This document shows, in pieces, positions 1 to 64,000 of a DNA stretch of 64,000 nt. The notes under the pieces are model-generated. The model was not told the DNA's origin. It saw nothing but the letters and a program-made list of their open reading frames with translations, and ran no database searches. This stretch comes from Alphaproteobacteria bacterium. Lineage in GTDB: Bacteria; Pseudomonadota; Alphaproteobacteria; Micropepsales; Micropepsaceae. The stretch's first letter is position 1, and the number at the start of each line of letters is the position of its first letter. The position numbers and the translations under genes are program-made. The DNA lies in NCBI GenBank assembly GCA_016125165.1, contig WGMH01000001.1, positions 558,001-622,000 of the forward strand, in the 5' to 3' direction.

Positions 1-325
1 AGCGCAATGCAAACCATTTCTGCTTCTGGCCGCGATAACGTCCATGCAGGGCGACGCCCAGAAGGTGGTGGGGAAGATCGTAGGTCAGCCAATCGGGATG
101 CTCGCGCAGAATCTCGGCATTGTTGGTGCCGATCTCTTCCTTCATTTCGCGCAGCGCGGCCTGTTCCGGCGTTTCGCCCTCATCGATGCCGCCTTGAGGC
201 ATCTGCCAGCCTTCCACCGTCTGCTCGATGCGGCGGCCGACAAACACGAGGCCCTCTGCATTGAACAGCATGACGCCCACGCATGGGCGATAGGGAAGAT
301 CTTCGTGACGAAGGCGCTGGCCCAT
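1..325 (-). CDS. rppH: RNA pyrophosphohydrolase RppH (Nudix), 3' end outside window
   Basis: Read from ATG at 325, the minus strand gives a Nudix hydrolase that runs off the left edge after about 108 codons. A Nudix box is visible at about residues 42-64 (GG...E, REMKEEIG), preceded by the WQMPQGG segment typical of RppH. The family removes pyrophosphate from the 5' end of triphosphorylated mRNA and so starts RNase E decay in the cytoplasm. It lies 17 bases downstream of the polysaccharide deacetylase gene, so it is the last visible gene of that operon. Membership of the RppH/NudH group rather than another Nudix group is inferred from the N-terminal [10 protein letters not shown]-type segment. 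Confidence 0.9.
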
Positions 326-342
326 GTGTCTCGCTAACCGCT

Positions 343-1488
343 TCAGGGAGAAGGGGCAGCTATAATGGCCGAAACGGGAACCAGAACAAAGCCCCTGCCC
401 GCGAGGCCAGGCGCCCAGTTGGCAATGCGCTCGATTGTCACCGGATAGATGAAGGCGGACGCCGCCGCGCCATTGCTCGCGCGAGCGCGGGCTTCGAGTT
501 CGGACAGGCGATGATCGATTTCCAGCGCTGTCTGTATGGTGTCGATGATCACGCTGCTCGCCACAAAGGGCGCTTCGATCTGACGCGCAACATCCGGCGC
601 AGCGGAGCGGCTGGCAGAGCCTGAATCGAAGAACAACAATCCGCGACGCGAAAGAAATGTCATGACCGGCTGCAAGGCGTCGGCATTTGCCAGGAATCGA
701 CCCCCGAGAAGGTTGGTGACGCCGACATAGCCGGTGAAGCGGGTCATCGACCAGGTCAGCCGATTGATGTTCGAGTCCTCAGACGCTGTCGCGCGCAACG
801 TATGCGGTCCCGGATCGCTGTCCGGAAAATCGAAGGGCTCCATCGGCACTTCGAGAAGCACTTCATGGCCGCGCTTGCGTGCCTCTCCCACCCAGCGCTG
901 CACGTCGTTGGCGTAGGGCGCAAATGACAATGTCACTGCGGGTGGCAAGGCAACAATGGCTGCGGCCGTCGCCTTGGCGCTGATGCCCAGTCCACTGACG
1001 ACAATGGCGATGGGCGTGCGACCGCCCGTACTGAATGGCGGCGCATATGCCTTCAGGGGCGTGCGACCGTCATCGGCGATGCGCGGCAGCGGACCGTCCT
1101 TGGTCTGTTCGGTCAGCGATGGGTCGGCGATCAGCGCATTGCCCGCACGCACGGCCTGCGTCACCTGATCCGGCATGAGGTCTGGCGGCATGGCAGATTG
1201 ATCGGGGTGTTCCGCATCTGGCGCGAGTGGCTGCGGGCCCGCACCAATCAGATTGGTATCGGGATGAGCGTTGTGCTTCGCCTGCTTCTGCGCCGGCGAT
1301 TGAAGCCCCCGTATATCGAGCGTGAGAACGGGGTCGCCAGCGTGCGGATCACCCAGCACCGCGATTGCGGCGGCGCCCGCCAGGAGACCTGCCACCAGGA
1401 GTAGCCAGGCAAGCGCCAGCAGGCGGGCGAAACGGCGCAGCGCCGTGCCCGTTGGGGCTTCAGGATCGGCCAAAGCGGTTGCGGCCAT
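343..1488 (-). CDS. Divergent polysaccharide deacetylase family protein (YibQ-like)
   Basis: 381 residues. One membrane anchor lies at about residues 22-47, followed by a low-complexity linker and, from about residue 150, a divergent polysaccharide deacetylase domain containing the family stretch [17 protein letters not shown]. The usual metal-dependent NodB motifs are not obvious, as expected for this divergent group, whose substrate is unknown; a peptidoglycan or envelope role is inferred. It sits between ctpA and rppH, an order I recognise from many alphaproteobacteria. The ATG at 1488 lies downstream of a terminator-like hairpin that follows ctpA, so it may have its own promoter. Confidence 0.88.
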
Positions 1489-1550
1489 GACACTACATAG
1501 CGCAAGCCATGGTTACAGCTGGGTTAATTCGACCGCGGCAGTACGCTGAA

Positions 1551-1582
1551 AATGCAAAGGGCCGCCCCTTTCGGAGCGGCCC
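1551..1582 (-). terminator. Rho-independent terminator after ctpA
   Basis: On the minus strand a 10-base-pair GC stem (one mismatch, GAAA-type loop; arms 1559-1568 and 1573-1582) is followed by TTTGCATTTT. It lies 22 bases past the ctpA stop and separates gpmA-envC-ctpA from the deacetylase-rppH pair, possibly as an attenuator rather than a full stop. Confidence 0.7.
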
Positions 1583-1604
1583 CGCATGCAGAGGTATGGC
1601 GGTC

Positions 1605-2918
1605 TTACTGCGCCTTCACCGGCGTGGTGATGGAGCTGACTGTCATCTTGCCGCGCAGCAGATCAAGCGCATAGGCAAGCTGGAAGTCGTCATATTTTTT
1701 GTTTGGCGCCGGACGAATGATCTTGTCGCCGCCCTTGCGCGGGTTGGCTTCCGCGGACAGATGGCCCGGCAGATCCGCTTCGCTCGGACGCGCCAGCTTC
1801 GGCGGATCGTCCTCTTCGGCGCCCTGTGCCACGGCAACATCCGGCACGATGCCCGTCGCCTGGATCGAATGGCCTGACGGCGTGAAATAGCGCGCCGTGG
1901 TCAGGCGAAGCGCACCGCCGCCATCACCCAACGGGATAATGGTCTGCACCGAGCCCTTGCCGAAGCTGGTCATGCCGACGATCTTCGCGCGCTTCCAGTC
2001 CTGCAACGCGCCCGCCACGATTTCCGAGGCCGACGCCGTGCCGCCGTTCACCAGAACGATGACCGGCTTGCCATCCGTAATATCGCCCGGGCGTGCGTTG
2101 TAACGCTCGGTGTCTTCAGGACGGCGACCACGCGTGGACACCACTTCCTTGGAGCCATCGATGAAATCATCCGACACGGCAATCGCCTGGTCGAGCAGAC
2201 CGCCCGGATTATTGCGCATGTCGAGGATATAGCCTTTGAGGCCCGGACCAATCTTGTTTTTCAGATCACGCACGGCCTTTTGAATGCCACTGTCGGTGCG
2301 TTCGGTGAACGAGGTGACGCGGATGTAGCCGACATCGCCTTCCGGATGCCAGCGCACACTTTCCACCTTCACCACTGCACGCTGAAGCGTGACATCGAAG
2401 GGCTTTTTCTCGCCCGTGCGCAGGATGGTAAGCGTCACCTTGGAACCCGGCTTGCCGCGCATCTTGTCGATGGCTTCGTTGAGACCGAGACCCTGAATAG
2501 GCGTGCCGTCGATGGCGGCGATGAAGTCTCCGGTTTTCAGTCCGGCACGCGCTGCAGGCGTGTCGTCGATCGGCGAAACGACCTTTACAAGGCCGTCTTC
2601 CATCGTCACTTCAATGCCAAGGCCGCCAAATTCACCCTTGGTCTGAATCTGCATGTCCGAAAAGGCCTTCGGATCCATGTAGCTGGAGTGCGGATCAAGC
2701 GAGGCGACCATGCCTTCGATTGCATCACCAATCAGTTCCTGATCGTCGACCGGGCGCACATAGTTACGGCGCACCTGCTCGAAAGCCTCGCTGAAGAGAT
2801 CAAATTGACGATAGGCCGTCATATTGTTTGCGCCATGGGCGGCCGGAAACAGCATGAGCGCCGCTGCAAAGCCCGCCACCATACCGCTGCCCACAAACGC
2901 GAACTTGTTGATATTCAT
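1605..2918 (-). CDS. ctpA: Carboxy-terminal processing peptidase CtpA (S41 family)
   Basis: 437 residues: an N-terminal signal or membrane anchor (about 7-29), a PDZ domain (about 95-175) and a C-terminal S41 serine peptidase domain. The catalytic dyad is visible as Ser296 in GGTASASEI and Lys321 in SFGKGSVQ, 25 residues apart as in Tsp/CtpA. The family cuts C-terminal tails of periplasmic proteins and controls peptidoglycan hydrolases. It overlaps the envC gene by four bases (ATGA), so the two are translationally coupled. This suits a functional pair, since EnvC-type factors activate amidases while CtpA-type proteases limit wall enzymes. Confidence 0.95.
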   Translation of the reverse strand: MNINKFAFVGSGMVAGFAAALMLFPAAHGANNMTAYRQFDLFSEAFEQVRRNYVRPVDDQELIGDAIEGMVASLDPHSSYMDPKAFSDMQIQTKGEFGGLGIEVTMEDGLVKVVSPIDDTPAARAGLKTGDFIAAIDGTPIQGLGLNEAIDKMRGKPGSKVTLTILRTGEKKPFDVTLQRAVVKVESVRWHPEGDVGYIRVTSFTERTDSGIQKAVRDLKNKIGPGLKGYILDMRNNPGGLLDQAIAVSDDFIDGSKEVVSTRGRRPEDTERYNARPGDITDGKPVIVLVNGGTASASEIVAGALQDWKRAKIVGMTSFGKGSVQTIIPLGDGGGALRLTTARYFTPSGHSIQATGIVPDVAVAQGAEEDDPPKLARPSEADLPGHLSAEANPRKGGDKIIRPAPNKKYDDFQLAYALDLLRGKMTVSSITTPVKAQ

Positions 2919-4222
2919 GATCTCTTCGCTTTCCTAAGATCGACTTCCAGCCATGGCGCGGGATTGATCCCTTTGCCGCCTTTTCTGAGTTCGAAGTAAA
3001 GCCTCGAACCTTGTCCGTTCTGAGGCATCGTGCCAACGGGTTCTCCCGCCAGCAATTGATCGCCGGGGCGCACCCCCACGCGGCCCAATCCCGCCAGAAC
3101 GAGATCGTAGCCATCGGCCATTTCCAAGATCAATACTTGCCCCGCCTTATGGTAAGGACCGGCAAACAGCACCTGTGAATCCGCCGGGGCAACCACATGG
3201 GAACCCGCCGTTGCGAAGAAGCTCAGGCCGGGCGCTGCCGCCCCGCCAATACCCTCCAGACCGCCGGCAACTGTCTTTCCCATCACCGGACGTAATAGCG
3301 CGCCGGGCCTTAAGGTTTCGCTGCCATTTGCCGGTCCGACAAACACCATTTCCTGTCCCGCGGGTGCCGAACGCAGCGCCGCAACCTTGGCCAAAAGGAC
3401 TTCAAGATCCGCAGCCTTGTCGGCTGCCTGATCGAGCTCTGCCTGAAGGCTTTCGTATTTGTCGGACGCATCGCTCGCTTGCGCCTGACGGATCGCAAGA
3501 AGTTGATCAAGTTCGTGAACAGCCCCGCCAAGGTTGCGGGAATTTTCAATGGCCTCCGCCCGCCTTCTGGCGAGGGCGACGCGCGTCGCTTTCAGGGTCT
3601 CGATCCGCCGGGCCAGCGCCGCAGCCGCGCCATAGATGCGCGGAAGCGATGCTCCCAAAAGCATGGCGCCACGCGCTGCGCCAAGTGCGTCGTCGGTCTT
3701 CAGCGCGATCACGGGCGGCATGTCATGCTGCAGGCGTTGCAGCACCGCCAGCAGCTGACCGACCGCAACGCGATCGCGGTCGAAATCCGCAGCCAGAATT
3801 TTCTCCTCCCGCGCAAGGCGGGAGACCTGCAAGGCCAGATCGACTTTCTGCTGCTCCAGGAACTGAACACGCTGCACGGTGGTAATCAATCTGGCGCGCA
3901 GTTTCTCAGCCTCAGACTTCAGGCGGTCGCTTGTTTGATGCGCGTCCTGAACGATGGGTCTTGTGCGCTCAATCTGGGTTTTGAGTGACTGATACTGATC
4001 CTGCGGCGATGGCATCTTCACCGCGTCGGACAACGGCACGGCATGAGACATGTCCACCACGCCATCGTCACCTGTCTTGCCTGAGGGCCCACCCGGTGCC
4101 GCGGTCTGCGCTGGCGTGCTTTTTACCGGGCGCGGCTTCGGAGCGGGCACATTTTCCCTGGCCGCGGCGGCGCCTGCCGCACAAACCACGATGGCCAGAA
4201 GTGGATATATTGCCCGTTTCAC
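2915..4222 (-). CDS. envC: Murein hydrolase activator EnvC-like (degenerate LytM domain)
   Basis: 435 residues with a GTG start overlapping the gpmA stop (GTGA). There is a signal peptide (about 1-21), a long coiled coil (about 72-280) and a C-terminal LytM/M23 domain (about 325-430). The M23 zinc ligands are lost: where active enzymes have HxH this protein ends in YFELRKGGK. It therefore fits the non-catalytic EnvC type, which activates cell-division amidases in the periplasm, rather than an endopeptidase. Neighbours are gpmA upstream and ctpA downstream on the same transcript. Confidence 0.9.
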
Positions 4223-4980
4223 GCCTTTTTCGTCTGGTTCTTCACCGCTGCGATTTTCTTTGCCAACTCTTCCTGATCGCCCAAATAGAACGTGTCATCG
4301 CTAAGCAGCGACGCATTCAGCCGATAGGCTTTCGGGACACCCGTGGGAATGTTGATGCCGACGATTTCATCATCGCTCACCCCTTCCAGATGCTTGAGCA
4401 GCGCACGCAGAGAATTGCCATGGGCGGCGACGAGCACCCTCTTTCCAGACTTGAGATCGGGCGCGATGGCGCTTTCCCAATAGGGCATGACCCGCGCCAG
4501 AACCATTTTGAGGCTTTCGCCCACCGGCAGCAGCTTGGCGTCGATACCGGCGTAACGTGGATCTCTTGCGGGATGATCCGGCGATTCCACGGACAGAGGC
4601 GGTGGCGGCGTTGCGAAGGACCGCCGCCATTCCAGGACCTGATCCTCGCCAAATTCCTGAACGGCCTCGGCCTTGTTCTGCCCTTGCAGCCGTCCATAGT
4701 GCCGCTCGTTCAGATGCCAGTTCTTGACGACAGGAATCCACATCCGGTCCATCGCCTCCAGCGCCAGCCATAAGGTCTTGATCGCGCGGCTTTGCAGCGA
4801 GGTATAGGCAACATCCGGCTTGAACCCGCCCTCACCCATCAACCGTCCGCCTTCGCGCGCTTCAGCCTCGCCTTGGGAGGTCAGGCGAACATCCCGCCAG
4901 CCCGTAAAAAGGTTGAGTTTGTTCCATTCGCTCTCGCCATGTCGCAGGAGGACAAGCTGGCAATCCTTGAGGTCGGTCAC
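4219..4980 (-). CDS. gpmA: 2,3-bisphosphoglycerate-dependent phosphoglycerate mutase
   Basis: 253 residues from a GTG at 4980, which gives the family-typical start [20 protein letters not shown] longer frame would need a TTG at 5019 and adds residues unlike the family. His14 in RHGE is the phosphorylated histidine, and [16 protein letters not shown] near the end carries the second catalytic His. The enzyme interconverts 3- and 2-phosphoglycerate in the cytoplasm. It is the first gene of the envC-ctpA operon. Confidence 0.93.
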
Positions 4981-5140
4981 GCTGGTTCCGGATCGGTTAA
5001 GGGTTCGCGAAGCGGCCAAAATAGGAATCGGGGGCGGCGCTGTCCATGTGCGCCAATGCTGCCGGGAAATATATGCCGGGTGGCCAAGGCTACCATGGCG
5101 CTCGTAGATTAAGCGTATGATTTATCAGTAATTTTTCTAT

Positions 5141-5175
5141 CGTTCGGGCGGCACGGAATTGGCAAGGGCTTCGGC
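5141..5175 (+). promoter_or_regulatory. Sigma-54-type promoter for flgI operon
   Basis: CGGCACGGAATTGGCA has GG at 5150-5151, ten bases, then GC at 5162-5163, which is the sigma-54 spacing. The -24 half is perfect (GGCACG); the -12 half is TGGC instead of TTGC. Predicted start of transcription is near 5175, 28 bases before the flgI ATG. Two TGCCGGG half-sites lie upstream at 5060-5066 and 5074-5080. Confidence 0.6.
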
Positions 5176-5202
5176 GGATCAACAGCAGAACGCGCCGGAA
5201 CC

Positions 5203-6330
5203 ATGTCTGTCACACTATATAAGCGTCTCCTCGCCCTTGTCTGTGCCGCACTGGTCGCGGCCCTGCCCGCGCAGGCCTACGCCTTCTCGCGGGTCAAGGA
5301 CCTCGTGGACGTTGAGGGCATTCGCGACAACATGCTCGTTGGTTATGGCCTGATCGTGGGCCTGAACGGCACCGGCGACTCCCTGCGCAATGCCCCGTTC
5401 ACCCAGCAGAGCATCCAGACCATGCTGGAGCGCCTGGGCGTAAACACGCGTGGCGAGACGATGCAGACCAAAAACGTGGCTGCCGTCATGGTGACCGCAA
5501 GTCTGCACGCCTTCGCAGGACAGGGTACGCGCATCGACGTTTCGGTGAGCGCGCTCGGCGATGCAAAAAGCCTTCAGGGCGGTACGCTGCTCGTGACGCC
5601 GCTCTTCGGTGCCGACGGCAACATCTATGCGCTGGCGCAGGGACCCGTGGCGGTGGGCGGCTTCTCGGCGCAAGGCCAGGGCGCCAGCGTGACACGCGGC
5701 GTTCCCACATCCGGACGAATTGCCAATGGCGCGATCGTGGAACGTGAGATCGAAAACAATCTTGCCGCCGCCAACAATCTGAAGCTCTCGCTGCGAAATC
5801 CGGATCTGACGACGGCATCGCGTATCGCTGACGCGGTAAACCGCTTTATCGGCGGAAACATTGCCGTGACCAAGGATCCCTCCACCGTGAGCCTGTCGAT
5901 TCCCGCGTCCTATCCCAAGGGCGTGGTGGGGCTTCTGGCCGATGTCGAGCAACTCAAGATCGATCCGGACGATGTGGCAAAGGTGGTGATCGACGAGCAA
6001 TCGGGTGTCATCGTGATGGGGTCGGATGTGCGCATCTCCACAGTCGCCATCGCGCAGGGCAATTTGACCATCCGTGTCGAGGAAACGCCGCAGGTGAGCC
6101 AGCCCACGCCGTTCTCACAGACCGGAACCACGCAGGTCGTGCCGCGCACCAACATCCAGATCGACGATTCGAAGGGCAACAAAATGGCGGTGCTGCAATC
6201 CGGAGTCTCGCTGCAAAAGCTGGTCGATGGCCTGAATGCATTGGGCGTGGGCCCGCGCGACATCATCTCGATCCTGCAGGCAATCAAGGCCGCCGGCGCG
6301 CTTCAGGCCGAGATCGAGGTCATCGGATGA
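5203..6330 (+). CDS. flgI: Flagellar P-ring protein FlgI
   Basis: 375 residues, the usual FlgI length. A Sec signal peptide (about 1-27, ending AQAYAF) is followed by SRVKDLVDVEGIRDN and GYGLIVGLNGTGDS, hallmark FlgI segments. FlgI forms the periplasmic ring that carries the flagellar rod through the peptidoglycan. The gene opens the flgI-rod-binding-flbY operon, with stop and start overlapping by four bases at the next gene (ATGA at 6327). A sigma-54-type promoter precedes it, in keeping with control of late basal-body genes in Caulobacter-like bacteria. Confidence 0.97.
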   Translation: MSVTLYKRLLALVCAALVAALPAQAYAFSRVKDLVDVEGIRDNMLVGYGLIVGLNGTGDSLRNAPFTQQSIQTMLERLGVNTRGETMQTKNVAAVMVTASLHAFAGQGTRIDVSVSALGDAKSLQGGTLLVTPLFGADGNIYALAQGPVAVGGFSAQGQGASVTRGVPTSGRIANGAIVEREIENNLAAANNLKLSLRNPDLTTASRIADAVNRFIGGNIAVTKDPSTVSLSIPASYPKGVVGLLADVEQLKIDPDDVAKVVIDEQSGVIVMGSDVRISTVAIAQGNLTIRVEETPQVSQPTPFSQTGTTQVVPRTNIQIDDSKGNKMAVLQSGVSLQKLVDGLNALGVGPRDIISILQAIKAAGALQAEIEVIG

Positions 6331-6647
6331 GCGCGCTCGCAGCACCCGTTCAGACCGCAACGACCGCGCTTGAAAACAGCGCGATCAAAACCCCCGCGCA
6401 GACGGCGAATGCCGCGGCCGCGAAGAAGGCTGCCAAGGAATTCGAATCCGTCTTCATCAGCCAGTTCGTGGGCGCGATGTTCGAAGGAATCTCTACCGAC
6501 GGACCCTTTGGAGGCGGGCAGGGCGAGGCCATGTTTCGCTCGCTGATGCTGGATCAATACGGCAAACAGATTTCCGATCGCGGCGGCTTCGGTCTCTCAG
6601 ATTCGATTACAAAGGCCCTGCTCAAACATCAGGAAACCAGCGCATGA
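6327..6647 (+). CDS. Rod-binding protein (FlgJ N-terminal domain type, CheL-like)
   Basis: 106 residues containing only the rod-binding domain of FlgJ (AKEFESVFISQFVGAMFEGI, then FGGGQGEAMFRSLMLDQYG). The muramidase domain found in enterobacterial FlgJ is absent, as is usual in alphaproteobacteria, where a separate lytic enzyme supplies that activity. The domain acts as a scaffold or cap for rod assembly in the periplasm. It overlaps flgI by four bases and flbY by four bases, so the three are translated together. The equivalent Caulobacter gene is called cheL. Confidence 0.9.
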   Translation: MSALAAPVQTATTALENSAIKTPAQTANAAAAKKAAKEFESVFISQFVGAMFEGISTDGPFGGGQGEAMFRSLMLDQYGKQISDRGGFGLSDSITKALLKHQETSA

Positions 6648-7069
6648 CGCAGGAATTGCAGCAGAAGGCCACGCGGATCATCGCGCTTGGCGACCGGCTA
6701 GCCGATTGCATCGCGGCCGATCTGGAAAGCCTTTCCGCTGGCCGCCCGCGCGAGATGCGTTCGCTCGAACCGGAATCGCAACAGCTCACACTGCTCTACA
6801 GCCGCGAGGCCAAATCACTGGCGCCAGATCAGGTCAAGGCGCTTCCCGCCGACTTGCGCAAGAAGCTCCAGGATTCCACGAGGCGCCTCCAGGACCTTCT
6901 GGCAAAACATGCGCGCATGCTGACGCGCGTGCGCCATGCCTCGGAAGGCATCATTCGCACTGTCGCTGATGAAGTGGAACGCCGCCGCAACAGAGCACGG
7001 CCCTACGGAGCCAAGCTCGATGGCACGCCCAAGTCGAGCGGCGCAATGCTGGTCAACTGCGCGGTATGA
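6644..7069 (+). CDS. flbY: Flagellar protein FlbY (FlgN-like)
   Basis: 141 residues, almost entirely helical, with repeated Leu/Arg-rich segments. There is no signal peptide or membrane segment. Position directly after flgI and the rod-binding gene, together with helical character and size, matches FlbY of Caulobacter, which resembles FlgN-type export chaperones. The exact client in this organism is not evident. The gene ends 27 bases before the stop of the convergent FlaEY-like gene, with no clear terminator between them. Confidence 0.72.
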   Translation: MTQELQQKATRIIALGDRLADCIAADLESLSAGRPREMRSLEPESQQLTLLYSREAKSLAPDQVKALPADLRKKLQDSTRRLQDLLAKHARMLTRVRHASEGIIRTVADEVERRRNRARPYGAKLDGTPKSSGAMLVNCAV

Positions 7070-7096
7070 TGTAGCACATCTTTCGAGTGCGAGCGT

Positions 7097-9835
7097 TCAA
7101 AACAATCCCAGCGTCGATGACGTCGACGATCCACCCGAAGAATTGAGGGACGACAGTGCGCTGAGCGCTGTGGAATAGCTCGCAATCTGCTGGGTGAGAT
7201 ACGCGGGCGCGGTACCGGAATTGTTCGTGCCTTTGGCGGCGACAGCTTCCGGGGCGTTCGTGGTGCGGTAGACATCGCGGATTTTCTGAAGGACTGTCAA
7301 AAGATTGGCGCGCGCCGATCCGGCCGTGGTCGTGACGGCGATGGACAGTTTGTTCGAAAGCCCCAGCCCGAAAGTCTGCGATGCGGAATCTTCGCTCGTG
7401 GTAGCGGGGGAGCCGTCGGCATTGGCTTGAGCGATAATGCCAGCATCGATACCAAGGCGTGAGAGCGCATCAAAACCATCGGCGCCGGCCACTAGTGTCG
7501 CGCTAACGCCCGGGTTGACCTCGATTTTCAGCGTCTTGCCACCACCACCATAAACAACCGTGGCCTTACCTTTGCCAATGAGAGCGGTGTTGATCTTTGT
7601 CTTCAGGCTCGAAAGCGTTTCGCCTTCCGCAATCGTGACTTTTGCAGTGTATTTTCCTGTTCCATTGAACTGAATCGAGAACGTATCCCCGGCACGCAGC
7701 GTGGTGTTTTGCGTCAGGCTGACCGATTGATCGACGGAAATATCGCCGCGCGGAAGGCCAAGTGCATCAAGCACACTGGAACCGTTGGGATCGATGGCAA
7801 GAGAGGCGCCAGTGGATTGCCCGCTCGCGCCGCCATATTGCTTTGTCCATGCCACGGTGCCGTCGCTATGGAGCGCCGAAACGAAGAGATTGCTGGTATT
7901 GTCGACAGTCCGGGTTTGGCCATCGAAGGTGCCGTAAGTCGAACCGGTGAGGTAGACTGTACCATCGGAGCCGATGGTCAAACCGTTGCCGCTGTCCTTG
8001 CCCGCTGTTCCGACATAGGTGACCGTGTCCGCGGTGACAGAGACGCCCGCATCGCTCAGATGCATGACAAAGCTGTCGAGGCTGCCCGAGTTTGCGACTG
8101 CGACGCTGGCTTCACCACCCGCATCCAGCGAATCGTTTCGACTTGTTCCGGCGACGTAGATATCGCTGCCTTTGATTGCGATCGCGCCGATTGATCCGTT
8201 GACCTGCAGATCCCCCAGATCTTTCTGCCACACCGCATCGGATGTAACGTCGCCATTGGCATATTTCGAGACGATGGCATGTCCATCCTGCACGCTGGCG
8301 ACATAGAGGCTGCCATCGTCGCCCACCGTCATGGCGGATACTTGATCAGCGCCTGCCGTGCCGAACTGGTTTTCCGAGACAATCGCACCCTTGCTGTCGA
8401 GCTTGGCGATATAGGCGTCGGCCTCACCGACTTTCGCTTGACCCGAACCGATGACGCCGGTGACCGTGCCGCCGAGATAGACATTGCCGCTGGCATCGAC
8501 ACTGACGGCATAGGCCGCATTTTCAGCCAGCGTGGGTAGTTGCTTCACCCATTTTTGCGAGCCGTCTGACCCATACTTCGCGACAAAGCTGTCATTGTTG
8601 CCATCGGCGATAGCGGTCGTGGTGAGCTTGGATGTCGTTGAGCCGGCGACGACGACGCCGCCAGAAGGATCCAGGGCCATCGCGTAGCCATCCGCCGTCG
8701 AAGCACTTCCCAGCAGCTGCTGCCATTCGAGATTGCCGGCGGAATCATACTTTGTCAGGTAGACATCCTGATCGCCCTGATTGTACTGGTTTTTGAAATC
8801 GCCCGTGGCGTTACCCAGTACATAGACGTTGCCTTGCGCATCCACCACGGTGGATGAACCCGTCGTATTTCCGGATGTCGGCGTGACTGTTTTGCTGATG
8901 ACGCTGGTGGGATCATTGTCGAGATTGGTGAGCTTGATCAGACGTCCCTGCTGATCAGGCTCAACATCATCGGTGCCGCTGGCAGAGCCGCTTGAACCCA
9001 CAACATAGAGCGCGGCCTTGGCGCTCGCCGACGACAGATTCAGGGATTCGCCTCCGCCGGCCTGAATGCTGATTCCCCATTTGGCATTGTCGGGATCATT
9101 GATCGAACCACCTGTCAGAACACGGCGGAAGCGGGTTGAGAACCCCTGATCGGAAAGCTGCTGGTTGACGTAGCTGACAACCTTGTCGAGGGTGATATCG
9201 CCCTCAATCTGCGAAAGATCGATGTCCACATCGGTTTTCGTGCCACCCTTGGTCACCGATACCGTGAAGCTGTCCGTGGCGCTGACATTCGGTAGCGCAC
9301 TGAGTACAGCATCGCCCTTGGCGAGGGTAGAGCCCGTGTAATTCGTCTGCACCAGCGGTATGGAAATGCTGGCCGTGACGGAGGACGCGGGCTCCTTTGG
9401 CTGCAATGTGAAGTTGTTGAATGTCGTTGAGGATATGAAGTTCCGAAGTTCAGCAAGTCCAGCCTGAAAGCGTGTATCGAAGCCCGTGAGCTGACCAGAC
9501 GTCATGCCATCACGCTTGGACATGCTTGCCATGTACGCGAGCGTGTTCACCGCCTGATAGAGCGCAAATAGCTTCTGATTGTCCTGCTTGAGCTTGTCGG
9601 TATCTGTGCCGGCATGCGTCGGGACATTCGAGAGATCGAAGATGCTCGACGCGGACAACACTTGCGCGTCATGTGATTCCTGCGAAATCTTGGTTGTGTC
9701 GGACCATGGCGGTGTCGAATTGTCAGACACCGTGGATGCTGACGATGACGATGTGGTGCGCGAAAGCGACGCCGTCTGCTTGGCGCTGTAGTAGCTCAGC
9801 AGTGTCGAGCTATCGAAGCCCGAAATCGTCGTCAT
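7097..9835 (-). CDS. FlaEY-like flagellar protein with SBBP beta-propeller
   Basis: 912 residues from ATG at 9835; a GTG at 9850 is also possible. About residues 1-145 are helical and Ser/Thr-rich (SGFDSSTLLSYYSAKQ). About 160-270 and 700-800 look like flagellin hook IN-type domains (SFTVSVTKGG...; TFSIQFNGTGKYTAKVTI). In between (about 290-690) are many SBBP-type blades of the form G-N-V-Y-V-G-G-x-T and DSFVAKYGSDG. The C-terminus is helical again (AYLTQQIASYSTALSALS). The best match I know is the Caulobacter regulatory protein FlaEY, reported to affect flagellin gene expression, but this layout looks structural. Function is inferred from context. Confidence 0.65.
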   Translation of the reverse strand: MTTISGFDSSTLLSYYSAKQTASLSRTTSSSSASTVSDNSTPPWSDTTKISQESHDAQVLSASSIFDLSNVPTHAGTDTDKLKQDNQKLFALYQAVNTLAYMASMSKRDGMTSGQLTGFDTRFQAGLAELRNFISSTTFNNFTLQPKEPASSVTASISIPLVQTNYTGSTLAKGDAVLSALPNVSATDSFTVSVTKGGTKTDVDIDLSQIEGDITLDKVVSYVNQQLSDQGFSTRFRRVLTGGSINDPDNAKWGISIQAGGGESLNLSSASAKAALYVVGSSGSASGTDDVEPDQQGRLIKLTNLDNDPTSVISKTVTPTSGNTTGSSTVVDAQGNVYVLGNATGDFKNQYNQGDQDVYLTKYDSAGNLEWQQLLGSASTADGYAMALDPSGGVVVAGSTTSKLTTTAIADGNNDSFVAKYGSDGSQKWVKQLPTLAENAAYAVSVDASGNVYLGGTVTGVIGSGQAKVGEADAYIAKLDSKGAIVSENQFGTAGADQVSAMTVGDDGSLYVASVQDGHAIVSKYANGDVTSDAVWQKDLGDLQVNGSIGAIAIKGSDIYVAGTSRNDSLDAGGEASVAVANSGSLDSFVMHLSDAGVSVTADTVTYVGTAGKDSGNGLTIGSDGTVYLTGSTYGTFDGQTRTVDNTSNLFVSALHSDGTVAWTKQYGGASGQSTGASLAIDPNGSSVLDALGLPRGDISVDQSVSLTQNTTLRAGDTFSIQFNGTGKYTAKVTIAEGETLSSLKTKINTALIGKGKATVVYGGGGKTLKIEVNPGVSATLVAGADGFDALSRLGIDAGIIAQANADGSPATTSEDSASQTFGLGLSNKLSIAVTTTAGSARANLLTVLQKIRDVYRTTNAPEAVAAKGTNNSGTAPAYLTQQIASYSTALSALSSLNSSGGSSTSSTLGLF

Positions 9836-9957
9836 GTCTTGCGCCGGCACAGGAAAACCATTGCGCCATAGTGCCTTGGCGCGATTAACGGGCTCCTAAC
9901 CCTCTCGCGGAGTCGTGCTTAACGCCGCCTTAATGCAATGCCTGCGACAAATGCACG

Positions 9958-11481
9958 ATGCACGCGCAATACGCCCGTTCCACTGCCTATGACGATGGGC
10001 TTCGCTTCTCTGCAAAGGGACGGCATGCCGATGCCATACAGTGCTATGAGCAGGCGCTGGCCGTTGAGCCGGACAGCCCACGCGTTCTGTTCGCGCTTGC
10101 AAATACGGCCGCGGCACTGGGTCTTGCCCGGCCCGCCGAAGAATTCTTCCGCCGGGTCCTGGCACTCGACCCAGCCCGGCTGGAAGCGCTGGTCAATCTC
10201 GGCAACCTGCTGCGGTCGCAGGGTGATTTCACCGCTGCCATTGCGCTACTGGAACCGGCAAAGGCCCGCGCGCCGGATTCTCCGGAATTGTGGTTGACAC
10301 TGGGTTCGGCCTATCGCGAATTCGGGGACTGGCAACAGGCGGAATTCCACTTCCGCGAAGCCCTGAACCTGCGCGAATCCTATGTGCCCGCCCTCGTGAA
10401 CCTCGCGGACATCCTCACGGACCATGGAAGCCGCAGCGATGCTCTGGCGCTCTATGAACAGGCCATCAGGCGCGACCCGGCCAATGCGCAGGCGCGCATG
10501 AACCGCGCGATCCTGCATCTGCTGGACGGAAACCTGAAGGACGGCTGGAAGGACTATGGTGCGCGCCTGAAACTTCCAGGCAAGGCGCCCATCGTCGATC
10601 ACCGGCTGAAACGCTGGGACGGCGGATCGTTGAAACGTGTGCGCCTTCTGGTGACCGCGGAACAGGGGGTTGGCGACCAGATGATGTTTGCCAGCGTGCT
10701 GCCCGAATTGGCGCAAAGGGCCAGGACCGAGGGTGGCGCCATCGTTCTGGAATGCGAGCCCAGACTTGCAGTGCTGTTCGCCCGTTCCTTCGATGGCGTA
10801 AGCGTCCACGCAGCGCAGCAGGTCACGAGAGATGGCACCGTACATGCGAGGTATGACTGGCTGAAGTCTGCAGGCGGTGCCAATGCCGCTATCGAATTGG
10901 GCAGCGTGCCACGCCATTTGCGCGGATCGCTGGATGCTTTCACAAAGACCGGCAGCTATCTCGTTCCCGATGAAGCCGAACGACGCTACTGGAAAAGCAC
11001 GTTTGACGGGCTGCGGCAGGCCCCGGTCATTGGTGTTTGCTGGCGCAGCGGAAAGTCCGGTGGCGCACGTTCGCTGCAATATGCTCCACTTGCGGCATGG
11101 GCCGCGTTCATTCGGGAGCTGCCCGGCGCCATTGTGTGCGCACAATATGACGCAACCGCGGACGAGATCGCCGCGCTTGAAGCGGCCAGCGGCCGCACGA
11201 TTCTGGTGCCGCAAAACCTCGATCAAAAGAACGCGCTCGATCGTACGGCAGCCATGCTTTCCGCGCTCGATTGCGTCGTGTCGGCTCCTACGGCCGTCTC
11301 CTGGCTGGCGGCGGGATGCGGGACCGCGACCTACAAAATTCTGTACGACACGAGCTGGACCAGTTTTGGCCAACGCCATGAGCCGTTTGCGCCGGCCTGC
11401 ATGTGCATAACGCCGCCAACACCGGGCGACTGGTCGGGTGCTTTCGCCAAGGCACTTGCGGAAATCAGCGCGCGATCTTGA
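9958..11481 (+). CDS. TPR-domain glycosyltransferase (FlbA-like), flagellar
   Basis: 507 residues. About residues 5-185 are consecutive tetratricopeptide repeats (Y-x-x-A-L-x-x-x-P pattern). From about 215 to the end is a GT-B-like domain similar to heptosyltransferases (TAEQGVGDQMMFASVLPEL; IGVCWRSGKS). This combination occurs in flagellin glycosyltransferases FlmG/FlbA, where the TPR part binds flagellin. A second such protein is encoded at 26312-28120. The start is supported by the first TPR beginning within ten residues; no strong ribosome site is visible. Its 3' end overlaps the convergent fusion gene by 17 bases. Confidence 0.82.
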   Translation: MHAQYARSTAYDDGLRFSAKGRHADAIQCYEQALAVEPDSPRVLFALANTAAALGLARPAEEFFRRVLALDPARLEALVNLGNLLRSQGDFTAAIALLEPAKARAPDSPELWLTLGSAYREFGDWQQAEFHFREALNLRESYVPALVNLADILTDHGSRSDALALYEQAIRRDPANAQARMNRAILHLLDGNLKDGWKDYGARLKLPGKAPIVDHRLKRWDGGSLKRVRLLVTAEQGVGDQMMFASVLPELAQRARTEGGAIVLECEPRLAVLFARSFDGVSVHAAQQVTRDGTVHARYDWLKSAGGANAAIELGSVPRHLRGSLDAFTKTGSYLVPDEAERRYWKSTFDGLRQAPVIGVCWRSGKSGGARSLQYAPLAAWAAFIRELPGAIVCAQYDATADEIAALEAASGRTILVPQNLDQKNALDRTAAMLSALDCVVSAPTAVSWLAAGCGTATYKILYDTSWTSFGQRHEPFAPACMCITPPTPGDWSGAFAKALAEISARS

Positions 11482-13279
11482 GAGGCTGCGCTTTGGCTTC
11501 GGTTAGCGCATCCTTGAGATCAGCGGCGATACGCGACGGACCAAGCCCGTCAATCGTCATCAGTCCAGCCGCACGCATGTCGCGCCGGCGAGGCAAATCG
11601 GAAAGCAGCGCCCAGACGCTGCGCGCGATATCGCTGTCTTCCGCCCGCTCAATAGTACCAAGGCTGATACCCATTCCAGCCTGTTCGAATGCCGATGCGG
11701 ACAGTGCGTGGTCTTCTGTCAGGCACATGTAGATTGCCGGCACACCACACGATGCAAGCTCATAGGCGGTGACACCAAAGGCCGTCAAAGCGAGATCAGC
11801 AGAACCGAACTCCGTGGCGAGACCATCTGCGCCTTCCACCGTTTCAAAGTGAGAAGCGAGTTTCACGATGGCGCGTGCGACATTCGTGCGATCTGCCATG
11901 CCCGGCCCGATTACAAATCGCGCACGGAACAACGGATCAAGCGTACTGAGCGCACGCGCTGCGCGAAGCGTCAATCCCGCCGGATCGCTGCCGCCCATCG
12001 TGATCAACAAGGTCGGGCGGGGCATGGCACTGCGAACCGGCGCGTTTGTACGTGTGCAGCCTGTGAGGGACCATTGCCAACCGATACGCGGCACACAGAG
12101 CGAGCCCGACCAATCCAGATGTTCAACCTGTGGAACAGGCGGATAATAAGCGAGATTGGCAGCAAGGCGGCGATCCGAACCATCGTCAATTACCGCTATC
12201 AATTCAACTTCGCGGGAAAGCGCCTGAAGATCCGCCCGGCCTACGCCTTCACGCATGTCGCAGATCAGAAGATCAGGCGCGTGCGCGCCAATGGCGGACC
12301 TAAGCGTTTCGAAATCCGTTTCCGGCGTGGTAGCGATGATCTCAAATCCCGCGCGTGTGATCGGCACATGCGCATCATCCGACCCGTTCACGGCAAATAT
12401 CACGCCAACGCCTTCGCGGTCCCGTAATTCGCGCGCGAGAGACACCATGCGCTTGACGTGACCATAGCCATACTTGCCGCCACCGTCGCAGCGGATGAGC
12501 GCGAGGCTTTGCCGCGAGGCCAAGCGTTTCTGGGCAACGTGCGCATTGATTGCCCGAAGCTGTGGCTCGCGCTCCAGGAGCAACAAAAGGTCAGCGAGAG
12601 ACGCTTCTCCCGCTTTGGCATCGAGCCGGGCATGAACCGCCTCGACAAATGTCAGATCGTCGGGCGTGTCGATGGTGAGACGTCCGGCCTCCCGTGCCAA
12701 CGGCAGATACGCGGAGGCGCGCGCAAGACGCACAAAATCCGGGTGGAGTTTAAAATAGCCCGTGACATGCTCGCGCGCGACAGGGTCGTCAGCAGCATCC
12801 ATCATCAGCTTGTCAAGGGCGCGGCGTGTGAACGGGTCCACGCCCTCATGTGCTGTGACCGCACCTTCTTCCAGCAAGACATAGTCGCCATCCTGCTCCA
12901 GCAGCGCTGCGACAAGGTGATCGATGAAGGCGGCATCGAGAAACGGCGCATCGGACGATACCCGTACGATCACATCCGCATCGAGCAATTCCGCGGCGCG
13001 TGCAAAACGGGCAAGAACGTTATCTTCGGGGCCGCGTACAACCGGAACATCATTCTGTTTCGCCCATTCCACGATCGCGTCGTCACGCGGATTGGTGGAG
13101 GTGGCAATGGCGACCTCCTCGATGAAATGCGAGCGGCGCAGACGGTGCACGATATGCCAGAGCAAGGGTTGTCCGGCGACGGGTTTGAGAACTTTTCCAG
13201 GCAGGCGCGTGGATCCCATGCGCGCCTGAATGACAGCGACGATGCGCAGATGATCCGAGGGGGCTGGAGGTTGCATCAT
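11465..13279 (-). CDS. Fusion of SpsF-type cytidylyltransferase and PseG-type UDP-sugar hydrolase
   Basis: 604 residues, two enzymes in one chain. About residues 11-245 form an SpsF/NeuA-like cytidylyltransferase (VIQARMGSTRLPGKVL; RVSSDAPFLD), expected to make CMP-sugar. About 265-600 form a PseG-like domain with the glycine-histidine motif GYGHVKRMVSLA and the nucleotide site MGGSDPAGL. PseG splits UDP from an amino sugar before condensation with phosphoenolpyruvate. The gene follows the NeuB-like gene with a four-base overlap, so hydrolysis, condensation and CMP activation are encoded by two adjacent genes. Substrate (pseudaminic, legionaminic or another nonulosonic acid) cannot be read from the sequence. 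Confidence 0.88.
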   Translation of the reverse strand: MMQPPAPSDHLRIVAVIQARMGSTRLPGKVLKPVAGQPLLWHIVHRLRRSHFIEEVAIATSTNPRDDAIVEWAKQNDVPVVRGPEDNVLARFARAAELLDADVIVRVSSDAPFLDAAFIDHLVAALLEQDGDYVLLEEGAVTAHEGVDPFTRRALDKLMMDAADDPVAREHVTGYFKLHPDFVRLARASAYLPLAREAGRLTIDTPDDLTFVEAVHARLDAKAGEASLADLLLLLEREPQLRAINAHVAQKRLASRQSLALIRCDGGGKYGYGHVKRMVSLARELRDREGVGVIFAVNGSDDAHVPITRAGFEIIATTPETDFETLRSAIGAHAPDLLICDMREGVGRADLQALSREVELIAVIDDGSDRRLAANLAYYPPVPQVEHLDWSGSLCVPRIGWQWSLTGCTRTNAPVRSAMPRPTLLITMGGSDPAGLTLRAARALSTLDPLFRARFVIGPGMADRTNVARAIVKLASHFETVEGADGLATEFGSADLALTAFGVTAYELASCGVPAIYMCLTEDHALSASAFEQAGMGISLGTIERAEDSDIARSVWALLSDLPRRRDMRAAGLMTIDGLGPSRIAADLKDALTEAKAQPLKIAR

Positions 13280-14157
13280 GCTGCGGGCTTCCAGCGTGCG
13301 CGCACGTGGCGCAAGGGGCGCATGCCGTCCACAGGATCAGCACGCCATTCGCGATCCTCAGCCTCGCTGGCCTGCGGTTCCTTGAAACCCTCGCCATCGG
13401 CAGCAAGGCTTTCACGGATGCGGGCGATCACAGGGCCGATTTCTTCGGGCAGCCAGCAGTGGCCAGCGGCATATTCCGCGCCTTCTCCGTCCAGATCGAG
13501 GTGGAATTCCACCACATGCGCGCCCCAGTGGTGCACCGCGCGCTCGACCACAGATGGTTTTCGCGTGTGATCGGACCAGCCAACAGCACAACCTGTGGCT
13601 TTCGAAATGGCCGCAATGGCTGACAGGTTGGCTTCGCCGACTGGCGTGGGGTACGCGGATACGCAGTGCAGCAGCGCGATATCCTGACCACCTGAAGATT
13701 TCAGCGTGCGCACCGCGGCGACGATTTCCTCCATGATGGCCATGCCAGTGGAAAGCACGACAGGCTTGCCCGTTTCCGCACACGCCCGCAGCAGCGGACC
13801 AACGAGCAACTCGTAGGACGCGATCTTGTAGAAATCGACGAAGGGTTGAAGCTCTCGCACAGCTTCGAGATAAAACGGCGTGCAGGAAAACTGAATGCCC
13901 CGCGCGCGACAATGCGCCGCCAGCGGCTCCAGGTGATCCAACGGCAATTCCCATGCTTTGCGGGCCCGGTGCTTCTCAGAGAGTGCCAGAATTTCCGGCG
14001 CAAACATGCGATCGATCTTGAAGAGCTGAAACTTCACGGCATCGCAGCCGCAATCGGCGGCGGCATCTACAAATGCAAGAGCACGCGCCAGATCCTGCGC
14101 GTGGTTGCTGGAGGCTTCGGCGATGAAGAAGGGCCGGCGGGGCGGAAATTGCTGCAT
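13276..14157 (-). CDS. NeuB-family nonulosonic acid synthase lacking SAF domain
   Basis: 293 residues, an aldolase-type TIM barrel of the NeuB/PseI/LegI family: FIAEASSNHAQDLARA, CDAVKFQLFK, STGMAIMEEI, LLHCVSAYPTP and GWSDHT are all present. NeuB proteins are normally about 340-350 residues with a C-terminal SAF (antifreeze-like) domain; this one ends shortly after the barrel. The usual EKHFTLD segment reads VEFHLDLDG. It would condense phosphoenolpyruvate with a free amino sugar. The start ATG has a GGAG ribosome site. It is followed by the SpsF-PseG fusion (4-base overlap) and is divergent from the methyltransferase operon. Confidence 0.85.
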   Translation of the reverse strand: MQQFPPRRPFFIAEASSNHAQDLARALAFVDAAADCGCDAVKFQLFKIDRMFAPEILALSEKHRARKAWELPLDHLEPLAAHCRARGIQFSCTPFYLEAVRELQPFVDFYKIASYELLVGPLLRACAETGKPVVLSTGMAIMEEIVAAVRTLKSSGGQDIALLHCVSAYPTPVGEANLSAIAAISKATGCAVGWSDHTRKPSVVERAVHHWGAHVVEFHLDLDGEGAEYAAGHCWLPEEIGPVIARIRESLAADGEGFKEPQASEAEDREWRADPVDGMRPLRHVRARWKPAA

Positions 14158-14237
14158 GCGTGTCGAATCTCCTTAACCGTTTCTAAAGAGGGTTTGGCTA
14201 AGGATGCGTTAACGAGGGACTATTTCGGGTTACCACG

Positions 14238-15167
14238 ATGGGCATCGCCGCCGCCGAGACCGTGATTGCATGGCAAAGCCATGAAGGTTTGCGGATCACG
14301 CGCAAAAACGGGTTCGATATCATCGACTGCGCCATGTGCGGCTTCAAACATGTGGTGCCTCTGCCGGAGCCCGCAGAACTGGAACGCGAATACCGCGAGA
14401 GCTACTACCGCGATGAAAAGCCTACGTTTCTTTCGCACGCGGGAGAGGATCAGGCCTGGGCCGAGCTATCGCAAAGCGACCGGTTGGAATCCTTTGAGAA
14501 ATTGCTGCCGCCGAACCGCCGCCGGCTGCTGGATATCGGTTCTGGCCCCGGATTTTTCTTGAAGACTGCGCAGGCGCGCGGCTGGACAACTATGGGTATC
14601 GAACCTTCGGAGCAGGCCGCCGCCCATGCGCGAAGCTTGGGTCTTGAAATCGTTCAGGGCTTCTTCGGCGCCGATACCGCTTCTTCCCTGGGCCGGTTCG
14701 ATGCCATAAATCTGAACAATGTTCTGGAACATGTTCCCAATCCAACCGCCCTTCTGATCGCGGCCCGCGATCTTTTGGATGACGGCGGTATTCTGTGCGT
14801 GAACGTGCCCAATGACTTTTCGCCGTTTCAGATCGCGGCCAACGCTGGCGGCGCTACGCCGGAATGGTGGGTGGCCCCACCGCACCATCTCAACTATTTC
14901 GACTTCGACTCGCTATCTGGTCTGCTCGAACGGCTGGGGCTCTGGATCGCCGAACGCAGCACATCCTTTCCCATGGAAGCGTTCCTGCTCATGGGTGAGA
15001 ACTACACCGCCGATTCCGACCTGGGCCGCGCCTGCCACAACAAGCGCAAGAAATTCGATCTGGCGTGGGAAGCTGCCGGTTTGAGAGAAGCTCGCCGCGC
15101 CTTCTATCGCGCACTGGCCAGTGCCGGAATGGGCCGCGAAGCCATGGCCATCGGCATCAAGCCCTGA
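14238..15167 (+). CDS. Class I SAM-dependent methyltransferase (glycan cluster)
   Basis: 309 residues. A short Cys motif (CAMC at 31-34) precedes a Rossmann methyltransferase domain with motif I LLDIGSGPGFF at about 97-107 and the later segment LNNVLEHVPNP. This is the type found in capsule, O-antigen and flagellar glycan clusters (Methyltransf_23-like). The acceptor is unknown; a sugar or its nucleotide form is inferred from the neighbours. It is the first gene of the plus-strand operon that runs to 23031, divergent from neuB with 80 bases between the starts. Confidence 0.8.
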   Translation: MGIAAAETVIAWQSHEGLRITRKNGFDIIDCAMCGFKHVVPLPEPAELEREYRESYYRDEKPTFLSHAGEDQAWAELSQSDRLESFEKLLPPNRRRLLDIGSGPGFFLKTAQARGWTTMGIEPSEQAAAHARSLGLEIVQGFFGADTASSLGRFDAINLNNVLEHVPNPTALLIAARDLLDDGGILCVNVPNDFSPFQIAANAGGATPEWWVAPPHHLNYFDFDSLSGLLERLGLWIAERSTSFPMEAFLLMGENYTADSDLGRACHNKRKKFDLAWEAAGLREARRAFYRALASAGMGREAMAIGIKP

Positions 15168-15172
15168 CGCAA

Positions 15173-16009
15173 ATGAGCCAGAAAACTCAGGCTTTTTTCG
15201 TCGTCTCCAGCGGCCGCTCCGGCACCGCGATGCTGCACAAGGCGCTTTCGGCGGCCGGCAATGTCGAGATGCACCACGAATACATGGTTCATATTGTCCA
15301 GCCGCTGGCCGTGCGACGCTATATGGGCCTTTGTTCCCAGACCGAAGCCTGTGAGGTGCTGCGCTCCACGCACGTGGCCGCCGCGCATTACAGCCGCGCC
15401 GCGCATTGGGGCGACTCCTCCAACAAACTTTCCTGGCTGATCCCGGAAATCTCCGAGCTGATGCCCGAAGCGAAGTTCGTGCATCTGGTTCGCGACGGCC
15501 GCAAGGTCGCGGGGTCCTATTTCCGCAAGCTTGGCGCTGAATGCTACGACAACCAATCGACAGCGATCCTGGCCGCGCACATTGCCGATCCACGCAATGT
15601 CCCAGCGCCCCCGCCGGAAAAGCCCTATTGGTGGCCCCTGCCGCGCAGGGACGATCCCGTCGCGCGGGACTTCGTTCAGTTCGACCAGTTCGAGCGCATC
15701 ACCTGGCACTGGGCCGAAATCAACCGGGTGATCACGGAGGCTTTGGCCGCCCTGCCCGCAGCCAGAAAGCATTTCGTACATCTGGAAACGCTTCACGAAA
15801 ATCCAAATGCCGTTGAAGAGCTTTTACACTTTCTTAATCTTGATTACCGCGACGAGATCGGAGCGATGTTTGCCCGTCCCCACAACGTGAACCGCCCTGT
15901 AGACCAGCTGCTTGACGCCAGACAGCGCACCCAGTTTGATCAAATCGCAGGCGCGATGATGAAGTCGCTTGGCTATGCAGATTCTGCCGAGTACGTAGTG
16001 AATTATTAA
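15173..16009 (+). CDS. Sulfotransferase family protein
   Basis: 278 residues from ATG at 15173, five bases after the preceding stop; a longer upstream frame would overlap the methyltransferase. The N-terminus has the PAPS-binding loop SSGRSGTAML (about 12-21), and the region VHLVRDGRKVAGSYF matches the 3'-phosphate binding motif of sulfotransferases. The protein would transfer sulfate from PAPS, probably to a sugar hydroxyl given its place between two methyltransferase genes. No signal peptide or membrane anchor is seen, so it acts in the cytoplasm. The acceptor is not predictable. Confidence 0.8.
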   Translation: MSQKTQAFFVVSSGRSGTAMLHKALSAAGNVEMHHEYMVHIVQPLAVRRYMGLCSQTEACEVLRSTHVAAAHYSRAAHWGDSSNKLSWLIPEISELMPEAKFVHLVRDGRKVAGSYFRKLGAECYDNQSTAILAAHIADPRNVPAPPPEKPYWWPLPRRDDPVARDFVQFDQFERITWHWAEINRVITEALAALPAARKHFVHLETLHENPNAVEELLHFLNLDYRDEIGAMFARPHNVNRPVDQLLDARQRTQFDQIAGAMMKSLGYADSAEYVVNY

Positions 16010-16056
16010 GCACGACGCTCCGAAGATGGTTACCGGACTATTCCCGGAACATCTGC

Positions 16057-17229
16057 ATGGCCAACCTTTGTGAACTTTGCTTTCGCGACGCGCTCGAACT
16101 TGCCTATCAACCCGAAAGCTCCACGCGCGGCCTGACCGTGCACGTGTGTCAGCATTGCGGGCTTGTTCAGAGTCTGCCGCGCATCGATCGTGCCACGCGC
16201 GCACCCGCTGCTGTTTCTGGCGGTGCGGATTGGGGCAATGTGCGTTATGGCAAAGGATTCCGTACCCAGGCCGCAATTGCTGCACTGAAGCGCCATGCCA
16301 ATCTCGAATCTGCGCTGAAGGTACTGGACGTTGGTTCCAATCGCGGCAGCTTCGCGCGCACCTTTCTGGATCTGGCGCCGAATGCTGAACTCACTGCGGT
16401 CGAGCCGGATGAACGCGTCGCAGCCTATAGCGCCGGACTGGAGCGCACACGTCTGATTGAGTCGCGCATCGAAGACGCCGTTCTGGGAAATGAGGCGTAC
16501 GACGTCGTGCATTCCTGCCATACGGCGGAACACCTGGGCGATCCGCTGATGGTGTTTGCCGATCATTGGCGCGTTCTGAAACCGGGCGGCATTCTGCTGG
16601 TGGATGTGCCGAATATCGCACTGCTCGATTCCGACGACATTCTCGAGGAATGGTTCATCGACAAGCATCTCTACCATTTCTCGGCACGCACGCTGATGCG
16701 CATGGTTGCGGCGGCAGGGTTTGAAACCATTTGTCCGCCCGACGCCACGGATCGCGAAAACCTCTTGCTGGTGGCGCGCAAGTCTGGCGTCGCTCACCGC
16801 GCGGTTGAGGGCGATCAGCGTGAAGTGGATGAAGCCGAACGCCTGATTGCCACATATGTTTCCACGCGGGCGCGCAATCTGATGGCGCTCACGGCTGCGG
16901 CAGCGGAGATTTCCAGCTACGCGCCGCGCAAGGTCGCTATGTGGGGTGCCGGACGATTGTTTGATAGCCTTGTCACTCATGGCGGCTTTCAGCCCGCCGG
17001 GCTTTCGCTTTTGATCGACAAGCATCTGAAGGCGCACATGACGACTCGCCATGGCGCGCCGCTCGCTGGCCCGGAAGCCCTGCGCGACACCAGCCCCGAT
17101 GTTCTTGTGGTGATGTCACGTGGATTTTCCAGCGAAATCGTGAGCGAGGCCAAAACGCTCGCTCCGCACGCGGAGATCATTCTTTACGGCGATCTTCTCA
17201 AGCGCGCCCGCAAGGCACAGGCGGCATAA
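16057..17229 (+). CDS. SAM methyltransferase with N-terminal zinc ribbon and C-terminal Rossmann domain
   Basis: 390 residues. Cys5, Cys8, Cys31 and Cys34 form a zinc-ribbon pair like that of sugar C-methyltransferases. A methyltransferase domain follows (VLDVGSNRGSFA at about 89-100; SCHTAEHLGDP), then a C-terminal third (VAMWGAGRLFDSLV) resembling the C-methyltransferase C-terminal domain. This three-part plan matches the family of TylC3/NovU-type sugar C-methyltransferases, so carbon methylation of a nucleotide sugar is possible. It is 47 bases after the sulfotransferase gene and two bases before the transketolase gene. Confidence 0.8.
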   Translation: MANLCELCFRDALELAYQPESSTRGLTVHVCQHCGLVQSLPRIDRATRAPAAVSGGADWGNVRYGKGFRTQAAIAALKRHANLESALKVLDVGSNRGSFARTFLDLAPNAELTAVEPDERVAAYSAGLERTRLIESRIEDAVLGNEAYDVVHSCHTAEHLGDPLMVFADHWRVLKPGGILLVDVPNIALLDSDDILEEWFIDKHLYHFSARTLMRMVAAAGFETICPPDATDRENLLLVARKSGVAHRAVEGDQREVDEAERLIATYVSTRARNLMALTAAAAEISSYAPRKVAMWGAGRLFDSLVTHGGFQPAGLSLLIDKHLKAHMTTRHGAPLAGPEALRDTSPDVLVVMSRGFSSEIVSEAKTLAPHAEIILYGDLLKRARKAQAA

Positions 17230-17231
17230 CC

Positions 17232-18128
17232 ATGACCGATACGGCGAAAATTATTGTCGGCGAAAATCCCTCGGATCTCGCTAAAGATCTTGCGGTGGCC
17301 GCAGCGTTCACGCGCAAACACGCCATTGCTTCCATATATCATGCCGGCTCGGGTCATCCTGGCGGCGCCATGTCCAGTGCGGACATTCTTGCCTGCCTTT
17401 TCGGTGCGGAAATGAACTTCTGGCCCGATCAGATCCACGATCCACAACGCGACCGCTTCGTCCTTTCAAAGGGTCACGGCGCTCCCGCGCTCTATGCCAT
17501 TGCGGCGCATCATGGCTTTTGCGGCATCAAGGACTCCCTGCGTTTGCGCAAACTGAACAGCCCCTTCCAAGGGCATCCGCATGTTCTCGATCTGCCCTGG
17601 GTTGAAACCAGCACGGGATCGCTTGGTCAAGGCATTTCGGTTGCGCTGGGTATGGCGATGGGCCTCAAACTTCAGAAGAATCCCGCACGCGTCTACACGC
17701 TGCTGGGCGATGGCGAATTGCAGGAAGGCGAGGTTTGGGAAGCGGCCATGTGCGCGGCCCATCACCGGCTCGACAATCTTTGCGCGATCATCGACTACAA
17801 CAAGCTGCAAAGCGACAATTCAAACGAAGTCATCATGCGACTGGAACCGCTGGCCGCAAAGTTCCGCGCGTTCGATTGGGCTGTTGCCGAGGTGGACGGC
17901 CACGACATCGTTGAGCTGCTTTCCGCGTTCCGTCGTGCATCCGCCACCCATGGCCGGCCCGCGGTCGTCATTGCACACACGATCAAGGGCAAAGGCGTTC
18001 CCTACATGGAAAACATTCCAACGTGGCATGGCAGCGTGAAGCTCACGCGCGAACAGGCCGAAGATGCACTGGCGGCGCTCGGCGCTGACGGCAGTGAAAT
18101 CAGGGAGCTTCTCGACCATGGCCAGTGA
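17232..18128 (+). CDS. Transketolase, N-terminal subunit
   Basis: 298 residues, equal to the N-terminal (thiamine diphosphate-binding) part of transketolase. GSGHPGGAMSSADILA and the cofactor motif GDGELQEGEVWEA...DYNKLQSD are clear. It overlaps the C-terminal subunit gene by 11 bases, so the pair makes a split transketolase. The enzyme moves two-carbon ketol units between sugars. Location inside a glycan operon, rather than with pentose phosphate genes, suggests that it builds or cuts a special sugar skeleton; this is inference. Confidence 0.92.
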   Translation: MTDTAKIIVGENPSDLAKDLAVAAAFTRKHAIASIYHAGSGHPGGAMSSADILACLFGAEMNFWPDQIHDPQRDRFVLSKGHGAPALYAIAAHHGFCGIKDSLRLRKLNSPFQGHPHVLDLPWVETSTGSLGQGISVALGMAMGLKLQKNPARVYTLLGDGELQEGEVWEAAMCAAHHRLDNLCAIIDYNKLQSDNSNEVIMRLEPLAAKFRAFDWAVAEVDGHDIVELLSAFRRASATHGRPAVVIAHTIKGKGVPYMENIPTWHGSVKLTREQAEDALAALGADGSEIRELLDHGQ

Positions 18129-19089
18129 CGCCCCAGCCCTGATTGCCACAAGCGGCGATTCCCTGCGCGAAGCCTTCGGCAAGGCGCTTTCGGCGCTCGC
18201 CGACGAATTTCCGAAGGTCGTCGTGCTGGATGCCGATATCGCCGGCGGAACTGGCGTGCATCATTTCCGCAAGTCGCATCCCGAACGCTTCCTGCAATTC
18301 GGCATCGCCGAGCAGAACATGATGGCAGCCGCAGGCGGGCTCGCGGCGGTCGGTCACATCCCGATCGTCACGACATTTGCGGTGTTCTGTCTTCGCGCCA
18401 TAGAGCAGGCGCGCCTTTCACTTTGCTATGCGCGGCGCAACGCCAAGATTGTTGCGAGTCATCCCGGGATCGACGTTGGACCGGATGGTGGTTCCGCGCA
18501 GGCGCTGGAGGATCTCGCGGCCTTTCGTGCGATACCGGGCATGACCGTGATTTCGCCTGCCGACCCCTTGGAGATGGCACAGGCGACCCGCGCCATTCTG
18601 GAATTCGATGGGCCGGTTTATATGCGCACTGGCCGCAGCCCGGCGCGGCGGCTATTCGGCGAAGATCATGTGTTCAAGATCGGCAAGGGCAACATCCTGC
18701 GCGATGGGTGCGATGTGACCATCGTCGCCTGTGGCGTAGAAGTGGCGCGCGCGATGGATGCGGCAGAGCTGCTGGCCGGCGAAGGCATCTCTGCACGCGT
18801 CGTAAACATGGCAACAATCAAGCCAATCGATGCGGAATTGCTGGCCCGTTGCGCTGAGGAAACCGGCGCCATCGTGACAGCAGAGGACCATAACATTTTC
18901 GGAGGCCTTGGCGGCGCCGTCGCGGAATCATTGGTTTCGACCCGCCCCTGCCCGGTGGAATTCGTGGGCTTGCAGGATACATTCGGTGCATCAGGCGAAC
19001 CGGATGAGCTGGCCGATGCTTTTGGCATCAGCGCGCCGCACATCGCGGCGGCGGCCAGACGCGCCATCACGCGGAAGGCCGCGCAATGA
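18118..19089 (+). CDS. Transketolase, C-terminal subunit
   Basis: 323 residues from ATG at 18118, inside the end of the preceding gene. It has the pyrimidine-binding domain (FLQFGIAEQNMMAAAGGLA, with the catalytic glutamate of GIAEQN), a GPDGGSAQALEDL segment typical of two-subunit transketolases and DXS-like enzymes, and the C-terminal transketolase domain (about 200-323). It works with the 17232-18128 product. The next gene overlaps by four bases (ATGA). Confidence 0.92.
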   Translation: MASDAPALIATSGDSLREAFGKALSALADEFPKVVVLDADIAGGTGVHHFRKSHPERFLQFGIAEQNMMAAAGGLAAVGHIPIVTTFAVFCLRAIEQARLSLCYARRNAKIVASHPGIDVGPDGGSAQALEDLAAFRAIPGMTVISPADPLEMAQATRAILEFDGPVYMRTGRSPARRLFGEDHVFKIGKGNILRDGCDVTIVACGVEVARAMDAAELLAGEGISARVVNMATIKPIDAELLARCAEETGAIVTAEDHNIFGGLGGAVAESLVSTRPCPVEFVGLQDTFGASGEPDELADAFGISAPHIAAAARRAITRKAAQ

Positions 19090-19844
19090 CCAATCGCTTT
19101 TCTCTCTCTGGAAAGTCGGCATACGTGACAGGCGGCAGCCGCGGTATTGGCAGGGCTATCGCAATCGGTATGGCGGAAGCCGGTGCGGATGTTGCTCTTT
19201 CCTATCGTTCGCGGCGTGACGAAGGCGAAGCTGTCGCAGACACGATCCGCAAGATGGGCCGCCGCGCGGTCGCTATTCAGATGGACGTGACAGATCGCGC
19301 CAGCGTGGAAGCCGCCGCGCGGGACGCACGAGGCACGCTTGGACCCATCAGTGTTCTTGTGAACAATGCAGGCATCAACAAACCGACGGATTTCGACCAG
19401 GTGGATGATGCAGACTGGGACGAGATTCTCGCGGCCAATCTGAAAGGCCCCTTCATATGCGCACAGGTTTTTCTGCCGCTGCTGAAGGAATCCGGCGGCG
19501 GAAGCATTGTTCATATCGGTTCGGTCAGCGGGCAATATGGCGGCCCACGAACGGCACACTATGCCGCCTCGAAGGCAGGGTTGATCTCGCTGGCACAAGT
19601 AATCGCGCGCTTCGGCGCGCCGAACAACATTCGCTCGAATGTGGTGGCTGCAGGCCTGATCGCCTCGGAAATGGCGGCGGCGGGCATGGCGGCGGCGAGC
19701 GTACAGAAAGCGGCAGACACCATTCTGCTGAAGCGATTGGGCGCACAGAGCGAAGTGGCGGATGCGGTCGTGTTTCTGGCGTCTGACGCTTCTGGCTACA
19801 TCACCGCGCAAACTCTCAACGTAAATGGCGGGCTCTACTTCTGA
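19086..19844 (+). CDS. SDR-family oxidoreductase
   Basis: 252 residues, a classical short-chain dehydrogenase. The cofactor motif TGGSRGIG is at about 11-18, NNAG at about 91-94, and the catalytic Ser/Tyr/Lys appear in GSVSGQYGG and YAASK. It is similar in form to FabG-type ketoreductases, but the operon suggests oxidation or reduction of a sugar intermediate, as for PtmA in Campylobacter flagellar clusters. Start and stop overlap both neighbours by one to four bases, so it is translated with the transketolase and ATP-grasp proteins. Confidence 0.88.
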   Translation: MTNRFSLSGKSAYVTGGSRGIGRAIAIGMAEAGADVALSYRSRRDEGEAVADTIRKMGRRAVAIQMDVTDRASVEAAARDARGTLGPISVLVNNAGINKPTDFDQVDDADWDEILAANLKGPFICAQVFLPLLKESGGGSIVHIGSVSGQYGGPRTAHYAASKAGLISLAQVIARFGAPNNIRSNVVAAGLIASEMAAAGMAAASVQKAADTILLKRLGAQSEVADAVVFLASDASGYITAQTLNVNGGLYF

Positions 19845-21061
19845 TGCAGAAAACCTTGCTCATCGTATCAGGCGGCATCGAGGCAGCAGACGCAGCGCGG
19901 CGCGCCAAGGAGATGGGACTGTACGTCGTCGTCTCCGATCTCGATCCCAATGCCCCCGGATTCACACATGCCGACTCTTGCCTTATCGCCGACGTTTACG
20001 GTCCTGAACAGACGGCGGCCGCAGCCGAACGCTTTCATCGGAAAATCCGCAAGATCGATGGCGTGATTTGCGTGGCGGCTGACGCACCCATGACCACGGC
20101 AACGGTGAGCGAACGGCTGGGGCTTCCCGGCATCAGCACGCACACCGCGCGGCTTGCATCGGACAAACTCGCCATGAAGCAGCGGTTTGCCGAATGCGGC
20201 GTTCCCGTTCCGTGGTTCAGCGAGGTCGAAACACCTCAGGCGCTATCGCGCATTGCCATCGAACGTGGCCACGATTTGGTGATCAAGCCGGTGGACAGCC
20301 GCGGCAGCCGTGGCGTGCAACGCGTGGCACAGGTGGCCGATCTGACCAAGGCCTTCTTTCTTGCCCGCAATCATTCTCCCAGCGAGCGTGTGATGGTGGA
20401 GCAATATCTGGAAGGCCCGCAGGTCTCCACCGAATCGCTGGTGGTGAATGGCGAATGCCACACGCTAGGCTTCTCGGATCGCAACTACGAATATCTTGAG
20501 CGTTACGCGCCCTTCTTCATTGAAAATGGCGGCGATCTGCCCAGTCACCTTTCCGGTGGCATTCAGGACAAAGTGAGAGCCGTTGTTGCGCAGGCTACCA
20601 GGGCGCTCGGCATCACCAATGGCACGGTCAAGGGTGATATTGTCGTGCACAGGGGCGAAGCCTTTGTGATCGAGCTGGCGGCGCGTCTGTCCGGCGGCTT
20701 TTTCTGCACCCGCGAAATTCCGCTCAATACTGGCGTCGATTTCGTCGGGGCGGCGATCCGCATCGCGCTGGGTGAAAGCGTCCCGCTTGAAGATCTGCAA
20801 CCGAAATCGCAGGTACCCGTCATCCAGCGTTACGCTTTCCCGACTCCGGGACGTGTGATTTCCGTCGAAGGCGCAGAAGAAGCGCGCAAGGTTCCTGGCG
20901 TCGCTGAAGTGATTGTGACGGCGCGGCCTGGCGACATCATTCCCGCAGCCGGTGACAAGCGTCCCTCCGCAGCCATGGTTCTGGCCACGGGCGCCTCACG
21001 CGAGCAGGCGCTCGCCGCCGCCAATGATGCGCTTGGCCATTTGAAGATTGAAACCGCATGA
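19844..21061 (+). CDS. ATP-grasp domain protein (CarB/PurK-like ligase)
   Basis: 405 residues. An N-terminal Rossmann-like pre-ATP-grasp part (LLIVSGGIEAADAARRAKE) is followed by an ATP-grasp fold (about 115-300) with a lysine/glycine loop (LVIKPVDSRGSRGVQRV), MVEQYLEGPQVS and the metal-site segment FVIELAARLSGGF. The family makes an acyl-phosphate and joins it to an amine or similar group. Such genes are frequent in flagellar and capsular sugar clusters, but no substrate is established here. Its ATG overlaps the SDR stop (TGATG), and its end overlaps the GH57-like gene by four bases. Confidence 0.85.
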   Translation: MQKTLLIVSGGIEAADAARRAKEMGLYVVVSDLDPNAPGFTHADSCLIADVYGPEQTAAAAERFHRKIRKIDGVICVAADAPMTTATVSERLGLPGISTHTARLASDKLAMKQRFAECGVPVPWFSEVETPQALSRIAIERGHDLVIKPVDSRGSRGVQRVAQVADLTKAFFLARNHSPSERVMVEQYLEGPQVSTESLVVNGECHTLGFSDRNYEYLERYAPFFIENGGDLPSHLSGGIQDKVRAVVAQATRALGITNGTVKGDIVVHRGEAFVIELAARLSGGFFCTREIPLNTGVDFVGAAIRIALGESVPLEDLQPKSQVPVIQRYAFPTPGRVISVEGAEEARKVPGVAEVIVTARPGDIIPAAGDKRPSAAMVLATGASREQALAAANDALGHLKIETA

Positions 21062-23031
21062 ATGCCCCACTCCGCGCGTACGAGCTGCAGGCCCAGGCCG
21101 GCACGCTTCATCTCTATGCCCTGTTTCACTTGAACCTCGCATTTTCATCCATCGAGGAAGCGCGGCGTGGTGAGGTGATTGCGAAGAGTTATTGGCCCAT
21201 GCTCGATCTGGCACAGGACTTCGGCCCTATTGGCGTCGAGCTGACCGGCTACACGCTGGAGGAAATCTTCGCACGCGATCCGGAATGGGTAGGACGATTC
21301 CGCGCGCTGATCGCGAGCGGAAATATCGAACTGATCGGTTCTGGTTACGCGCAGCTCATCGGCCCCCTTGTGCCCGCGAAGGTCAACCGCGAAAATCTGA
21401 AGATTGGAAACGGCGTCTACGAAAAACTTCTCGGCACCCGTCCGACCATTGCCCTCGTGAATGAGCAGGCGTATGGCGCAGGCTTGGTGCCACTCTATGC
21501 TGATGCCGGATACCGCGCCATTCTAATGGATTGGGAAAATGCAGGCGCCCTGCATACCGAATGGCCCCGCGAAACGCGCTTCCTGCCGCAAAGGGCCGTG
21601 GGGCCCGATGGATCAAGCATCGGCCTTCTTTGGACCAGCACCGTTGCCTTTCAGAAGCTTCAACGTCTCGCGCACGGCGATATGCCGCTCGAGGAATATC
21701 TGAACTTCGTACGCGCACAGCGCGGAGACGAATCGCGAGCGGTTTGCCTCTATGCAAATGACGCGGAAATCTTCGACTTTCGGCCAGGCCGATACAAGAC
21801 AGAGGAAGCAATCGCGCAGGAAAGCGAATGGTCCCGCATTCGCGCCGCATTCGTATCTCTCAAGGAAGAACCTTCAGCCAGGCTTTGTGCTCCGAGCGAA
21901 GTGCTGTCTCTCATCGAACACCGTCAAGCCGGCCAGCCTCTTCGACTTGAAGCTGCCGCCTGCCCCGTTCCGGTCAAGAAGCAGCGAAAGTACAGCCTGT
22001 CACGCTGGGCCGTTACCGGCCGGGACGACATCGGGATCAATGCGGCATGTCAGAGAATCTATGAGGGTTTGATAGCGCGGAACGCAGATGAGAGCGCCTG
22101 GAAAGAGCTTTGCTATCTATGGTCCAGCGATTTTCGCACACACATCACCAACGCGCGCTGGAACGCCTTTTGTGCGCGTCTGCGGAATGTGGAGGAGCAT
22201 TGGGCGCCATCGCCCCCGCTCTTCGTGAGCGATGCAGGTTCGACAGATGAAACCGCGCGGCATATTGACATCACGACTCCTGCCTTGAACGCCCGCCTCG
22301 ACCGTCGCCGCGGCCTCGCGATTGATGCGCTGCGCTTGCCCGGTCACAAGCAAGCGATCATTGGCGGTCTACCCCACGGACACTTCGATGACATATCGCT
22401 GCAAGCCGACTGGTATACTGGCGACTGCGTGTTCGAAGCGCCCGGAGAGCACAAGATCACCGATCTGGAATGGGCACATACGAGGGTACGCAGCAGCGAC
22501 AATGGAGACGTCGTGGTCTATGCCGCCATCGCCACACCGCGCGGTAACATCGAAAAGATCATGCGATTCAGCGCAGACAGCGCCCGAATCGAATTCGACA
22601 TCGTATTTCTTTGGGATGAAATTCCACGCGGCTCATTGCGACTTGGCCACATCACGTTGAAACCGGAAGCCTTCGATTGGGACAAGCTGTCCTTTGCCAC
22701 GCACAATGGCGGCGAACATGTCGAGCGATTCGCATTGAAGGATCAGACGGTCGAACATGGGCAGCCTGTATCGTTCCTCGTTTCCTGTGCGCACGGTTTC
22801 GGCATGACCGAAGGAGTTGCGGAAATCGGTGACGACAGGACTCGCGTTCGTGTTGAAGTGGATCGCGCCTCTGCACCATTGCTGGGGCTTGTTACGCACC
22901 GCCGGACTGGCGGAAGTCTATTCTGCCAGCTCGTTCTGTCAGCATCTGAGCTGGACGAGACGCGAAAGCCCTCGGCCTACAGGAATGACCCCAGACGCTT
23001 CCGATTTGCGGTCGAAATTCTGAAATCGTGA
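21058..23031 (+). CDS. Glycoside hydrolase family 57-like protein
   Basis: 657 residues. The N-terminal half resembles the GH57 (beta/alpha)7 barrel (LYALFHLNLAFSSIEE; GVELTGYTLEEIF; IELIGSGYAQLIGPL). ALVNEQAYGAG holds a glutamate in the position expected for the nucleophile. The C-terminal half (about 400-657) looks like the beta-sandwich of GH57 amylases or 4-glucanotransferases. No signal peptide is present, so it acts in the cytoplasm. It is the last gene of the operon and ends at a strong two-way terminator. A glycogen role is possible, but operon position points to the flagellar glycan. Confidence 0.75.
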   Translation: MNAPLRAYELQAQAGTLHLYALFHLNLAFSSIEEARRGEVIAKSYWPMLDLAQDFGPIGVELTGYTLEEIFARDPEWVGRFRALIASGNIELIGSGYAQLIGPLVPAKVNRENLKIGNGVYEKLLGTRPTIALVNEQAYGAGLVPLYADAGYRAILMDWENAGALHTEWPRETRFLPQRAVGPDGSSIGLLWTSTVAFQKLQRLAHGDMPLEEYLNFVRAQRGDESRAVCLYANDAEIFDFRPGRYKTEEAIAQESEWSRIRAAFVSLKEEPSARLCAPSEVLSLIEHRQAGQPLRLEAAACPVPVKKQRKYSLSRWAVTGRDDIGINAACQRIYEGLIARNADESAWKELCYLWSSDFRTHITNARWNAFCARLRNVEEHWAPSPPLFVSDAGSTDETARHIDITTPALNARLDRRRGLAIDALRLPGHKQAIIGGLPHGHFDDISLQADWYTGDCVFEAPGEHKITDLEWAHTRVRSSDNGDVVVYAAIATPRGNIEKIMRFSADSARIEFDIVFLWDEIPRGSLRLGHITLKPEAFDWDKLSFATHNGGEHVERFALKDQTVEHGQPVSFLVSCAHGFGMTEGVAEIGDDRTRVRVEVDRASAPLLGLVTHRRTGGSLFCQLVLSASELDETRKPSAYRNDPRRFRFAVEILKS

Positions 23032-23050
23032 TCTGCGCATTTCGAACGGA

Positions 23051-23086
23051 AAAAGCGGAAGACGATCTGCGCCGTCTTCCGCTTTT
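23051..23086. terminator. Two-way terminator between GH57-like gene and flagellin 1
   Basis: A perfect 14-base-pair stem (23051-23064 with 23073-23086, 8-base loop) begins with AAAA and ends with TTTT, so it can work on both strands. It lies 20 bases after the plus-strand operon and downstream of the minus-strand flagellin gene. Confidence 0.85.
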
Positions 23087-23173
23087 CCTTTAGTCTCGTC
23101 CCACCACGGACAACCCATGTAACGCCCCGGGGCGGTGCCGGCTTCAGGAAGCCGCCATCGCCTGCCGGAAAGC

Positions 23174-23201
23174 GGCGGCAGATCCGGACGGACCTGCCGC
23201 C
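23174..23201 (-). terminator. Stem-loop at 3' end of flagellin 1 transcript
   Basis: GGCGGCAG (23174-23181) pairs with CTGCCGCC (23194-23201) just after the flagellin stop. There is only a short T run on the minus side, so it may protect the mRNA end or act as a weak terminator ahead of the hairpin at 23051-23086. Confidence 0.45.
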
Positions 23202-23209
23202 AACGCTGC

Positions 23210-24034
23210 TTACCGGAAGAGCGAGAGCGTGATGGACGGCGCCGAATTCGCGATGGACAGCGCCTGAACACCCAGCTGCTGCTTGACCTGCAACGACTGG
23301 AGCAGTGCGCTTTCTTTCGCCATATCGGCATCGACCAGGTTGCCGATACCCTTGGTGAGGGTGTCGGAGAGCTTGCCTACAAAGTCGGCCTGGATCGAGA
23401 ACTTCTTCGCGCCGGCAGCGAGGCGGCCAAGAGCCGCGTTCACGTTCTGCAACGAAGCGGTGATCGTTGCCACCATCGTAGACGCCTTGGCGGCCGTGGA
23501 AATCACGCCCGTGGACTTCACGGTCACGATCGAGCCCGACAGCTTCAGGTTTTCGTCCTGCACGGTGATGCGGCGCGAACCATCGGCAGACGCCAGCGCC
23601 GTGATCTTCGCCGTGGTGTTGTTCACCAGGTTATAGTTGTTGAACACGGCGTTGGTCACGACCGTGGTGATCTGGTCGCGCAGCGCCTTGAAGTCTTCGT
23701 TGAGGGCCTGACGGCTCGCCGTATCGAGGGAAGCGTCAGAGGCGGCCAGCGCCTTCTGCTTCATTTCGATGAGCAGATCCGAAATCGAGTTGCCGGCCGA
23801 GACCGCGACGTCGATGGTGGAGATGCCGCGATTCAAGCTGTCGGTGACCGACTCGTAGGCCGCAACGTCACCGCGCATGTTTTGCGCGATGGCGAAGGTA
23901 GCGCCGTTGTCTTTCGCCGAGGAAACCTTCAGGCCGGTGTTGATGGCGGTCTGGACAGTGGACAGCTGCGAGTTGGTGGAATTGAGGTACTGAAGGGCCA
24001 CCATCGCGCCGTTATTGGTATTCACGCTAAGCAT
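23210..24034 (-). CDS. Flagellin (copy 1)
   Basis: 274 residues from ATG at 24034, which has GGAGG six bases upstream; the open frame runs further but without a ribosome site. N-terminal MLSVNTNNGAMVALQYLN and C-terminal LQSLQVKQQLGVQALSIAN are the conserved helices that form the filament core. The variable middle is short, as in other small alphaproteobacterial flagellins. It aligns without gaps with the second flagellin at 24355-25179. Export is by the flagellar type III system, so no signal peptide is present. Ser/Thr residues in the middle (about 130-210) are likely glycosylation targets for the TPR glycosyltransferases. Confidence 0.97.
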   Translation of the reverse strand: MLSVNTNNGAMVALQYLNSTNSQLSTVQTAINTGLKVSSAKDNGATFAIAQNMRGDVAAYESVTDSLNRGISTIDVAVSAGNSISDLLIEMKQKALAASDASLDTASRQALNEDFKALRDQITTVVTNAVFNNYNLVNNTTAKITALASADGSRRITVQDENLKLSGSIVTVKSTGVISTAAKASTMVATITASLQNVNAALGRLAAGAKKFSIQADFVGKLSDTLTKGIGNLVDADMAKESALLQSLQVKQQLGVQALSIANSAPSITLSLFR

Positions 24035-24094
24035 TTCTGCCTCCGTTCTGGTCTCATGATCACGAGCGTTATGCTCTTGGGACGTTTTGTCCCG
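24035..24094 (-). promoter_or_regulatory. Structured 5' leader of flagellin 1
   Basis: Between the predicted transcription start (about 24094) and the ATG lie two small hairpins: GGGAC-loop-GTCCC at 24079-24093, at the very 5' end, and GAGC-loop-GCTC at 24064-24076. The decamer ACCAGAACGG (24043-24052, minus strand) is shared with the other flagellin leader. FlbT is known in Caulobacter to act on a flagellin leader, so this is a plausible FlbT target. Confidence 0.5.
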
Positions 24095-24099
24095 AGGAC

Positions 24100-24122
24100 C
24101 TAAAGGCAATGAACGTGCCGCG
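24100..24122 (-). promoter_or_regulatory. Sigma-54-type promoter of flagellin 1
   Basis: The minus strand reads CGGCACGTTCATTGCC: GG at 24119-24118, ten bases, GC at 24107-24106. Both halves match GGCACG and TTGC. Predicted start is near 24094, giving a leader of about 60 bases. Confidence 0.8.
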
Positions 24123-24206
24123 ATCGATTTACCGTTCGCTAACTTTCAAATTCGCGGCTCAGGCTGGAAATGCTTGCCGGGCGCAAATGGCGCTCTGCAG
24201 AAATTT

Positions 24207-24225
24207 CCCGGCACAATTTGCCGGG
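24207..24225. promoter_or_regulatory. Palindromic activator site (ftr/FlbD-like) upstream of flagellin 1
   Basis: CCCGGCACAATTTGCCGGG is a 19-base palindrome of the form GGCA-N5-TGCC, about 120 bases upstream of the predicted start. Its position suits an enhancer for a sigma-54 activator such as FlbD. FlbD itself is not encoded in this window, so the binding protein is inferred. Confidence 0.55.
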
Positions 24226-24252
24226 TTCGGGAAGATATTGCCTAGTGTGAAG

Positions 24253-24265
24253 GGCAGAAATTGCC
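24253..24265. promoter_or_regulatory. Second GGCA-N5-TGCC site upstream of flagellin 1
   Basis: GGCAGAAATTGCC is a 13-base near-palindrome identical to the one at 47582-47594 before another sigma-54-type promoter. It lies about 165 bases upstream of the flagellin 1 start site. Confidence 0.55.
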
Positions 24266-24284
24266 TGGCAGAATCCAGCTCCCC

Positions 24285-24320
24285 AAAAGACGAACGGCGC
24301 GGGAGAGGCTCCCGCGCCGT
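24285..24320 (-). terminator. Terminator of flagellin 2
   Basis: A perfect 12-base-pair GC stem (24294-24305 with 24309-24320, 3-base loop) is followed on the minus strand by TCGTCTTTT. It lies 35 bases past the flagellin 2 stop. Confidence 0.85.
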
Positions 24321-24354
24321 CCAAACCCCATTTTTATCCCACGGATTTCCAAGT

Positions 24355-25179
24355 TTAGCGGAACAGCGAGAGAATGACCTGCGGCGCCTGATTGGCAATG
24401 GACAGGGCCTGCACGCCGAGCTGTTGCTTGACCTGCAACGACTGCAGTTTCGCGCTTTCGACTGCCATGTCGGCATCCACCAGATGACCGATACCCGAAG
24501 ACAGGGTGTCGGACAGTTTCTGGACGAATTCCGCCTGAATCGAATATTTTTTAGCCCCCGAGGACAGACGCGCCAGCGCGCTGTTCACGTTGGTCAGCGA
24601 AGACTGAATTGTCGCGATCATGGTCGACGCCTTGGCTTGCGTCGAGATCGAGCCGGTGGACTTGACCGTAACGATCGAGCCAGACAGCTTCATGTTTTCC
24701 GAATTCACCGTGATGCGCCGCGTGCCATCGGCAGAAGCGAGTGCGGTGATCTTCGTCGTTGTACCGTCCACGAGGTTGTAGTTGTTGAAGACAGCGTTAT
24801 TCACGATCGTGGTAATCTGATCGCGAAGCGCCTTGAAGTCTTCATTCAACGCCTGGCGGCTCGCCGTATCCAGTGACTGGTCGGATGCGGAAAGTGCCTT
24901 CTGCTTCATTTCGACGAGCAGATCCGAGATCGACTGCCCCGCGGAGAGGGCGACATCGATCGAAGACATGCCGCGATTGAGGCTATCCGTGACGGCCTGG
25001 TAGCCGGCAACATTACCACGCATGGTCTGCGCAATGGCAAAGGTCGCGCCGTCGTCTTTGGCGGACGCGACCTTCAGTCCCGTGTTGATGGCGTTCTGCG
25101 TGGACTGAAGTTGGCCAGCGGTGTCGTTGAGATACTGCAGCGCGATCATCGCGCCGGAGTTGGTATTGACGCTAAGCAT
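24355..25179 (-). CDS. Flagellin (copy 2)
   Basis: 274 residues from ATG at 25179 with GGAGA seven bases upstream. Same length as copy 1 and colinear throughout, with identical stretches such as ALNEDFKALRDQITT and KLSGSIVTVKSTG; differences are scattered substitutions, so the pair is an old tandem duplication rather than a recent copy. It forms part of the filament. It has its own leader, promoter-like site and terminator, so the two flagellins can be expressed separately. The terminator downstream of flaF insulates it from the flbT-flaF unit. Confidence 0.97.
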   Translation of the reverse strand: MLSVNTNSGAMIALQYLNDTAGQLQSTQNAINTGLKVASAKDDGATFAIAQTMRGNVAGYQAVTDSLNRGMSSIDVALSAGQSISDLLVEMKQKALSASDQSLDTASRQALNEDFKALRDQITTIVNNAVFNNYNLVDGTTTKITALASADGTRRITVNSENMKLSGSIVTVKSTGSISTQAKASTMIATIQSSLTNVNSALARLSSGAKKYSIQAEFVQKLSDTLSSGIGHLVDADMAVESAKLQSLQVKQQLGVQALSIANQAPQVILSLFR

Positions 25180-25244
25180 AAGAGTTCTCCATCCCGTTCT
25201 GGTGGCCTGACGGCCTTCTGCACGTCCGGGGCCCGATTGCCCCA
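25180..25244 (-). promoter_or_regulatory. Structured 5' leader of flagellin 2
   Basis: About 65 bases with strong pairing: CTGGTGG with CCACCAG across most of the leader, and an inner GGGGC/GCCCC stem. The decamer ACCAGAACGG (25194-25203, minus strand) recurs from the flagellin 1 leader, 14 bases before the ATG. Probable site for post-transcriptional control by FlbT/FlaF. Confidence 0.5.
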
Positions 25245-25253
25245 CCAGCCCAT

Positions 25254-25270
25254 TTCAATGGCTGTGCCAC
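25254..25270 (-). promoter_or_regulatory. Sigma-54-like promoter of flagellin 2
   Basis: TGGCACAGCCATTGAA on the minus strand has a perfect -24 half (TGGCAC) and correct spacing, but GA instead of GC at -12. Predicted start about 25244 gives a leader like that of flagellin 1, which supports the call despite the mismatch. Confidence 0.5.
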
Positions 25271-25334
25271 GCAAAAATCCGGATAAGCCATTGAAACCAC
25301 TAACATTTATTCTGACGCTGGCGCGTCATGACCC

Positions 25335-25347
25335 GGCAGTTCCTGCC
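25335..25347. promoter_or_regulatory. GGCA-N5-TGCC site upstream of flagellin 2
   Basis: GGCAGTTCCTGCC, flanked by CCC and GCC, fits the same palindrome pattern as the sites at 24207-24225 and 24253-24265. It is about 95 bases upstream of the predicted flagellin 2 start. Confidence 0.5.
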
Positions 25348-25374
25348 GCCCGGCAGAAGCGATCCGGGCACCGC

Positions 25375-25410
25375 CAAAAACAAAAATGCCGGCCGTTTCC
25401 GGCCGGCATT
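25375..25410 (-). terminator. Terminator of the flbT-flaF unit
   Basis: A perfect 10-base-pair stem (25385-25394 with 25401-25410) is followed on the minus strand by TTTTTGTTTTT. It begins 25 bases past the flaF stop. Confidence 0.9.
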
Positions 25411-25434
25411 CCCCCGAAAGTCGAACGGTCGTGG

Positions 25435-25785
25435 TTAAGCCGCGCCGCGCAGACCTTCCATGATCGTGCGGTTAACTTCGATCAGCGGATCAATTGAAGC
25501 ACCCTCGCGCGATACCTGTTTGGAATAGCGTGTGACCCACAGCGACAGCGATACGATCTGCGCGCGCACCTGTTCGGGCAGACGGTTACGCTCGTCCATG
25601 CAGTCCACGGCGAGAGTGCGCCACAGCTTGCGGTTCCAATCTAGCGCTTCCACCAGCGGGCCGCCGCGGGCGCCATTCTTGCTGACGTCGAGAAGCGCGC
25701 CGGTGACCTGACCGAACAGACGGTATTCAGTATCCCGCGGGTTCTCAGTAATTCGCTGCGTGTTTTGATACGCCGTGTGCGCCAT
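25435..25785 (-). CDS. flaF: Flagellar biosynthesis regulator FlaF
   Basis: 116 residues with the family start AYQNTQRITENPRDTEYRLFGQVT. FlaF is needed for flagellin production in alphaproteobacteria and acts with FlbT on flagellin synthesis or secretion. The start ATG at 25785 lies 41 bases inside the flbT reading frame; there is no later in-frame ATG that would keep the conserved N-terminus, so the overlap appears real. The gene ends just before a strong terminator. Confidence 0.93.
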   Translation of the reverse strand: MAHTAYQNTQRITENPRDTEYRLFGQVTGALLDVSKNGARGGPLVEALDWNRKLWRTLAVDCMDERNRLPEQVRAQIVSLSLWVTRYSKQVSREGASIDPLIEVNRTIMEGLRGAA

Positions 25786-26170
25786 AACTCAAACGCTCCT
25801 GTTCAAACTCGAATAGCTTCTTGCAGTTCATCAGCGCGCGATAGTAGCCCCCGCTCATGACGTCGCGGCTGATTTCGATGCAGGTTGTCAACGCTTCCTT
25901 GCTGGCAATCGCGCCCATGAACTCGGTCATGCGCAAGGCGAAGTCGTTGTAGAATTGTTCACCGTCTTCCGGTTCCAGATACATCATCATGATCGGGAAA
26001 TAGATGCGTCGGGCGGGCGTGGTCGCATCCTCCGGCTGCATGATATCCTTCTCGCGCAGCACGCAGGCTTTGTTCTGGATAACCAGACTGGTGCGTTTGT
26101 CACCATTGGTCAGGACCGCGCCATTCAGCACGAATTTCTCGCCGGGCTTCAAAGAAAGCTTGAGCGGCAT
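25745..26170 (-). CDS. flbT: Flagellin translation regulator FlbT
   Basis: 141 residues, usual FlbT length, beginning PLKLSLKPGEKFVLNGAV with the family segments RIYFPIMMMYLEP and YYRALMNCKKLFEFE. In Caulobacter FlbT lowers the stability of flagellin mRNA by acting on its 5' leader until the hook is complete. Target leaders are next door at 24035-24094 and 25180-25244. The ATG has GGAGAAACCT just upstream. Transcription is divergent from the FlmG-like gene; no sigma-54 site was found in the 141 bases between them. Confidence 0.95.
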   Translation of the reverse strand: MPLKLSLKPGEKFVLNGAVLTNGDKRTSLVIQNKACVLREKDIMQPEDATTPARRIYFPIMMMYLEPEDGEQFYNDFALRMTEFMGAIASKEALTTCIEISRDVMSGGYYRALMNCKKLFEFEQERLSYGAHGVSKHAANY

Positions 26171-26311
26171 AGGTTTCTCCTTCGCGCGGCGGCCATGCCT
26201 TCACAGCCCTGCCCTGCGCGTCTGGACCCCGACGCTAGCGCGCAATGCTTAACAAAGACCTTGCGCCTTGAAACAAGTTCTTCACGCAAGATTAAGCATG
26301 AGAGCCGTTCT

Positions 26312-28120
26312 ATGCATGCCGGATTCTCAGGGATATCGGAACAGATGGCGCAATTGGCGACCGTTCCCGGCTTGGATGCCAAAGCCGGAACCAGCGCACA
26401 CGAACAGGCGCTTTCCAAGCTCGAAGCCTATGTCGAGGAGATCGACGCGGCGCTCGCGCGGCGCAAATCCAATGGCATGTTGCGCCGGGCGATCAAGGCT
26501 TTCCGTCGGCACGATATCGCGCGCGCTGCACAGTTGGCGCTATCCGCCACCGAGGCGGACGATACCAATGCACAGGCCTTCCATCTTCTTGGCCTCATGC
26601 TTGAAAAGATGGGACATCTGCACAAGGCACTCGTCACATATGAGCGTGCCAATGCGCTTGATCCCAACGATCCGGAACTGCTGCTCAATCTGGGGCTGAC
26701 CGCCTGGAATCAGGGCCTGGCCGCCGGCGCGGAGAAGATGTTTCGCCTTTATATCCAGGCAAAGCCGGAATCGCCGCTCGGCTACAACAATCTGGGCAGC
26801 GTGCAATCCGACCTTGGCCAGCCGGATACGGCCATTGAAACCTTGCGAGCCGCCATCTACCGGATGCCACAGGAAGGCATTCTTTGGAATTCACTGGCAA
26901 CCGTGCTGGCCGAAGAAGGCCGCGTGGAAGAAAGCCTCGTCTTCTATGAAGAAGCCGTCCGGCTCGAGCCAACCCTGCCGCGGCCCTACCACAATCTGGG
27001 CTATGCGTTTTCGCATCTGGGGCGGCTGGAAGAGGCACTCGCAGCCTATGACAAGGCGCTGCTCTGCGATCAAACTGAGGGGGAACGCCGCGAGAGCCGC
27101 CATTCCCGCAGCGTATGTCTTATGGGTATGGGCCGGCTGGAAGAAGGCTTCCGCGAGTACGAAATTCGCAATGACGAGCGCTTCCGCGCCTACACCCACC
27201 ACATGACGAATGCCAGGCTCTGGAATGGCGAGCCGCTTGCGGGCAAACGCATTCTCATGGTGGGCGAACAGGGGCTTGGCGATGAGTTCATGTTCGCGAA
27301 CATACTTCCTGATATCGCCAATGCTGTGGGCGATAGCGGGCAGATGCTGATCGCCGTCGATCCGCGACTGGTCTCATTGTTCCAACGCTCTTTTCCGAAA
27401 GCGCGCGTGGGCGCCTATGACGACCGCAAGCTGCTCGATCCCGACGGCGTGAAGGAATTGCGTTTAATGCCGTGGGCTGCGGAAGGTGGCGAAGCCGATT
27501 TTTATGCTCCGATGGGCACCGCGCTTCAGTTCTATCGCAAACGCATCGAAGATTTTCCAGGTGATGCCTTCCTGATACCGGATCCTGACCGGGTTGCGGC
27601 CTATCGCAAGCAACTCGAATCGCTGGGCGATGGTCCGTTCATAGGCGTTTGCTGGCGCTCGATGATGCTGCAGGCCAAACGTGCGAAATATTACAGTCCG
27701 CTGGATGCTTGGCAGCCGATCCTTTCCATTCCGGGCGCGACCTTTGTCAGCGTGCAATATGGCGATTGCGCCGAAGAGCTGGCGCGCGTGAACGCGCAGC
27801 AGGGCGTGACCATCCATACGATCGAGGGACTCGATCTTAAGAACGATATTGACGGCGCGGCTGCACTATCGGCGGCGCTGGACCTCGTCATCTCAGCTCC
27901 GACAGCTGCCGCCGCCACGGCCGCGAGTGTGGGAACGGACGTGTGGTTCCTGACAGCGGGCCGTACCTGGCCGCAATTGGGAACGGATCATTACCCCTGG
28001 TACCGAAAGACGCAGGTCATGAGCCCACAGGCTTTCGGCAACTGGTCCGAGCTAATGCCACGTGTCGCCTTTGAGCTGGCGCACTTCGTGGCCGAAAACA
28101 TGCCTGAACAGGTCGCTTGA
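26312..28120 (+). CDS. TPR-domain flagellin glycosyltransferase (FlmG-like)
   Basis: 602 residues from ATG at 26312; ATG at 26345 is an alternative. An open frame extends further upstream but overlaps flbT and lacks family residues. Residues about 55-310 hold tandem TPRs, and about 340-600 form a GT-B-like domain (MVGEQGLGDEFMFANILPDI; GVCWRSMMLQAKRAKYYSPL). Length and plan match FlmG of Caulobacter, which binds flagellin through its TPRs and attaches pseudaminic acid in the cytoplasm before export. Its neighbours here are flbT, flaF and two flagellins. It is a paralogue of the product of 9958-11481. Confidence 0.88.
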   Translation: MHAGFSGISEQMAQLATVPGLDAKAGTSAHEQALSKLEAYVEEIDAALARRKSNGMLRRAIKAFRRHDIARAAQLALSATEADDTNAQAFHLLGLMLEKMGHLHKALVTYERANALDPNDPELLLNLGLTAWNQGLAAGAEKMFRLYIQAKPESPLGYNNLGSVQSDLGQPDTAIETLRAAIYRMPQEGILWNSLATVLAEEGRVEESLVFYEEAVRLEPTLPRPYHNLGYAFSHLGRLEEALAAYDKALLCDQTEGERRESRHSRSVCLMGMGRLEEGFREYEIRNDERFRAYTHHMTNARLWNGEPLAGKRILMVGEQGLGDEFMFANILPDIANAVGDSGQMLIAVDPRLVSLFQRSFPKARVGAYDDRKLLDPDGVKELRLMPWAAEGGEADFYAPMGTALQFYRKRIEDFPGDAFLIPDPDRVAAYRKQLESLGDGPFIGVCWRSMMLQAKRAKYYSPLDAWQPILSIPGATFVSVQYGDCAEELARVNAQQGVTIHTIEGLDLKNDIDGAAALSAALDLVISAPTAAAATAASVGTDVWFLTAGRTWPQLGTDHYPWYRKTQVMSPQAFGNWSELMPRVAFELAHFVAENMPEQVA

Positions 28121-28121
28121 T

Positions 28122-29159
28122 CTAACGTGCCGGTGTCGCGATCTGCGGCGGTGCGATTGCCTGCGCCGCAGTGGTCGACAGGAACGCATCCACATCGCCA
28201 GCCGATTGATCGGCCACCTCTTCCATCGGAATGTGACCGACATTCTTGTAGATGATCAGCTTCGAGTCCGGAATTGCCTTCTGCCATTGCGATGCGGTTG
28301 CGACGGGAATGAGATTGTCGTGATCACCCCACAGGATCAGCGTGGGCATCCGCAGGTGGTCGATATTCCGCTGCACGAAATTGTCCCAAGGAAGAGCGAA
28401 GCGCTGCATGGTGGCCTCACGTGTGCCCTTCATACGCGCAAAATCCCAGTATTGGTCAACCATTTGGCGCGTGACGATTCGGTGATTGCTCGTAGCTTTG
28501 ATCAGCCCTTCCTTGACGATTGAACGCGGCAACAGGCGACTCATCAGATCGCCGATCACAGGCATGCGCGCGATCTTGAAAGCCAGTGGCGGATCGTTTG
28601 CCTCCTTCCAGGGAAGGCCGCCCGCATCCACCAGAATGAGATGGGTGATCTTGCCCGGATAGATTTCCGCGAAGCGCGCGACAACACCGCCGCCCATGGA
28701 GTTTCCGCCTAGCGCGAATCGATTCAGCTCAAGCTTGTCGACTACCTTTTTCACGAAATCGGTCATGCCGGCCTGCGAGTAATCCGCGCTCGGTACGGCC
28801 CCGGTCAGACCGTGCCCCGGAAGATCGAGAGTGACGACACGATATTTGCCGCTCAGCCGCTTCACCCAGGGTTCCCATGTGAAGAGGGACGCGTTGGAGC
28901 CGTGAATCAAGACGATCGCCGGCGCGTCTCGCGGCCCCACATCGCGAATATGGGCGCGCGTATCGTATTGGGCGCCTGTGGCGGTGACGTCGGCTTTCAG
29001 CATCCCGTGCGGTGGATAGTTGATGGTGATGAATTGCGAAGGCGCTGTCGCGTATTTCGCCTCCAGATCGGCGCGCGGGATGGCGGGCTGGCTGAAAAAG
29101 AAGAAGGCGCCAGCCAGAGCTGCGAGCACCGCCACTATGCCGATCAGAATTTTGTTCAT
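28122..29159 (-). CDS. Alpha/beta hydrolase, membrane-anchored
   Basis: 345 residues. One N-terminal hydrophobic segment (about 5-25) is followed by an alpha/beta hydrolase: oxyanion region LIHGSNAS, nucleophile elbow GNSMGGG, acid in LWGDHD, and histidine in NVGHIPMEE. It overlaps the hemY stop by four bases, so it is the last gene of the haem operon. A role in haem metabolism is not known for this family; substrate is unknown. It ends one base after the stop of the convergent FlmG-like gene. Confidence 0.83.
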   Translation of the reverse strand: MNKILIGIVAVLAALAGAFFFFSQPAIPRADLEAKYATAPSQFITINYPPHGMLKADVTATGAQYDTRAHIRDVGPRDAPAIVLIHGSNASLFTWEPWVKRLSGKYRVVTLDLPGHGLTGAVPSADYSQAGMTDFVKKVVDKLELNRFALGGNSMGGGVVARFAEIYPGKITHLILVDAGGLPWKEANDPPLAFKIARMPVIGDLMSRLLPRSIVKEGLIKATSNHRIVTRQMVDQYWDFARMKGTREATMQRFALPWDNFVQRNIDHLRMPTLILWGDHDNLIPVATASQWQKAIPDSKLIIYKNVGHIPMEEVADQSAGDVDAFLSTTAAQAIAPPQIATPAR

Positions 29160-30634
29160 CGCTTCCCCCCTTTGCCCACATCCGGTTCATAATCCTGCCC
29201 GCCGGGTCCTGGATCGTCCGGCGGACGCGGCAAAATGACAAGCCCCTCGCTGTGCGCTGCACCAAGCGGGGGTTTGCGAGGAATTCGCGGCGGCGCACTT
29301 GCGATCAGCCCTTCATCTGCGATCTCTTCAAGCGCTTCATCGAGATCACCGTCTGAAGCTGTCCAGCTCAGGGTGTCGAATGCCTGACAGTGTCCGCACA
29401 CAGCGCGCCATTTTGTGGACGACCAACTGCAGTTGCCACATCGCCACTCCGCATCACGTGGTGCTCGTACGGCCCGGGAAATCCAGCCATGCGCAGCAGC
29501 GGCATCGTGCCGTTCACCCTGTTCAATTTCCGCCATCAATGCACACACCCGCGCGCTGACAGAGCCCCGCGCTAGCGGCGCCAGCACGCGCCGGGCTTCG
29601 GGCCAGTTTGCAAGATTGACAGCCTGCTCAGCTTCCAGAATGCGACTTTCGAAATGGTCACGATTCAGGCAAGCGAGGCTCATCATTCTCTTGGCGCGCG
29701 TAGCTGCACTGTCGTCTGGTTGAATGGCTGCATACACCGCAGCCAGATCGGGATGGGGCGATTGCTGCCATGCCGCCTCGATCACATCTTGCGCACGCCA
29801 GCTACGCCCCGTGGCAGCAAGCTTGCGCGCGGCAAGAATGGCCGCGGGTGCAAGTCCCGGGGCCAGAGCGAGAGCCTCAAGCGAAAGGCGCAGAGCGTCA
29901 TCGCTTTCGCCGCGCGAGTCAGCGTCCAGTGCCTGCGCAGCGAGCAGGACCGCACGACGGCGACGCAACAAACTCATGTCCACAAGCCCTGCGCGCGCCA
30001 TGCTGTCCAGAATTTCCGACGCCTCGGACCATTTGCGCCGTACTGTCGTCAGATCGAACAGGGCATTCGCTGCCCAGGCGGCCCTGGGTTTCAACGCATG
30101 TGCTCGCTCCGCAAGCGAGAGGGCCAGATCACCATCATCATTCCGCATGGATCGCACGTAGAGCCCGCGGAGTCCCAAAAACTCCGTTTCGGGATTCGCG
30201 AGCATCATGCGGTACGCGTTTTCCAGATGAATATCGTCGCCTTCCAGCTGCGCGGCTTGCGCCCTCAGAAGCAGCGCAAGCGGCGATTGACCGATCAAAG
30301 ATTGTGCCTTTGTGGCCTGACGACGCGCTTCCAAGGCGTCACCTGCGGCAGCCGCGACGAGCCCGCGCGCGATCGCGAGGTTTCCCCGGCGATTGCGGTT
30401 TGCGCCCCACCAGCGGCTGATGGCGCCCGGCGTGCCGGTAATGCGCATAAGACCGCGCGTGAAAAGGATCACCAGCAATGCAAACAGCAGGAGAAGCGCA
30501 ATGGCGACAGACGCGCTCATGCGCACTTCATAGACGCCAATCAGAAAGGTCAGCGCACCTTTCAGGTTTGCGATCCATGCGGCCCCTGCCGCCAGAACAG
30601 CGGCGCCGGCAAAGATCGTCAATAGGCGAATCAC
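29156..30634 (-). CDS. hemY: HemY-like protein (haem biosynthesis operon, TPR)
   Basis: 492 residues with GTG start overlapping the mic60 stop. Two N-terminal membrane segments (about 5-25 and 40-60) and the HemY_N domain are followed by TPR-like helical repeats (about 100-360). A C-terminal zinc ribbon has two CxxC pairs (WRCGNCSW...VCGHCQAFDTLSW). This is the alphaproteobacterial HemY of the hem operon, not the protoporphyrinogen oxidase of the same name. Its molecular role is not settled; it sits in the inner membrane. Confidence 0.9.
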   Translation of the reverse strand: MIRLLTIFAGAAVLAAGAAWIANLKGALTFLIGVYEVRMSASVAIALLLLFALLVILFTRGLMRITGTPGAISRWWGANRNRRGNLAIARGLVAAAAGDALEARRQATKAQSLIGQSPLALLLRAQAAQLEGDDIHLENAYRMMLANPETEFLGLRGLYVRSMRNDDGDLALSLAERAHALKPRAAWAANALFDLTTVRRKWSEASEILDSMARAGLVDMSLLRRRRAVLLAAQALDADSRGESDDALRLSLEALALAPGLAPAAILAARKLAATGRSWRAQDVIEAAWQQSPHPDLAAVYAAIQPDDSAATRAKRMMSLACLNRDHFESRILEAEQAVNLANWPEARRVLAPLARGSVSARVCALMAEIEQGERHDAAAAHGWISRAVRAPRDAEWRCGNCSWSSTKWRAVCGHCQAFDTLSWTASDGDLDEALEEIADEGLIASAPPRIPRKPPLGAAHSEGLVILPRPPDDPGPGGQDYEPDVGKGGKR

Positions 30635-31899
30635 GGCGTAACCGGTTCGGGCACCGGTGCAAGCGCACCCACAATCTCTGTGGTTAGCGACGCAGTGTCC
30701 TGTTCGATGTCCAAACGCGCGTCAGCATCTGCGATCCAGTTCTGGGCCGCTCTCCGGGCCTCCATTGGTAACGCCTTGATTTCGGCATTGGCGCGCGCCA
30801 GTTCGCCTGTGCGCAACAGTTTTTGCGCGCGCGCAATGCGGCTCTCCACATCCTTGCCCGCACCTGCGTCGATCCGGCGTACGGAGACAAGGCTTGTTAT
30901 GTTTGCCCAGAGACGTTCCAGCCAATTCCTTGTCTCGGCCTTGCGCGAGGCAGCGAGAATTGACGGTGCAAGCTGCTCCAATCGTTCTTCGAGCATGGCG
31001 ATTGTCGGGACACCTCTTGCGTGACGTGCCAGATCCGCTATCTGCGGCGAATTCCCCGCAAGCGGCTTCAGCGCCCGCAATTCGGCTTCAAATGGTTCAG
31101 GGCCGCGCGTAGCGCGAATTAGATTGGCCAGCGCAAGCACGGACGCTGCGCGACGCATCACGCCTTCCACATCCTGATTTTCTAGCCGCGTCAGACGCAC
31201 ATCCAGCGCGTCAGCCGTCGTTCGCGCGGCGAAGCTGTCAAGACGCTGCGCCAGATCGGCAGGTGGAGCATTTAATTCGAGCGCATCAAGTCTGGTGCCG
31301 AGTTTCGATTGTTGTTCGGCCAGTTGCGTCATCCGCGCATCAATGTCATTGCGCAGATCGAGCCGCAGCTTGTCTGCAGCATCCATTCTCGCTCCAAGCT
31401 TTGCGTTGGCGGACTGCTCAAGCCGATCGAGCCGCGTCACGATAGCAGCGAGGTTTGAAGCACTCTCGTTGCCTGACCTGTCATGGATGGATGTTGTGGT
31501 ATCGCCTGCATCGCCAGAGGATTTTTCGAGCGCCATGATCCGTGCTTCGTCGGCATCGATACGATCGGAGAGGGCACTCATGTCACCGCGCAGGTCCTTG
31601 AATGTTGCGGCGGCGGCCTGCGGGGCCTTCCCGGATGCGATCTGCCCGATGCGGGTTTCGAGGGCCGCAACCCGTTCGTCGACGGCCGACATATCGGAAT
31701 TGCCGGCGACCCACGGCCAATAGGCCGAGATCAAGCCTCCCGAAACGGCGGCCAACACCAGAAGCACGAAAAAGCCGAATGCACCTTCAGGCAATTCGAA
31801 GAGGCCTCGGCGTCCGCGACGTTCCAAAGCCGGGTTGTCCTCTTTTTCCGGTTGGGGAAGCGCGGCGAACGTTCGCTCGGTCGGTTCAGGTTCGGTCAT
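30631..31899 (-). CDS. Mitofilin/Mic60 homologue (COG4223)
   Basis: 422 residues: charged N-terminus, one membrane segment (about 40-66, ending SAYWPWVAG), long coiled coil (about 70-260) and a C-terminal mitofilin-like helical domain (RRIDAGAGKDVESRIARAQ...). Alphaproteobacterial Mic60 is the relative of the mitochondrial crista-junction protein and is typically encoded between hemD and hemY, as here. It is thought to shape inner membranes and link them to the outer membrane. Overlap with hemY is four bases; hemD ends 40 bases upstream of its start. Confidence 0.85.
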   Translation of the reverse strand: MTEPEPTERTFAALPQPEKEDNPALERRGRRGLFELPEGAFGFFVLLVLAAVSGGLISAYWPWVAGNSDMSAVDERVAALETRIGQIASGKAPQAAAATFKDLRGDMSALSDRIDADEARIMALEKSSGDAGDTTTSIHDRSGNESASNLAAIVTRLDRLEQSANAKLGARMDAADKLRLDLRNDIDARMTQLAEQQSKLGTRLDALELNAPPADLAQRLDSFAARTTADALDVRLTRLENQDVEGVMRRAASVLALANLIRATRGPEPFEAELRALKPLAGNSPQIADLARHARGVPTIAMLEERLEQLAPSILAASRKAETRNWLERLWANITSLVSVRRIDAGAGKDVESRIARAQKLLRTGELARANAEIKALPMEARRAAQNWIADADARLDIEQDTASLTTEIVGALAPVPEPVTP

Positions 31900-31939
31900 G
31901 GTTGAATCCTACAGCCGCCGCCCCCGGCTTCCAAACAGA

Positions 31940-32641
31940 TCAGGCCAGAGAGGTTAGCATGGCGGACTGATCCGGCGTCGACGCAATGCGGATTTCGCGA
32001 AATGCCAGCGGTTGCAGCGCGTCCGCCGCCGCCCGGCTGATGACGATGCCGGTAAGATTTCTTACAGCGTCTTGCAGACCAGCCTCTGCAACCAGCTTCG
32101 CAAACACGCGCGCCGTCATGGGCGAATAGAGCATCACCGCATCAATGGCGCCGCTGCGCAGCGCGACGGATGCAAGCTCCGGCAAAGTATCTACGATACG
32201 GGCCTCATAGAGAACTGCGCTGCGGATGCGAAAGCCCTTCTTTTCCAGCGAGGCCGCGAGCCCACCCCGCGTACGCGCGCCGCAAATGTGGAGCAGGATG
32301 CCACCCTCCGGCTTTGCCCATTTTGCAACTGCATCAGCAAGAGCGACTGCATCGCCGTCGGCACTACGCACCTCGGAAAATCCTGCGGCGCGCGCAATCG
32401 AGGCAGTTTGCGGGCCGACGGCGAACAACGCCGTCTTGCGGTCGCCGTTACGGCGCGTAAAGGCGCGAACGCCGTTTGCGCTGGTGGCAAGCAGCGCCTG
32501 CACATCATTCAGCGTAACAGGCGGGCCATCCCGATAAACGATCTCGAGAAGTGGAGAGATCACCGCGTCATGCCCGAGCGATGCCAGATTCTGCGCCGTG
32601 CGTTCGGCGTCTTCCAGCGGGCGTGTGACGAGCACCCGCAT
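31940..32641 (-). CDS. hemD: Uroporphyrinogen-III synthase HemD
   Basis: 233 residues beginning RVLVTRPLEDAERTAQNLASLGH, typical HemD. The two-lobe family has low conservation, but the segments FAVGPQTASIARAAGF and VMLYSPMTARVFAKL are recognisable. It closes and inverts ring D of hydroxymethylbilane in the cytoplasm. It lies three bases after hemC and upstream of mic60 and hemY, giving the order hemC-hemD-mic60-hemY. Confidence 0.93.
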   Translation of the reverse strand: MRVLVTRPLEDAERTAQNLASLGHDAVISPLLEIVYRDGPPVTLNDVQALLATSANGVRAFTRRNGDRKTALFAVGPQTASIARAAGFSEVRSADGDAVALADAVAKWAKPEGGILLHICGARTRGGLAASLEKKGFRIRSAVLYEARIVDTLPELASVALRSGAIDAVMLYSPMTARVFAKLVAEAGLQDAVRNLTGIVISRAAADALQPLAFREIRIASTPDQSAMLTSLA

Positions 32642-32644
32642 CGC

Positions 32645-33568
32645 TTACAACACCAACCACTCTTTCGCGCGCGGCTTGATCGCCAGCCCAGCCTCGCGGC
32701 CCAGACGAGCGGCTTCCGTCACATCAATACCGCGGGCATCAAATGCTGCCTGTACCGAATCCGAGCCGTCCGGCGCAAGAACCTCGCCACGAAAGTTCAG
32801 TGAACCGCCGGACACTTTTGCAAGACCCGCAATCGGCGTGCGGCACGACCCGTCCAGTGCGGCCTGAAATGCGCGTTCGCAGGATAACGCGATTTCGGTC
32901 TCCGTGTCGTTCAACGCTGCGACGGCGTCACGCGCGCGTGCATCATTTTCGCGCAATTCAATGCCCACCGCGCCCTGCGCCAGCGCCGGCAACCAGTCTT
33001 CCGGTTCGAGGCGCGAGGTGACGCGCTCCTCCAATCCCAAGCGTTTCAACCCGGCGAGCGCCAGAAGAATGGCGTCGAATTCCCCGGCATCAAGCTTGCC
33101 AAGGCGTGTATCGACATTGCCGCGCAAAAGCGCGATGTCGAGATCGGGCCGCGCGCGGGCTGCCTGCGCCTGACGGCGCACCGACGAGGTGCCAAGTCTT
33201 GCGCCTTTTGGCATATCCTTCAGTGTTTTCGCCTTCAGGGACAAAAACGCGTCGCGTGGATCTTCGCGCTTCAAAATTGCGGCGAGCGAAAGCCCGCGCG
33301 GAATTTCCACCGGCACATCCTTCATGGAGTGCACCGCAATATCCGCCGCGCCGCCAAGCAGCGCTTCTTCCAGTTCCTTCGTGAAAAGACCTTTGCCGCC
33401 AGAATCGGCAAGTGAACGATCCTGTATGCGATCGCCAGAGGTCTTGATCACGACGATATGGGTTGCCGTTCCTTGCTTTTCAAGGGCCGCGGCCACCATA
33501 TTGGCCTGCGCCAGCGCGAGCTTGGAGCCGCGTGTTCCGATCTTCAGAATTTCAGTGCTTTGCGGCAT
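32645..33568 (-). CDS. hemC: Porphobilinogen deaminase HemC
   Basis: 307 residues from ATG at 33568; an in-frame extension upstream runs into tsaD and lacks family residues. Key segments: [32 protein letters not shown] and [10 protein letters not shown], whose Cys carries the dipyrromethane cofactor. It joins four porphobilinogen units into hydroxymethylbilane. It is the first gene of the haem operon, divergent from tsaD with only 49 bases between start codons, so promoters must overlap. Confidence 0.95.
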
Positions 33569-33617
33569 GAGCCGGTTCTTGTTACAGCGGCGCCTGTGTA
33601 GCACGCGGAAAGCGGTT

Positions 33618-34694
33618 GTGCGGGAATTCACAGTTCTTGGTCTTGAGACGAGCTGCGACGAAACCGCCGCCGCGGTGGTGCGCGGCTCCGCGCCGGGGCC
33701 TGGCACGATCCTGTCCAATATCGTGCTCAGCCAGCTTGACGAGCACGCCCCCTATGGCGGGGTCGTGCCTGAGATTGCCGCTCGCGCACATATCGAAGCC
33801 ATCGACGCCATCGTGGAACGGGCGCTCGGGGAAGCAGGGCTTGAGCTAGGCGCGGTCGATGCCGTGGCCGCTACGGCGGGCCCGGGCCTGATCGGCGGGG
33901 TCATGGTGGGACTGACGACCGGAAAGGCACTGGCGCTGGCGGCAGGAAAGCCGCTGATCGCGATCAACCATCTGGAAGCCCACGCCCTCACCGCGCGATT
34001 GAGCGAAGGCGTGGAATTTCCCTATCTCCTCCTTCTCATATCGGGCGGGCACTGCCAGCTTCTGGGCGTCGAGGACATCGGCAAGTTCCGGCTTTATGGT
34101 TCCACCATTGATGATGCGGTGGGCGAGGCCTTCGACAAGACTGCCAAGCTGCTGGGCCTTGCCTATCCGGGCGGGCCGCGCATCGAGCAGCTGGCGAAAG
34201 ATGGCAACCCCAAACGCTTTCGTCTGCCTCACCCGCTGAAGGGGCGCGCGGGGGCCGATTTTTCATTTTCCGGATTGAAAACCGCCGTTCGGCAGATCGC
34301 GAAGGGACCGGATTTCCGGGAAGCACAGAAGGCTGACCTTGCAGCCGCCTTTCAGGCGACGGTGCTCGACATCCTGACCGACCGAACCGAGGCGGCGATG
34401 GCCATGTTCCGGCTAGACTTTCCCAATACCGATTCTCCAGCCTTTGTGATGGCGGGGGGCGTTGCGGCCAACCAGGCGCTGCGCAGCGGGCTGGAATCGC
34501 TGGCGGCGCGTGCCGGGTTCATCAAAAAAATACCCCCGCCGAGGCTTTGCACGGACAATGCCGCGATGATCGCCTGGGCAGGGGTTGAGAGAGGCCAGCG
34601 CGGGCTCTTCGATCCGTTGGGGGCAACGGCAAGGGCGCGCTGGCCACTTCAGGACGCGCCAGCCAGGGGGAGCCTGACTGCCGGCACGCCGTGA
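33618..34694 (+). CDS. tsaD: tRNA threonylcarbamoyladenosine biosynthesis protein TsaD
   Basis: 358 residues from a GTG at 33618 (GGAA eight bases upstream), which places [15 protein letters not shown] at the family position; upstream ATG/GTG codons overlap hemC. Metal-binding histidines are seen in [12 protein letters not shown] and [13 protein letters not shown]. The kinase-like fold shows [12 protein letters not shown] and [12 protein letters not shown]. TsaD transfers threonylcarbamoyl to A37 of ANN-decoding tRNAs together with TsaB and TsaE. It is divergent from hemC. Confidence 0.95.
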
Positions 34695-34698
34695 ACGG

Positions 34699-34827
34699 TT
34701 AGATCATCGCGAACTGGGCGAACGACAGGACGCCCGCGATGGCAAGCATTGCCGCCGTCAGAACGCTGATGACGATGGTGTTGACGCGAGACGTCTGGTC
34801 CGCGACGTGGATGGATTGCGTAGTCAT
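34699..34827 (-). CDS. Small membrane protein, 42 residues, unknown function
   Basis: ATG at 34827 has an excellent ribosome site (GGAGAGG) and opens a 42-residue protein starting MTTQSIHVADQTSR, followed by one hydrophobic helix (about 16-42). It is convergent with tsaD, four bases from its stop. I know no family match. The strong ribosome site and clean hydrophobic profile argue that it is real. Confidence 0.6.
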   Translation of the reverse strand: MTTQSIHVADQTSRVNTIVISVLTAAMLAIAGVLSFAQFAMI

Positions 34828-35095
34828 GTGCCTCTCCTTTGATCTGCCCTTTTGCACCGGGTGGGGGCCGTGCATCGGGGCTCTGAATTCGTTGCCGGCG
34901 TCACTGCCGACACGGGTGATATAGGAGGCCTTTTGCGACTGCGCAATGAATGATTTCAAAAGTATTCAATATTCAATGTTTGACATTTTTCCAAAATCGC
35001 TCGTAAGCCTCTGAGAAGATGCACTAATTTAATTTCAAGGCCTGTGGAGAAGTTTTTCGGAATGGGAGGCATGCGAAAATTGTGAGGGTTCACCA

Positions 35096-35890
35096 ATGAA
35101 GATCGCCACCTGGAATATCAATTCCGTACGGCTGCGGATCGAGCTTGTGGCCAAGCTGCTGAAAGCTGAGCGGCCGGACGTCTTGTGCCTGCAGGAGACC
35201 AAGACCATCAACGACCTGTTTCCGGCGAAACGGCTCGCGGGGCTGGGATATGTCCATCAGGCCATCCACGGGCAGAAGGGCTACCACGGGGTCGCCATCG
35301 TCTCGAAGCTGCCCTTCAGGGAAAGCGGGCCGGCCCAGTTCTGCGGCAAGGAGGATTGCCGCCATATGCGCGCAGTGTTCGAGAACGGGGTGGAGCTGCA
35401 CAATTTCTATGTGCCCGCCGGCGGTGACATTCCCGACCCGGCGAAAAACGAGAAGTTCGCCCACAAGCTCGGCTTTCTGAAGGAGATGGAAGCGATGTTC
35501 GCCCGCCGGAAGGACGGCACGAAGACACCGGTCGTTCTTGTTGGCGATCTGAACGTGGCCCCGCTCGAAAACGACGTATGGAGCCACAAGCAGCTTCTGG
35601 ATGTCGTCAGCCACACGCCGGTTGAAACCGATCTTCTCGGCCAAGCCGTTGCCGCTTATGACTGGATCGATGTGACACGTACCTTCGTTCCACCGGAGGA
35701 GAAGATTTATTCGTGGTGGAGCTACCGCGCGGCGGATTGGGAATCCTCCGATCGCGGACGCAGGCTGGACCATGTGTGGGCCAGCCCGGCGCTGAAAGGT
35801 GCTGCAACAAGGCATGCGATCCTGAAAAAAGCGCGCGGCTGGCAGCAACCGTCCGATCACGTCCCGGTGATTGTGGAGTTCGATCTCTAG
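35096..35890 (+). CDS. xthA: Exodeoxyribonuclease III
   Basis: 264 residues with the endonuclease/exonuclease/phosphatase fold of Xth: TWNINSVRLR, LCLQETKTIND (catalytic Glu), LVGDLNVAP, WWSYRAADWESSDRGRRLDHVW and SDHVPVIVEF (catalytic His). It cleaves at abasic sites and has 3'-5' exonuclease activity in base-excision repair. The 268 bases before it hold the small protein start and an AT-rich stretch (about 34940-35050) that probably carries the promoter. It overlaps the convergent membrane protein gene by four bases. Confidence 0.95.
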   Translation: MKIATWNINSVRLRIELVAKLLKAERPDVLCLQETKTINDLFPAKRLAGLGYVHQAIHGQKGYHGVAIVSKLPFRESGPAQFCGKEDCRHMRAVFENGVELHNFYVPAGGDIPDPAKNEKFAHKLGFLKEMEAMFARRKDGTKTPVVLVGDLNVAPLENDVWSHKQLLDVVSHTPVETDLLGQAVAAYDWIDVTRTFVPPEEKIYSWWSYRAADWESSDRGRRLDHVWASPALKGAATRHAILKKARGWQQPSDHVPVIVEFDL

Positions 35891-36294
35891 ATTGAAGGTC
35901 TGGTGCTTGGTTCCTTGAAGATGATCGACGCACCGAGCACCGCGATGAGCAGCACAAGCAGAATGGCGTTGACGATTTCGCCCGGCACAATCACCGGCAT
36001 GACGCGGTGAAAATACAGATTGTAAACGCCCAAAGCCGTTTCGAGCGCCTGAAACGTCAGCATCAGACGCACGAGGTCGCGCCGGCGCCACAGAATATAG
36101 GCCTGAAAGAGACCCTGGGCGATCTGCTGAAATCCCATGAGCGCAAACAACGCAAGGATCGTTTGCGTGTTGGTGGAAAGATCGAGGCCCGCAATGGAGT
36201 GAGCCCCGCCATCGGGCGCGAAGGCGTGTATGCCGCCACGAACCAGATTGTTGAGTGCATAAAATCCAAGAAAATAGTTGAGAACGCGCTTCAT
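35887..36294 (-). CDS. Four-helix membrane protein, unknown function
   Basis: 135 residues with about four hydrophobic segments (about 5-20, 43-68, 75-95, 103-127). GLDLSTNTQTILALFALMG resembles small DUF4345-like membrane proteins, but I cannot assign it firmly. It lies downstream of the DUF1330 gene on the same strand, 36 bases apart. Confidence 0.6.
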   Translation of the reverse strand: MKRVLNYFLGFYALNNLVRGGIHAFAPDGGAHSIAGLDLSTNTQTILALFALMGFQQIAQGLFQAYILWRRRDLVRLMLTFQALETALGVYNLYFHRVMPVIVPGEIVNAILLVLLIAVLGASIIFKEPSTRPSI

Positions 36295-36330
36295 GCCGCA
36301 CTCCCGGAAGTCGAAAATTGAAATCCCGCC

Positions 36331-36741
36331 CTAAGCGCGCTGCGAGACGCGTATCAAAAGCTGGCCTTCGAGGCCCGCCGCGCGATGCACGGCAAACTCC
36401 GCCACCTCTGGCGCGGTCGCGATTTTCGCAAACCCGGCTGCGGAGGGATATTCCATCAGCGCCACCACGTCCCACATCTGTTCGACTTCGCCGATCACAA
36501 GCTGATCGACAGCGCCCATGAAGATGAACCGGCCGCCACGCGCCTCGACGAATTTCTGCATCGGCGCGCCATAAAGCATGTATGCCTCACGTCCGGTAAG
36601 ACTTGTCTGGCGGCCATCGGCATAGACGGCCTTGTCACGGAATTTGAGAAGGTTGACCATCACAACCGCGCCGGGCGCGGTGTTGCCCATCAACGACGCG
36701 ATACGGTCTGAGGTGGGATAAAGCGCATTTTCGACATTCAT
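36331..36741 (-). CDS. DUF1330 domain-containing protein
   Basis: 136 residues of the dimeric ferredoxin-like DUF1330 type: VVMVNLLKFRDKA near the N-terminus, then WDVVALMEYPSAAGFAKI and AEFAVHRAAGLE. Members are small cytoplasmic proteins without an agreed function. It lies 37 bases after the haloalkane dehalogenase gene and may share its transcript. Confidence 0.82.
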   Translation of the reverse strand: MNVENALYPTSDRIASLMGNTAPGAVVMVNLLKFRDKAVYADGRQTSLTGREAYMLYGAPMQKFVEARGGRFIFMGAVDQLVIGEVEQMWDVVALMEYPSAAGFAKIATAPEVAEFAVHRAAGLEGQLLIRVSQRA

Positions 36742-36778
36742 GTTGTCACTCCCGTCGTTTCGCGATTGTGTTCAGTAT

Positions 36779-37687
36779 CTATTTAGGCAGCGCGCGGATC
36801 ATCGCATCGATCACGGCGACACATTCATCGGGCTTGTCTTCCTGAAGAAAGTGACCGCCGCCAACGATGGTGGTGTGCGGTTGACCCTTGGCGCCCGGTA
36901 CGCGTGCTTGAAACACCGCGTCACCGCCCCTGGTCACTGGATCGGAATCGCTGAACGCGGTGAGGAAGGGCTTTTCGAACTTTTCGAGCACAGTCCATGC
37001 CGCCTTGTTCTCGGCGACAGAGGCATGTTCCGGCGTGATGGGCACGAGCGCCGGAAAGCGGCGCGCACCGGCCTTATAAGCCTCTTCGGGATAGGGCGCG
37101 TTGTAGGCGGCCACTTCCGCGTCCGAAAGATCACGCACGGTGCCGCCATTGACGATCATGCCTACCGGAAGCAGCGGCACGGTCTGGCTGAAATTGAGCC
37201 AGGCATTGAAGGCTTCGGAGAACCCTGAACCGGTGGGAAGCCCAGTATTCGCCACGATGACGCCCGCAAATCTCTCCGGAAAGGCCGCAACCAGACGAAG
37301 GCCGATCAGCCCGCCCCAATCCTGGCAGAACAGAACAATGCGTTCGAGCCCCGCCTTCTGGAGCCAATCGCTCATCCACGCCACATGGCGTTCATAGGTG
37401 TAATCGGATTGCTCTGAGGGCTTGTCGGACTTGCCGAAGCCGATCAGGTCCGGTGCCACGGCGCGATGCCCCTTGTCCACGAGACCCGCAATCATCTTGC
37501 GGTATAGGAAGGACCAGGACGGCTCTCCATGCATAAGCAGGACAGGGGTGGCGGATTTCAGGCCCTCGTCCACATGGTGGAGCTGCAGGGCCTGCTCATC
37601 GCCGCTTGCAACCTCGGTATAGTGCGGTGCGAAGGGATAATCCGGTAGATTGGCAAAGCAGGAATCGGGCGTGCGGTAGATTTTCAT
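36779..37687 (-). CDS. Haloalkane dehalogenase
   Basis: 302 residues from ATG at 37687; a TTG nine bases earlier is less likely. An alpha/beta hydrolase with the dehalogenase hallmarks: [12 protein letters not shown] near the oxyanion hole, nucleophile Asp followed by Trp in [12 protein letters not shown], acid in FSDSDPVT and histidine in [11 protein letters not shown]. These enzymes split carbon-halogen bonds by hydrolysis; the natural substrate is unknown. It is divergent from a TetR-family regulator 60 bases away, which probably controls it. Confidence 0.88.
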
Positions 37688-37747
37688 GGGGCTCAACTCT
37701 CTGAGCGGATTGACGTGACGAAGGGGCGCAATAAATTGGCACGCACA

Positions 37748-38365
37748 ATGTCATTAGATCGAAAGCGAGTCAAACCGCAGCAGGCCGCCGCGCGCGTAGC
37801 GCAAAAGCCGGACGGGCGGCGATTGCGTACCGAAGACAGCCGGCAGCGCATCGTTGCGGCCATGCTGGCGCTGGTGCGCGAAGGATCCGTCGCGCCCAAT
37901 GCCGAAGATGTGGCGGCCCGGGCAGGCGCGGGTCTGCGCACGGTGTTCCGCCTGTTCGACAACATGGACGGGCTCTATCGCGAGATGAACGCGGCGATGG
38001 AGCGCGAGGTGATGCCGCTCGTGCTCAAGCCGCTGGAACCCGGCCCGTGGCGCAAACAGCTTGAAGAACTTCTGGGGCGGCGGGCGGAAGTCTACGAGCA
38101 GATTATGCCGGTGAAGATTGCCTCGGATGCGCAGCAGCACACGTCGGTCTATCTGCGGAACACTGCCAAGCGGCTTGTGGTCATGCAGCGCGGCGGGCTA
38201 TTGGCTGTATTGCCGCCGGACATCGTGAAGGATCAGGCGCGGTTCGAAGCCATCAATCTGGTGATGAGCTTCGAGGCCTGGCGGCGACTGCGCAAAGAGC
38301 AAGGGCTCTCCATCAAACGTGCGCGCGAAGCCGTGACATTGGCTGTGAAGGGTCTGATCGGCTGA
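37748..38365 (+). CDS. TetR/AcrR-family transcriptional regulator
   Basis: 205 residues from ATG at 37748; GTG at 37715 would add 11 residues. The N-terminal helix-turn-helix is visible ([40 protein letters not shown], about 31-70), followed by an all-helical ligand domain. Position, divergent from the haloalkane dehalogenase gene, suggests that it represses that gene and itself, with an operator in the 60-base gap. No clear inverted repeat was found there. Confidence 0.85.
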
Positions 38366-38374
38366 GCCTTCACA

Positions 38375-38830
38375 TCAGGCCTTCTTCTTCATCTCCGCGA
38401 TCATGATAGTAGCGGTCGCCGTGGCGATGGGCTTGCCATCTTCGCGCGATAGCGTGGCTTCAAGAAAATTCACTGTGCGGCCGCGCTTCAGGACGCGCGC
38501 TTCGGCATAGTGACGCCCCGGACCGCCCTGATTGAGATAGCTCACCTTCATCTCAAGCGTGGGGGCAATCTGACCCCATTCCAGCACAAGGCCCGCGGCT
38601 ATCGCCAGCACATCGTCCATGGCACAAGCAATGGAGCCGCCATGCAGAGCGCCGAAACGGTTGAAATGCGGTTCACCCAGATTGTAGGCGACCTTGCACC
38701 AACCTTCGTCACTGTCGATTTCCAGCAATTGCAGATCAAGCCACGCGCTTGTGGGCGAACGGCGCTTGATAATTGCCTGAATATTCGGCGGATAGTCGTT
38801 GGGTGTTTCAGGATTGACGGCGCGGCGCAT
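38375..38830 (-). CDS. PaaI-family hotdog thioesterase
   Basis: 151 residues of the hotdog fold: FGALHGGSIACAMDDVLA (the HGG motif of PaaI-type enzymes) and LEMKVSYLNQGGPG. It would hydrolyse acyl-CoA thioesters. It starts three bases after the stop of the upstream CHAD gene, so both are cotranscribed, without an evident functional link. Confidence 0.87.
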   Translation of the reverse strand: MRRAVNPETPNDYPPNIQAIIKRRSPTSAWLDLQLLEIDSDEGWCKVAYNLGEPHFNRFGALHGGSIACAMDDVLAIAAGLVLEWGQIAPTLEMKVSYLNQGGPGRHYAEARVLKRGRTVNFLEATLSREDGKPIATATATIMIAEMKKKA

Positions 38831-38833
38831 GGC

Positions 38834-39904
38834 TCACTGTGCTGTTGCGGTTTCCCAGAAGCGTTCATTGCGCGCCAGCTTCTTCCAGCGCGCCTTCGCC
38901 TCTTCCCACATATGGGCGGCCCGTTCCAGATGCCAGCCGTAAACAATGCCTGCGGCGAAGGCGATGCTCGAATCTGTCGCGACACCTTCTGCGGCAGGTA
39001 CGGCAGTGAGGCGATCAAGCGTGGACCGCGCCACGGCGACATCGTTCAGCGCTCCCAGTATGTCCTGCATGCGCGAAAGCCGCCGCTGGAACTTGCGGAA
39101 TTTTTCTTCCGCGAAGAACGGCGCGAAAAATTCACTCGTATAGCGGAGCTTCTTGAGCGCAATCCGCAGCTGGTGCCGCTCCGGAACCGAGAGCCTATTC
39201 AGCCCACGGGCGCGCGCCTTCACATGCCGGAAACGCCTGGCCATGACACGCGCAGCCAGATCTCTGGCCGGCTCCTGGAAGACAGTCTGCTTCTGCTCAG
39301 GATGGGCGACAGCTTCCTCAAGCCATTGACGGTGATCGATGGCATTGCCCAGGTCTTCCAGAAATTCCGAGAGCGCCGGTCCGCCAGCAACTGCCAGCGC
39401 CCGATCCCAGGCGGATTTGCGCGCTGCTTCGGCGCGGGTGCGGAGCTCGACAAAGCCGCCTTGCGAATCCTCGCATCGCGATGCTGGCTCCAGCAATTCG
39501 CCGATGAATACGTCCAGATCGCGAGCTTCGGACATGCGCGATGCCAGATGCCGCGCGCGTTCGCGCAAAGCTTCGAGGGAGGGGGTGCGAAATTCCGGGC
39601 CAAACGCGGCGAATGCCACACGAAGGCGGCGGAAGGCGACGCGCAGCTGATGCATGCCTTCGATATCGCGCTGCTCCACCACGGCGGGAATGTTCGCGGC
39701 AATATGCCAGCGGCACTGGGTGAGCGTGATACGGAAAGCCTCTTCGGCCGTTGCACCCTGCGGCACGATGGATGGCATGGCCTTTTGCGGGCCGGGATGC
39801 GCGGGATGCAGCGGCATCGCGCGATCAGCATGGGCGGTCGGCGCGGCAGCCGGTGCGGCGGGTTGCGGCGCGTCGATCAGCTTCAGATGGAACTGGCGGC
39901 TCAT
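38834..39904 (-). CDS. CHAD domain-containing protein
   Basis: 356 residues from ATG at 39904; a longer frame adds ten residues without support. A Pro/Ala-rich N-terminus (about 10-45) precedes a CHAD domain with two helical halves. Conserved histidines appear in EGMHQLRVAFRRLR and PERHQLRIALKKLRYTSEFF, set among basic residues. CHAD domains bind polyphosphate; the CYTH domain often fused to them is absent here. It is upstream of the thioesterase gene. Confidence 0.87.
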   Translation of the reverse strand: MSRQFHLKLIDAPQPAAPAAAPTAHADRAMPLHPAHPGPQKAMPSIVPQGATAEEAFRITLTQCRWHIAANIPAVVEQRDIEGMHQLRVAFRRLRVAFAAFGPEFRTPSLEALRERARHLASRMSEARDLDVFIGELLEPASRCEDSQGGFVELRTRAEAARKSAWDRALAVAGGPALSEFLEDLGNAIDHRQWLEEAVAHPEQKQTVFQEPARDLAARVMARRFRHVKARARGLNRLSVPERHQLRIALKKLRYTSEFFAPFFAEEKFRKFQRRLSRMQDILGALNDVAVARSTLDRLTAVPAAEGVATDSSIAFAAGIVYGWHLERAAHMWEEAKARWKKLARNERFWETATAQ

Positions 39905-40013
39905 GCACGCGCCGCCCGGCTTTGGAGCGGCCACTCCCTGTCTTGTCCGTCATCATTGAGGCACGAAACAAAACCGCCATCAATCGCGGCATGCAAATCG
40001 CCGCAAATCTTGA

Positions 40014-40775
40014 CTAATTGAGGCGCATGGGCAGGCCGGCGGCCGCCATTTGCGCCTTGGCCTCGGCTATCGAAACCTCGCCGAAATGGAAAATGGATGC
40101 GGCCAGAACGGCGCTCGCATGGCCCTCCCGCACGCCAGCGACAAGATCAGCGACCGAGCCCACGCCGCCGCTTGCCACCACTGGCACCGGCACCGCATCG
40201 GCAATGGCGCGAGTAAGCGGCAGATCGTAGCCCTTCTTCGTGCCGTCGCGGTCCATGGAGGTGAGAAGAATCTCCCCCGCGCCGAACTCGCACAGCTTCA
40301 CGGCATGCGCCACGGCATCGATGCCCGTGGCGTTGCGCCCGCCATGGGTGAAGACCTCGAAACGGCCGGGCGCAACCTGCTTGGCATCGATGGCGGCAAC
40401 AATGCACTGGCTGCCGAACTTTTCGGCGGCTTCGCGGATGAATTCCGGGCGGCGCACCGCCTCGGTGTTGACGCTCACCTTGTCCGCACCGGCAAGCAGC
40501 AGTGCGCGAATGTCATCCAGCGTCCGAACGCCGCCACCGACCGTGAGCGGCATGAAGCAGACTTCCGCCGTACGACGCACGACATCCAGAAGAATGGAGC
40601 GCTTCTCGTGGCTCGCGGTGATATCGAGGAAGCAAAGCTCGTCCGCACCCGCGCGATCATAGACGATGGCCTGCTCCACCGGATCGCCTGCATCGCGCAA
40701 GCCGACGAAGTTCACACCTTTGACGACGCGGCCATCTTTCACATCGAGACAGGGAATGACGCGAACTTTCAGCAT
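40014..40775 (-). CDS. hisF: Imidazole glycerol phosphate synthase subunit HisF
   Basis: 253 residues from ATG at 40775, overlapping the holA stop (TGATG). [21 protein letters not shown] with catalytic Asp11, [15 protein letters not shown] and VVASGGVGS mark the HisF barrel. With HisH it makes imidazole glycerol phosphate and AICAR. The rest of the his genes are not in the window; hisF is the last gene of the leuS-lptE-holA run. Confidence 0.96.
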
Positions 40776-41797
40776 CACCGCAACCTCGCCATCGCGGCAA
40801 TGTTGAGAAGCGTGCGGCCTGTAGCGGCTTCGGCGGGAACGGCTGTGGTTTTGCAGAGTGCCTCGGCATCCAGAAGCATGTCGAGCGCTTCGCCAAGCCT
40901 GTCTTCGTTCCATCGCGAAAGCTGCGCCTTGAAGGAGGTGGTGCGCGAGAAATGGATCGGCGGGCGAAGGCCGCGCACGATGGTCTCGACATTCTCGCCG
41001 CGTTCGGCGCGCGCCTTGGCAAGCGCAAGGCGCTGAAAATGCGAAAGCGCGGCGCGCACCACCGCGACCGGCGAGGTTTCCTCCGACCACAAGCGCTCTA
41101 GCGCGATATCGAGCCGTTTGAAGTCGCCTTCGCCCGCGCCGTCGCAGGCTTCATCGACTCGCGCTTCGTTTTCGTCGCCCATGACGGCGCGCACATCGTC
41201 GATTTCGATGCGCTGCTTGCCATGTGCGTAGAGTACGAGCTTTTCCAGCTCGCGCCGCGTGATGCCGCGATCATTGCCAAGGCGGGAGACCGCATCGTCG
41301 AGTGCATCGGCGGATATCGTGAGACCGGCAGCTTTCACGCTTTCGCGCACCACACCCGGCAGATCGCGCACGGTATCGGGATAGCAGGAGATGGCGGCGG
41401 CATTATCCGCCTCTTCGAAAATCTTGCGCAAGGCCGCACCGCGCGCGAGATCGCCGCCTTCAACTACGATCATGGCATCGCCCTTGGGATCGGCGAGAAA
41501 ACTCTCGAACGCCTTGGTAATCGGCGCACTGCTGCCGCGCACGCGAACCACCCGCCGCCCGCCCATCATGGAAATGGCCGCGGCTTCATCGGCCAAACGC
41601 GCCGTGTCGCCCGACAGAGCAGCTTCATCCAGATCCGATACACGAAAGGCGTCGGAAAGATCGGGTACGACCGATTTTGCGAGACGGTCCGCGCGTTCAT
41701 GGATGAGACCCAGATCCGGCCCATAAAAAAGAAAGGCTGCGATGCCCGGCGGGGGCTTCGCCAGCATGCGTTCGGCTTCGGCAGGCTTGATGATCAT
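40775..41797 (-). CDS. holA: DNA polymerase III subunit delta
   Basis: 340 residues, usual HolA length. Segments [33 protein letters not shown] and [21 protein letters not shown] match the clamp-loader delta subunit, an AAA+-like fold without Walker function. It opens the beta clamp as part of the clamp loader. It overlaps lptE by four bases upstream and hisF by one base downstream. Confidence 0.93.
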
Positions 41798-42330
41798 TTC
41801 ACGCCCGGCTGGCGCTGCGCGAAGTAGACACCGAGATCAAGGCGGATGCGCTGGGCGATATCATCGGAGGCGCGCTTACGCGCATCCTGCTGCGCAACCT
41901 GCGTCGCATAAGGCGAGGTTACGACATTGTACGCCGACAACGTGGATGCAGAGCCCGACGTGACAGTAGCACCCTTGGCATCGGTGAGCTTGTATTGCGC
42001 GATCAGGGTATAGTTGTAGCGGGCAATGGTGGTTTCATTGACGCCGCCGACAAGCTGGTTCTGCAGAACTGCACCTTCGCGCTTTTCCTTGACGGAAACG
42101 GCCAGATGGTAGATTGCGCCGCGCGGCGTGGAGCTGGCCTCCAGAAGATCAATCAGCGAATTGCGAAGCTCATAACCGACCCTCTCCAGATCGATGGGCT
42201 CGACATAGATCGAGGCGAAAATGCGCTGGGCGCCGGGATTGGCGCCAAGCTGCCCATAGAGCGGACGAAATCCGCACGCGCTCACAAGGAGCGCGCATAT
42301 GGCAACAAACGCGAGGGGCCATTTTCTCAT
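41794..42330 (-). CDS. lptE: LPS assembly lipoprotein LptE
   Basis: 178 residues with a lipoprotein signal (lipobox LVSAC, Cys19) followed by GFRPLYG, typical of LptE. In the outer membrane it plugs the LptD barrel and helps insert lipopolysaccharide. The gene overlaps leuS by four bases upstream and holA by four bases downstream; leuS-lptE-holA is a common bacterial order. Confidence 0.93.
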
Positions 42331-44882
42331 GCGACGATGTTCACAATCCGCTTGGGAACGACGATCACCTTCTTCGGCGCCTTGCCTTCGAGCGCGCGTA
42401 CCACGCCTTCGGTGGCCAAGGCCGCTTCCCGCACGGTAGCCTCATCGGCGTCCGGCGCAATGGTGATTTCGCCGCGCCGCTTGCCGTTCACCTGCACCGC
42501 GATGGTGATGGCATCAACTGCCAGCAACGCTGCCTCGGCCCGAGGCCACGGCGCTTCAGCAACCAGCGATGTGTGCCCGAGCGCTTCCCAACAGGATTCG
42601 GCCAGATGCGGCATCATCGGCGCAATCAGCTTGACCAGGGTTTCCAGCGCCTCGCGTTTTACGGCGCCATCCACATCCGTGCCTGCGCCCTGAACCGCAT
42701 TGGACAGTTCATATATGCGCGCCACAGCGCGGTTGAAACGCAGAGCCGCAAGATCCTCGGTCACTGCTGCAATGGCCCGGTGCGTGGCGCGGCGCAGATC
42801 GAGCGCCGTGCCAGCGGCCTCACCAACGGCGGTGCCCGGCTTGGCCAACCCTTCGGCTTCGCTGACCTGGCGCCATATGCGCTGCACAAAACGCCAACAG
42901 CCTTCCGCGCCCTCCTCGCTCCAGTCGATGTCACGTTCGGGCGGGGTGTCTGAAAGCATGAACCAGCGCACGGCGTCGGCGCCGAATATGTCGATGATGA
43001 CTTCCGGAGCCACCACATTCTTCTTGGACTTCGACATCTTCTCCGAAGGGCCGACCACGATTTCCTGATCGGACCCCTTCAGGTAACCCTTGCCGCCGCG
43101 CTTTTCGATTTCAGACGGCTCAAGCCACACGCCATTGGCGCCTTCCGCAGTACGGTAGGTCTCATGACAAACCATGCCTTGCGTGAACAGGCCGGCAAAC
43201 GGCTCATCCACATTGACATAGCCGCATTTCTTCATGCCGCGCACAAAGAAGCGCGCGTAAAGAAGATGCAGGATCGCGTGTTCGATGCCGCCGATATATT
43301 GATCGACAGGCAGCCAGCGGTTTGCCGCTTCGCGATTGACAGGATCGCTGGTGAACGGGTCGCAGAAGCGCACGAAGTACCATGCCGAGTCCACGAACGT
43401 ATCGAGTGTATCGGTATCGCGCACCGCATCGCCGCCGCAGGTGGGACACTTCACATGCTTCCAGGTGGGATGCTTGTCCAGCGGACTGCCCTGTACCGAG
43501 AAATCGAGGTCGTCCGGCAATGCGACCGGCAGATCGGCATCAGGCACAGGAACCACGCCGCATTTAGGGCAATGTATCATCGGGACGGGACAGCCCCACG
43601 CGCGCTGGCGTGAAGCGAGCCAATCGCGCAAGCGATAGTTCACCGTCCGCGTGCCACGTCCTTCGTCTTCCAGACGCTTGGCCACCGCCGCCTTCGCCGC
43701 ATCCACATCCATCCCATCCAGAAAGCGCGAATTGGCCAGCTTGCCGGGGCCGGTATAGGCCTCGTTGCCGACGTCGAAGGCCTTGGGATCGGTGCCTTCC
43801 GGCACCACCACAGGCAGTACAGGTAGTGAATATTTGCGTGCGAAATCGAGATCACGCTGGTCGTGTGCGGGGCAACCGAAGATCGCGCCTGTGCCGTAAC
43901 CCATCAGCACGAAATTGGCGACCATCACAGGCAGCTTCCACGACGCGTCAAAGGGGTGTTGTGCGGTTAGCCCGGTGTCGAAGCCCATCTTGGGCGCGGT
44001 CTCGATCGCTTCTTCTGCAGTACCCACGCGGCGGCATTCTTCCACGAAGGCCTGCAGCTTCGGATCGCTTTTCGCCAGTTGCTCCGTGAGTGGATGATCC
44101 GGCGAGAGCGCAACGAAACTGGCCCCGAAGAGCGTATCGGGCCGCGTGGAAAACACCTCCAGCCTTTCGCCGTTCGACAGATCGAACGTAAAGCGCATGC
44201 CTTCAGAACGGCCGATCCAGTTCTTCTGCATCAGCCGGACCTTCTCGGGCCAGCGGTCGAGCGTATCAAGGGCGGCCAAAAGGTCTTCGCTATAGTCGGT
44301 AATTTTGAAAAACCACTGCGACAGCTTCTTGCGTTCAACGAGGGCGCCGGAGCGCCAGCCGCGCCCGTCAATCACCTGTTCGTTGGCCAGCACGGTATGA
44401 TCGACCGGATCCCAGTTCACGTCGGCTTCGCGGCGATAAACCAGATCGTTGCGATAGAAGTCGGTGAACAGTTTCTGCTGCTTCGCATAATATTCCACAT
44501 CGCATGTCGCGAATTCGCGCGACCAGTCAATGGCGAGGCCGATCAGCTTCAACTCGCGGCGCATGGCCTTGATGTTGTCGTAGGTCCAGCCGCGCGGATC
44601 GACACCCTTGTCACGGGCCGCGTTCTCCGCAGGCAACCCGAACGCATCCCAACCCATGGGATGCAGAACATTGAAACCCTGCGCGCGACGGAAGCGGGCG
44701 AGGCAATCACCCATCGTATAGTTGCGCACGTGGCCCATGTGGATGCGCCCCGAGGGATAGGGAAACATCTCAAGCACATAGGCTTTTGGTTTGCCGGGTT
44801 CTTCGCGCGTGACGAATGTCTGGCGGCGCTCCCATTCGGCCTGCCAGCGCGGTTCCGATTCCTTGGCGTTATAGCGCGCCAT
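42327..44882 (-). CDS. leuS: Leucyl-tRNA synthetase
   Basis: 851 residues. The HIGH-type motif is in [15 protein letters not shown] (about 42-56), the editing domain (CP1) lies in the first half, and the KMSKS motif is in [12 protein letters not shown] (about 615-626). A zinc-type insert with CPKCGVVPV and CPTCGGDA is also visible. It charges tRNA-Leu. The gene starts 78 bases after the DUF3576 lipoprotein gene and leads the lptE-holA-hisF run. Confidence 0.97.
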
Positions 44883-44960
44883 CGCACATGCTTCCTTCCG
44901 CCGACCTTGTCCCCTCGCTGGGCCCGGTGGCGTGAAAAGGCTTACAGCGCGATGGTGTTA

Positions 44961-45404
44961 TTAGCCCTTGTCGCCCGCCGCAAGTCGAAGCTCGCGGGCG
45001 CGGGTAAGGATGGCATCTTCCAGCTTGGTCGATGTTTCGGTGTTCACCGGCGCATCCTGCCAGATGTCACCCTGACGAATCTGGCGGAAGGTGGCGACGC
45101 GGATGCCATCGGCGCGCAGGCGGCGATCCAGAATATAGATCGTCAACTTCATGCGCTCATTGGGATTTTCCGGCGCCGTGTACCAGTCGGTGATGACCAC
45201 GCCGCCAAACGGATCAGCACTGGCCAGCGGCATGAAGGAAAGCGTATCGAGCGTCGCGTGCCACAGATAGCGGTTCACGCCGAGCGTCATTTTCGAGCTG
45301 TCGGCGGCGATGGTCGTCGCATCGACAGTGCCACTGCTGGCGATGTCGTCGCCCGCGCAACCAGCCAGAACCAGGCACATCACGGCGACAGGAAATATCC
45401 GCAT
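44961..45404 (-). CDS. DUF3576 domain-containing lipoprotein
   Basis: 147 residues. A short signal with lipobox LAGC (Cys16) is followed by a DUF3576 domain: LGVNRYLWHATLDTLSFMPLASADPFGGVVITDWY. These envelope lipoproteins are usually found upstream of leuS in alphaproteobacteria, as here; no function is established. Confidence 0.87.
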   Translation of the reverse strand: MRIFPVAVMCLVLAGCAGDDIASSGTVDATTIAADSSKMTLGVNRYLWHATLDTLSFMPLASADPFGGVVITDWYTAPENPNERMKLTIYILDRRLRADGIRVATFRQIRQGDIWQDAPVNTETSTKLEDAILTRARELRLAAGDKG

Positions 45405-45525
45405 ACGGGGCTTTCTCTTCGGGAACCGAACGGGCGCTTATACTGGCCCCAAGGGGGCGGCGCAACGGCGGAACAGGCGCCAGGATGATAAGTCCGCAGA
45501 ATGGGTTACCAAGGTTTCGAAGGTT

Positions 45526-46149
45526 TCATCTTGGCGGCGGCGCAAGGCCCGCGACCGCAGCCAGGCCCGCCACCGGGGCACCCGCCAGCCGGGGGGCGCT
45601 CATCGCATCGACCCCGCCGAGAGCATAAACGGGCACAGGGCTTTGACGGGCGAGGGCCCGAAGGCGCAGCGGACCAAGGGTGGACGCCTCTGGATGGCTT
45701 GCGGTGGCAAACACCGGTGACAAGATCGCCGCGTCAGCCCCAGCCGCATGGGCGCGCATCAGGCCGCACAACGAATGGGCGGCCACTGTCACTAGCCAGC
45801 GGGGCCTCAGCGCCCGCCAATGCAGCGCATCACGCATATGCGCTTCCGGCAGATGAAGGCCATCGGCATCCACAGTGGACGCCAGCGCCGCATCGGCAGC
45901 GATCAGCACGATGAGATCGCGCGCGCGGGAAAGCGCCATCATGCTTGTGGCCAATTGCGTGCGCGCTTCGCAGTCTTTCGCGCGCACAATGACGAGCGAT
46001 CCGCGCGGCAACGCGCGGGCGGCTCCAAGCGGATCAGGAAGGCGCACATCGTCGGTCATGAGCACAAGCGGCGGCAACAACGCGCCGCAGCGCGCGTTGA
46101 GATGCAGCGCCGCCCTTGCTAGTTTGACGCGTTGAAGCGCGCTTGCCAC
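45526..46149 (-). CDS. Thiamine phosphate synthase family protein (ThiE/TenI-like)
   Basis: 207 residues from GTG at 46149; a TTG at 46173 would overlap the divergent YggS gene more. PPLVLMTDDVRLPDPLGAARALP, DGLHLPE, TVAAHS, SPVFATASHPEAS and YALGGV follow the ThiE/TenI barrel order, including the phosphate-binding end. The catalytic pattern is looser than in bona fide ThiE, so a TenI-like or divergent thiazole-related role is possible. The DUF3576 gene follows after 121 bases that hold nothing recognisable. Confidence 0.77.
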   Translation of the reverse strand: MASALQRVKLARAALHLNARCGALLPPLVLMTDDVRLPDPLGAARALPRGSLVIVRAKDCEARTQLATSMMALSRARDLIVLIAADAALASTVDADGLHLPEAHMRDALHWRALRPRWLVTVAAHSLCGLMRAHAAGADAAILSPVFATASHPEASTLGPLRLRALARQSPVPVYALGGVDAMSAPRLAGAPVAGLAAVAGLAPPPR

Positions 46150-46188
46150 CTGCCCTACGACCTCAACCCGCAATCATTCGAGAACACA

Positions 46189-46860
46189 TTGTCCACGCCC
46201 CAGGCTGCGCTCGATACCATTCTTGCCCGCATTACGGCTGCGCGAAAGACGGCGATTGCGCCAGCGCCCTTCACAACGCTGATTGCCGTCTCCAAGACAC
46301 ACGGCGAAGATCATATCAGGCCCCTGCTGGAAGCGGGCCATCGCGTCTTCGGCGAAAACCGTGTGCAGGAAGCCAGAGCCAAATGGCCGGCGCTGAAGGC
46401 GGATTATCCCGACATCCGGCTGCATCTGATCGGTCCCTTGCAGAGCAACAAAGCGCGCGAAGCCGTGGAGCTGTTTGACACCATTCACACGCTGGATCGG
46501 CCCAAGCTGGCGGATGCCCTGAAATCGGAAATGGACCGGGCAAACAAGAACCTTGATTTGTTCATCCAAGTGAACACGGGCGAGGAATCTCAAAAAGCAG
46601 GCGTCGCGCCCGCTGCGGCCGAGAGATTCATTGCCACGGCGCGTGAAGCCTTTGGCGCATCGCTGAAGGGCCTGATGTGCATTCCTCCCGCCGATGAAGA
46701 ACCTTCGCCACACTTCGCCATGCTGAAGAAGCTGGCGCGCGAGCATGGCCTGCCCTGGCTCAGCATGGGCATGTCCGGCGATTTCGAGACAGCCATCAAA
46801 TTCGGCGCCACGCATGTGCGCGTGGGCAGCGCCCTTTTCGGCGCGCGCGACTACGGCTGA
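46189..46860 (+). CDS. YggS-family pyridoxal phosphate homeostasis protein
   Basis: 223 residues from TTG at 46189, giving STPQAALDTILARI and the usual family length; an earlier TTG at 46132 would overlap the divergent gene. LIAVSKTHGEDHIRPLLEAGHRVFGENRVQEA carries the PLP-binding lysine, and HLIGPLQSNK and SMGMSGDFETAIKFGATHVRVGSALFG complete the family pattern. It is a PLP-binding single-domain barrel that buffers the cofactor. The gene overlaps the convergent unknown gene by ten bases. Confidence 0.92.
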   Translation: MSTPQAALDTILARITAARKTAIAPAPFTTLIAVSKTHGEDHIRPLLEAGHRVFGENRVQEARAKWPALKADYPDIRLHLIGPLQSNKAREAVELFDTIHTLDRPKLADALKSEMDRANKNLDLFIQVNTGEESQKAGVAPAAAERFIATAREAFGASLKGLMCIPPADEEPSPHFAMLKKLAREHGLPWLSMGMSGDFETAIKFGATHVRVGSALFGARDYG

Positions 46861-47489
46861 GGCTGCAAGGCCACCGTCTTGCGATAGGCCTCGGCCGCGC
46901 GCGCAGCGAGTTCGGCATCAAGACCATTGCGCTTTGTCGCGGCCAACAGTGCATCGACATTGAGATCGGTCGGCATGGCGACAGGCTGCGGCACATCGGC
47001 TATCGCGACTTTGGCCGGGGCCTCCGCCGGTTTCGCATCTGCCACTTTGCTGACACGCGATGTGTTGTCAGCGACATTGGCAGGCTCTTCGCTGTCGCCC
47101 TCGAACATCGCCATCACGGTCGAACCGAAATCCTTGCCCGTGATCTTCTCGAACGCCACATCGGCGAGCGACGACGCAAGTCCGAGCACACCACCATAAA
47201 GCGTGCCACCTGCCACCTTCTCCATCGGCTTGATCTGGTCGCCGGTCAGTTCGCGATAGATCGTGGAGACCACCGGCAAGTGCTGCAGCGGATTGACGAT
47301 GTCGAGGAAGTCGCCAAACGAGAAGCCATCGTCCGTGGCGGCCGTTTTCGCATCCGCGGGTTTGGCGGCATCGGCTGTCTTGACCGGATCGGTCTTGGCC
47401 GCTGCTTCGGCTTTCGCCTTCAGACGTGCATGGGTAGCCGTGTCGAGAAACGACATCTGGATACCTTGCGCGAAACCGGGGACGGGCAT
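46851..47489 (-). CDS. Unknown protein, predicted flagellar regulon member
   Basis: 212 residues from ATG at 47489, chosen because GGAG lies six bases upstream and because an earlier in-frame start (47507) would fall before the predicted transcript start. About residues 20-55 are Ala/Lys-rich. About 55-115 form a compact region (FGDFLDIVNPLQHLPVVST, then TLYGGVLGLASSLADVAFE), and the C-terminus is helical (VDALLAATKRNGLDAELAARA). No signal peptide is seen and I recognise no family. Its promoter is of the sigma-54 type, with an upstream palindrome identical to one before flagellin 1, so a flagellar role is inferred. Confidence 0.7.
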   Translation of the reverse strand: MPVPGFAQGIQMSFLDTATHARLKAKAEAAAKTDPVKTADAAKPADAKTAATDDGFSFGDFLDIVNPLQHLPVVSTIYRELTGDQIKPMEKVAGGTLYGGVLGLASSLADVAFEKITGKDFGSTVMAMFEGDSEEPANVADNTSRVSKVADAKPAEAPAKVAIADVPQPVAMPTDLNVDALLAATKRNGLDAELAARAAEAYRKTVALQPQP

Positions 47490-47502
47490 TCTGCACTCCT
47501 TC

Positions 47503-47530
47503 CCCAAGTGCCAAGCAAGGGCTCTGCCAC
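47503..47530 (-). promoter_or_regulatory. Sigma-54-type promoter of the unknown gene 46851-47489
   Basis: TGGCAGAGCCCTTGCT on the minus strand: GG at 47528-47527, ten bases, GC at 47516-47515, with TTGC at -12 and TGGCA at -24. Predicted start near 47503, 14 bases before the ATG, leaving just enough room for the GGAAGGAG ribosome site. Confidence 0.75.
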
Positions 47531-47581
47531 TTCAAGTTGGGCCGAATACCGGCATTTCAGCGGAAGGTCGCGAGGATGCAC

Positions 47582-47594
47582 GGCAGAAATTGCC
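47582..47594. promoter_or_regulatory. GGCA-N5-TGCC activator-type site
   Basis: GGCAGAAATTGCC, identical to 24253-24265 before flagellin 1. It is centred about 85 bases upstream of the predicted start; CCGGCA half-sites lie at 47549-47554 and 47594-47599. Confidence 0.55.
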
Positions 47595-47600
47595 CGGCAT

Positions 47601-48737
47601 TCAGAACAGGTGGCCGGTTTTTTCGGCCTTGGTTTTCAGATAGGCGCGGTTGTGGTCGTTGTCAGGGAACTTGTGCGGAACGCGCTCGGCGACCTTCACG
47701 CCTGCCGCCCTGAGGGACTTCACCTTGTCGGGATTGTTGGTCATCAGCCGCACGGATTTGAAACCGAGCAGCTTGAACATGCGCGCGGCAATCGCATAGA
47801 CGCGTTCATCGGCCTCGAAGCCGAGGCGCTCATTGGCCTCCACCGTATCGAAGCCCTGATCCTGCAGGCGATAGGCGCGCAATTTGTTGATGAGACCGAT
47901 GCCGCGGCCTTCTTGCGCCAAATAGAGCAGAACGCCACCGCCTGCCTTCGATATCGCTTCGATGGCGCCACGCAATTGTTCGCCGCAATCGCATTTGAGC
48001 GATCCCAGAAGATCGCCGGTGAAACACTCCGAATGCAGACGTGCCAGCACCGGCGCGTCGTTCGGCGGATTGCCGATAACGATTGCATAATGCTCCGGTC
48101 CTGCGCTTGGCGGACGAAACGCAACCAGCTCCGTGCGTTCCGCGCCTTTCAACGGCACACGCGCACGGGTGACGACGCAAAGCGCCTCGGCCACGTGGGC
48201 GTCATAGTTTGCGATATCGGTTGCAGCGATTCTCAACGCGCCGCGCGGAACCGACTTGCCAGCACGCGCGACGACAGACGGTAAAAGTCCGGCCAGCTTC
48301 GCAAGCTTCACCGCGGGCGCGAAACCGGCCGGCAACGCTTCACGAACAACATCGAACGGTCCCTTGAGCGGAGACGACAGATCATCGGTAGGGTCCGCAA
48401 TGGTCGAAAGCCTCTGGGCTTTCGTACCCTTGACGATGCCAAGCGCCACGACATCAGGCGTGTAGAGCCGAATCTTGAGCGTCTGAGCACGCGCATGGGT
48501 GAGGACCAGCCGCATCTGCCCCCCTTTTGAAAGGGCCGCCAGCGCTGCGTCGCTGGCCGTCTCCGTGGCAAGCGCCACCACGACACCCTCCCCGGACACG
48601 ATCGCGACAACCTTGCCCTGCCGGAAAGCCTCGGTTGCCCTCGCCACGGCTTCCACGGCCTGGGCGGCTTCGCGCGCCGAATTGTGATTTCCGGCGTTAA
48701 ATCTCTTTTGCGATTGTGGTTTGGGCTGGCGGGCCAT
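47601..48737 (-). CDS. ribA: GTP cyclohydrolase II with degenerate RibB-like N-terminus
   Basis: 378 residues from ATG at 48737. The C-terminal half (about 190-378) is RibA: zinc cysteines in HSECFTGDLLGSLKCDCGEQL, EGRGIGLINKLRAY, and LMTNNPDKV. The N-terminal part (about 30-180) resembles RibB (3,4-dihydroxybutanone phosphate synthase), but the acidic active-site run is replaced by SGEGVVVALA, so that activity is probably lost. RibA makes the pyrimidine precursor of riboflavin from GTP. It is divergent from the response regulator with 65 bases between starts. Confidence 0.9.
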   Translation of the reverse strand: MARQPKPQSQKRFNAGNHNSAREAAQAVEAVARATEAFRQGKVVAIVSGEGVVVALATETASDAALAALSKGGQMRLVLTHARAQTLKIRLYTPDVVALGIVKGTKAQRLSTIADPTDDLSSPLKGPFDVVREALPAGFAPAVKLAKLAGLLPSVVARAGKSVPRGALRIAATDIANYDAHVAEALCVVTRARVPLKGAERTELVAFRPPSAGPEHYAIVIGNPPNDAPVLARLHSECFTGDLLGSLKCDCGEQLRGAIEAISKAGGGVLLYLAQEGRGIGLINKLRAYRLQDQGFDTVEANERLGFEADERVYAIAARMFKLLGFKSVRLMTNNPDKVKSLRAAGVKVAERVPHKFPDNDHNRAYLKTKAEKTGHLF

Positions 48738-48802
48738 GTACCCCACATACACCCCAAGGCCAAAAGCGGGTAGACTTCCGCCACGGCACACAGGAACAGG
48801 AA

Positions 48803-49483
48803 ATGCCAAGCATCAAGCGTGCACTCTTGGTTGACGACGACACCATGCTCAGAACCTCGCTGGCCGAGCAGCTGGAGGCTGAGGGGTATGTCCCTATTCA
48901 GGCCGAAACGATTGCCGAGGGACGCGAAAAAGCCAGGGATGGCCTCTATGAATTCATGATTCTGGATGTGGGCCTGCCCGATGGCGATGGACGGTCCCTG
49001 TGCCACGACCTGCGCGCGGATGGCGTCAGCTGCCCTATCATCATGCTCACCGCATCGGACAGCGATGGCGACACCATCGAAGGCCTGAAATCCGGGGCCA
49101 ATGACTATGTGACCAAACCCTTCCGCTTCGCGGTGCTGATGGCGCGTATTCATGCCCATCTCAGGAGCCACGAGCAGAGCGAGGAGGCGGTCTACCGGAT
49201 CGGCCCCTATACCTTCCGGCCGAGCGCCAAGGTGCTGCTCGATCCCGCAGGCAAGCGCATCCGCCTGACCGAGAAGGAAACCAACATCCTGAAATTCCTG
49301 CACCGTTCCGGCGATACCGTGGGCAGGGAGACGCTTTTGCACGAGGTCTGGGGTTACAACCCCGCCGTGACCACGCACACGCTGGAAACCCACATCTATC
49401 GGCTGCGTCAAAAAATCGAGAGCAACCCGGGCCAGGCGCAAATTCTGATTACGGAAAGCGGCGGATATCGGCTCGTCGCCTGA
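48803..49483 (+). CDS. OmpR-family response regulator (orphan)
   Basis: 226 residues from ATG at 48803, preceded by CAGGAACAGGAA. The receiver domain (about 4-118) has acidic DDD at 11-13, phosphorylation site Asp55 in LDVGLPDGDG and the lysine of VTKPFR. The winged-helix DNA-binding domain (about 130-226) shows LTEKETNILKFLHRSG and TLETHIYRLRQKIE. No histidine kinase gene is adjacent, so its partner is elsewhere. The DUF2807 gene follows after 203 bases. Confidence 0.92.
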   Translation: MPSIKRALLVDDDTMLRTSLAEQLEAEGYVPIQAETIAEGREKARDGLYEFMILDVGLPDGDGRSLCHDLRADGVSCPIIMLTASDSDGDTIEGLKSGANDYVTKPFRFAVLMARIHAHLRSHEQSEEAVYRIGPYTFRPSAKVLLDPAGKRIRLTEKETNILKFLHRSGDTVGRETLLHEVWGYNPAVTTHTLETHIYRLRQKIESNPGQAQILITESGGYRLVA

Positions 49484-49686
49484 AGCCCGCCGCAATTGCG
49501 TCGCTATTTTGTTCTCCTTTCTTCCGTGCATGGCTGGATTGAGGATTTGCCCAACTATGCGCACCAGTCCGGCAAACCCTATGTGTGAGACGTGGGCCGG
49601 GGCGAAAGCTGTGGTCCGATAGATTCAGGATTTCATGGTTCGATCGGTTAGGCGGGGATTCCGGCGAACCGCGAGGAGACAGGCAG

Positions 49687-50778
49687 ATGAACACACGTAT
49701 CAAATCGATGATCGGGGGAGCCGTCCTAGCGACGGCATTGATCGGGCCGACCTGGGCCGCTGCGCCTGCCGCGCCGCCGGCACCGTCTGCACCGGCGGCA
49801 CAGCCTGCGCCCGTGGCCCAGCCCATGGTTGTGGCCGACGCCCGTTCCCAGAACTGGGTGACGTGGCCGGCCAAGAAATTCTCCGCCAGCGCGGTGAAGT
49901 TCGATGACATCGTCGGCACGGTGATTGTGGAAGTGGGCAATGGCCCGGGCATGACGCTGAATGTTCAAGGTCTTCGCCAACGCCTGAATGCGCTGGAGGT
50001 GAAAACCGAAGGCAACACGCTGCGCATCAACGGTACCACGACCAATGACGTCTGGAACTGGCGCGAATGGTTCAACTTCTCCGGCCATGAAGAGCGCAAT
50101 TCGACCAAAAACCTCATCATCAAGGTGACCGTCCCCAAGGGTGCGGATGTGAATGTGAACGACCTTGTTGGTGATGCCACTATCGGTGACACCTACGGCC
50201 ATCTCAGATTTGAGGCTGCTGCGTCCCGCGCCAAGATCGGCAAGGTTGGCAAGGCAGAAGTTTCGCTTGCCGGATCGGGCAAGATCGATGTGGCCGCGGT
50301 CAATGGACCGCTCAGCCTTGATATCGCCGGTTCGGGCAAAGTGAATATCGGCCCTGTGAACGGTCCGGTGAAGGCTTCCATCGCTGGCGCTGGCACCGCC
50401 GCGATTGGCAACATCAGTGGTGGTCTCAATCTCGATATCGCCGGTTCCGGCGATATCACGGCCGCCAGCGTCAATGGTCGCGTAAGCGTGGACATCGCCG
50501 GTTCCGGATCGGTGAAGATTGCGACCGGCACGGCCAACCCGCTGCACGTCGACATCATCGGCTCAGGCAACTTTGAATTTGGCGGACTTGCCATCGATCC
50601 GCGCATCAGCGCGCTGGGCTCGGGCAGTGTGAAACTCAACGCATACAAGGGCAAGCTGTCGAGCGACGGCTCGGTGACCGTGAAGGTGAACGGGCAGACG
50701 GTGACCGTGAACAACGATGACGACGATGATGATGACGGCCCACATCATCACCACCACGACGATGACGACGACGAGTAA
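49687..50778 (+). CDS. DUF2807 (GIN) domain exported protein with Asp/His tail
   Basis: 363 residues from ATG at 49687 with AGGAG upstream. A signal peptide (about 1-24) and a Pro/Ala spacer precede a repetitive beta-helix-like region in which units like VSLAGSGKIDVAAVNGP and LDIAGSGKVNIGPVNGP recur many times (about 185-310), as in the DUF2807 head domain. The last 22 residues are runs of Asp and His. The protein probably resides in the periplasm or outside; the tail could bind metal ions. It ends at a clear terminator. Confidence 0.85.
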   Translation: MNTRIKSMIGGAVLATALIGPTWAAAPAAPPAPSAPAAQPAPVAQPMVVADARSQNWVTWPAKKFSASAVKFDDIVGTVIVEVGNGPGMTLNVQGLRQRLNALEVKTEGNTLRINGTTTNDVWNWREWFNFSGHEERNSTKNLIIKVTVPKGADVNVNDLVGDATIGDTYGHLRFEAAASRAKIGKVGKAEVSLAGSGKIDVAAVNGPLSLDIAGSGKVNIGPVNGPVKASIAGAGTAAIGNISGGLNLDIAGSGDITAASVNGRVSVDIAGSGSVKIATGTANPLHVDIIGSGNFEFGGLAIDPRISALGSGSVKLNAYKGKLSSDGSVTVKVNGQTVTVNNDDDDDDDGPHHHHHDDDDDE

Positions 50779-50828
50779 TTGATAGGGACAACGACACGGC
50801 CGAAGCAGCCGTCTCCACCCCCATTCCT

Positions 50829-50861
50829 GATGGCCCGGCTCGTCCGGGCCATTTCTTTTTT
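50829..50861 (+). terminator. Terminator after the DUF2807 gene
   Basis: Stem TGGCCCGG/CCGGGCCA (50831-50838 with 50844-50851) is followed by TTTCTTTTTT on the plus strand. Confidence 0.9.
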
Positions 50862-50868
50862 CTAAAGT

Positions 50869-52071
50869 CTATTCGTGGCGCAGCGCCTCGATCGGATCGA
50901 GACGTGCAGCGCGGCGGGCCGGGAAATAGCCGAAGCCAACACCAACCGCCGCCGAAAATACCACTGCCAATGCGACAATTCCGGGCTCGAAAACGAAAGG
51001 AAGCTCGAGCGCCGCGGCGGCAATCGCTGAACCGGCTAGACCAATAGTGATTCCGATAAGCCCGCCGAGCGCACTCATCACAACTGCTTCGATCAGAAAT
51101 TGCAGCAATACATCGCGCTCGCGCGCGCCAATGGCCAGACGAATGCCGATCTCGCGCGTTCGCTCGGTCACCGACACCAGCATGATGTTCATGATCCCGA
51201 TGCCGCCAACAAGAAGGCTGACCGCCGCCACCGCCGACAGGAATGCGGTGAGGATCGCGGTGGTGGATTCCACCATCCGCGTGACTTCCTGCATGTCGTT
51301 GACTTGAAAATCATCAGATGCGCCAGGCACGATATGCCGGCGCTCACGCATGAGCCGCTCGATATCGCCTTTGGCCCGGTCGGTGTAGGACGCATCCCTC
51401 ACCGATATCCAGATCATGTTGACATCGGTGTTGCCCGCAAGCCTGCGCTGAACAGCCTTGAGCGGCATGATGACATAATCATCCTGGTCCGAGCCGAAGG
51501 TGGATTGGCCCTTCGATTCCAGGACGCCGATCACCTCGCAGGATATCTTGTCCACGCGCATCCGCGCGCCGATGGGATCCTGCGTGCCAAACAGTTCCTT
51601 GCGCACAGTCTGGCCCAGAATGCACACAGATTTTCCCGATCGTTCCTCGGTGAGCGAGAAGTTGCGACCAAGCGTGACATTCCATTCGCGGGCCACGAAG
51701 AAATCGTTGCTGCTTCCTGTCACGCTCGTGGTGCGGTTCTTGTTGCCTGCCACCACCACCGCAGAACGCGAGATCGCCGGCGCGACCGCCGCCAAGCCGG
51801 AAATTTCGCGTGCGATTACGTGGGCGTCATCGGAATCAAAGGGCGAGGCAGCATTGAGCGTACCGGGTTTGCGCTGGCCTGGAATGAGGATGAGAAGGTT
51901 TCGGCCCATCGAGGCGATATCGGACGTTACGCTCACGCTGGCACCCGAACCCAGCGTCACCATGGAAATAACGGCAGCAACGCCGATCACAATGCCAAGC
52001 GTGGTAAGCCCGGCCCGCATGAGATTGTTGCGGATTTCGCGAAGCGCGAGAAAAAAGGCATTGGAAATCAT
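50869..52071 (-). CDS. MacB-like ABC transporter permease
   Basis: 400 residues of the FtsX/MacB permease type. One N-terminal membrane helix (about 22-44) is followed by a large periplasmic MacB_PCD domain (about 45-250) and three C-terminal helices (about 275-300, 325-350, 360-385). Segments LTTLGIVIGVAAVISMVTLG and GIMNIMLVSVTERTREIGIRLAIGA are typical. It works with the ATPase and adaptor encoded upstream as a mechanotransmission exporter. It overlaps the ATPase gene by four bases. Confidence 0.92.
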   Translation of the reverse strand: MISNAFFLALREIRNNLMRAGLTTLGIVIGVAAVISMVTLGSGASVSVTSDIASMGRNLLILIPGQRKPGTLNAASPFDSDDAHVIAREISGLAAVAPAISRSAVVVAGNKNRTTSVTGSSNDFFVAREWNVTLGRNFSLTEERSGKSVCILGQTVRKELFGTQDPIGARMRVDKISCEVIGVLESKGQSTFGSDQDDYVIMPLKAVQRRLAGNTDVNMIWISVRDASYTDRAKGDIERLMRERRHIVPGASDDFQVNDMQEVTRMVESTTAILTAFLSAVAAVSLLVGGIGIMNIMLVSVTERTREIGIRLAIGARERDVLLQFLIEAVVMSALGGLIGITIGLAGSAIAAAALELPFVFEPGIVALAVVFSAAVGVGFGYFPARRAARLDPIEALRHE

Positions 52072-52769
52072 GCTATCACCGCCGCACTGTCCGATTCGAT
52101 GCGACCGTCACGGAAGCGAATACGTCGTTTGGCGTAGGCGGCAATGTCGTCTTCATGCGTGACAAGCACGATGGTCAGCCCGCGTTCGGCGTTGAGAGAT
52201 GCAAGCAGTTCCATGATTTCATGGCTGCGGGCACTGTCGAGATTGCCGGTGGGTTCATCGGCAAACATCACCGAAGGATCGGTGACGAGTGCACGCGCAA
52301 TCGCGACGCGCTGCTGCTGACCACCGGAAAGTTCAGAAGCAGAATGTCCGGCCCGGTCGGCCAATCCCACTTTCGCCAGCGCATCGCGCGCACGCGCCTG
52401 CCGCTCCGCCTGAGGCACGCCACGATAGATGAGCGGCAGTTCGAGATTCTCGATCGCCGTGGTGCGCTTCAGAAGATTGAAGCCCTGAAACACGAAGCCG
52501 ATATAGTAGCGGCGCAAGAGCGCACGCTGGTCACGCGAGAGCGATCCTACATCGGTGCCGCGGAAATAGTATTGACCACTCGTGGGCGTATCGAGACATC
52601 CCAGAATATTCATCGCGGTGGACTTGCCGGAGCCGGATGGCCCCATGACGGCAACAAATTCGCCGTCACGGATCGTAAGATCGATCCCTGCCAGCGCAGC
52701 CACGGCGGCTTCGCCGGAGCCGTAGATCTTTGTGACACCGCGAAGCTCGATCAGGGGCTGTCCGGCCAT
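52068..52769 (-). CDS. ABC transporter ATP-binding protein (MacB/LolD type)
   Basis: 233 residues from ATG at 52769; a long upstream extension is not coding. Walker A is GPSGSGKST, the signature motif is [15 protein letters not shown], Walker B is [12 protein letters not shown]. It powers the permease encoded downstream. It begins ten bases after the adaptor gene. Confidence 0.95.
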
Positions 52770-52779
52770 TGGTTTCGGT

Positions 52780-53976
52780 CTATTTGCTCGCCTGGGCGTC
52801 GTCGCCCTTTTTCCTGATGTCGGTAACGACCTTGTCGCCTGCTTCGATGGGGCCGTCGACAACCTGGGTGAAGCGGCCATCCGTTGCACCCAGCGTAAGA
52901 TCGCGCGGCTCGATGCTGCTGCCCGATTGCACCCAAACACGGCCGGTGCGCGCACCGGTGGGAGCAGGGATTGCATCCTTGGTATATTTCTCTGGCGGCG
53001 TGTAACGCAGCGCGCCATTCGGAACAACCAGCACATCCTCGAAATGCGCCGCCTGAATTTCCGCTGTAGCTGTCATGCCGGGCTTCAGGACACGATCGCC
53101 ATTGTCGACGAGCAATACGCCCTGATAGGTGACAACCCCCTGCACAGTTTTGGGTGCGCTATGCAGATCGACCAGCTTGGCCGCGAAGTTGCGCGCCGGA
53201 TAGGCATCCACCGCAAAGGTTGCCTGCTGTCCCGGCCGGATCGAACCAACATCGGCTTCATCGATATCGACATCCAGCTCCATCTGCTTCAGATCGCTCG
53301 CAAGCGTGAACAGCACTGGTGTCTGCATGGCGGCGACCACGGTCTGGCCGGGTTCGACCTTGCGGTCGAGTACGATGCCGTCGATGGGTGAGCGCACGAT
53401 TGCCTTGGAAAGCTGCGTTTCATATTGCTTGACCTGTGCGCGCGCCATCGCCACACCCGATTGCGCGCGGCCATATTCGCCTTGCGCCACATCATATTCC
53501 TGCGGCGACAGGGCGTTCGAGGCCCTGAGCGCGCGATAGCGGCGGATGGTTGCGCTATCCTGGCGCAGGGTCGCCTCGGCTTGTGAAAGCGTGGCGCGGG
53601 CCTGTGCGAGTTGCGCCTCGATCTGGTCAGTGTTGATGCGCGCCAGAACCTGGCCCTTTTTCACAACGGAATTGAAATCGACCAGCACTGCATCCAGGCG
53701 GCCGGAAATCTCCGCCCCTACGTCCACCTCATTGCGTGGTGCCAACGTGCCTGTGGCGCTCACCGTGACCGAAAGCGGTTGCCGGACAACGTCCTGCGTC
53801 ACGAACTCGGTCGCGCTCGACGATCCAAACAGCCACCAGCCGATCAGGATGACAAACAGGACACCGATGCCGATCACGATCCATCGGCCATAGGACGCGT
53901 GTCCCTTGGCAATCTCGCCAAGTCCAAGACGTGAAGCCATATCGGCGTCGGGGCGCGGAGAATCTGGTGCGTTCAC
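52780..53976 (-). CDS. Periplasmic adaptor subunit (MacA/HlyD family)
   Basis: 398 residues with GTG start; ATG at 53940 is an alternative. A membrane anchor (about 32-52) precedes a biotinyl-lipoyl-like domain (VSATGTLAPRNEVDVGAEISG), a helical hairpin (about 110-185) and barrel domains (VVRSPIDGIVLDRKVEPGQTV). With the two downstream genes it forms a MacAB-like tripartite exporter; the outer-membrane channel is not in the window. The cargo is unknown. Confidence 0.92.
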   Translation of the reverse strand: MNAPDSPRPDADMASRLGLGEIAKGHASYGRWIVIGIGVLFVILIGWWLFGSSSATEFVTQDVVRQPLSVTVSATGTLAPRNEVDVGAEISGRLDAVLVDFNSVVKKGQVLARINTDQIEAQLAQARATLSQAEATLRQDSATIRRYRALRASNALSPQEYDVAQGEYGRAQSGVAMARAQVKQYETQLSKAIVRSPIDGIVLDRKVEPGQTVVAAMQTPVLFTLASDLKQMELDVDIDEADVGSIRPGQQATFAVDAYPARNFAAKLVDLHSAPKTVQGVVTYQGVLLVDNGDRVLKPGMTATAEIQAAHFEDVLVVPNGALRYTPPEKYTKDAIPAPTGARTGRVWVQSGSSIEPRDLTLGATDGRFTQVVDGPIEAGDKVVTDIRKKGDDAQASK

Positions 53977-54050
53977 GGAAAGCCAATCCCGGTTGGGGGG
54001 CCGCGGCGAGACCCCCTACATGTGTATCGAACCGGCATACGTCAAGTGCC

Positions 54051-55508
54051 CTAATCGCAGGCCCCACTGCCCGGCAGCAGGATATAACGCACGGCGGCAA
54101 ATCGTCCGTCGCTTTTCAGCAGACGTGCATCGATGGTTCCGCGAGGCGCGGCAGGTGAAATATTCGCGGACAGATCAGCGCGCAAGTAAACAGACATTGC
54201 AGGAGGCACTTCGCCACGGCCTTCCCAGACAATGAGGCACTGACCGTTCTTCGGAAGTCCGAATGTCGATGGCTCGGCGTCGGGCGTGACAATGCGCGAA
54301 GCTGGAAAGACCGTGCGCAGATTGCCACCCAGCGCAACTGTATCGGCAACGATGGTGCCTTCATTGAACCCGGCATTGCGCAAACCGCGGACATAGGCGG
54401 GCATGTACCAATAGGCACTGCATTCGCGGCAGGCATAAGCGCCGGACTGGTAGGCATAGGTCTGCCAGCCAATGGAAGCGAGCGCCAGGGCAAATACGAT
54501 CCCGGCAAACAACTGATGCGCTCGGTCGGAAAAAGCCGCAAGTTTCACGCGCATGAAGAACCACAGAGTGAGAGTCATCACCGCGGCCATCAGAGGCGGA
54601 GGCAACATGCCTGCCGCGTAGAGGCACACATTCAGCAGTACCGAAACGGCAGCTGCGACAGAGAAAAAGCGCAACCATATGAGGTCGATCTCGCTCGCCC
54701 GGCTTGCGGACAGCGCGCGCGCATAGAGAACAGGTGCAATTGCCAGCAAGGGAAAAAGCGCGCACAACACCACGATCAACGTATTTTGTTGCGGCGTGAC
54801 CAAACCGGACCATAGCCCGCCTTCCTGCAGGGAAAGCCATCTCAGATGGGGTATGGCAATCAGCAGCGCAAGCAATGCCGAACCGGCAATCGGCACCGGT
54901 CTGATGTGCGCCATGAGCGATGGTACAAACAGCAGCGCGACGATCATGGCGACCGGCAGAACAAGGAAACTGGGACCCGAGAGAAACCCGAGGCCCATGC
55001 TGAGGCCGGGAAACAGATAGTCGATGGCTTTGCCATGCGTGAAGACGCGCAGGGCCGACCACAGAAAGATGGCGAACATGGCCGTGGACACAACGCTCAC
55101 CACATCGCCCATATGCGCAAAATAACCGGCCGTTGCGGTTGCTATAGGCGCCAGCGCCGCCATCGCTGCGGCCTTGACGTCGCCAAGCACCATGCGCGCG
55201 GCCGCGAAGAACGCGACAAGACCCGTGCCCATAACGGCATATTCGATAAGGAAGAAGGCGGCGCGGCTATTGCCCGTCGCCTGAAGAATGATCCAGCTGA
55301 GCCACGTGGCAAGCGGCGGATCACCGGCACGATAGCCCCAGCGTGCGGATTGCGCGAACAAAACCTGCACAGCCTCGCCGGAAACATAATTGGGACTAAG
55401 GCCCAGACGTAAGATCAAATGCAGCGCGCAATAGATTGTAAGGATGAGCGCGACACTGCGCGGCTCGGAGAATAGCGGCCAGACGGTTCTGTGCGTTTTC
55501 GCTGCCAT
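54051..55508 (-). CDS. Glycosyltransferase family 39-like membrane protein
   Basis: 485 residues with about ten membrane segments and the GT39/ArnT N-terminal layout: a first helix, then a loop with SGEAVQVLFAQSARWGYRAGDPPLATWL. In most relatives this loop starts with an acidic pair (DE) that acts in catalysis; here it reads GE. It would transfer a sugar from a lipid carrier on the periplasmic side. Its start is two bases after the GT2 gene, which probably makes the lipid-linked sugar. Confidence 0.85.
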   Translation of the reverse strand: MAAKTHRTVWPLFSEPRSVALILTIYCALHLILRLGLSPNYVSGEAVQVLFAQSARWGYRAGDPPLATWLSWIILQATGNSRAAFFLIEYAVMGTGLVAFFAAARMVLGDVKAAAMAALAPIATATAGYFAHMGDVVSVVSTAMFAIFLWSALRVFTHGKAIDYLFPGLSMGLGFLSGPSFLVLPVAMIVALLFVPSLMAHIRPVPIAGSALLALLIAIPHLRWLSLQEGGLWSGLVTPQQNTLIVVLCALFPLLAIAPVLYARALSASRASEIDLIWLRFFSVAAAVSVLLNVCLYAAGMLPPPLMAAVMTLTLWFFMRVKLAAFSDRAHQLFAGIVFALALASIGWQTYAYQSGAYACRECSAYWYMPAYVRGLRNAGFNEGTIVADTVALGGNLRTVFPASRIVTPDAEPSTFGLPKNGQCLIVWEGRGEVPPAMSVYLRADLSANISPAAPRGTIDARLLKSDGRFAAVRYILLPGSGACD

Positions 55509-55510
55509 GC

Positions 55511-56296
55511 CTAACCGCGGAGAATCTCGTCGCCTTCGCCCGGCGTGCCACGTTGAATCAGCCAGAACACGCCGAAGAGATCAAAAATACCTGCACCGAG
55601 GCGGCCAAAGAACCCATACTTCGATACACCGGCAATCCGCGGCCTGTCCTCGATATAATCCTGCATCGTGTCGTAGCCCGTGCGGCGCACGAGCGCTGGA
55701 AGGAACCTGTGCATGCCATCGAAGAACGGCAGCTTCACCGCAACGCTCGTGCGCAGCAGCTTGAAGCCGCAACCCGTATCGGCGGTGTGATCGCGCAAAA
55801 GCGAGCTACGCACGAAATTCGCGATGCGCGAGGAAAAGAACTTCACAATACCGTCGTTGCGCCGTTTGCGACGTCCCGCGACGATGCCCAGCCGCTCCGG
55901 TGGAAGAGGCGCGTGGATCATTTTCCAGATTCGGGCAACATCTTTCGGATCGTTTTGGCGGTCGCCGTCCAGCGTTTGGATCCAGACGCCACGCGCGGCG
56001 TGAAAGCCTGTGAAAAGCGCCGCGCTCTTGCCCGACCGTTTGCGGTGGCGGATCACGCGCACGCGCGGGCTCGCGGCTTGTGCTTCGGCGAGCTCCCGGG
56101 CGCTGCCGTCGCTGGAGCCGTCGTCCACGAAGAGAACTTCGTAGGACGCCACGCCATCAAGCGCAGAGGCAATCTCTTCCAGAAGTGGCAGGATGTTGCC
56201 CTCTTCATTGAAGACGGGAATCAGCACGGTGAGCTCGGGCATATCCATGGAAGCCTCCGGCGCGGGTTCTGGCGTCACTAGCCCGCCGCGGGGCAT
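55511..56296 (-). CDS. Glycosyltransferase family 2 (polyprenol-phosphate sugar synthase type)
   Basis: 261 residues; the start could also be at 56278 or 56248, just before ELTVLIPVFNEEGNI. The GT-A domain shows VLFVDDGSSDGSARELA, TLDGDRQNDPKDV (DxD region) and ADTGCGFKLLR. One hydrophobic segment lies near the C-terminus (GAGIFDLFGVFWLI). The DPM1/ArnC-type family loads a sugar onto polyprenyl phosphate. It pairs with the GT39 gene downstream. Confidence 0.87.
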   Translation of the reverse strand: MPRGGLVTPEPAPEASMDMPELTVLIPVFNEEGNILPLLEEIASALDGVASYEVLFVDDGSSDGSARELAEAQAASPRVRVIRHRKRSGKSAALFTGFHAARGVWIQTLDGDRQNDPKDVARIWKMIHAPLPPERLGIVAGRRKRRNDGIVKFFSSRIANFVRSSLLRDHTADTGCGFKLLRTSVAVKLPFFDGMHRFLPALVRRTGYDTMQDYIEDRPRIAGVSKYGFFGRLGAGIFDLFGVFWLIQRGTPGEGDEILRG

Positions 56297-56391
56297 CCGG
56301 CAAGAAAAGCCTTGGAAAGGTCAAATCCGAAGTTTAACGGCTGTTAACGCTTCGGACCTACAAACAGGGAAACTTGGCAGCGTGAGCGATC

Positions 56392-58368
56392 ATGTCGGGC
56401 CCGCCCAAAATCATTCCCCGGCGTGATGGACCGCCTCCCGGCGGCCGGAGCAGCCCCGCACCCAAACCGCAAAAGCCACCCAGAAGCTGGCCCTATGTGG
56501 CGGCACTGCTAGTCGCCTGGGGGATCATTTTCGGCGCGGTCTATGGCTTTCACTGGATTTCAGACCTGCCCGACACCAAGGGGCTGATGGCCAAGGGCCC
56601 CAGCCACGACATCACCTACCTGGATAACCACGGCAAATTCATTGCCCGGCGCGGGCTCACCCGCGGCGCAATGATGATGGCGAGCGATCTGCCGGACTAT
56701 GTGCCCAACGCCTTCATCGCCATCGAAGACCGCCGCTTCCGCTATCACATCGGCGTCGATCCCATCGGCCTGCTGCGCGCCGCGTTCGAAAACGCCATGG
56801 CGGGACATGTGCGGCAAGGTGGATCAACCATAACCCAGCAGCTTGCCAAGAACCTGTTTCTCGAACCCAAGCGCACCTTCGATCGCAAGATGCAGGAAGC
56901 CTTCCTCGCGCTGTATCTTGAGAGCCGCTACAGCAAGGATCAGATCCTTACGCTCTATCTCAATCGCGTCTATTTCGGCGCCGGCGTATATGGAATCGAG
57001 GCTGCAGCCGAACGTTTCTTCGGCAAGACGGCACGTGATCTGACGCTCTCGGAAGCCGCCATGCTGGCGGGCAGCGTCAAGGCGCCCGCGCGCTACAATC
57101 CGCTGGCCGATCCCGATGCCTCGATGGAGCGCGGGCGCGTGGTGCTTCAGGCAATGGAAGATGCCGGGTTCATTTCCCATGACATTCGCATGCTGGCAGC
57201 GGACACCCGCCCGCGCATCGTGCGCAAGACGAGCACACCGGGTTCCGGATACTATGTCGATTGGGTGGAGACACAGGTCACCGATCTGATTGGCAATTAC
57301 GACAAACCGGTGATCGTTGAAACAACACTCGATCTGGACCGCCAGGTGGAAGCCGAACGCGCGGTGGCGCGCGGGCTTGCTCTCGAAGGCGGTGCGCTGA
57401 AGGCACATCAGGCAGCGCTTGTGGCGATGGCGCCAGACGGCGCAGTCCGCGCCATGATCGGTGGCCGCTCCTATGCCGACAGTCCGTTCAACCGCGCCAC
57501 GGATGCGCAGCGCCAGCCGGGTTCGGCCTTCAAACCTTTCGTTTATCTGGCGGCGTTTGAGCACGGTCATCACGCAGACGAAGTCCTGAATGACGGTCCC
57601 GTCCAGTTCGGCAAATGGCAGCCGGGAAATTACGAGGGCCGCTATGAGGGCGCGATCACGCTCACCCGCGCCTTTGCAAAATCCTCCAATGCCGTTGCCG
57701 CGCAATTGGCGATGGCTGTGGGCCCTGTCACGGTTGCGCGCACCGCGCACAGGCTAGGCATTCAATCGCAGCTCGATGCAGTGCCTTCGCTGGCGTTGGG
57801 CACATCGGTCATTACACCGCTGGAACTTACGTCCGCCTATGCTCCTTTTGCCAATGGTGGAACCAGGGCACAGCCCTATGCAATCGCGCGTATCACTGCG
57901 CGAGACGGCACGATTCTCTTCAAGCGCAAGGTCGGCGCACCGCAAACCGTGATGTCCGCGGAAGATAATGCAGCCATGGTTCGCCTGATGCGTGAAGTCG
58001 TTCTGAACGGAACCGGTCGCGCTGCCGCGCTTCAAACGCACGAAGTCGCGGGCAAGACCGGCACCACGCAGGATTTTCGCGACGCCTGGTTTGTTGGGTT
58101 CAGTCGTGACCTGGTGTGCGGCGTGTGGCTCGGCAACGACAAGGGTGCGCTGATGAATCATGCGACTGGGGGCGGCTTGCCAGCGCGAATCTTCAAAGCC
58201 TTCATGGAAGACGCCGAGCGCGATTTGCCTGCCAGACCGCTACTGGATGCGCCGGAGCCGGAGCAGACTGCTACTGGAACCAACGTGGCGCCCGCACAGC
58301 CGGAAGGGCCAAGCGAAGACGACCGCAACGCCTTCGACCGGCTTTTGGACGGGCTTTTCGGCCACTAG
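56392..58368 (+). CDS. Class A penicillin-binding protein (PBP1A-type)
   Basis: 658 residues. A Pro-rich cytoplasmic tail and one membrane helix (about 35-56) are followed by a GT51 transglycosylase domain (AFIAIEDRRFRYHIGVD, GGSTITQQLAKNLFLEPK) and a transpeptidase domain with SAFK, SSN and KTGTT active-site motifs. It polymerises and cross-links peptidoglycan. It is shorter than classical PBP1a because the extra domain between the modules is absent. It ends two bases from the stop of the convergent symporter gene, with no terminator seen. Confidence 0.94.
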   Translation: MSGPPKIIPRRDGPPPGGRSSPAPKPQKPPRSWPYVAALLVAWGIIFGAVYGFHWISDLPDTKGLMAKGPSHDITYLDNHGKFIARRGLTRGAMMMASDLPDYVPNAFIAIEDRRFRYHIGVDPIGLLRAAFENAMAGHVRQGGSTITQQLAKNLFLEPKRTFDRKMQEAFLALYLESRYSKDQILTLYLNRVYFGAGVYGIEAAAERFFGKTARDLTLSEAAMLAGSVKAPARYNPLADPDASMERGRVVLQAMEDAGFISHDIRMLAADTRPRIVRKTSTPGSGYYVDWVETQVTDLIGNYDKPVIVETTLDLDRQVEAERAVARGLALEGGALKAHQAALVAMAPDGAVRAMIGGRSYADSPFNRATDAQRQPGSAFKPFVYLAAFEHGHHADEVLNDGPVQFGKWQPGNYEGRYEGAITLTRAFAKSSNAVAAQLAMAVGPVTVARTAHRLGIQSQLDAVPSLALGTSVITPLELTSAYAPFANGGTRAQPYAIARITARDGTILFKRKVGAPQTVMSAEDNAAMVRLMREVVLNGTGRAAALQTHEVAGKTGTTQDFRDAWFVGFSRDLVCGVWLGNDKGALMNHATGGGLPARIFKAFMEDAERDLPARPLLDAPEPEQTATGTNVAPAQPEGPSEDDRNAFDRLLDGLFGH

Positions 58369-58369
58369 A

Positions 58370-59929
58370 TCAGGCGAGGTAATCTTCCGGCGAAGTGGCA
58401 TCGGTGCCGCGACCAAAGCGGTTGAACACCGGACTGAGCGCATAGGCCACGACAACGTTCAGCAGCATCGCTGACAGTGCCGCATAGCACGGCACCTTCA
58501 TGCCCAGAATGTCGAGCACATAGGTTGACGATTTGAAATCAAGGCTTGCCACCATAGCGGTGCCGGCAAGAATGCCTACGGCCCATCCAATGAACAATGC
58601 ACGCGGATGGAGCCAGCGCGTGTAAAGACCGAGCATCACCGCAGGCATGGTCTGGCTGATGATGACGCCGCCAAGCAATTGCAGCTGGATGGCGTAGGTT
58701 GTCGGCAGCTCCAGCACGAAAAACAGCGCGCCGAACTTCACCACCAGCGAAACGATCTTCGCGACCTGGCTCTCACGCGCCGGGGGACAGTTGGGATCGA
58801 GATATTCCCTGTAGATATTGCGCGTGAACAGATTGGCGCAGGCAATCGACATAATTGCCGCCGGCACCAGTGCTCCAATGGCAATGGCGGCAAATGCTAT
58901 GCCAACAAACCATGACGGGAACACCTGAAGGAATAGCGCGGGCACCGCGTAATTGTTACCGAAGCGCGCGAAACCCTCTGTGTAGGCAGGGTTCGTGGAA
59001 ACCCCAGCCGCCACTGCCATGAAACCCAGAAGCGCAATCAATCCGAGCGCGAAGGAATATGCAGGCAGCGCCACGGCATTGCGCTGCACCACGCGCCGGT
59101 TGGATGCACCGAGAAGGCCCGTGACGGCATGAGGATAGAGGAACAAGGCAAAGGCCGAACCCAGCGCCAGCGTGATGAACGCACTCTGTGCGCCGAGATT
59201 GCCCGGTGCGGAGGGTGCCAGCGTGAGTTTGGCAGAATCGACAGCCGCAAAAATCTTGTCGTAACCGCCAAGTTCCGCAGGGATAACGATAATCGCAGCA
59301 AGCACCGTGGCGTAGATCAGAAGATCCTTCACCACCGCAATCATCGCCGGCGCGCGAAGGCCGCTATTATAGGTGTATAGCGCCAGAATGACGAAGGCGA
59401 CGATGAGCGGCAGATCGTGCACCATGCCAATACCAGGCACCATCACATCGCTCTGAATACCAAGACCGGCGAGCACGACCTCCATACCGACGAGTTGCAG
59501 CGCAATATACGGCATGGTGGCAACAATGCCGGTGAGCGCCACCGCCAGCGCCAACGTACCCGAACCGAAGCGGCCGCGCACGAAATCGGCCGCCGTGACG
59601 TAGCCATGACGATGCGTAACCGACCAAAGCCGCGGGAAGACAACGAACAATATGGGATAGGCCAAAATCGCATAAGGCACGGCAAAGAAGCCGACTGCAC
59701 CAGCGCCAAACACCAGCGCCGGGACCGCCACAAAGGTGTAGGCCGTATAAAGATCGCCGCCGAGGAGGAACCAGGTCACCCAGCTGCCGAACCGGCGTCC
59801 GCCCAAACCCCATTCGTGAAGCTGCGTGAGATCACCCTTGCGCCAGCGCGAGGCGACAAAGCCCATGACAGTGACAATAAGAAAGAGCGCCGCGAATACC
59901 GCAACGGCCACCGGATCAAACTTCGCCAT
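58370..59929 (-). CDS. Sodium:solute symporter family protein (MctP-like)
   Basis: 519 residues from ATG at 59929, with about 13 membrane segments of the SSS fold. GGRRFGSWVTWFLLGGDLYTAYTF near the N-terminus and the small DUF3311 partner just upstream match the monocarboxylate permease MctP of rhizobia. Substrates such as lactate, pyruvate or acetate are inferred. It starts two bases after its partner gene. Confidence 0.87.
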   Translation of the reverse strand: MAKFDPVAVAVFAALFLIVTVMGFVASRWRKGDLTQLHEWGLGGRRFGSWVTWFLLGGDLYTAYTFVAVPALVFGAGAVGFFAVPYAILAYPILFVVFPRLWSVTHRHGYVTAADFVRGRFGSGTLALAVALTGIVATMPYIALQLVGMEVVLAGLGIQSDVMVPGIGMVHDLPLIVAFVILALYTYNSGLRAPAMIAVVKDLLIYATVLAAIIVIPAELGGYDKIFAAVDSAKLTLAPSAPGNLGAQSAFITLALGSAFALFLYPHAVTGLLGASNRRVVQRNAVALPAYSFALGLIALLGFMAVAAGVSTNPAYTEGFARFGNNYAVPALFLQVFPSWFVGIAFAAIAIGALVPAAIMSIACANLFTRNIYREYLDPNCPPARESQVAKIVSLVVKFGALFFVLELPTTYAIQLQLLGGVIISQTMPAVMLGLYTRWLHPRALFIGWAVGILAGTAMVASLDFKSSTYVLDILGMKVPCYAALSAMLLNVVVAYALSPVFNRFGRGTDATSPEDYLA

Positions 59930-59931
59930 AT

Positions 59932-60132
59932 TCAGCCCTTCCGCCCGCGATAGACGACCCACAGACAAAGCGACGTGAGCGGCACCCACAACAGCTGATA
60001 CCAGTAGAAGAAGGGAAAACCGCCAATGGCGGGCTCAAGCGTATTGTAGAAGGGGACTGGCAAAAGAAAGAGAAAGGGCACCGCAATGAATAGGTCGGTC
60101 AGGCGCAAACCCTTCGCGGATCGGTTATCCAT
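59932..60132 (-). CDS. DUF3311 small membrane protein
   Basis: 66 residues from ATG at 60132, two membrane segments (about 10-28 and 37-58) with the family words FLLPVPFYNTLEP and FPFFYWYQLLWVPL. DUF3311 proteins are encoded next to SSS-type monocarboxylate permeases and probably form part of the transporter, like YhdT with PanF. Confidence 0.85.
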   Translation of the reverse strand: MDNRSAKGLRLTDLFIAVPFLFLLPVPFYNTLEPAIGGFPFFYWYQLLWVPLTSLCLWVVYRGRKG

Positions 60133-60242
60133 CGGCTCCCCCAAGCACATTGACGCTGCCGGTTTTACCGATGCCGGCTTTTCTGGCGCAATTGCTTACG
60201 GCATAACGGTTTCCCCGCCAAGCGGGCACACGAGTTGATTGC

Positions 60243-60647
60243 ATGCCCTGGATGTACCTTCTGGGATCACTGGCTGGTATCGGCCTGATCGTGATCCTGA
60301 ACCTCATGCTTTTCGGCCGGTCGCGGCAGGTGCTGCACTCGCTCGAAGCTGCGCGCGCGCGTCTTGCAAGCGAAGTACCGGGCTTGTGTGTCCGCGAAAG
60401 CATACTGAGCGCCGACGGCCGTGCTGCGCTGATCCGCGATGACCATGCCGTCTATCTGGTAGCGGCGCAGGGCGACGGTTTCATCGTGCGCAAGTTCGCA
60501 AAGGGTACATTGCGCTCGCTCTCGCGTGACACAGCAAGGCTCAACCTGCGTTTCGCAGACTTCACGCTGCCGCAGTTTGATGTGCCACTGGCCGATGCGG
60601 CGCGCGCGGCGCACTGGCAAGATGCTTTGAGGAACGCCACCGCATGA
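60243..60647 (+). CDS. Membrane-anchored protein, unknown function
   Basis: 134 residues: one N-terminal helix (about 4-25) and a soluble remainder without recognised motifs (LRFADFTLPQFDVPLADAA near the end). It overlaps the sterol desaturase gene by four bases, so they are translated together. Function unknown. Confidence 0.65.
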   Translation: MPWMYLLGSLAGIGLIVILNLMLFGRSRQVLHSLEAARARLASEVPGLCVRESILSADGRAALIRDDHAVYLVAAQGDGFIVRKFAKGTLRSLSRDTARLNLRFADFTLPQFDVPLADAARAAHWQDALRNATA

Positions 60648-61549
60648 ACCTGCCAAGCCCCGTCACACTGGCCACACCGGCCTTCGTCCTGCTGGTAATC
60701 GGCGAAATGCTCTATGCGCGTGCCACGGCCAAGGCGCATTTCGAGGCCCGCGACACCGCCACCAGCCTGATGATGGGGTTGGGTTCAACGGTTTCAGGCG
60801 CCATCTTTGCCTTTATCTATGTCGCCTATGCCGGATTGGTCGCGCAATACGCGGTGTTCGATCTGGGATATTCGCTGGCGGCTTTTATCGCCTGCTTTGT
60901 TATCGACGATTTCTATTACTACTGGTGGCACCGCATCTCGCATCGCGTGCGATGGTTCTGGGCCGATCATGTGCAGCATCATTCCAGCCAACACTACAAT
61001 CTCTCCACTGCCCTGCGGCAACCCTGGACCGGCGTTCTGACACCATCGCTTCTGCTGCGCACGCCAATGTTCCTTCTGGGGTTTCCGCTACCAATGCTGG
61101 CTTTCGTGCACGGGCTCAATCTGGTCTACCAGTTCTGGATACATACGGAAGCAATCGGGAAGATGCCCCGCTGGTTTGAAACCGTGATGAACACGCCTTC
61201 GCATCATCGTGTGCATCATGCCACCAACGCGCGATACCTGGATTCCAATTATGCGGGCGTGTTCATCGTCTGGGATCGCATGTTCGGCACCTTCGTGCGA
61301 GAGGACGAAACCGATCCGCCGCGCTACGGGATCGTGAAAAACCTCGGCACCTTCAATCCCGTCAAAGTCGCGCTGCACGAATGGGTTGGGATTGCGGCGG
61401 ATCTTATCCGGGCGCGATCCATTCGGGATGCATTTCTTTACCTTATGGCGCCGCCGGGCTGGTCGCCGGATGGAAGCCGACAGACCTCTGATTCCATCAA
61501 GGCCGAGTGGAAACGCCACCAGGCCACACAATTGGTTGCAGGCGAATAG
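60644..61549 (+). CDS. Sterol desaturase / fatty acid hydroxylase family protein
   Basis: 301 residues with four or five membrane segments and the di-iron histidine motifs: HRISH at about 101-105, HVQHHSSQH, and HHRVHH near residue 190. Family members hydroxylate or desaturate sterols, fatty acids or carotenoids in the membrane. Neighbours give no hint of the substrate. Confidence 0.9.
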   Translation: MNLPSPVTLATPAFVLLVIGEMLYARATAKAHFEARDTATSLMMGLGSTVSGAIFAFIYVAYAGLVAQYAVFDLGYSLAAFIACFVIDDFYYYWWHRISHRVRWFWADHVQHHSSQHYNLSTALRQPWTGVLTPSLLLRTPMFLLGFPLPMLAFVHGLNLVYQFWIHTEAIGKMPRWFETVMNTPSHHRVHHATNARYLDSNYAGVFIVWDRMFGTFVREDETDPPRYGIVKNLGTFNPVKVALHEWVGIAADLIRARSIRDAFLYLMAPPGWSPDGSRQTSDSIKAEWKRHQATQLVAGE

Positions 61550-61627
61550 CGCAGGCCCTTCCCGCGCGTTGACGGGACATTGCGACACGGTAAGTTTCGT
61601 ATCGGCATTCCACCGAAGGGGTATTGC

Positions 61628-62698
61628 ATGCGTTTTCTAGCCGCCATCGCACTGTCACTGGGTATGCTGTCCGCCACCCCGGCACTCGCCGATGCAACGA
61701 TTCCGACAAAGGACGCCGCGAAGTCGAAGGACGTTTCCAGCGTGCCGCGGTATGAAGGCTCTTTTATTTTGGATTACGACTATCGGGCCTTCACGGACAT
61801 CACGATGCCGCTCTCCAGGCTTGAGAAGACCGGGGCGACGGACAGCCGTAACAACAATGTGTTCGCGCCGAAGCAGAAGGCGGAGCTTGAAGGCGCACGC
61901 ACGCGACTGATCTATCTCATTCCCGAAGGCCGCAGCCCTCTGGAAGTGGTGCGCAATTATCAAGAAGCCATCGCGGCCAAAGGCGGCAAGACGCTCTACC
62001 AGTGCAAGGATGTGGATTGCGGCGGAAACGCGCGCTATGGCGTGGATACTGGCGGCGGTGATCAGAGCCTTTCGATGTATTCGTATCCGCCGGGCGAATT
62101 CAAGGCGCCGAGCTTCTCTAACACCTATTGCGTTCTCACCACCTGGATTTCGGATCAACGCTATGCGGTGATGAAATTCGGCGAGCCTGGTGCGGAAACC
62201 TACGTTTCCGTGCACGCCTTCGTGATGGATGAGAACAGCTCCTGCAAGGCCTTCAACGGTCGCACGATGGCGATTGTGAACATTCTCGAACAGAAGCCCC
62301 GCGAGCAGAAGATGGTGACGGTATCGTCCAGCGATCTGTCGAAAGGTATCAACAGTGCGGGACATATTGCGGTGTATGGTATCCTGTTCGACTTCGACAA
62401 GGCGGATATCAAGGCTGAATCCAAGCCGCAACTTGATGAGATCGCCAAGCTCCTGAAGAGCGACCCCAAATTGCATGTTCTGATCGTTGGACACACCGAC
62501 AACAAGGGGCAACTTGCCTACAATCAGGGGCTTTCGGGCAAGCGCGCGAAGGCAGTGGTCGACACTCTGACGAAGAGTTACGGCGTGGTGGCCGGACAGA
62601 TGACAGCCGTGGGCGTCGGGCCGGCGGCACCCGTCGCCAGCAACGACACCGAAGAGGGGCAGGCGAAAAACCGCCGTGTCGAATTGGTGAAAATGTAA
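61628..62698 (+). CDS. OmpA-family protein with DUF4892 domain
   Basis: 356 residues from ATG at 61628 with GAAGGGG upstream. A signal peptide (about 1-22) is followed by a DUF4892 domain (VPRYEGSFILDYDYRAFTD) and a C-terminal OmpA peptidoglycan-binding domain (ILFDFDKADIKAES, VGHTDNKGQ, NRRVELVKM). It is probably a periplasmic or outer-membrane protein that ties the envelope to the wall. Confidence 0.9.
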   Translation: MRFLAAIALSLGMLSATPALADATIPTKDAAKSKDVSSVPRYEGSFILDYDYRAFTDITMPLSRLEKTGATDSRNNNVFAPKQKAELEGARTRLIYLIPEGRSPLEVVRNYQEAIAAKGGKTLYQCKDVDCGGNARYGVDTGGGDQSLSMYSYPPGEFKAPSFSNTYCVLTTWISDQRYAVMKFGEPGAETYVSVHAFVMDENSSCKAFNGRTMAIVNILEQKPREQKMVTVSSSDLSKGINSAGHIAVYGILFDFDKADIKAESKPQLDEIAKLLKSDPKLHVLIVGHTDNKGQLAYNQGLSGKRAKAVVDTLTKSYGVVAGQMTAVGVGPAAPVASNDTEEGQAKNRRVELVKM

Positions 62699-62797
62699 AC
62701 GTCGCGCATAGTATTGCGCCGCACAACGCGGTGTGGCGATTGGTGCATCACGAAAATTGCGATAAGATGCGCTGCTTTGAACATCCGGGGGGATTTC

Positions 62798-63364
62798 ATG
62801 CAGCGCATTTTCATCGCCGGTATCCTCGGCGCAATTGCCATGTTCGTGTGGACGTCCGTAGCGCACATGGTGACACCGCTGGGCTCGATCGGCTTTAGCC
62901 AGATGCCCAATGAAGCGGCCATGCAGTCGGCTCTGGACACGAACCTTGCGCAGCACTCAGGGCTGTATTTCTTTCCGTGGGTCGATCCCAACGATCCCAA
63001 AATGATGGAAAAATCGGCAGCGCTTGAGAAGGCCCATGGATCGGGCCTCCTGCTCTATCGGCCGCCGGGCGCCATGGATGCCACCAATATGGGGCCCATG
63101 CTGGTCAAGGAATTTATCAAGCAACTTGTCGTGGCGCTGATTGCTGCTTACCTCGTCTCCAGGATGGTGGGGCTATCCTTCGCCGGTCGATGGAGCGCAG
63201 TCGTTCTGATGTACATCGCAGGCGGGCTCGTGACCAATGCGTCCTACTGGATTTGGTATGAATTCCCGTTGGACTACACACTCGCACAGATCGCTGTAGA
63301 ACTGGGATCAGGTATTGCGGCGGGCGCGGTCATCGCTTGGTGGCTTGGGCGAAGATCCGCTTGA
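62798..63364 (+). CDS. Hypothetical membrane protein
   Basis: 188 residues from ATG at 62798 with GGGGGGA upstream. One membrane helix lies at the N-terminus (about 4-22) and three more in the second half (about 106-125, 132-155, 165-185), with a soluble loop rich in Met and Pro between them. I recognise no characterised family. Confidence 0.68.
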   Translation: MQRIFIAGILGAIAMFVWTSVAHMVTPLGSIGFSQMPNEAAMQSALDTNLAQHSGLYFFPWVDPNDPKMMEKSAALEKAHGSGLLLYRPPGAMDATNMGPMLVKEFIKQLVVALIAAYLVSRMVGLSFAGRWSAVVLMYIAGGLVTNASYWIWYEFPLDYTLAQIAVELGSGIAAGAVIAWWLGRRSA

Positions 63365-63369
63365 GAAAG

Positions 63370-63861
63370 CTAGCGGTTTCGGCGCAGACGTTTGAAAGTG
63401 GCATCGAGTTTCCGTTTGCGGTGACGATGGTTGGCGGCGTCACCCTTGCTGGTATCGACCTCTTCCTCGCAGGCGTTGCGAATCTCTTCCAGTTCGTCAT
63501 CGGTAAGATGTTCAATCCCCACAAATTCATTGCGCGCGCCTTCGATCGCACGAACGATTTCGTCCAACTTGGCCTGAATGGCGGCGCCATCACGGTTTTG
63601 GGTGTTCTGAATCAGAAAGACCATCAGAAAGGTGACGATTGTCGTGCCTGTGTTGATGATCAATTGCCAGGTATCGGAATAACCGAAGAGCGGGCCCGAC
63701 AAGGCCCAGACGATGATCACCGCACAGCACAGCACAAAGGTCACCGGCTTGCCGGTCAGCCGCGCCACGCTGTTCGAGAACTGCGTGAACACACGGTTGA
63801 ACACAGTGCCGCGCGGGTTACGTCCGCCGGAGGCGCGCTTTGTCGTGCGTCGGGCGCTCAA
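63370..63861 (-). CDS. Low-affinity iron permease family protein
   Basis: 163 residues with TTG start overlapping the stop of the upstream gene (TTGA). Two membrane segments (about 38-58 and 65-85) are followed by IQNTQNRDGAAIQAKLDEIVRAIEGARNEFVGIEHLTDDEL, the hallmark of this family, related to fungal Fet4-type low-affinity iron permeases. Iron transport is assumed from the family name only; the C-terminus is highly charged. Confidence 0.85.
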   Translation of the reverse strand: MSARRTTKRASGGRNPRGTVFNRVFTQFSNSVARLTGKPVTFVLCCAVIIVWALSGPLFGYSDTWQLIINTGTTIVTFLMVFLIQNTQNRDGAAIQAKLDEIVRAIEGARNEFVGIEHLTDDELEEIRNACEEEVDTSKGDAANHRHRKRKLDATFKRLRRNR

Positions 63862-64000
63862 GCAGAACGGCGCCCTGCAAGAACCAGCGCAACGCCCGCG
63901 ATCACGACCACCACGCCGGCAGCCGTGGGTATCGGAAAATGATGTTCTTTTTCGGCAGTGACTTCGAGCGGTCCGGCCTTGAGGACTTTTTCGTCTTCCG
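63858..64000 (-). CDS. Partial gene, small membrane protein of unknown function (5' end outside window)
   Basis: The last 46 residues are visible: a charged stretch (EDEKVLKAGPLEVTAEKEHH) and a C-terminal hydrophobic helix (AAGVVVVIAGVALVLAG) ending at TGA 63860-63858. It is coupled to the iron permease gene by a four-base overlap. Too little is present to identify it. Confidence 0.55.
   Translation of the reverse strand, partial: EDEKVLKAGPLEVTAEKEHHFPIPTAAGVVVVIAGVALVLAGRRSA

Follow-up and report, generated by a model that had tools for sequence, protein, structure and literature searches.

The window, the whole stretch of 64,000 nucleotides analysed here, contains a flagellin-glycan cluster of Rhizomicrobium, a soil bacterium. 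The open reading frame list places eight plus-strand genes at positions 14238-23031, and these were assigned using Pfam and NCBIfam as a SAM methyltransferase (MT1, 14238-15167; PF13489, 85 bits), a sulfotransferase (ST, 15173-16009; PF13469, 49 bits; the frame opens at 15065, with the start taken as 15173), another SAM methyltransferase (MT2, 16057-17229; PF13489, 61 bits), the N and C halves of a split transketolase (TKN, 17232-18128; PF00456, 170 bits; TKC, 18118-19089; PF02779, 140 bits, and PF02780, 116 bits), an SDR reductase (19086-19844; PF13561, 198 bits), an ATP-grasp ligase of the L-amino-acid-ligase type (19844-21061) and a GH57 protein (21058-23031; PF03065, 54 bits). With the TKC start taken as 18118, the successive overlaps between the last five genes are 11, 4, 1 and 4 bases. 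The operon is flanked on one side by minus-strand genes for a likely nonulosonate synthase, the 293-residue NeuB (13276-14157; PF03102, 208 bits), and an SpsF-PseG fusion of a CMP-sugar transferase with a UDP-sugar hydrolase-like domain (11465-13279; PF02348, 107 bits). Two minus-strand flagellins lie on the other side (23210-24109; PF00669, 94 bits, and PF00700, 41 bits; and 24355-25245; PF00669, 98 bits, and PF00700, 49 bits). An earlier note had claimed eight genes with overlaps of 1-11 bases, these enzyme classes, and a position between NeuB/SpsF-PseG and the flagellins, all of which is confirmed.

Further minus-strand genes at 25435-26170 encode FlaF (25435-25785; PF07309, 112 bits) and FlbT (25745-26170; PF07378, 153 bits). 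Two plus-strand TPR proteins have only TPR matches in Pfam: FlmG1 (9958-11481) and FlmG2 (25955-28120), the latter glycosyltransferase-like through its resemblance to FlmG1 (30% identity). In the FlmG1 structure model (pLDDT 92.1), residues 222-507 fit the GT9 structure 3TOV (Z 18.8, rmsd 3.4, 267 aligned). The model suggests the TPR plus GT-B architecture of the FlmG type for FlmG1 alone of the two, and FlmG1 is likely the flagellin glycosyltransferase. An FlgL label for 7097-9850 is rejected, as Pfam gives beta-propeller repeats only there. A sigma-54 promoter scan was uninformative (104 matches, 93.35 expected).

PseB (512 bits, cut-off 407.75) and an adjoining PseC (454 bits, cut-off 423.5) are encoded in the genome outside the window. 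The previously reported lack of a dehydratase and an aminotransferase hence applies to the window alone and is wrong for the genome as a whole. The cluster itself includes PseB and PseC, between GH57 and the flagellins, in 21 of the 30 relatives fetched (compared with the cut-offs in one relative, L057). The unit is therefore more likely to act on a standard sugar than to build the sugar by a new route, so that of the earlier proposal of a different way to build or modify the sugar, the modifying part is the likelier. Full replacement of the Pse pathway is rejected, given PseB and PseC in the genome, and judging by sequence the sugar looks like the standard pseudaminic-acid precursor. The PseG domain of the fusion scores 99 bits to TIGR03590, under the equivalog cut-off of 153.55, and NeuB 175 bits to the PseI model, under its cut-off of about 340. 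NeuB is the sole NeuB match in the draft genome, and its matches stop before the C-terminal antifreeze (SAF) domain, which is missing. The NeuB proteins of loci outside the module extend 34-71 residues further. The NeuB that goes with the module is thus a subtype in which the antifreeze domain is missing.

The transketolase N, pyrimidine-binding and C domains are all over cut-off, and the best sequence match of both halves is the split transketolase of Carboxydothermus hydrogenoformans (6YAK and 6YAJ, E 1e-83 and 1e-92), also the nearest structures. Compared with 6YAK/6YAJ, the window copy has Ala at the site equivalent to E. coli H473, which we take to be the active-site His. Ala occupies this site in 64 of 69 aligned module copies and His in 5; human transketolase aligns with a Gln at this position. 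At four sites that we presume to bind the substrate phosphate, Arg, His and Arg are kept in 69/69 copies and the fourth is Gly (66) or Ala (3). With three of the four kept, loss of phosphate binding is unsupported; this retention also counts against the acyl-cap reading given below. Other transketolase N matches occur in the genome (C14:54469, C4:1 and C4:26398, the first two probably one gene broken across contig ends), making a housekeeping role for the window enzyme unlikely. A search of open-licence PMC papers found none that connects transketolase to flagellin or to the making of pseudaminic acid; one of two listed papers containing both words uses them in separate contexts.

The ATP-grasp ligase carries the L-amino-acid-ligase C domain (PF18603, 67 bits) and has PDB relatives 4DIM and 3VOT. 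The GH57 structure model (pLDDT 92.8) aligns with 1K1X at Z 30.7 (rmsd 15.9, 513 aligned). The full-length fold and the catalytic Glu136 and Asp235 match the Thermococcus litoralis 4-alpha-glucanotransferase (1K1W/1K1X), although identity is just 13-14%. Among 83 relatives the Glu is conserved in 81 (two gaps) and the Asp in all 83. GH57 belongs to the unit, and our default guess is an alpha-glycoside hydrolase or transfer step.

A GH57 relative is present in 67/96 genomes of the order, the own genome counted, and the operon is therefore not a chance grouping. Thirty order loci were picked from the 67 GH57-positive genomes for long contigs and identity spread (GH57 is hence found in 30/30 by choice). 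These show a near-fixed order, SpsF/PseG-NeuB-(MT1)-(ST)-(MT2)-TKN-TKC-SDR-ATPgrasp-GH57-flagellin, with both transketolase halves in 27/30 and SDR and ATP-grasp in 29/30. The view of a sialic-acid-type flagellin glycan with one conserved unit is well supported within the order. A second set, the best 80 of 147 confirmed named loci, was centred on the ATP-grasp gene and partly overlaps the order loci. The earlier note would have been refuted by homologues lying mostly in loci without flagellar or sialic-acid-type genes, and the outcome is mixed: beyond Alphaproteobacteria, sialic-acid-type genes accompany the module in 36/50 loci but flagellin in only 8/50, both counted within the fetched stretch. 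The module thus tracks nonulosonic-acid genes, not flagella alone, and similar gene sets recur across many bacterial phyla. In a phylum-level sample of 397 genomes, short NeuB gave 5 matches, the own genome included.

Individual loci vary in content. In L112 and L125, NeuB, SpsF-PseG, ATP-grasp and GH57 are present but a TPP enzyme and an SDR are not, an observation that counts against the acyl-cap reading. The same-genus locus L058 combines SDR, ATP-grasp and NeuB with an acetolactate-synthase-like (ALS-like) enzyme (518 bits to TIGR00118, cut-off 538), and PIG-L deacetylase and formyltransferase genes join some clusters (L057, L061). The full module set is found on the pDCAR1 plasmid of Solidesulfovibrio carbinolicus. 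There PseB, PseC and PseF score above their cut-offs, whereas PseG (99.6 of 153.55) and NeuB/PseI (174.5 of 340.25), the enzymes that would have to handle an altered acyl group, are below theirs; no acetyltransferase is among the listed genes of this locus or gave a profile match. Across the 80 named loci, the thiamine-enzyme slot holds the transketolase pair in 39, an ALS-like enzyme in 25, neither in 16 and both in 0 (labels assigned over the whole stretch). Parsimony on a quick ATP-grasp tree gives 9 switches between the two types, with labels drawn from within 6.5 kb and rows with neither left out.

The PseH acetyltransferase gave no match at the locus. Using a seed PseH profile set, which is broad GNAT, a PseH-like gene was found near PseB in 14/30 ordinary alphaproteobacterial loci (35 non-module loci less 5 seed loci) and in 0/115 partly redundant module loci, 50 of which have PseB in the stretch. 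The latter comprise 0/5 loci of other alphaproteobacterial families, 0/30 of the order and 0/80 named; the last two sets are related or overlapping, and the absence is shown locally only. Taken by itself, the difference between 0/5 and 14/30 falls short of significance (Fisher p 0.069), and of the 5, L211 and L213 are short, with no PseB visible in L213. An ALS-like match occurs in 2/35 and an SDR in 6/35 non-module loci. The PseH model TIGR03585 is over cut-off in 0/11 genomes; it exceeds its cut-off in just 2 of 80 PseB-positive alphaproteobacteria (of 103 such genomes, at least one per family), and was hence discarded as a poor detector.

We give an even chance to the proposal that the operon supplies the acyl cap in a nonulosonic-acid pathway for flagellin, in which a hydroxy acid on the sugar amine replaces the PseH acetyl group. 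PseB and PseC, by family, would make the standard UDP-4-amino sugar. The split transketolase may extend an aldehyde acid by a two-carbon ketol unit, giving a ketone that the SDR would reduce, and the methyltransferases, with the sulfotransferase, could decorate the acid. The ATP-grasp enzyme would join the finished hydroxy acid to the free amine of the sugar in place of PseH acetylation. Family membership further suggests that the PseG-like domain, short NeuB and SpsF domain yield a CMP-nonulosonate, which FlmG would move onto flagellin; the missing SAF lid of NeuB may leave space for a bulky acyl group. This reading is favoured because gene order is kept across the order, PseH-like genes occur near ordinary PseB but in no module locus, and the transketolase pair and ALS-like enzyme alternate, never occurring together. 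The PseB and PseC scores, the pDCAR1 locus and L058 speak for it as well. It is also favoured because the flagellin glycan that depends on Shewanella oneidensis sfmABCDE has a sugar with one N-acetyl fewer and 236-264 Da extra (PMC3765264).

In this glycan, a 274 Da nonulosonic acid that has two nitrogens and a single N-acetyl group bears C9H16O7 to C11H20O7 (PMC3765264). The sfmA-E deletions shift flagellin on gels; filaments are lost in those of the TPP enzyme and methyltransferase, and one is still visible in that of the SDR (PMC3765264). Were all enzymes to feed one ligase, deletions should look alike, yet loss of the ATP-grasp gene has the mildest effect (cells still swim and have filaments, and the gel shift is slightly smaller; PMC3765264), which argues against the acyl-cap reading.

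It is unlikely that the transketolase and SDR instead build the sugar backbone itself, giving a new nonulosonic or ulosonic acid extended by NeuB. The unusual NeuB without SAF domain would suit such a route, as would the finding of PseB in only 6/50 loci outside Alphaproteobacteria, where other precursors are therefore possible, and flagellin of unmodified size in the Shewanella NeuB, TPP, SDR and methyltransferase deletions (PMC3765264). Against it stand PseB and PseC in the genome and in most fetched relatives, the assignment in that paper of the 274 Da core as pseudaminic-type, and the loci L112 and L125, which retain the four genes named above but neither TPP enzyme nor SDR. We similarly doubt that the completed sugar, perhaps at its carboxylate, receives an amino acid or amine from the ATP-grasp enzyme, with the transketolase and SDR making a separate second sugar. 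Two observations oppose the idea: the Shewanella moiety was judged nitrogen-free (PMC3765264), and the genes for the ATP-grasp, SDR and TPP enzymes are adjacent or overlapping, both in the window and in most of the order and named loci. The L-amino-acid-ligase C domain speaks for it, as do the filaments that remain in the Shewanella ATP-grasp deletion, and the PIG-L deacetylase and formyltransferase genes imply that there may be more than one way of tailoring the N-groups. The outer moiety is also easily lost in the mass spectrometer (PMC3765264). Unless it departs in lactone form, this makes its linkage look glycosidic and not amide, which counts against the acyl-cap reading too. That the unit serves another surface polysaccharide, lying beside flagellins by linkage only, is very unlikely: the scarcity of flagellin outside Alphaproteobacteria would fit, but the module is bordered by FlmG-like genes and flagellins, both in this order and in the alphaproteobacterial family f161, and flagellin is the target of the similarly composed Shewanella operon.

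More tentatively, the acyl-cap reading may extend to a portable module over many phyla, with a core of short NeuB, ATP-grasp and GH57, an exchangeable carboligase slot and a reductase, making chain-length variants of a polyhydroxy-acyl group placed where PseH puts acetyl. Candidates for the slot are the split transketolase, ALS-like, DXS-like and split phosphonopyruvate-decarboxylase-like enzymes and the fructose-6-phosphate-aldolase family. If correct, a sequence of carboligase, reductase, methyltransferase and ATP-grasp ligase would explain how bulky groups on flagellar nonulosonic acids are made (236-264 Da in Shewanella, perhaps 176 Da in Treponema). It would also provide a genomic rule to predict non-acetyl nonulosonic acids, whose pathways would seem incomplete in annotation. 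The Treponema denticola glycan is said (Kurniyati, 2017) to carry a 2-methoxy-trihydroxyhexanoyl group on a nonulosonic acid (274 + 176 Da). The difference between 236 and 176 Da would be C2H4O2, the size of a single two-carbon ketol unit, which is no more than suggestive. The T. denticola glycan is novel, 450.2 Da and essential for filament assembly (PMC9481697).

The Caulobacter crescentus Flm pathway (FlmA, B, H, D, NeuB, FlmC, FlmG) shares PseB, PseC, PseG-like, NeuB, cytidylyltransferase and TPR plus GT-B transferase functions with this system (PMC7591256). Caulobacter differs in having the FlmH acetyltransferase, which is redundant there, and its NeuB has the antifreeze domain with essential R322 that window NeuB lacks; the transketolase, SDR, ATP-grasp and GH57 are extra in the window. 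The Shewanella sfm operon shares a 290-residue NeuB-domain protein, TPP enzyme, SDR, methyltransferase and ATP-grasp (PMC3765264), and the window matches this set in short NeuB, SDR, methyltransferase and ATP-grasp, as likened by domain and length only. Its TPP enzyme SfmB is a single chain of 581 residues annotated ilvB, against the split transketolase here, placing sfmABCDE with the ALS-like type by annotation only. The paper describes PseB/PseC homologs in the genome with no clear ortholog of PseH, nor of PseG, PseI or PseF, and no GH57, sulfotransferase or SpsF-PseG in the operon, all three of which the window has; candidate transferases are Maf proteins there and FlmG-like here (PMC3765264). 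The pathway, proposed earlier as new, is not wholly so, since sfmABCDE is a close functional precedent (PMC3765264).

The earlier note had placed eight plus-strand genes of stated enzyme classes at 14238-23031, and open reading frames with Pfam and NCBIfam profile matches confirm both these and the overlaps among the last five (11, 4, 1 and 4 bases). They encode a methyltransferase (MT1), a sulfotransferase (ST), a second methyltransferase (MT2), the two halves of a split transketolase (the TK pair), an SDR, an ATP-grasp protein and a GH57 relative, and lie on contig C2 of a 3.04 Mb draft genome (G000). The left flank holds a short NeuB, an SpsF-PseG fusion and FlmG1 (a TPR plus GT-B protein), and the right flank two flagellins, FlaF, FlbT and FlmG2, a second TPR protein. 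The FlmG1 structure model (pLDDT 92.1) consists of one TPR half and one GT9-like half, the latter matching 3TOV with Z 18.8 and rmsd 3.4 (267 residues aligned within 222-507). On the minus strand, 7097-9850 encodes a 917-aa protein with relatives at the same place in many loci of the order; a FlgL identity is unsupported, SBBP beta-propeller repeats being its sole Pfam match.

The cluster is a real and strongly conserved nonulosonic-acid module. GH57 relatives occur in 67 of the 96 genomes examined from the order, and the 30 loci fetched from these directly display the conserved gene content: GH57 in 30 (by choice of loci), SDR and ATP-grasp in 29 each, NeuB in 28, each transketolase half in 27, SpsF-PseG in 26, PseB and PseC in 23 each, MT2 in 22-23, ST in 20 and MT1 in 18. 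By these counts, the methyltransferases and sulfotransferase are the variable decoration. PseB and PseC sit between GH57 and the flagellins in 21/30 loci, with the in-cluster PseC only 38-44% identical to the PseC of the window genome; the single in-cluster copy checked (locus L057) exceeds the PseC cut-off (460 versus 423.5). Exceptions to the usual gene order are L058 (acetolactate-synthase-like, ALS-like, type), L067 (GH57 with PseB/PseC only) and L068 (a short contig). In L057 (6795-8416) and L061, ATP-grasp and GH57 are separated by genes for a PIG-L-type deacetylase and a formyltransferase, which suggests a swap of the sugar's N-acetyl for N-formyl.

The absence of a dehydratase and an aminotransferase, claimed previously, does not hold for the genome: PseB (C8:673465) adjoins PseC (C8:672285) outside the window, both above curated cut-offs. 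One NeuB was found in this genome, and the acetyltransferase PseH is the only Pse-pathway member without a match at the locus. Among 387 alphaproteobacterial genomes, 103 contain PseB. Five PseH-like proteins near PseB, found by TIGR03585, were made into a profile that matches 14/30 further PseB loci lacking the module (E<1e-3). The PseH-like set is broad GNAT, and TIGR03585 itself is a poor detector (2/80 PseB-positive genomes above cut-off). The profile has no match in 5 module loci of other alphaproteobacterial families, the 30 order loci or the 80 loci from named genomes, for which PseB lies within the fetched stretch in 4, 23 and 23, respectively; the comparison of 0/5 with 14/30 gives p 0.069, which is not significant by itself. 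None of the 35 non-module loci had the module's ATP-grasp, GH57 or TK genes; ALS-like matches were found in 2 and SDR in 6. The module is most likely an acyl-cap pathway operating in place of PseH acetylation; the acyl product, its amide linkage and the role of the short NeuB are what we infer.

The named loci, from many phyla, were collected by scanning named genomes once with the ATP-grasp alignment (best 80 of 147 confirmed) and include L157, from the cultured relative Rhizomicrobium electricum DSM 21034, which carries the cluster. GH57 and ATP-grasp share a strand in 56 of the 58 loci that have both. Outside Alphaproteobacteria, GH57 is found in 33/50 loci. Here the expectation that homologues accompany flagellar or sialic-acid-type genes stands for the latter: 36/50 of the fetched stretches (21/27 long ones) include NeuB, SpsF/PseG, PseB or PseC. 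It does not stand for flagellin, found in only 8/50. The Solidesulfovibrio carbinolicus plasmid pDCAR1 (L219, NZ_CP026539.1) carries the whole module plus pseB and pseC, and such a plasmid location might help the module pass from one phylum to another. Its gene table, which may be incomplete, comprises a NeuB family protein, pseF, an acylneuraminate cytidylyltransferase (PseG-like by profile score), a methyltransferase, fabG, the transketolase halves, a methyltransferase, ATP-grasp, a glycoside hydrolase, pseB and pseC; the PseH profile has no match at this locus. PseB, PseC and PseF score above their cut-offs, while PseG (99.6 versus 153.55) and NeuB as PseI (174.5 versus 340.25) fall below, and the PseG domain and NeuB of the window score nearly the same as these counterparts. 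These two divergent enzymes would be those binding the newly acylated sugar.

NeuB also differs in length between non-module and module loci. All 22 of the 35 non-module loci that have NeuB contain the long type. The short type is present in 27/28 order loci with NeuB, the remaining one (L069) being cut by the stretch end, and it also predominates among the 46 named loci that have NeuB. Exceptions are long NeuB in L084, L085, L086 and L156, both types in L124 and L143, and a long extension in L132.

The position of the TK pair is directly seen to be exchangeable. In the same-genus locus L058, an ALS-like TPP enzyme precedes SDR, ATP-grasp and NeuB, beside FlmG2, GH57 and PseB/PseC. Among the named loci (best 80 of 147), 39 have the TK pair, 25 an ALS-like enzyme, 16 neither (some cut by contig ends) and none both (Fisher p 3e-10 for all loci and 2e-4 for those outside Alphaproteobacteria, kinship ignored). 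The TK/ALS label requires 9 changes on a quick ATP-grasp tree; a clear switch separates Desulfuromonas CSMB_57 (TK) from two Pelobacter genomes (ALS) within a single clade (SH-aLRT 100). Other occupants include a DXS-like protein above DXS cut-offs in L222, possibly a true DXS. Directly adjoining ATP-grasp and GH57, L223:3253-6439 (genome G692) encodes a long NeuB, a split phosphonopyruvate/sulfopyruvate-decarboxylase-like pair (below family cut-offs) and an iron alcohol dehydrogenase, with no transketolase or SDR in the slot; we take this set to resemble the step order of phosphonate synthesis, with NeuB as first enzyme. L144:3983-9215 (Desulfobulbaceae) has a sulfotransferase, a fructose-6-phosphate-aldolase family protein, a B12-radical-SAM protein, SDR and ATP-grasp, then GH57, and L112 and L125 contain only NeuB, SpsF-PseG, ATP-grasp and GH57. 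These swaps suggest that the slot enzymes share a single role, forming a carbon-carbon bond in a small acid, and differ in the chain that results.

Both transketolase halves are nearest to the split enzyme of Carboxydothermus. The position we equate with E. coli H473 holds Ala in 64/69 module copies, and the Arg, His and Arg presumed to form three substrate-phosphate sites are kept in 69/69, a pattern suggesting that the substrate may be altered, though not necessarily non-phosphorylated. A second split transketolase N half (C4:26398-27129 of G000; L004/L227) has aminotransferase and methyltransferase-like genes nearby and seems to belong to another surface-sugar cluster, and a probable housekeeping transketolase is seemingly broken over two contig ends (C14:54469 and C4:1-606). 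GH57 is related to 4-alpha-glucanotransferase over its full length (1K1X, Z 30.7, rmsd 15.9 over 513 residues), the high rmsd probably arising from a shift between two domains; the GH57 enzyme 7E1Y gives Z 27.8 and rmsd 3.0 over 354. The catalytic Glu is present in 81/83 aligned relatives (two gaps) and the catalytic Asp in 83/83.

The flagellin glycan of Treponema denticola would carry an acyl group of 176 Da, which differs from the 236 Da of the smallest Shewanella outer part by C2H4O2; as a link between the two, this arithmetic is suggestive only. The Treponema glycan is described as having a mass of 450.2 Da (PMC9481697). In Shewanella oneidensis, sfmABCDE is described as a 290-aa NeuB-domain protein, a 581-aa ilvB-annotated TPP enzyme, an SDR, a methyltransferase and an ATP-grasp protein, with PseB and PseC present and clear PseH, PseG, PseI and PseF orthologs absent (PMC3765264). 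There, flagellin carries a nonulosonic acid of 274 Da with a single N-acetyl, extended by C9H16O7, C10H18O7 or C11H20O7; this outer part was judged nitrogen-free, with O-methyl groups, and is easily lost in the MS source (PMC3765264). These data would fit an acyl group on a free amine. Deletion of sfmA-D gave flagellin of unmodified size, the sfmC mutant retaining a visible filament, while deletion of sfmE gave a slightly smaller shift with filaments retained (PMC3765264). Phenotypes that differ in this way are at odds with a simple chain whose last step is the ligase.

FlmG1 shares its TPR plus GT-B architecture with Caulobacter FlmG as described (PMC7591256). The window NeuB is without the antifreeze domain of Caulobacter NeuB, in which R322 is described there as essential (PMC7591256). 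The module would work like the Shewanella sfm operon; because its thiamine enzyme differs and it has extra genes, we do not count it as a member.
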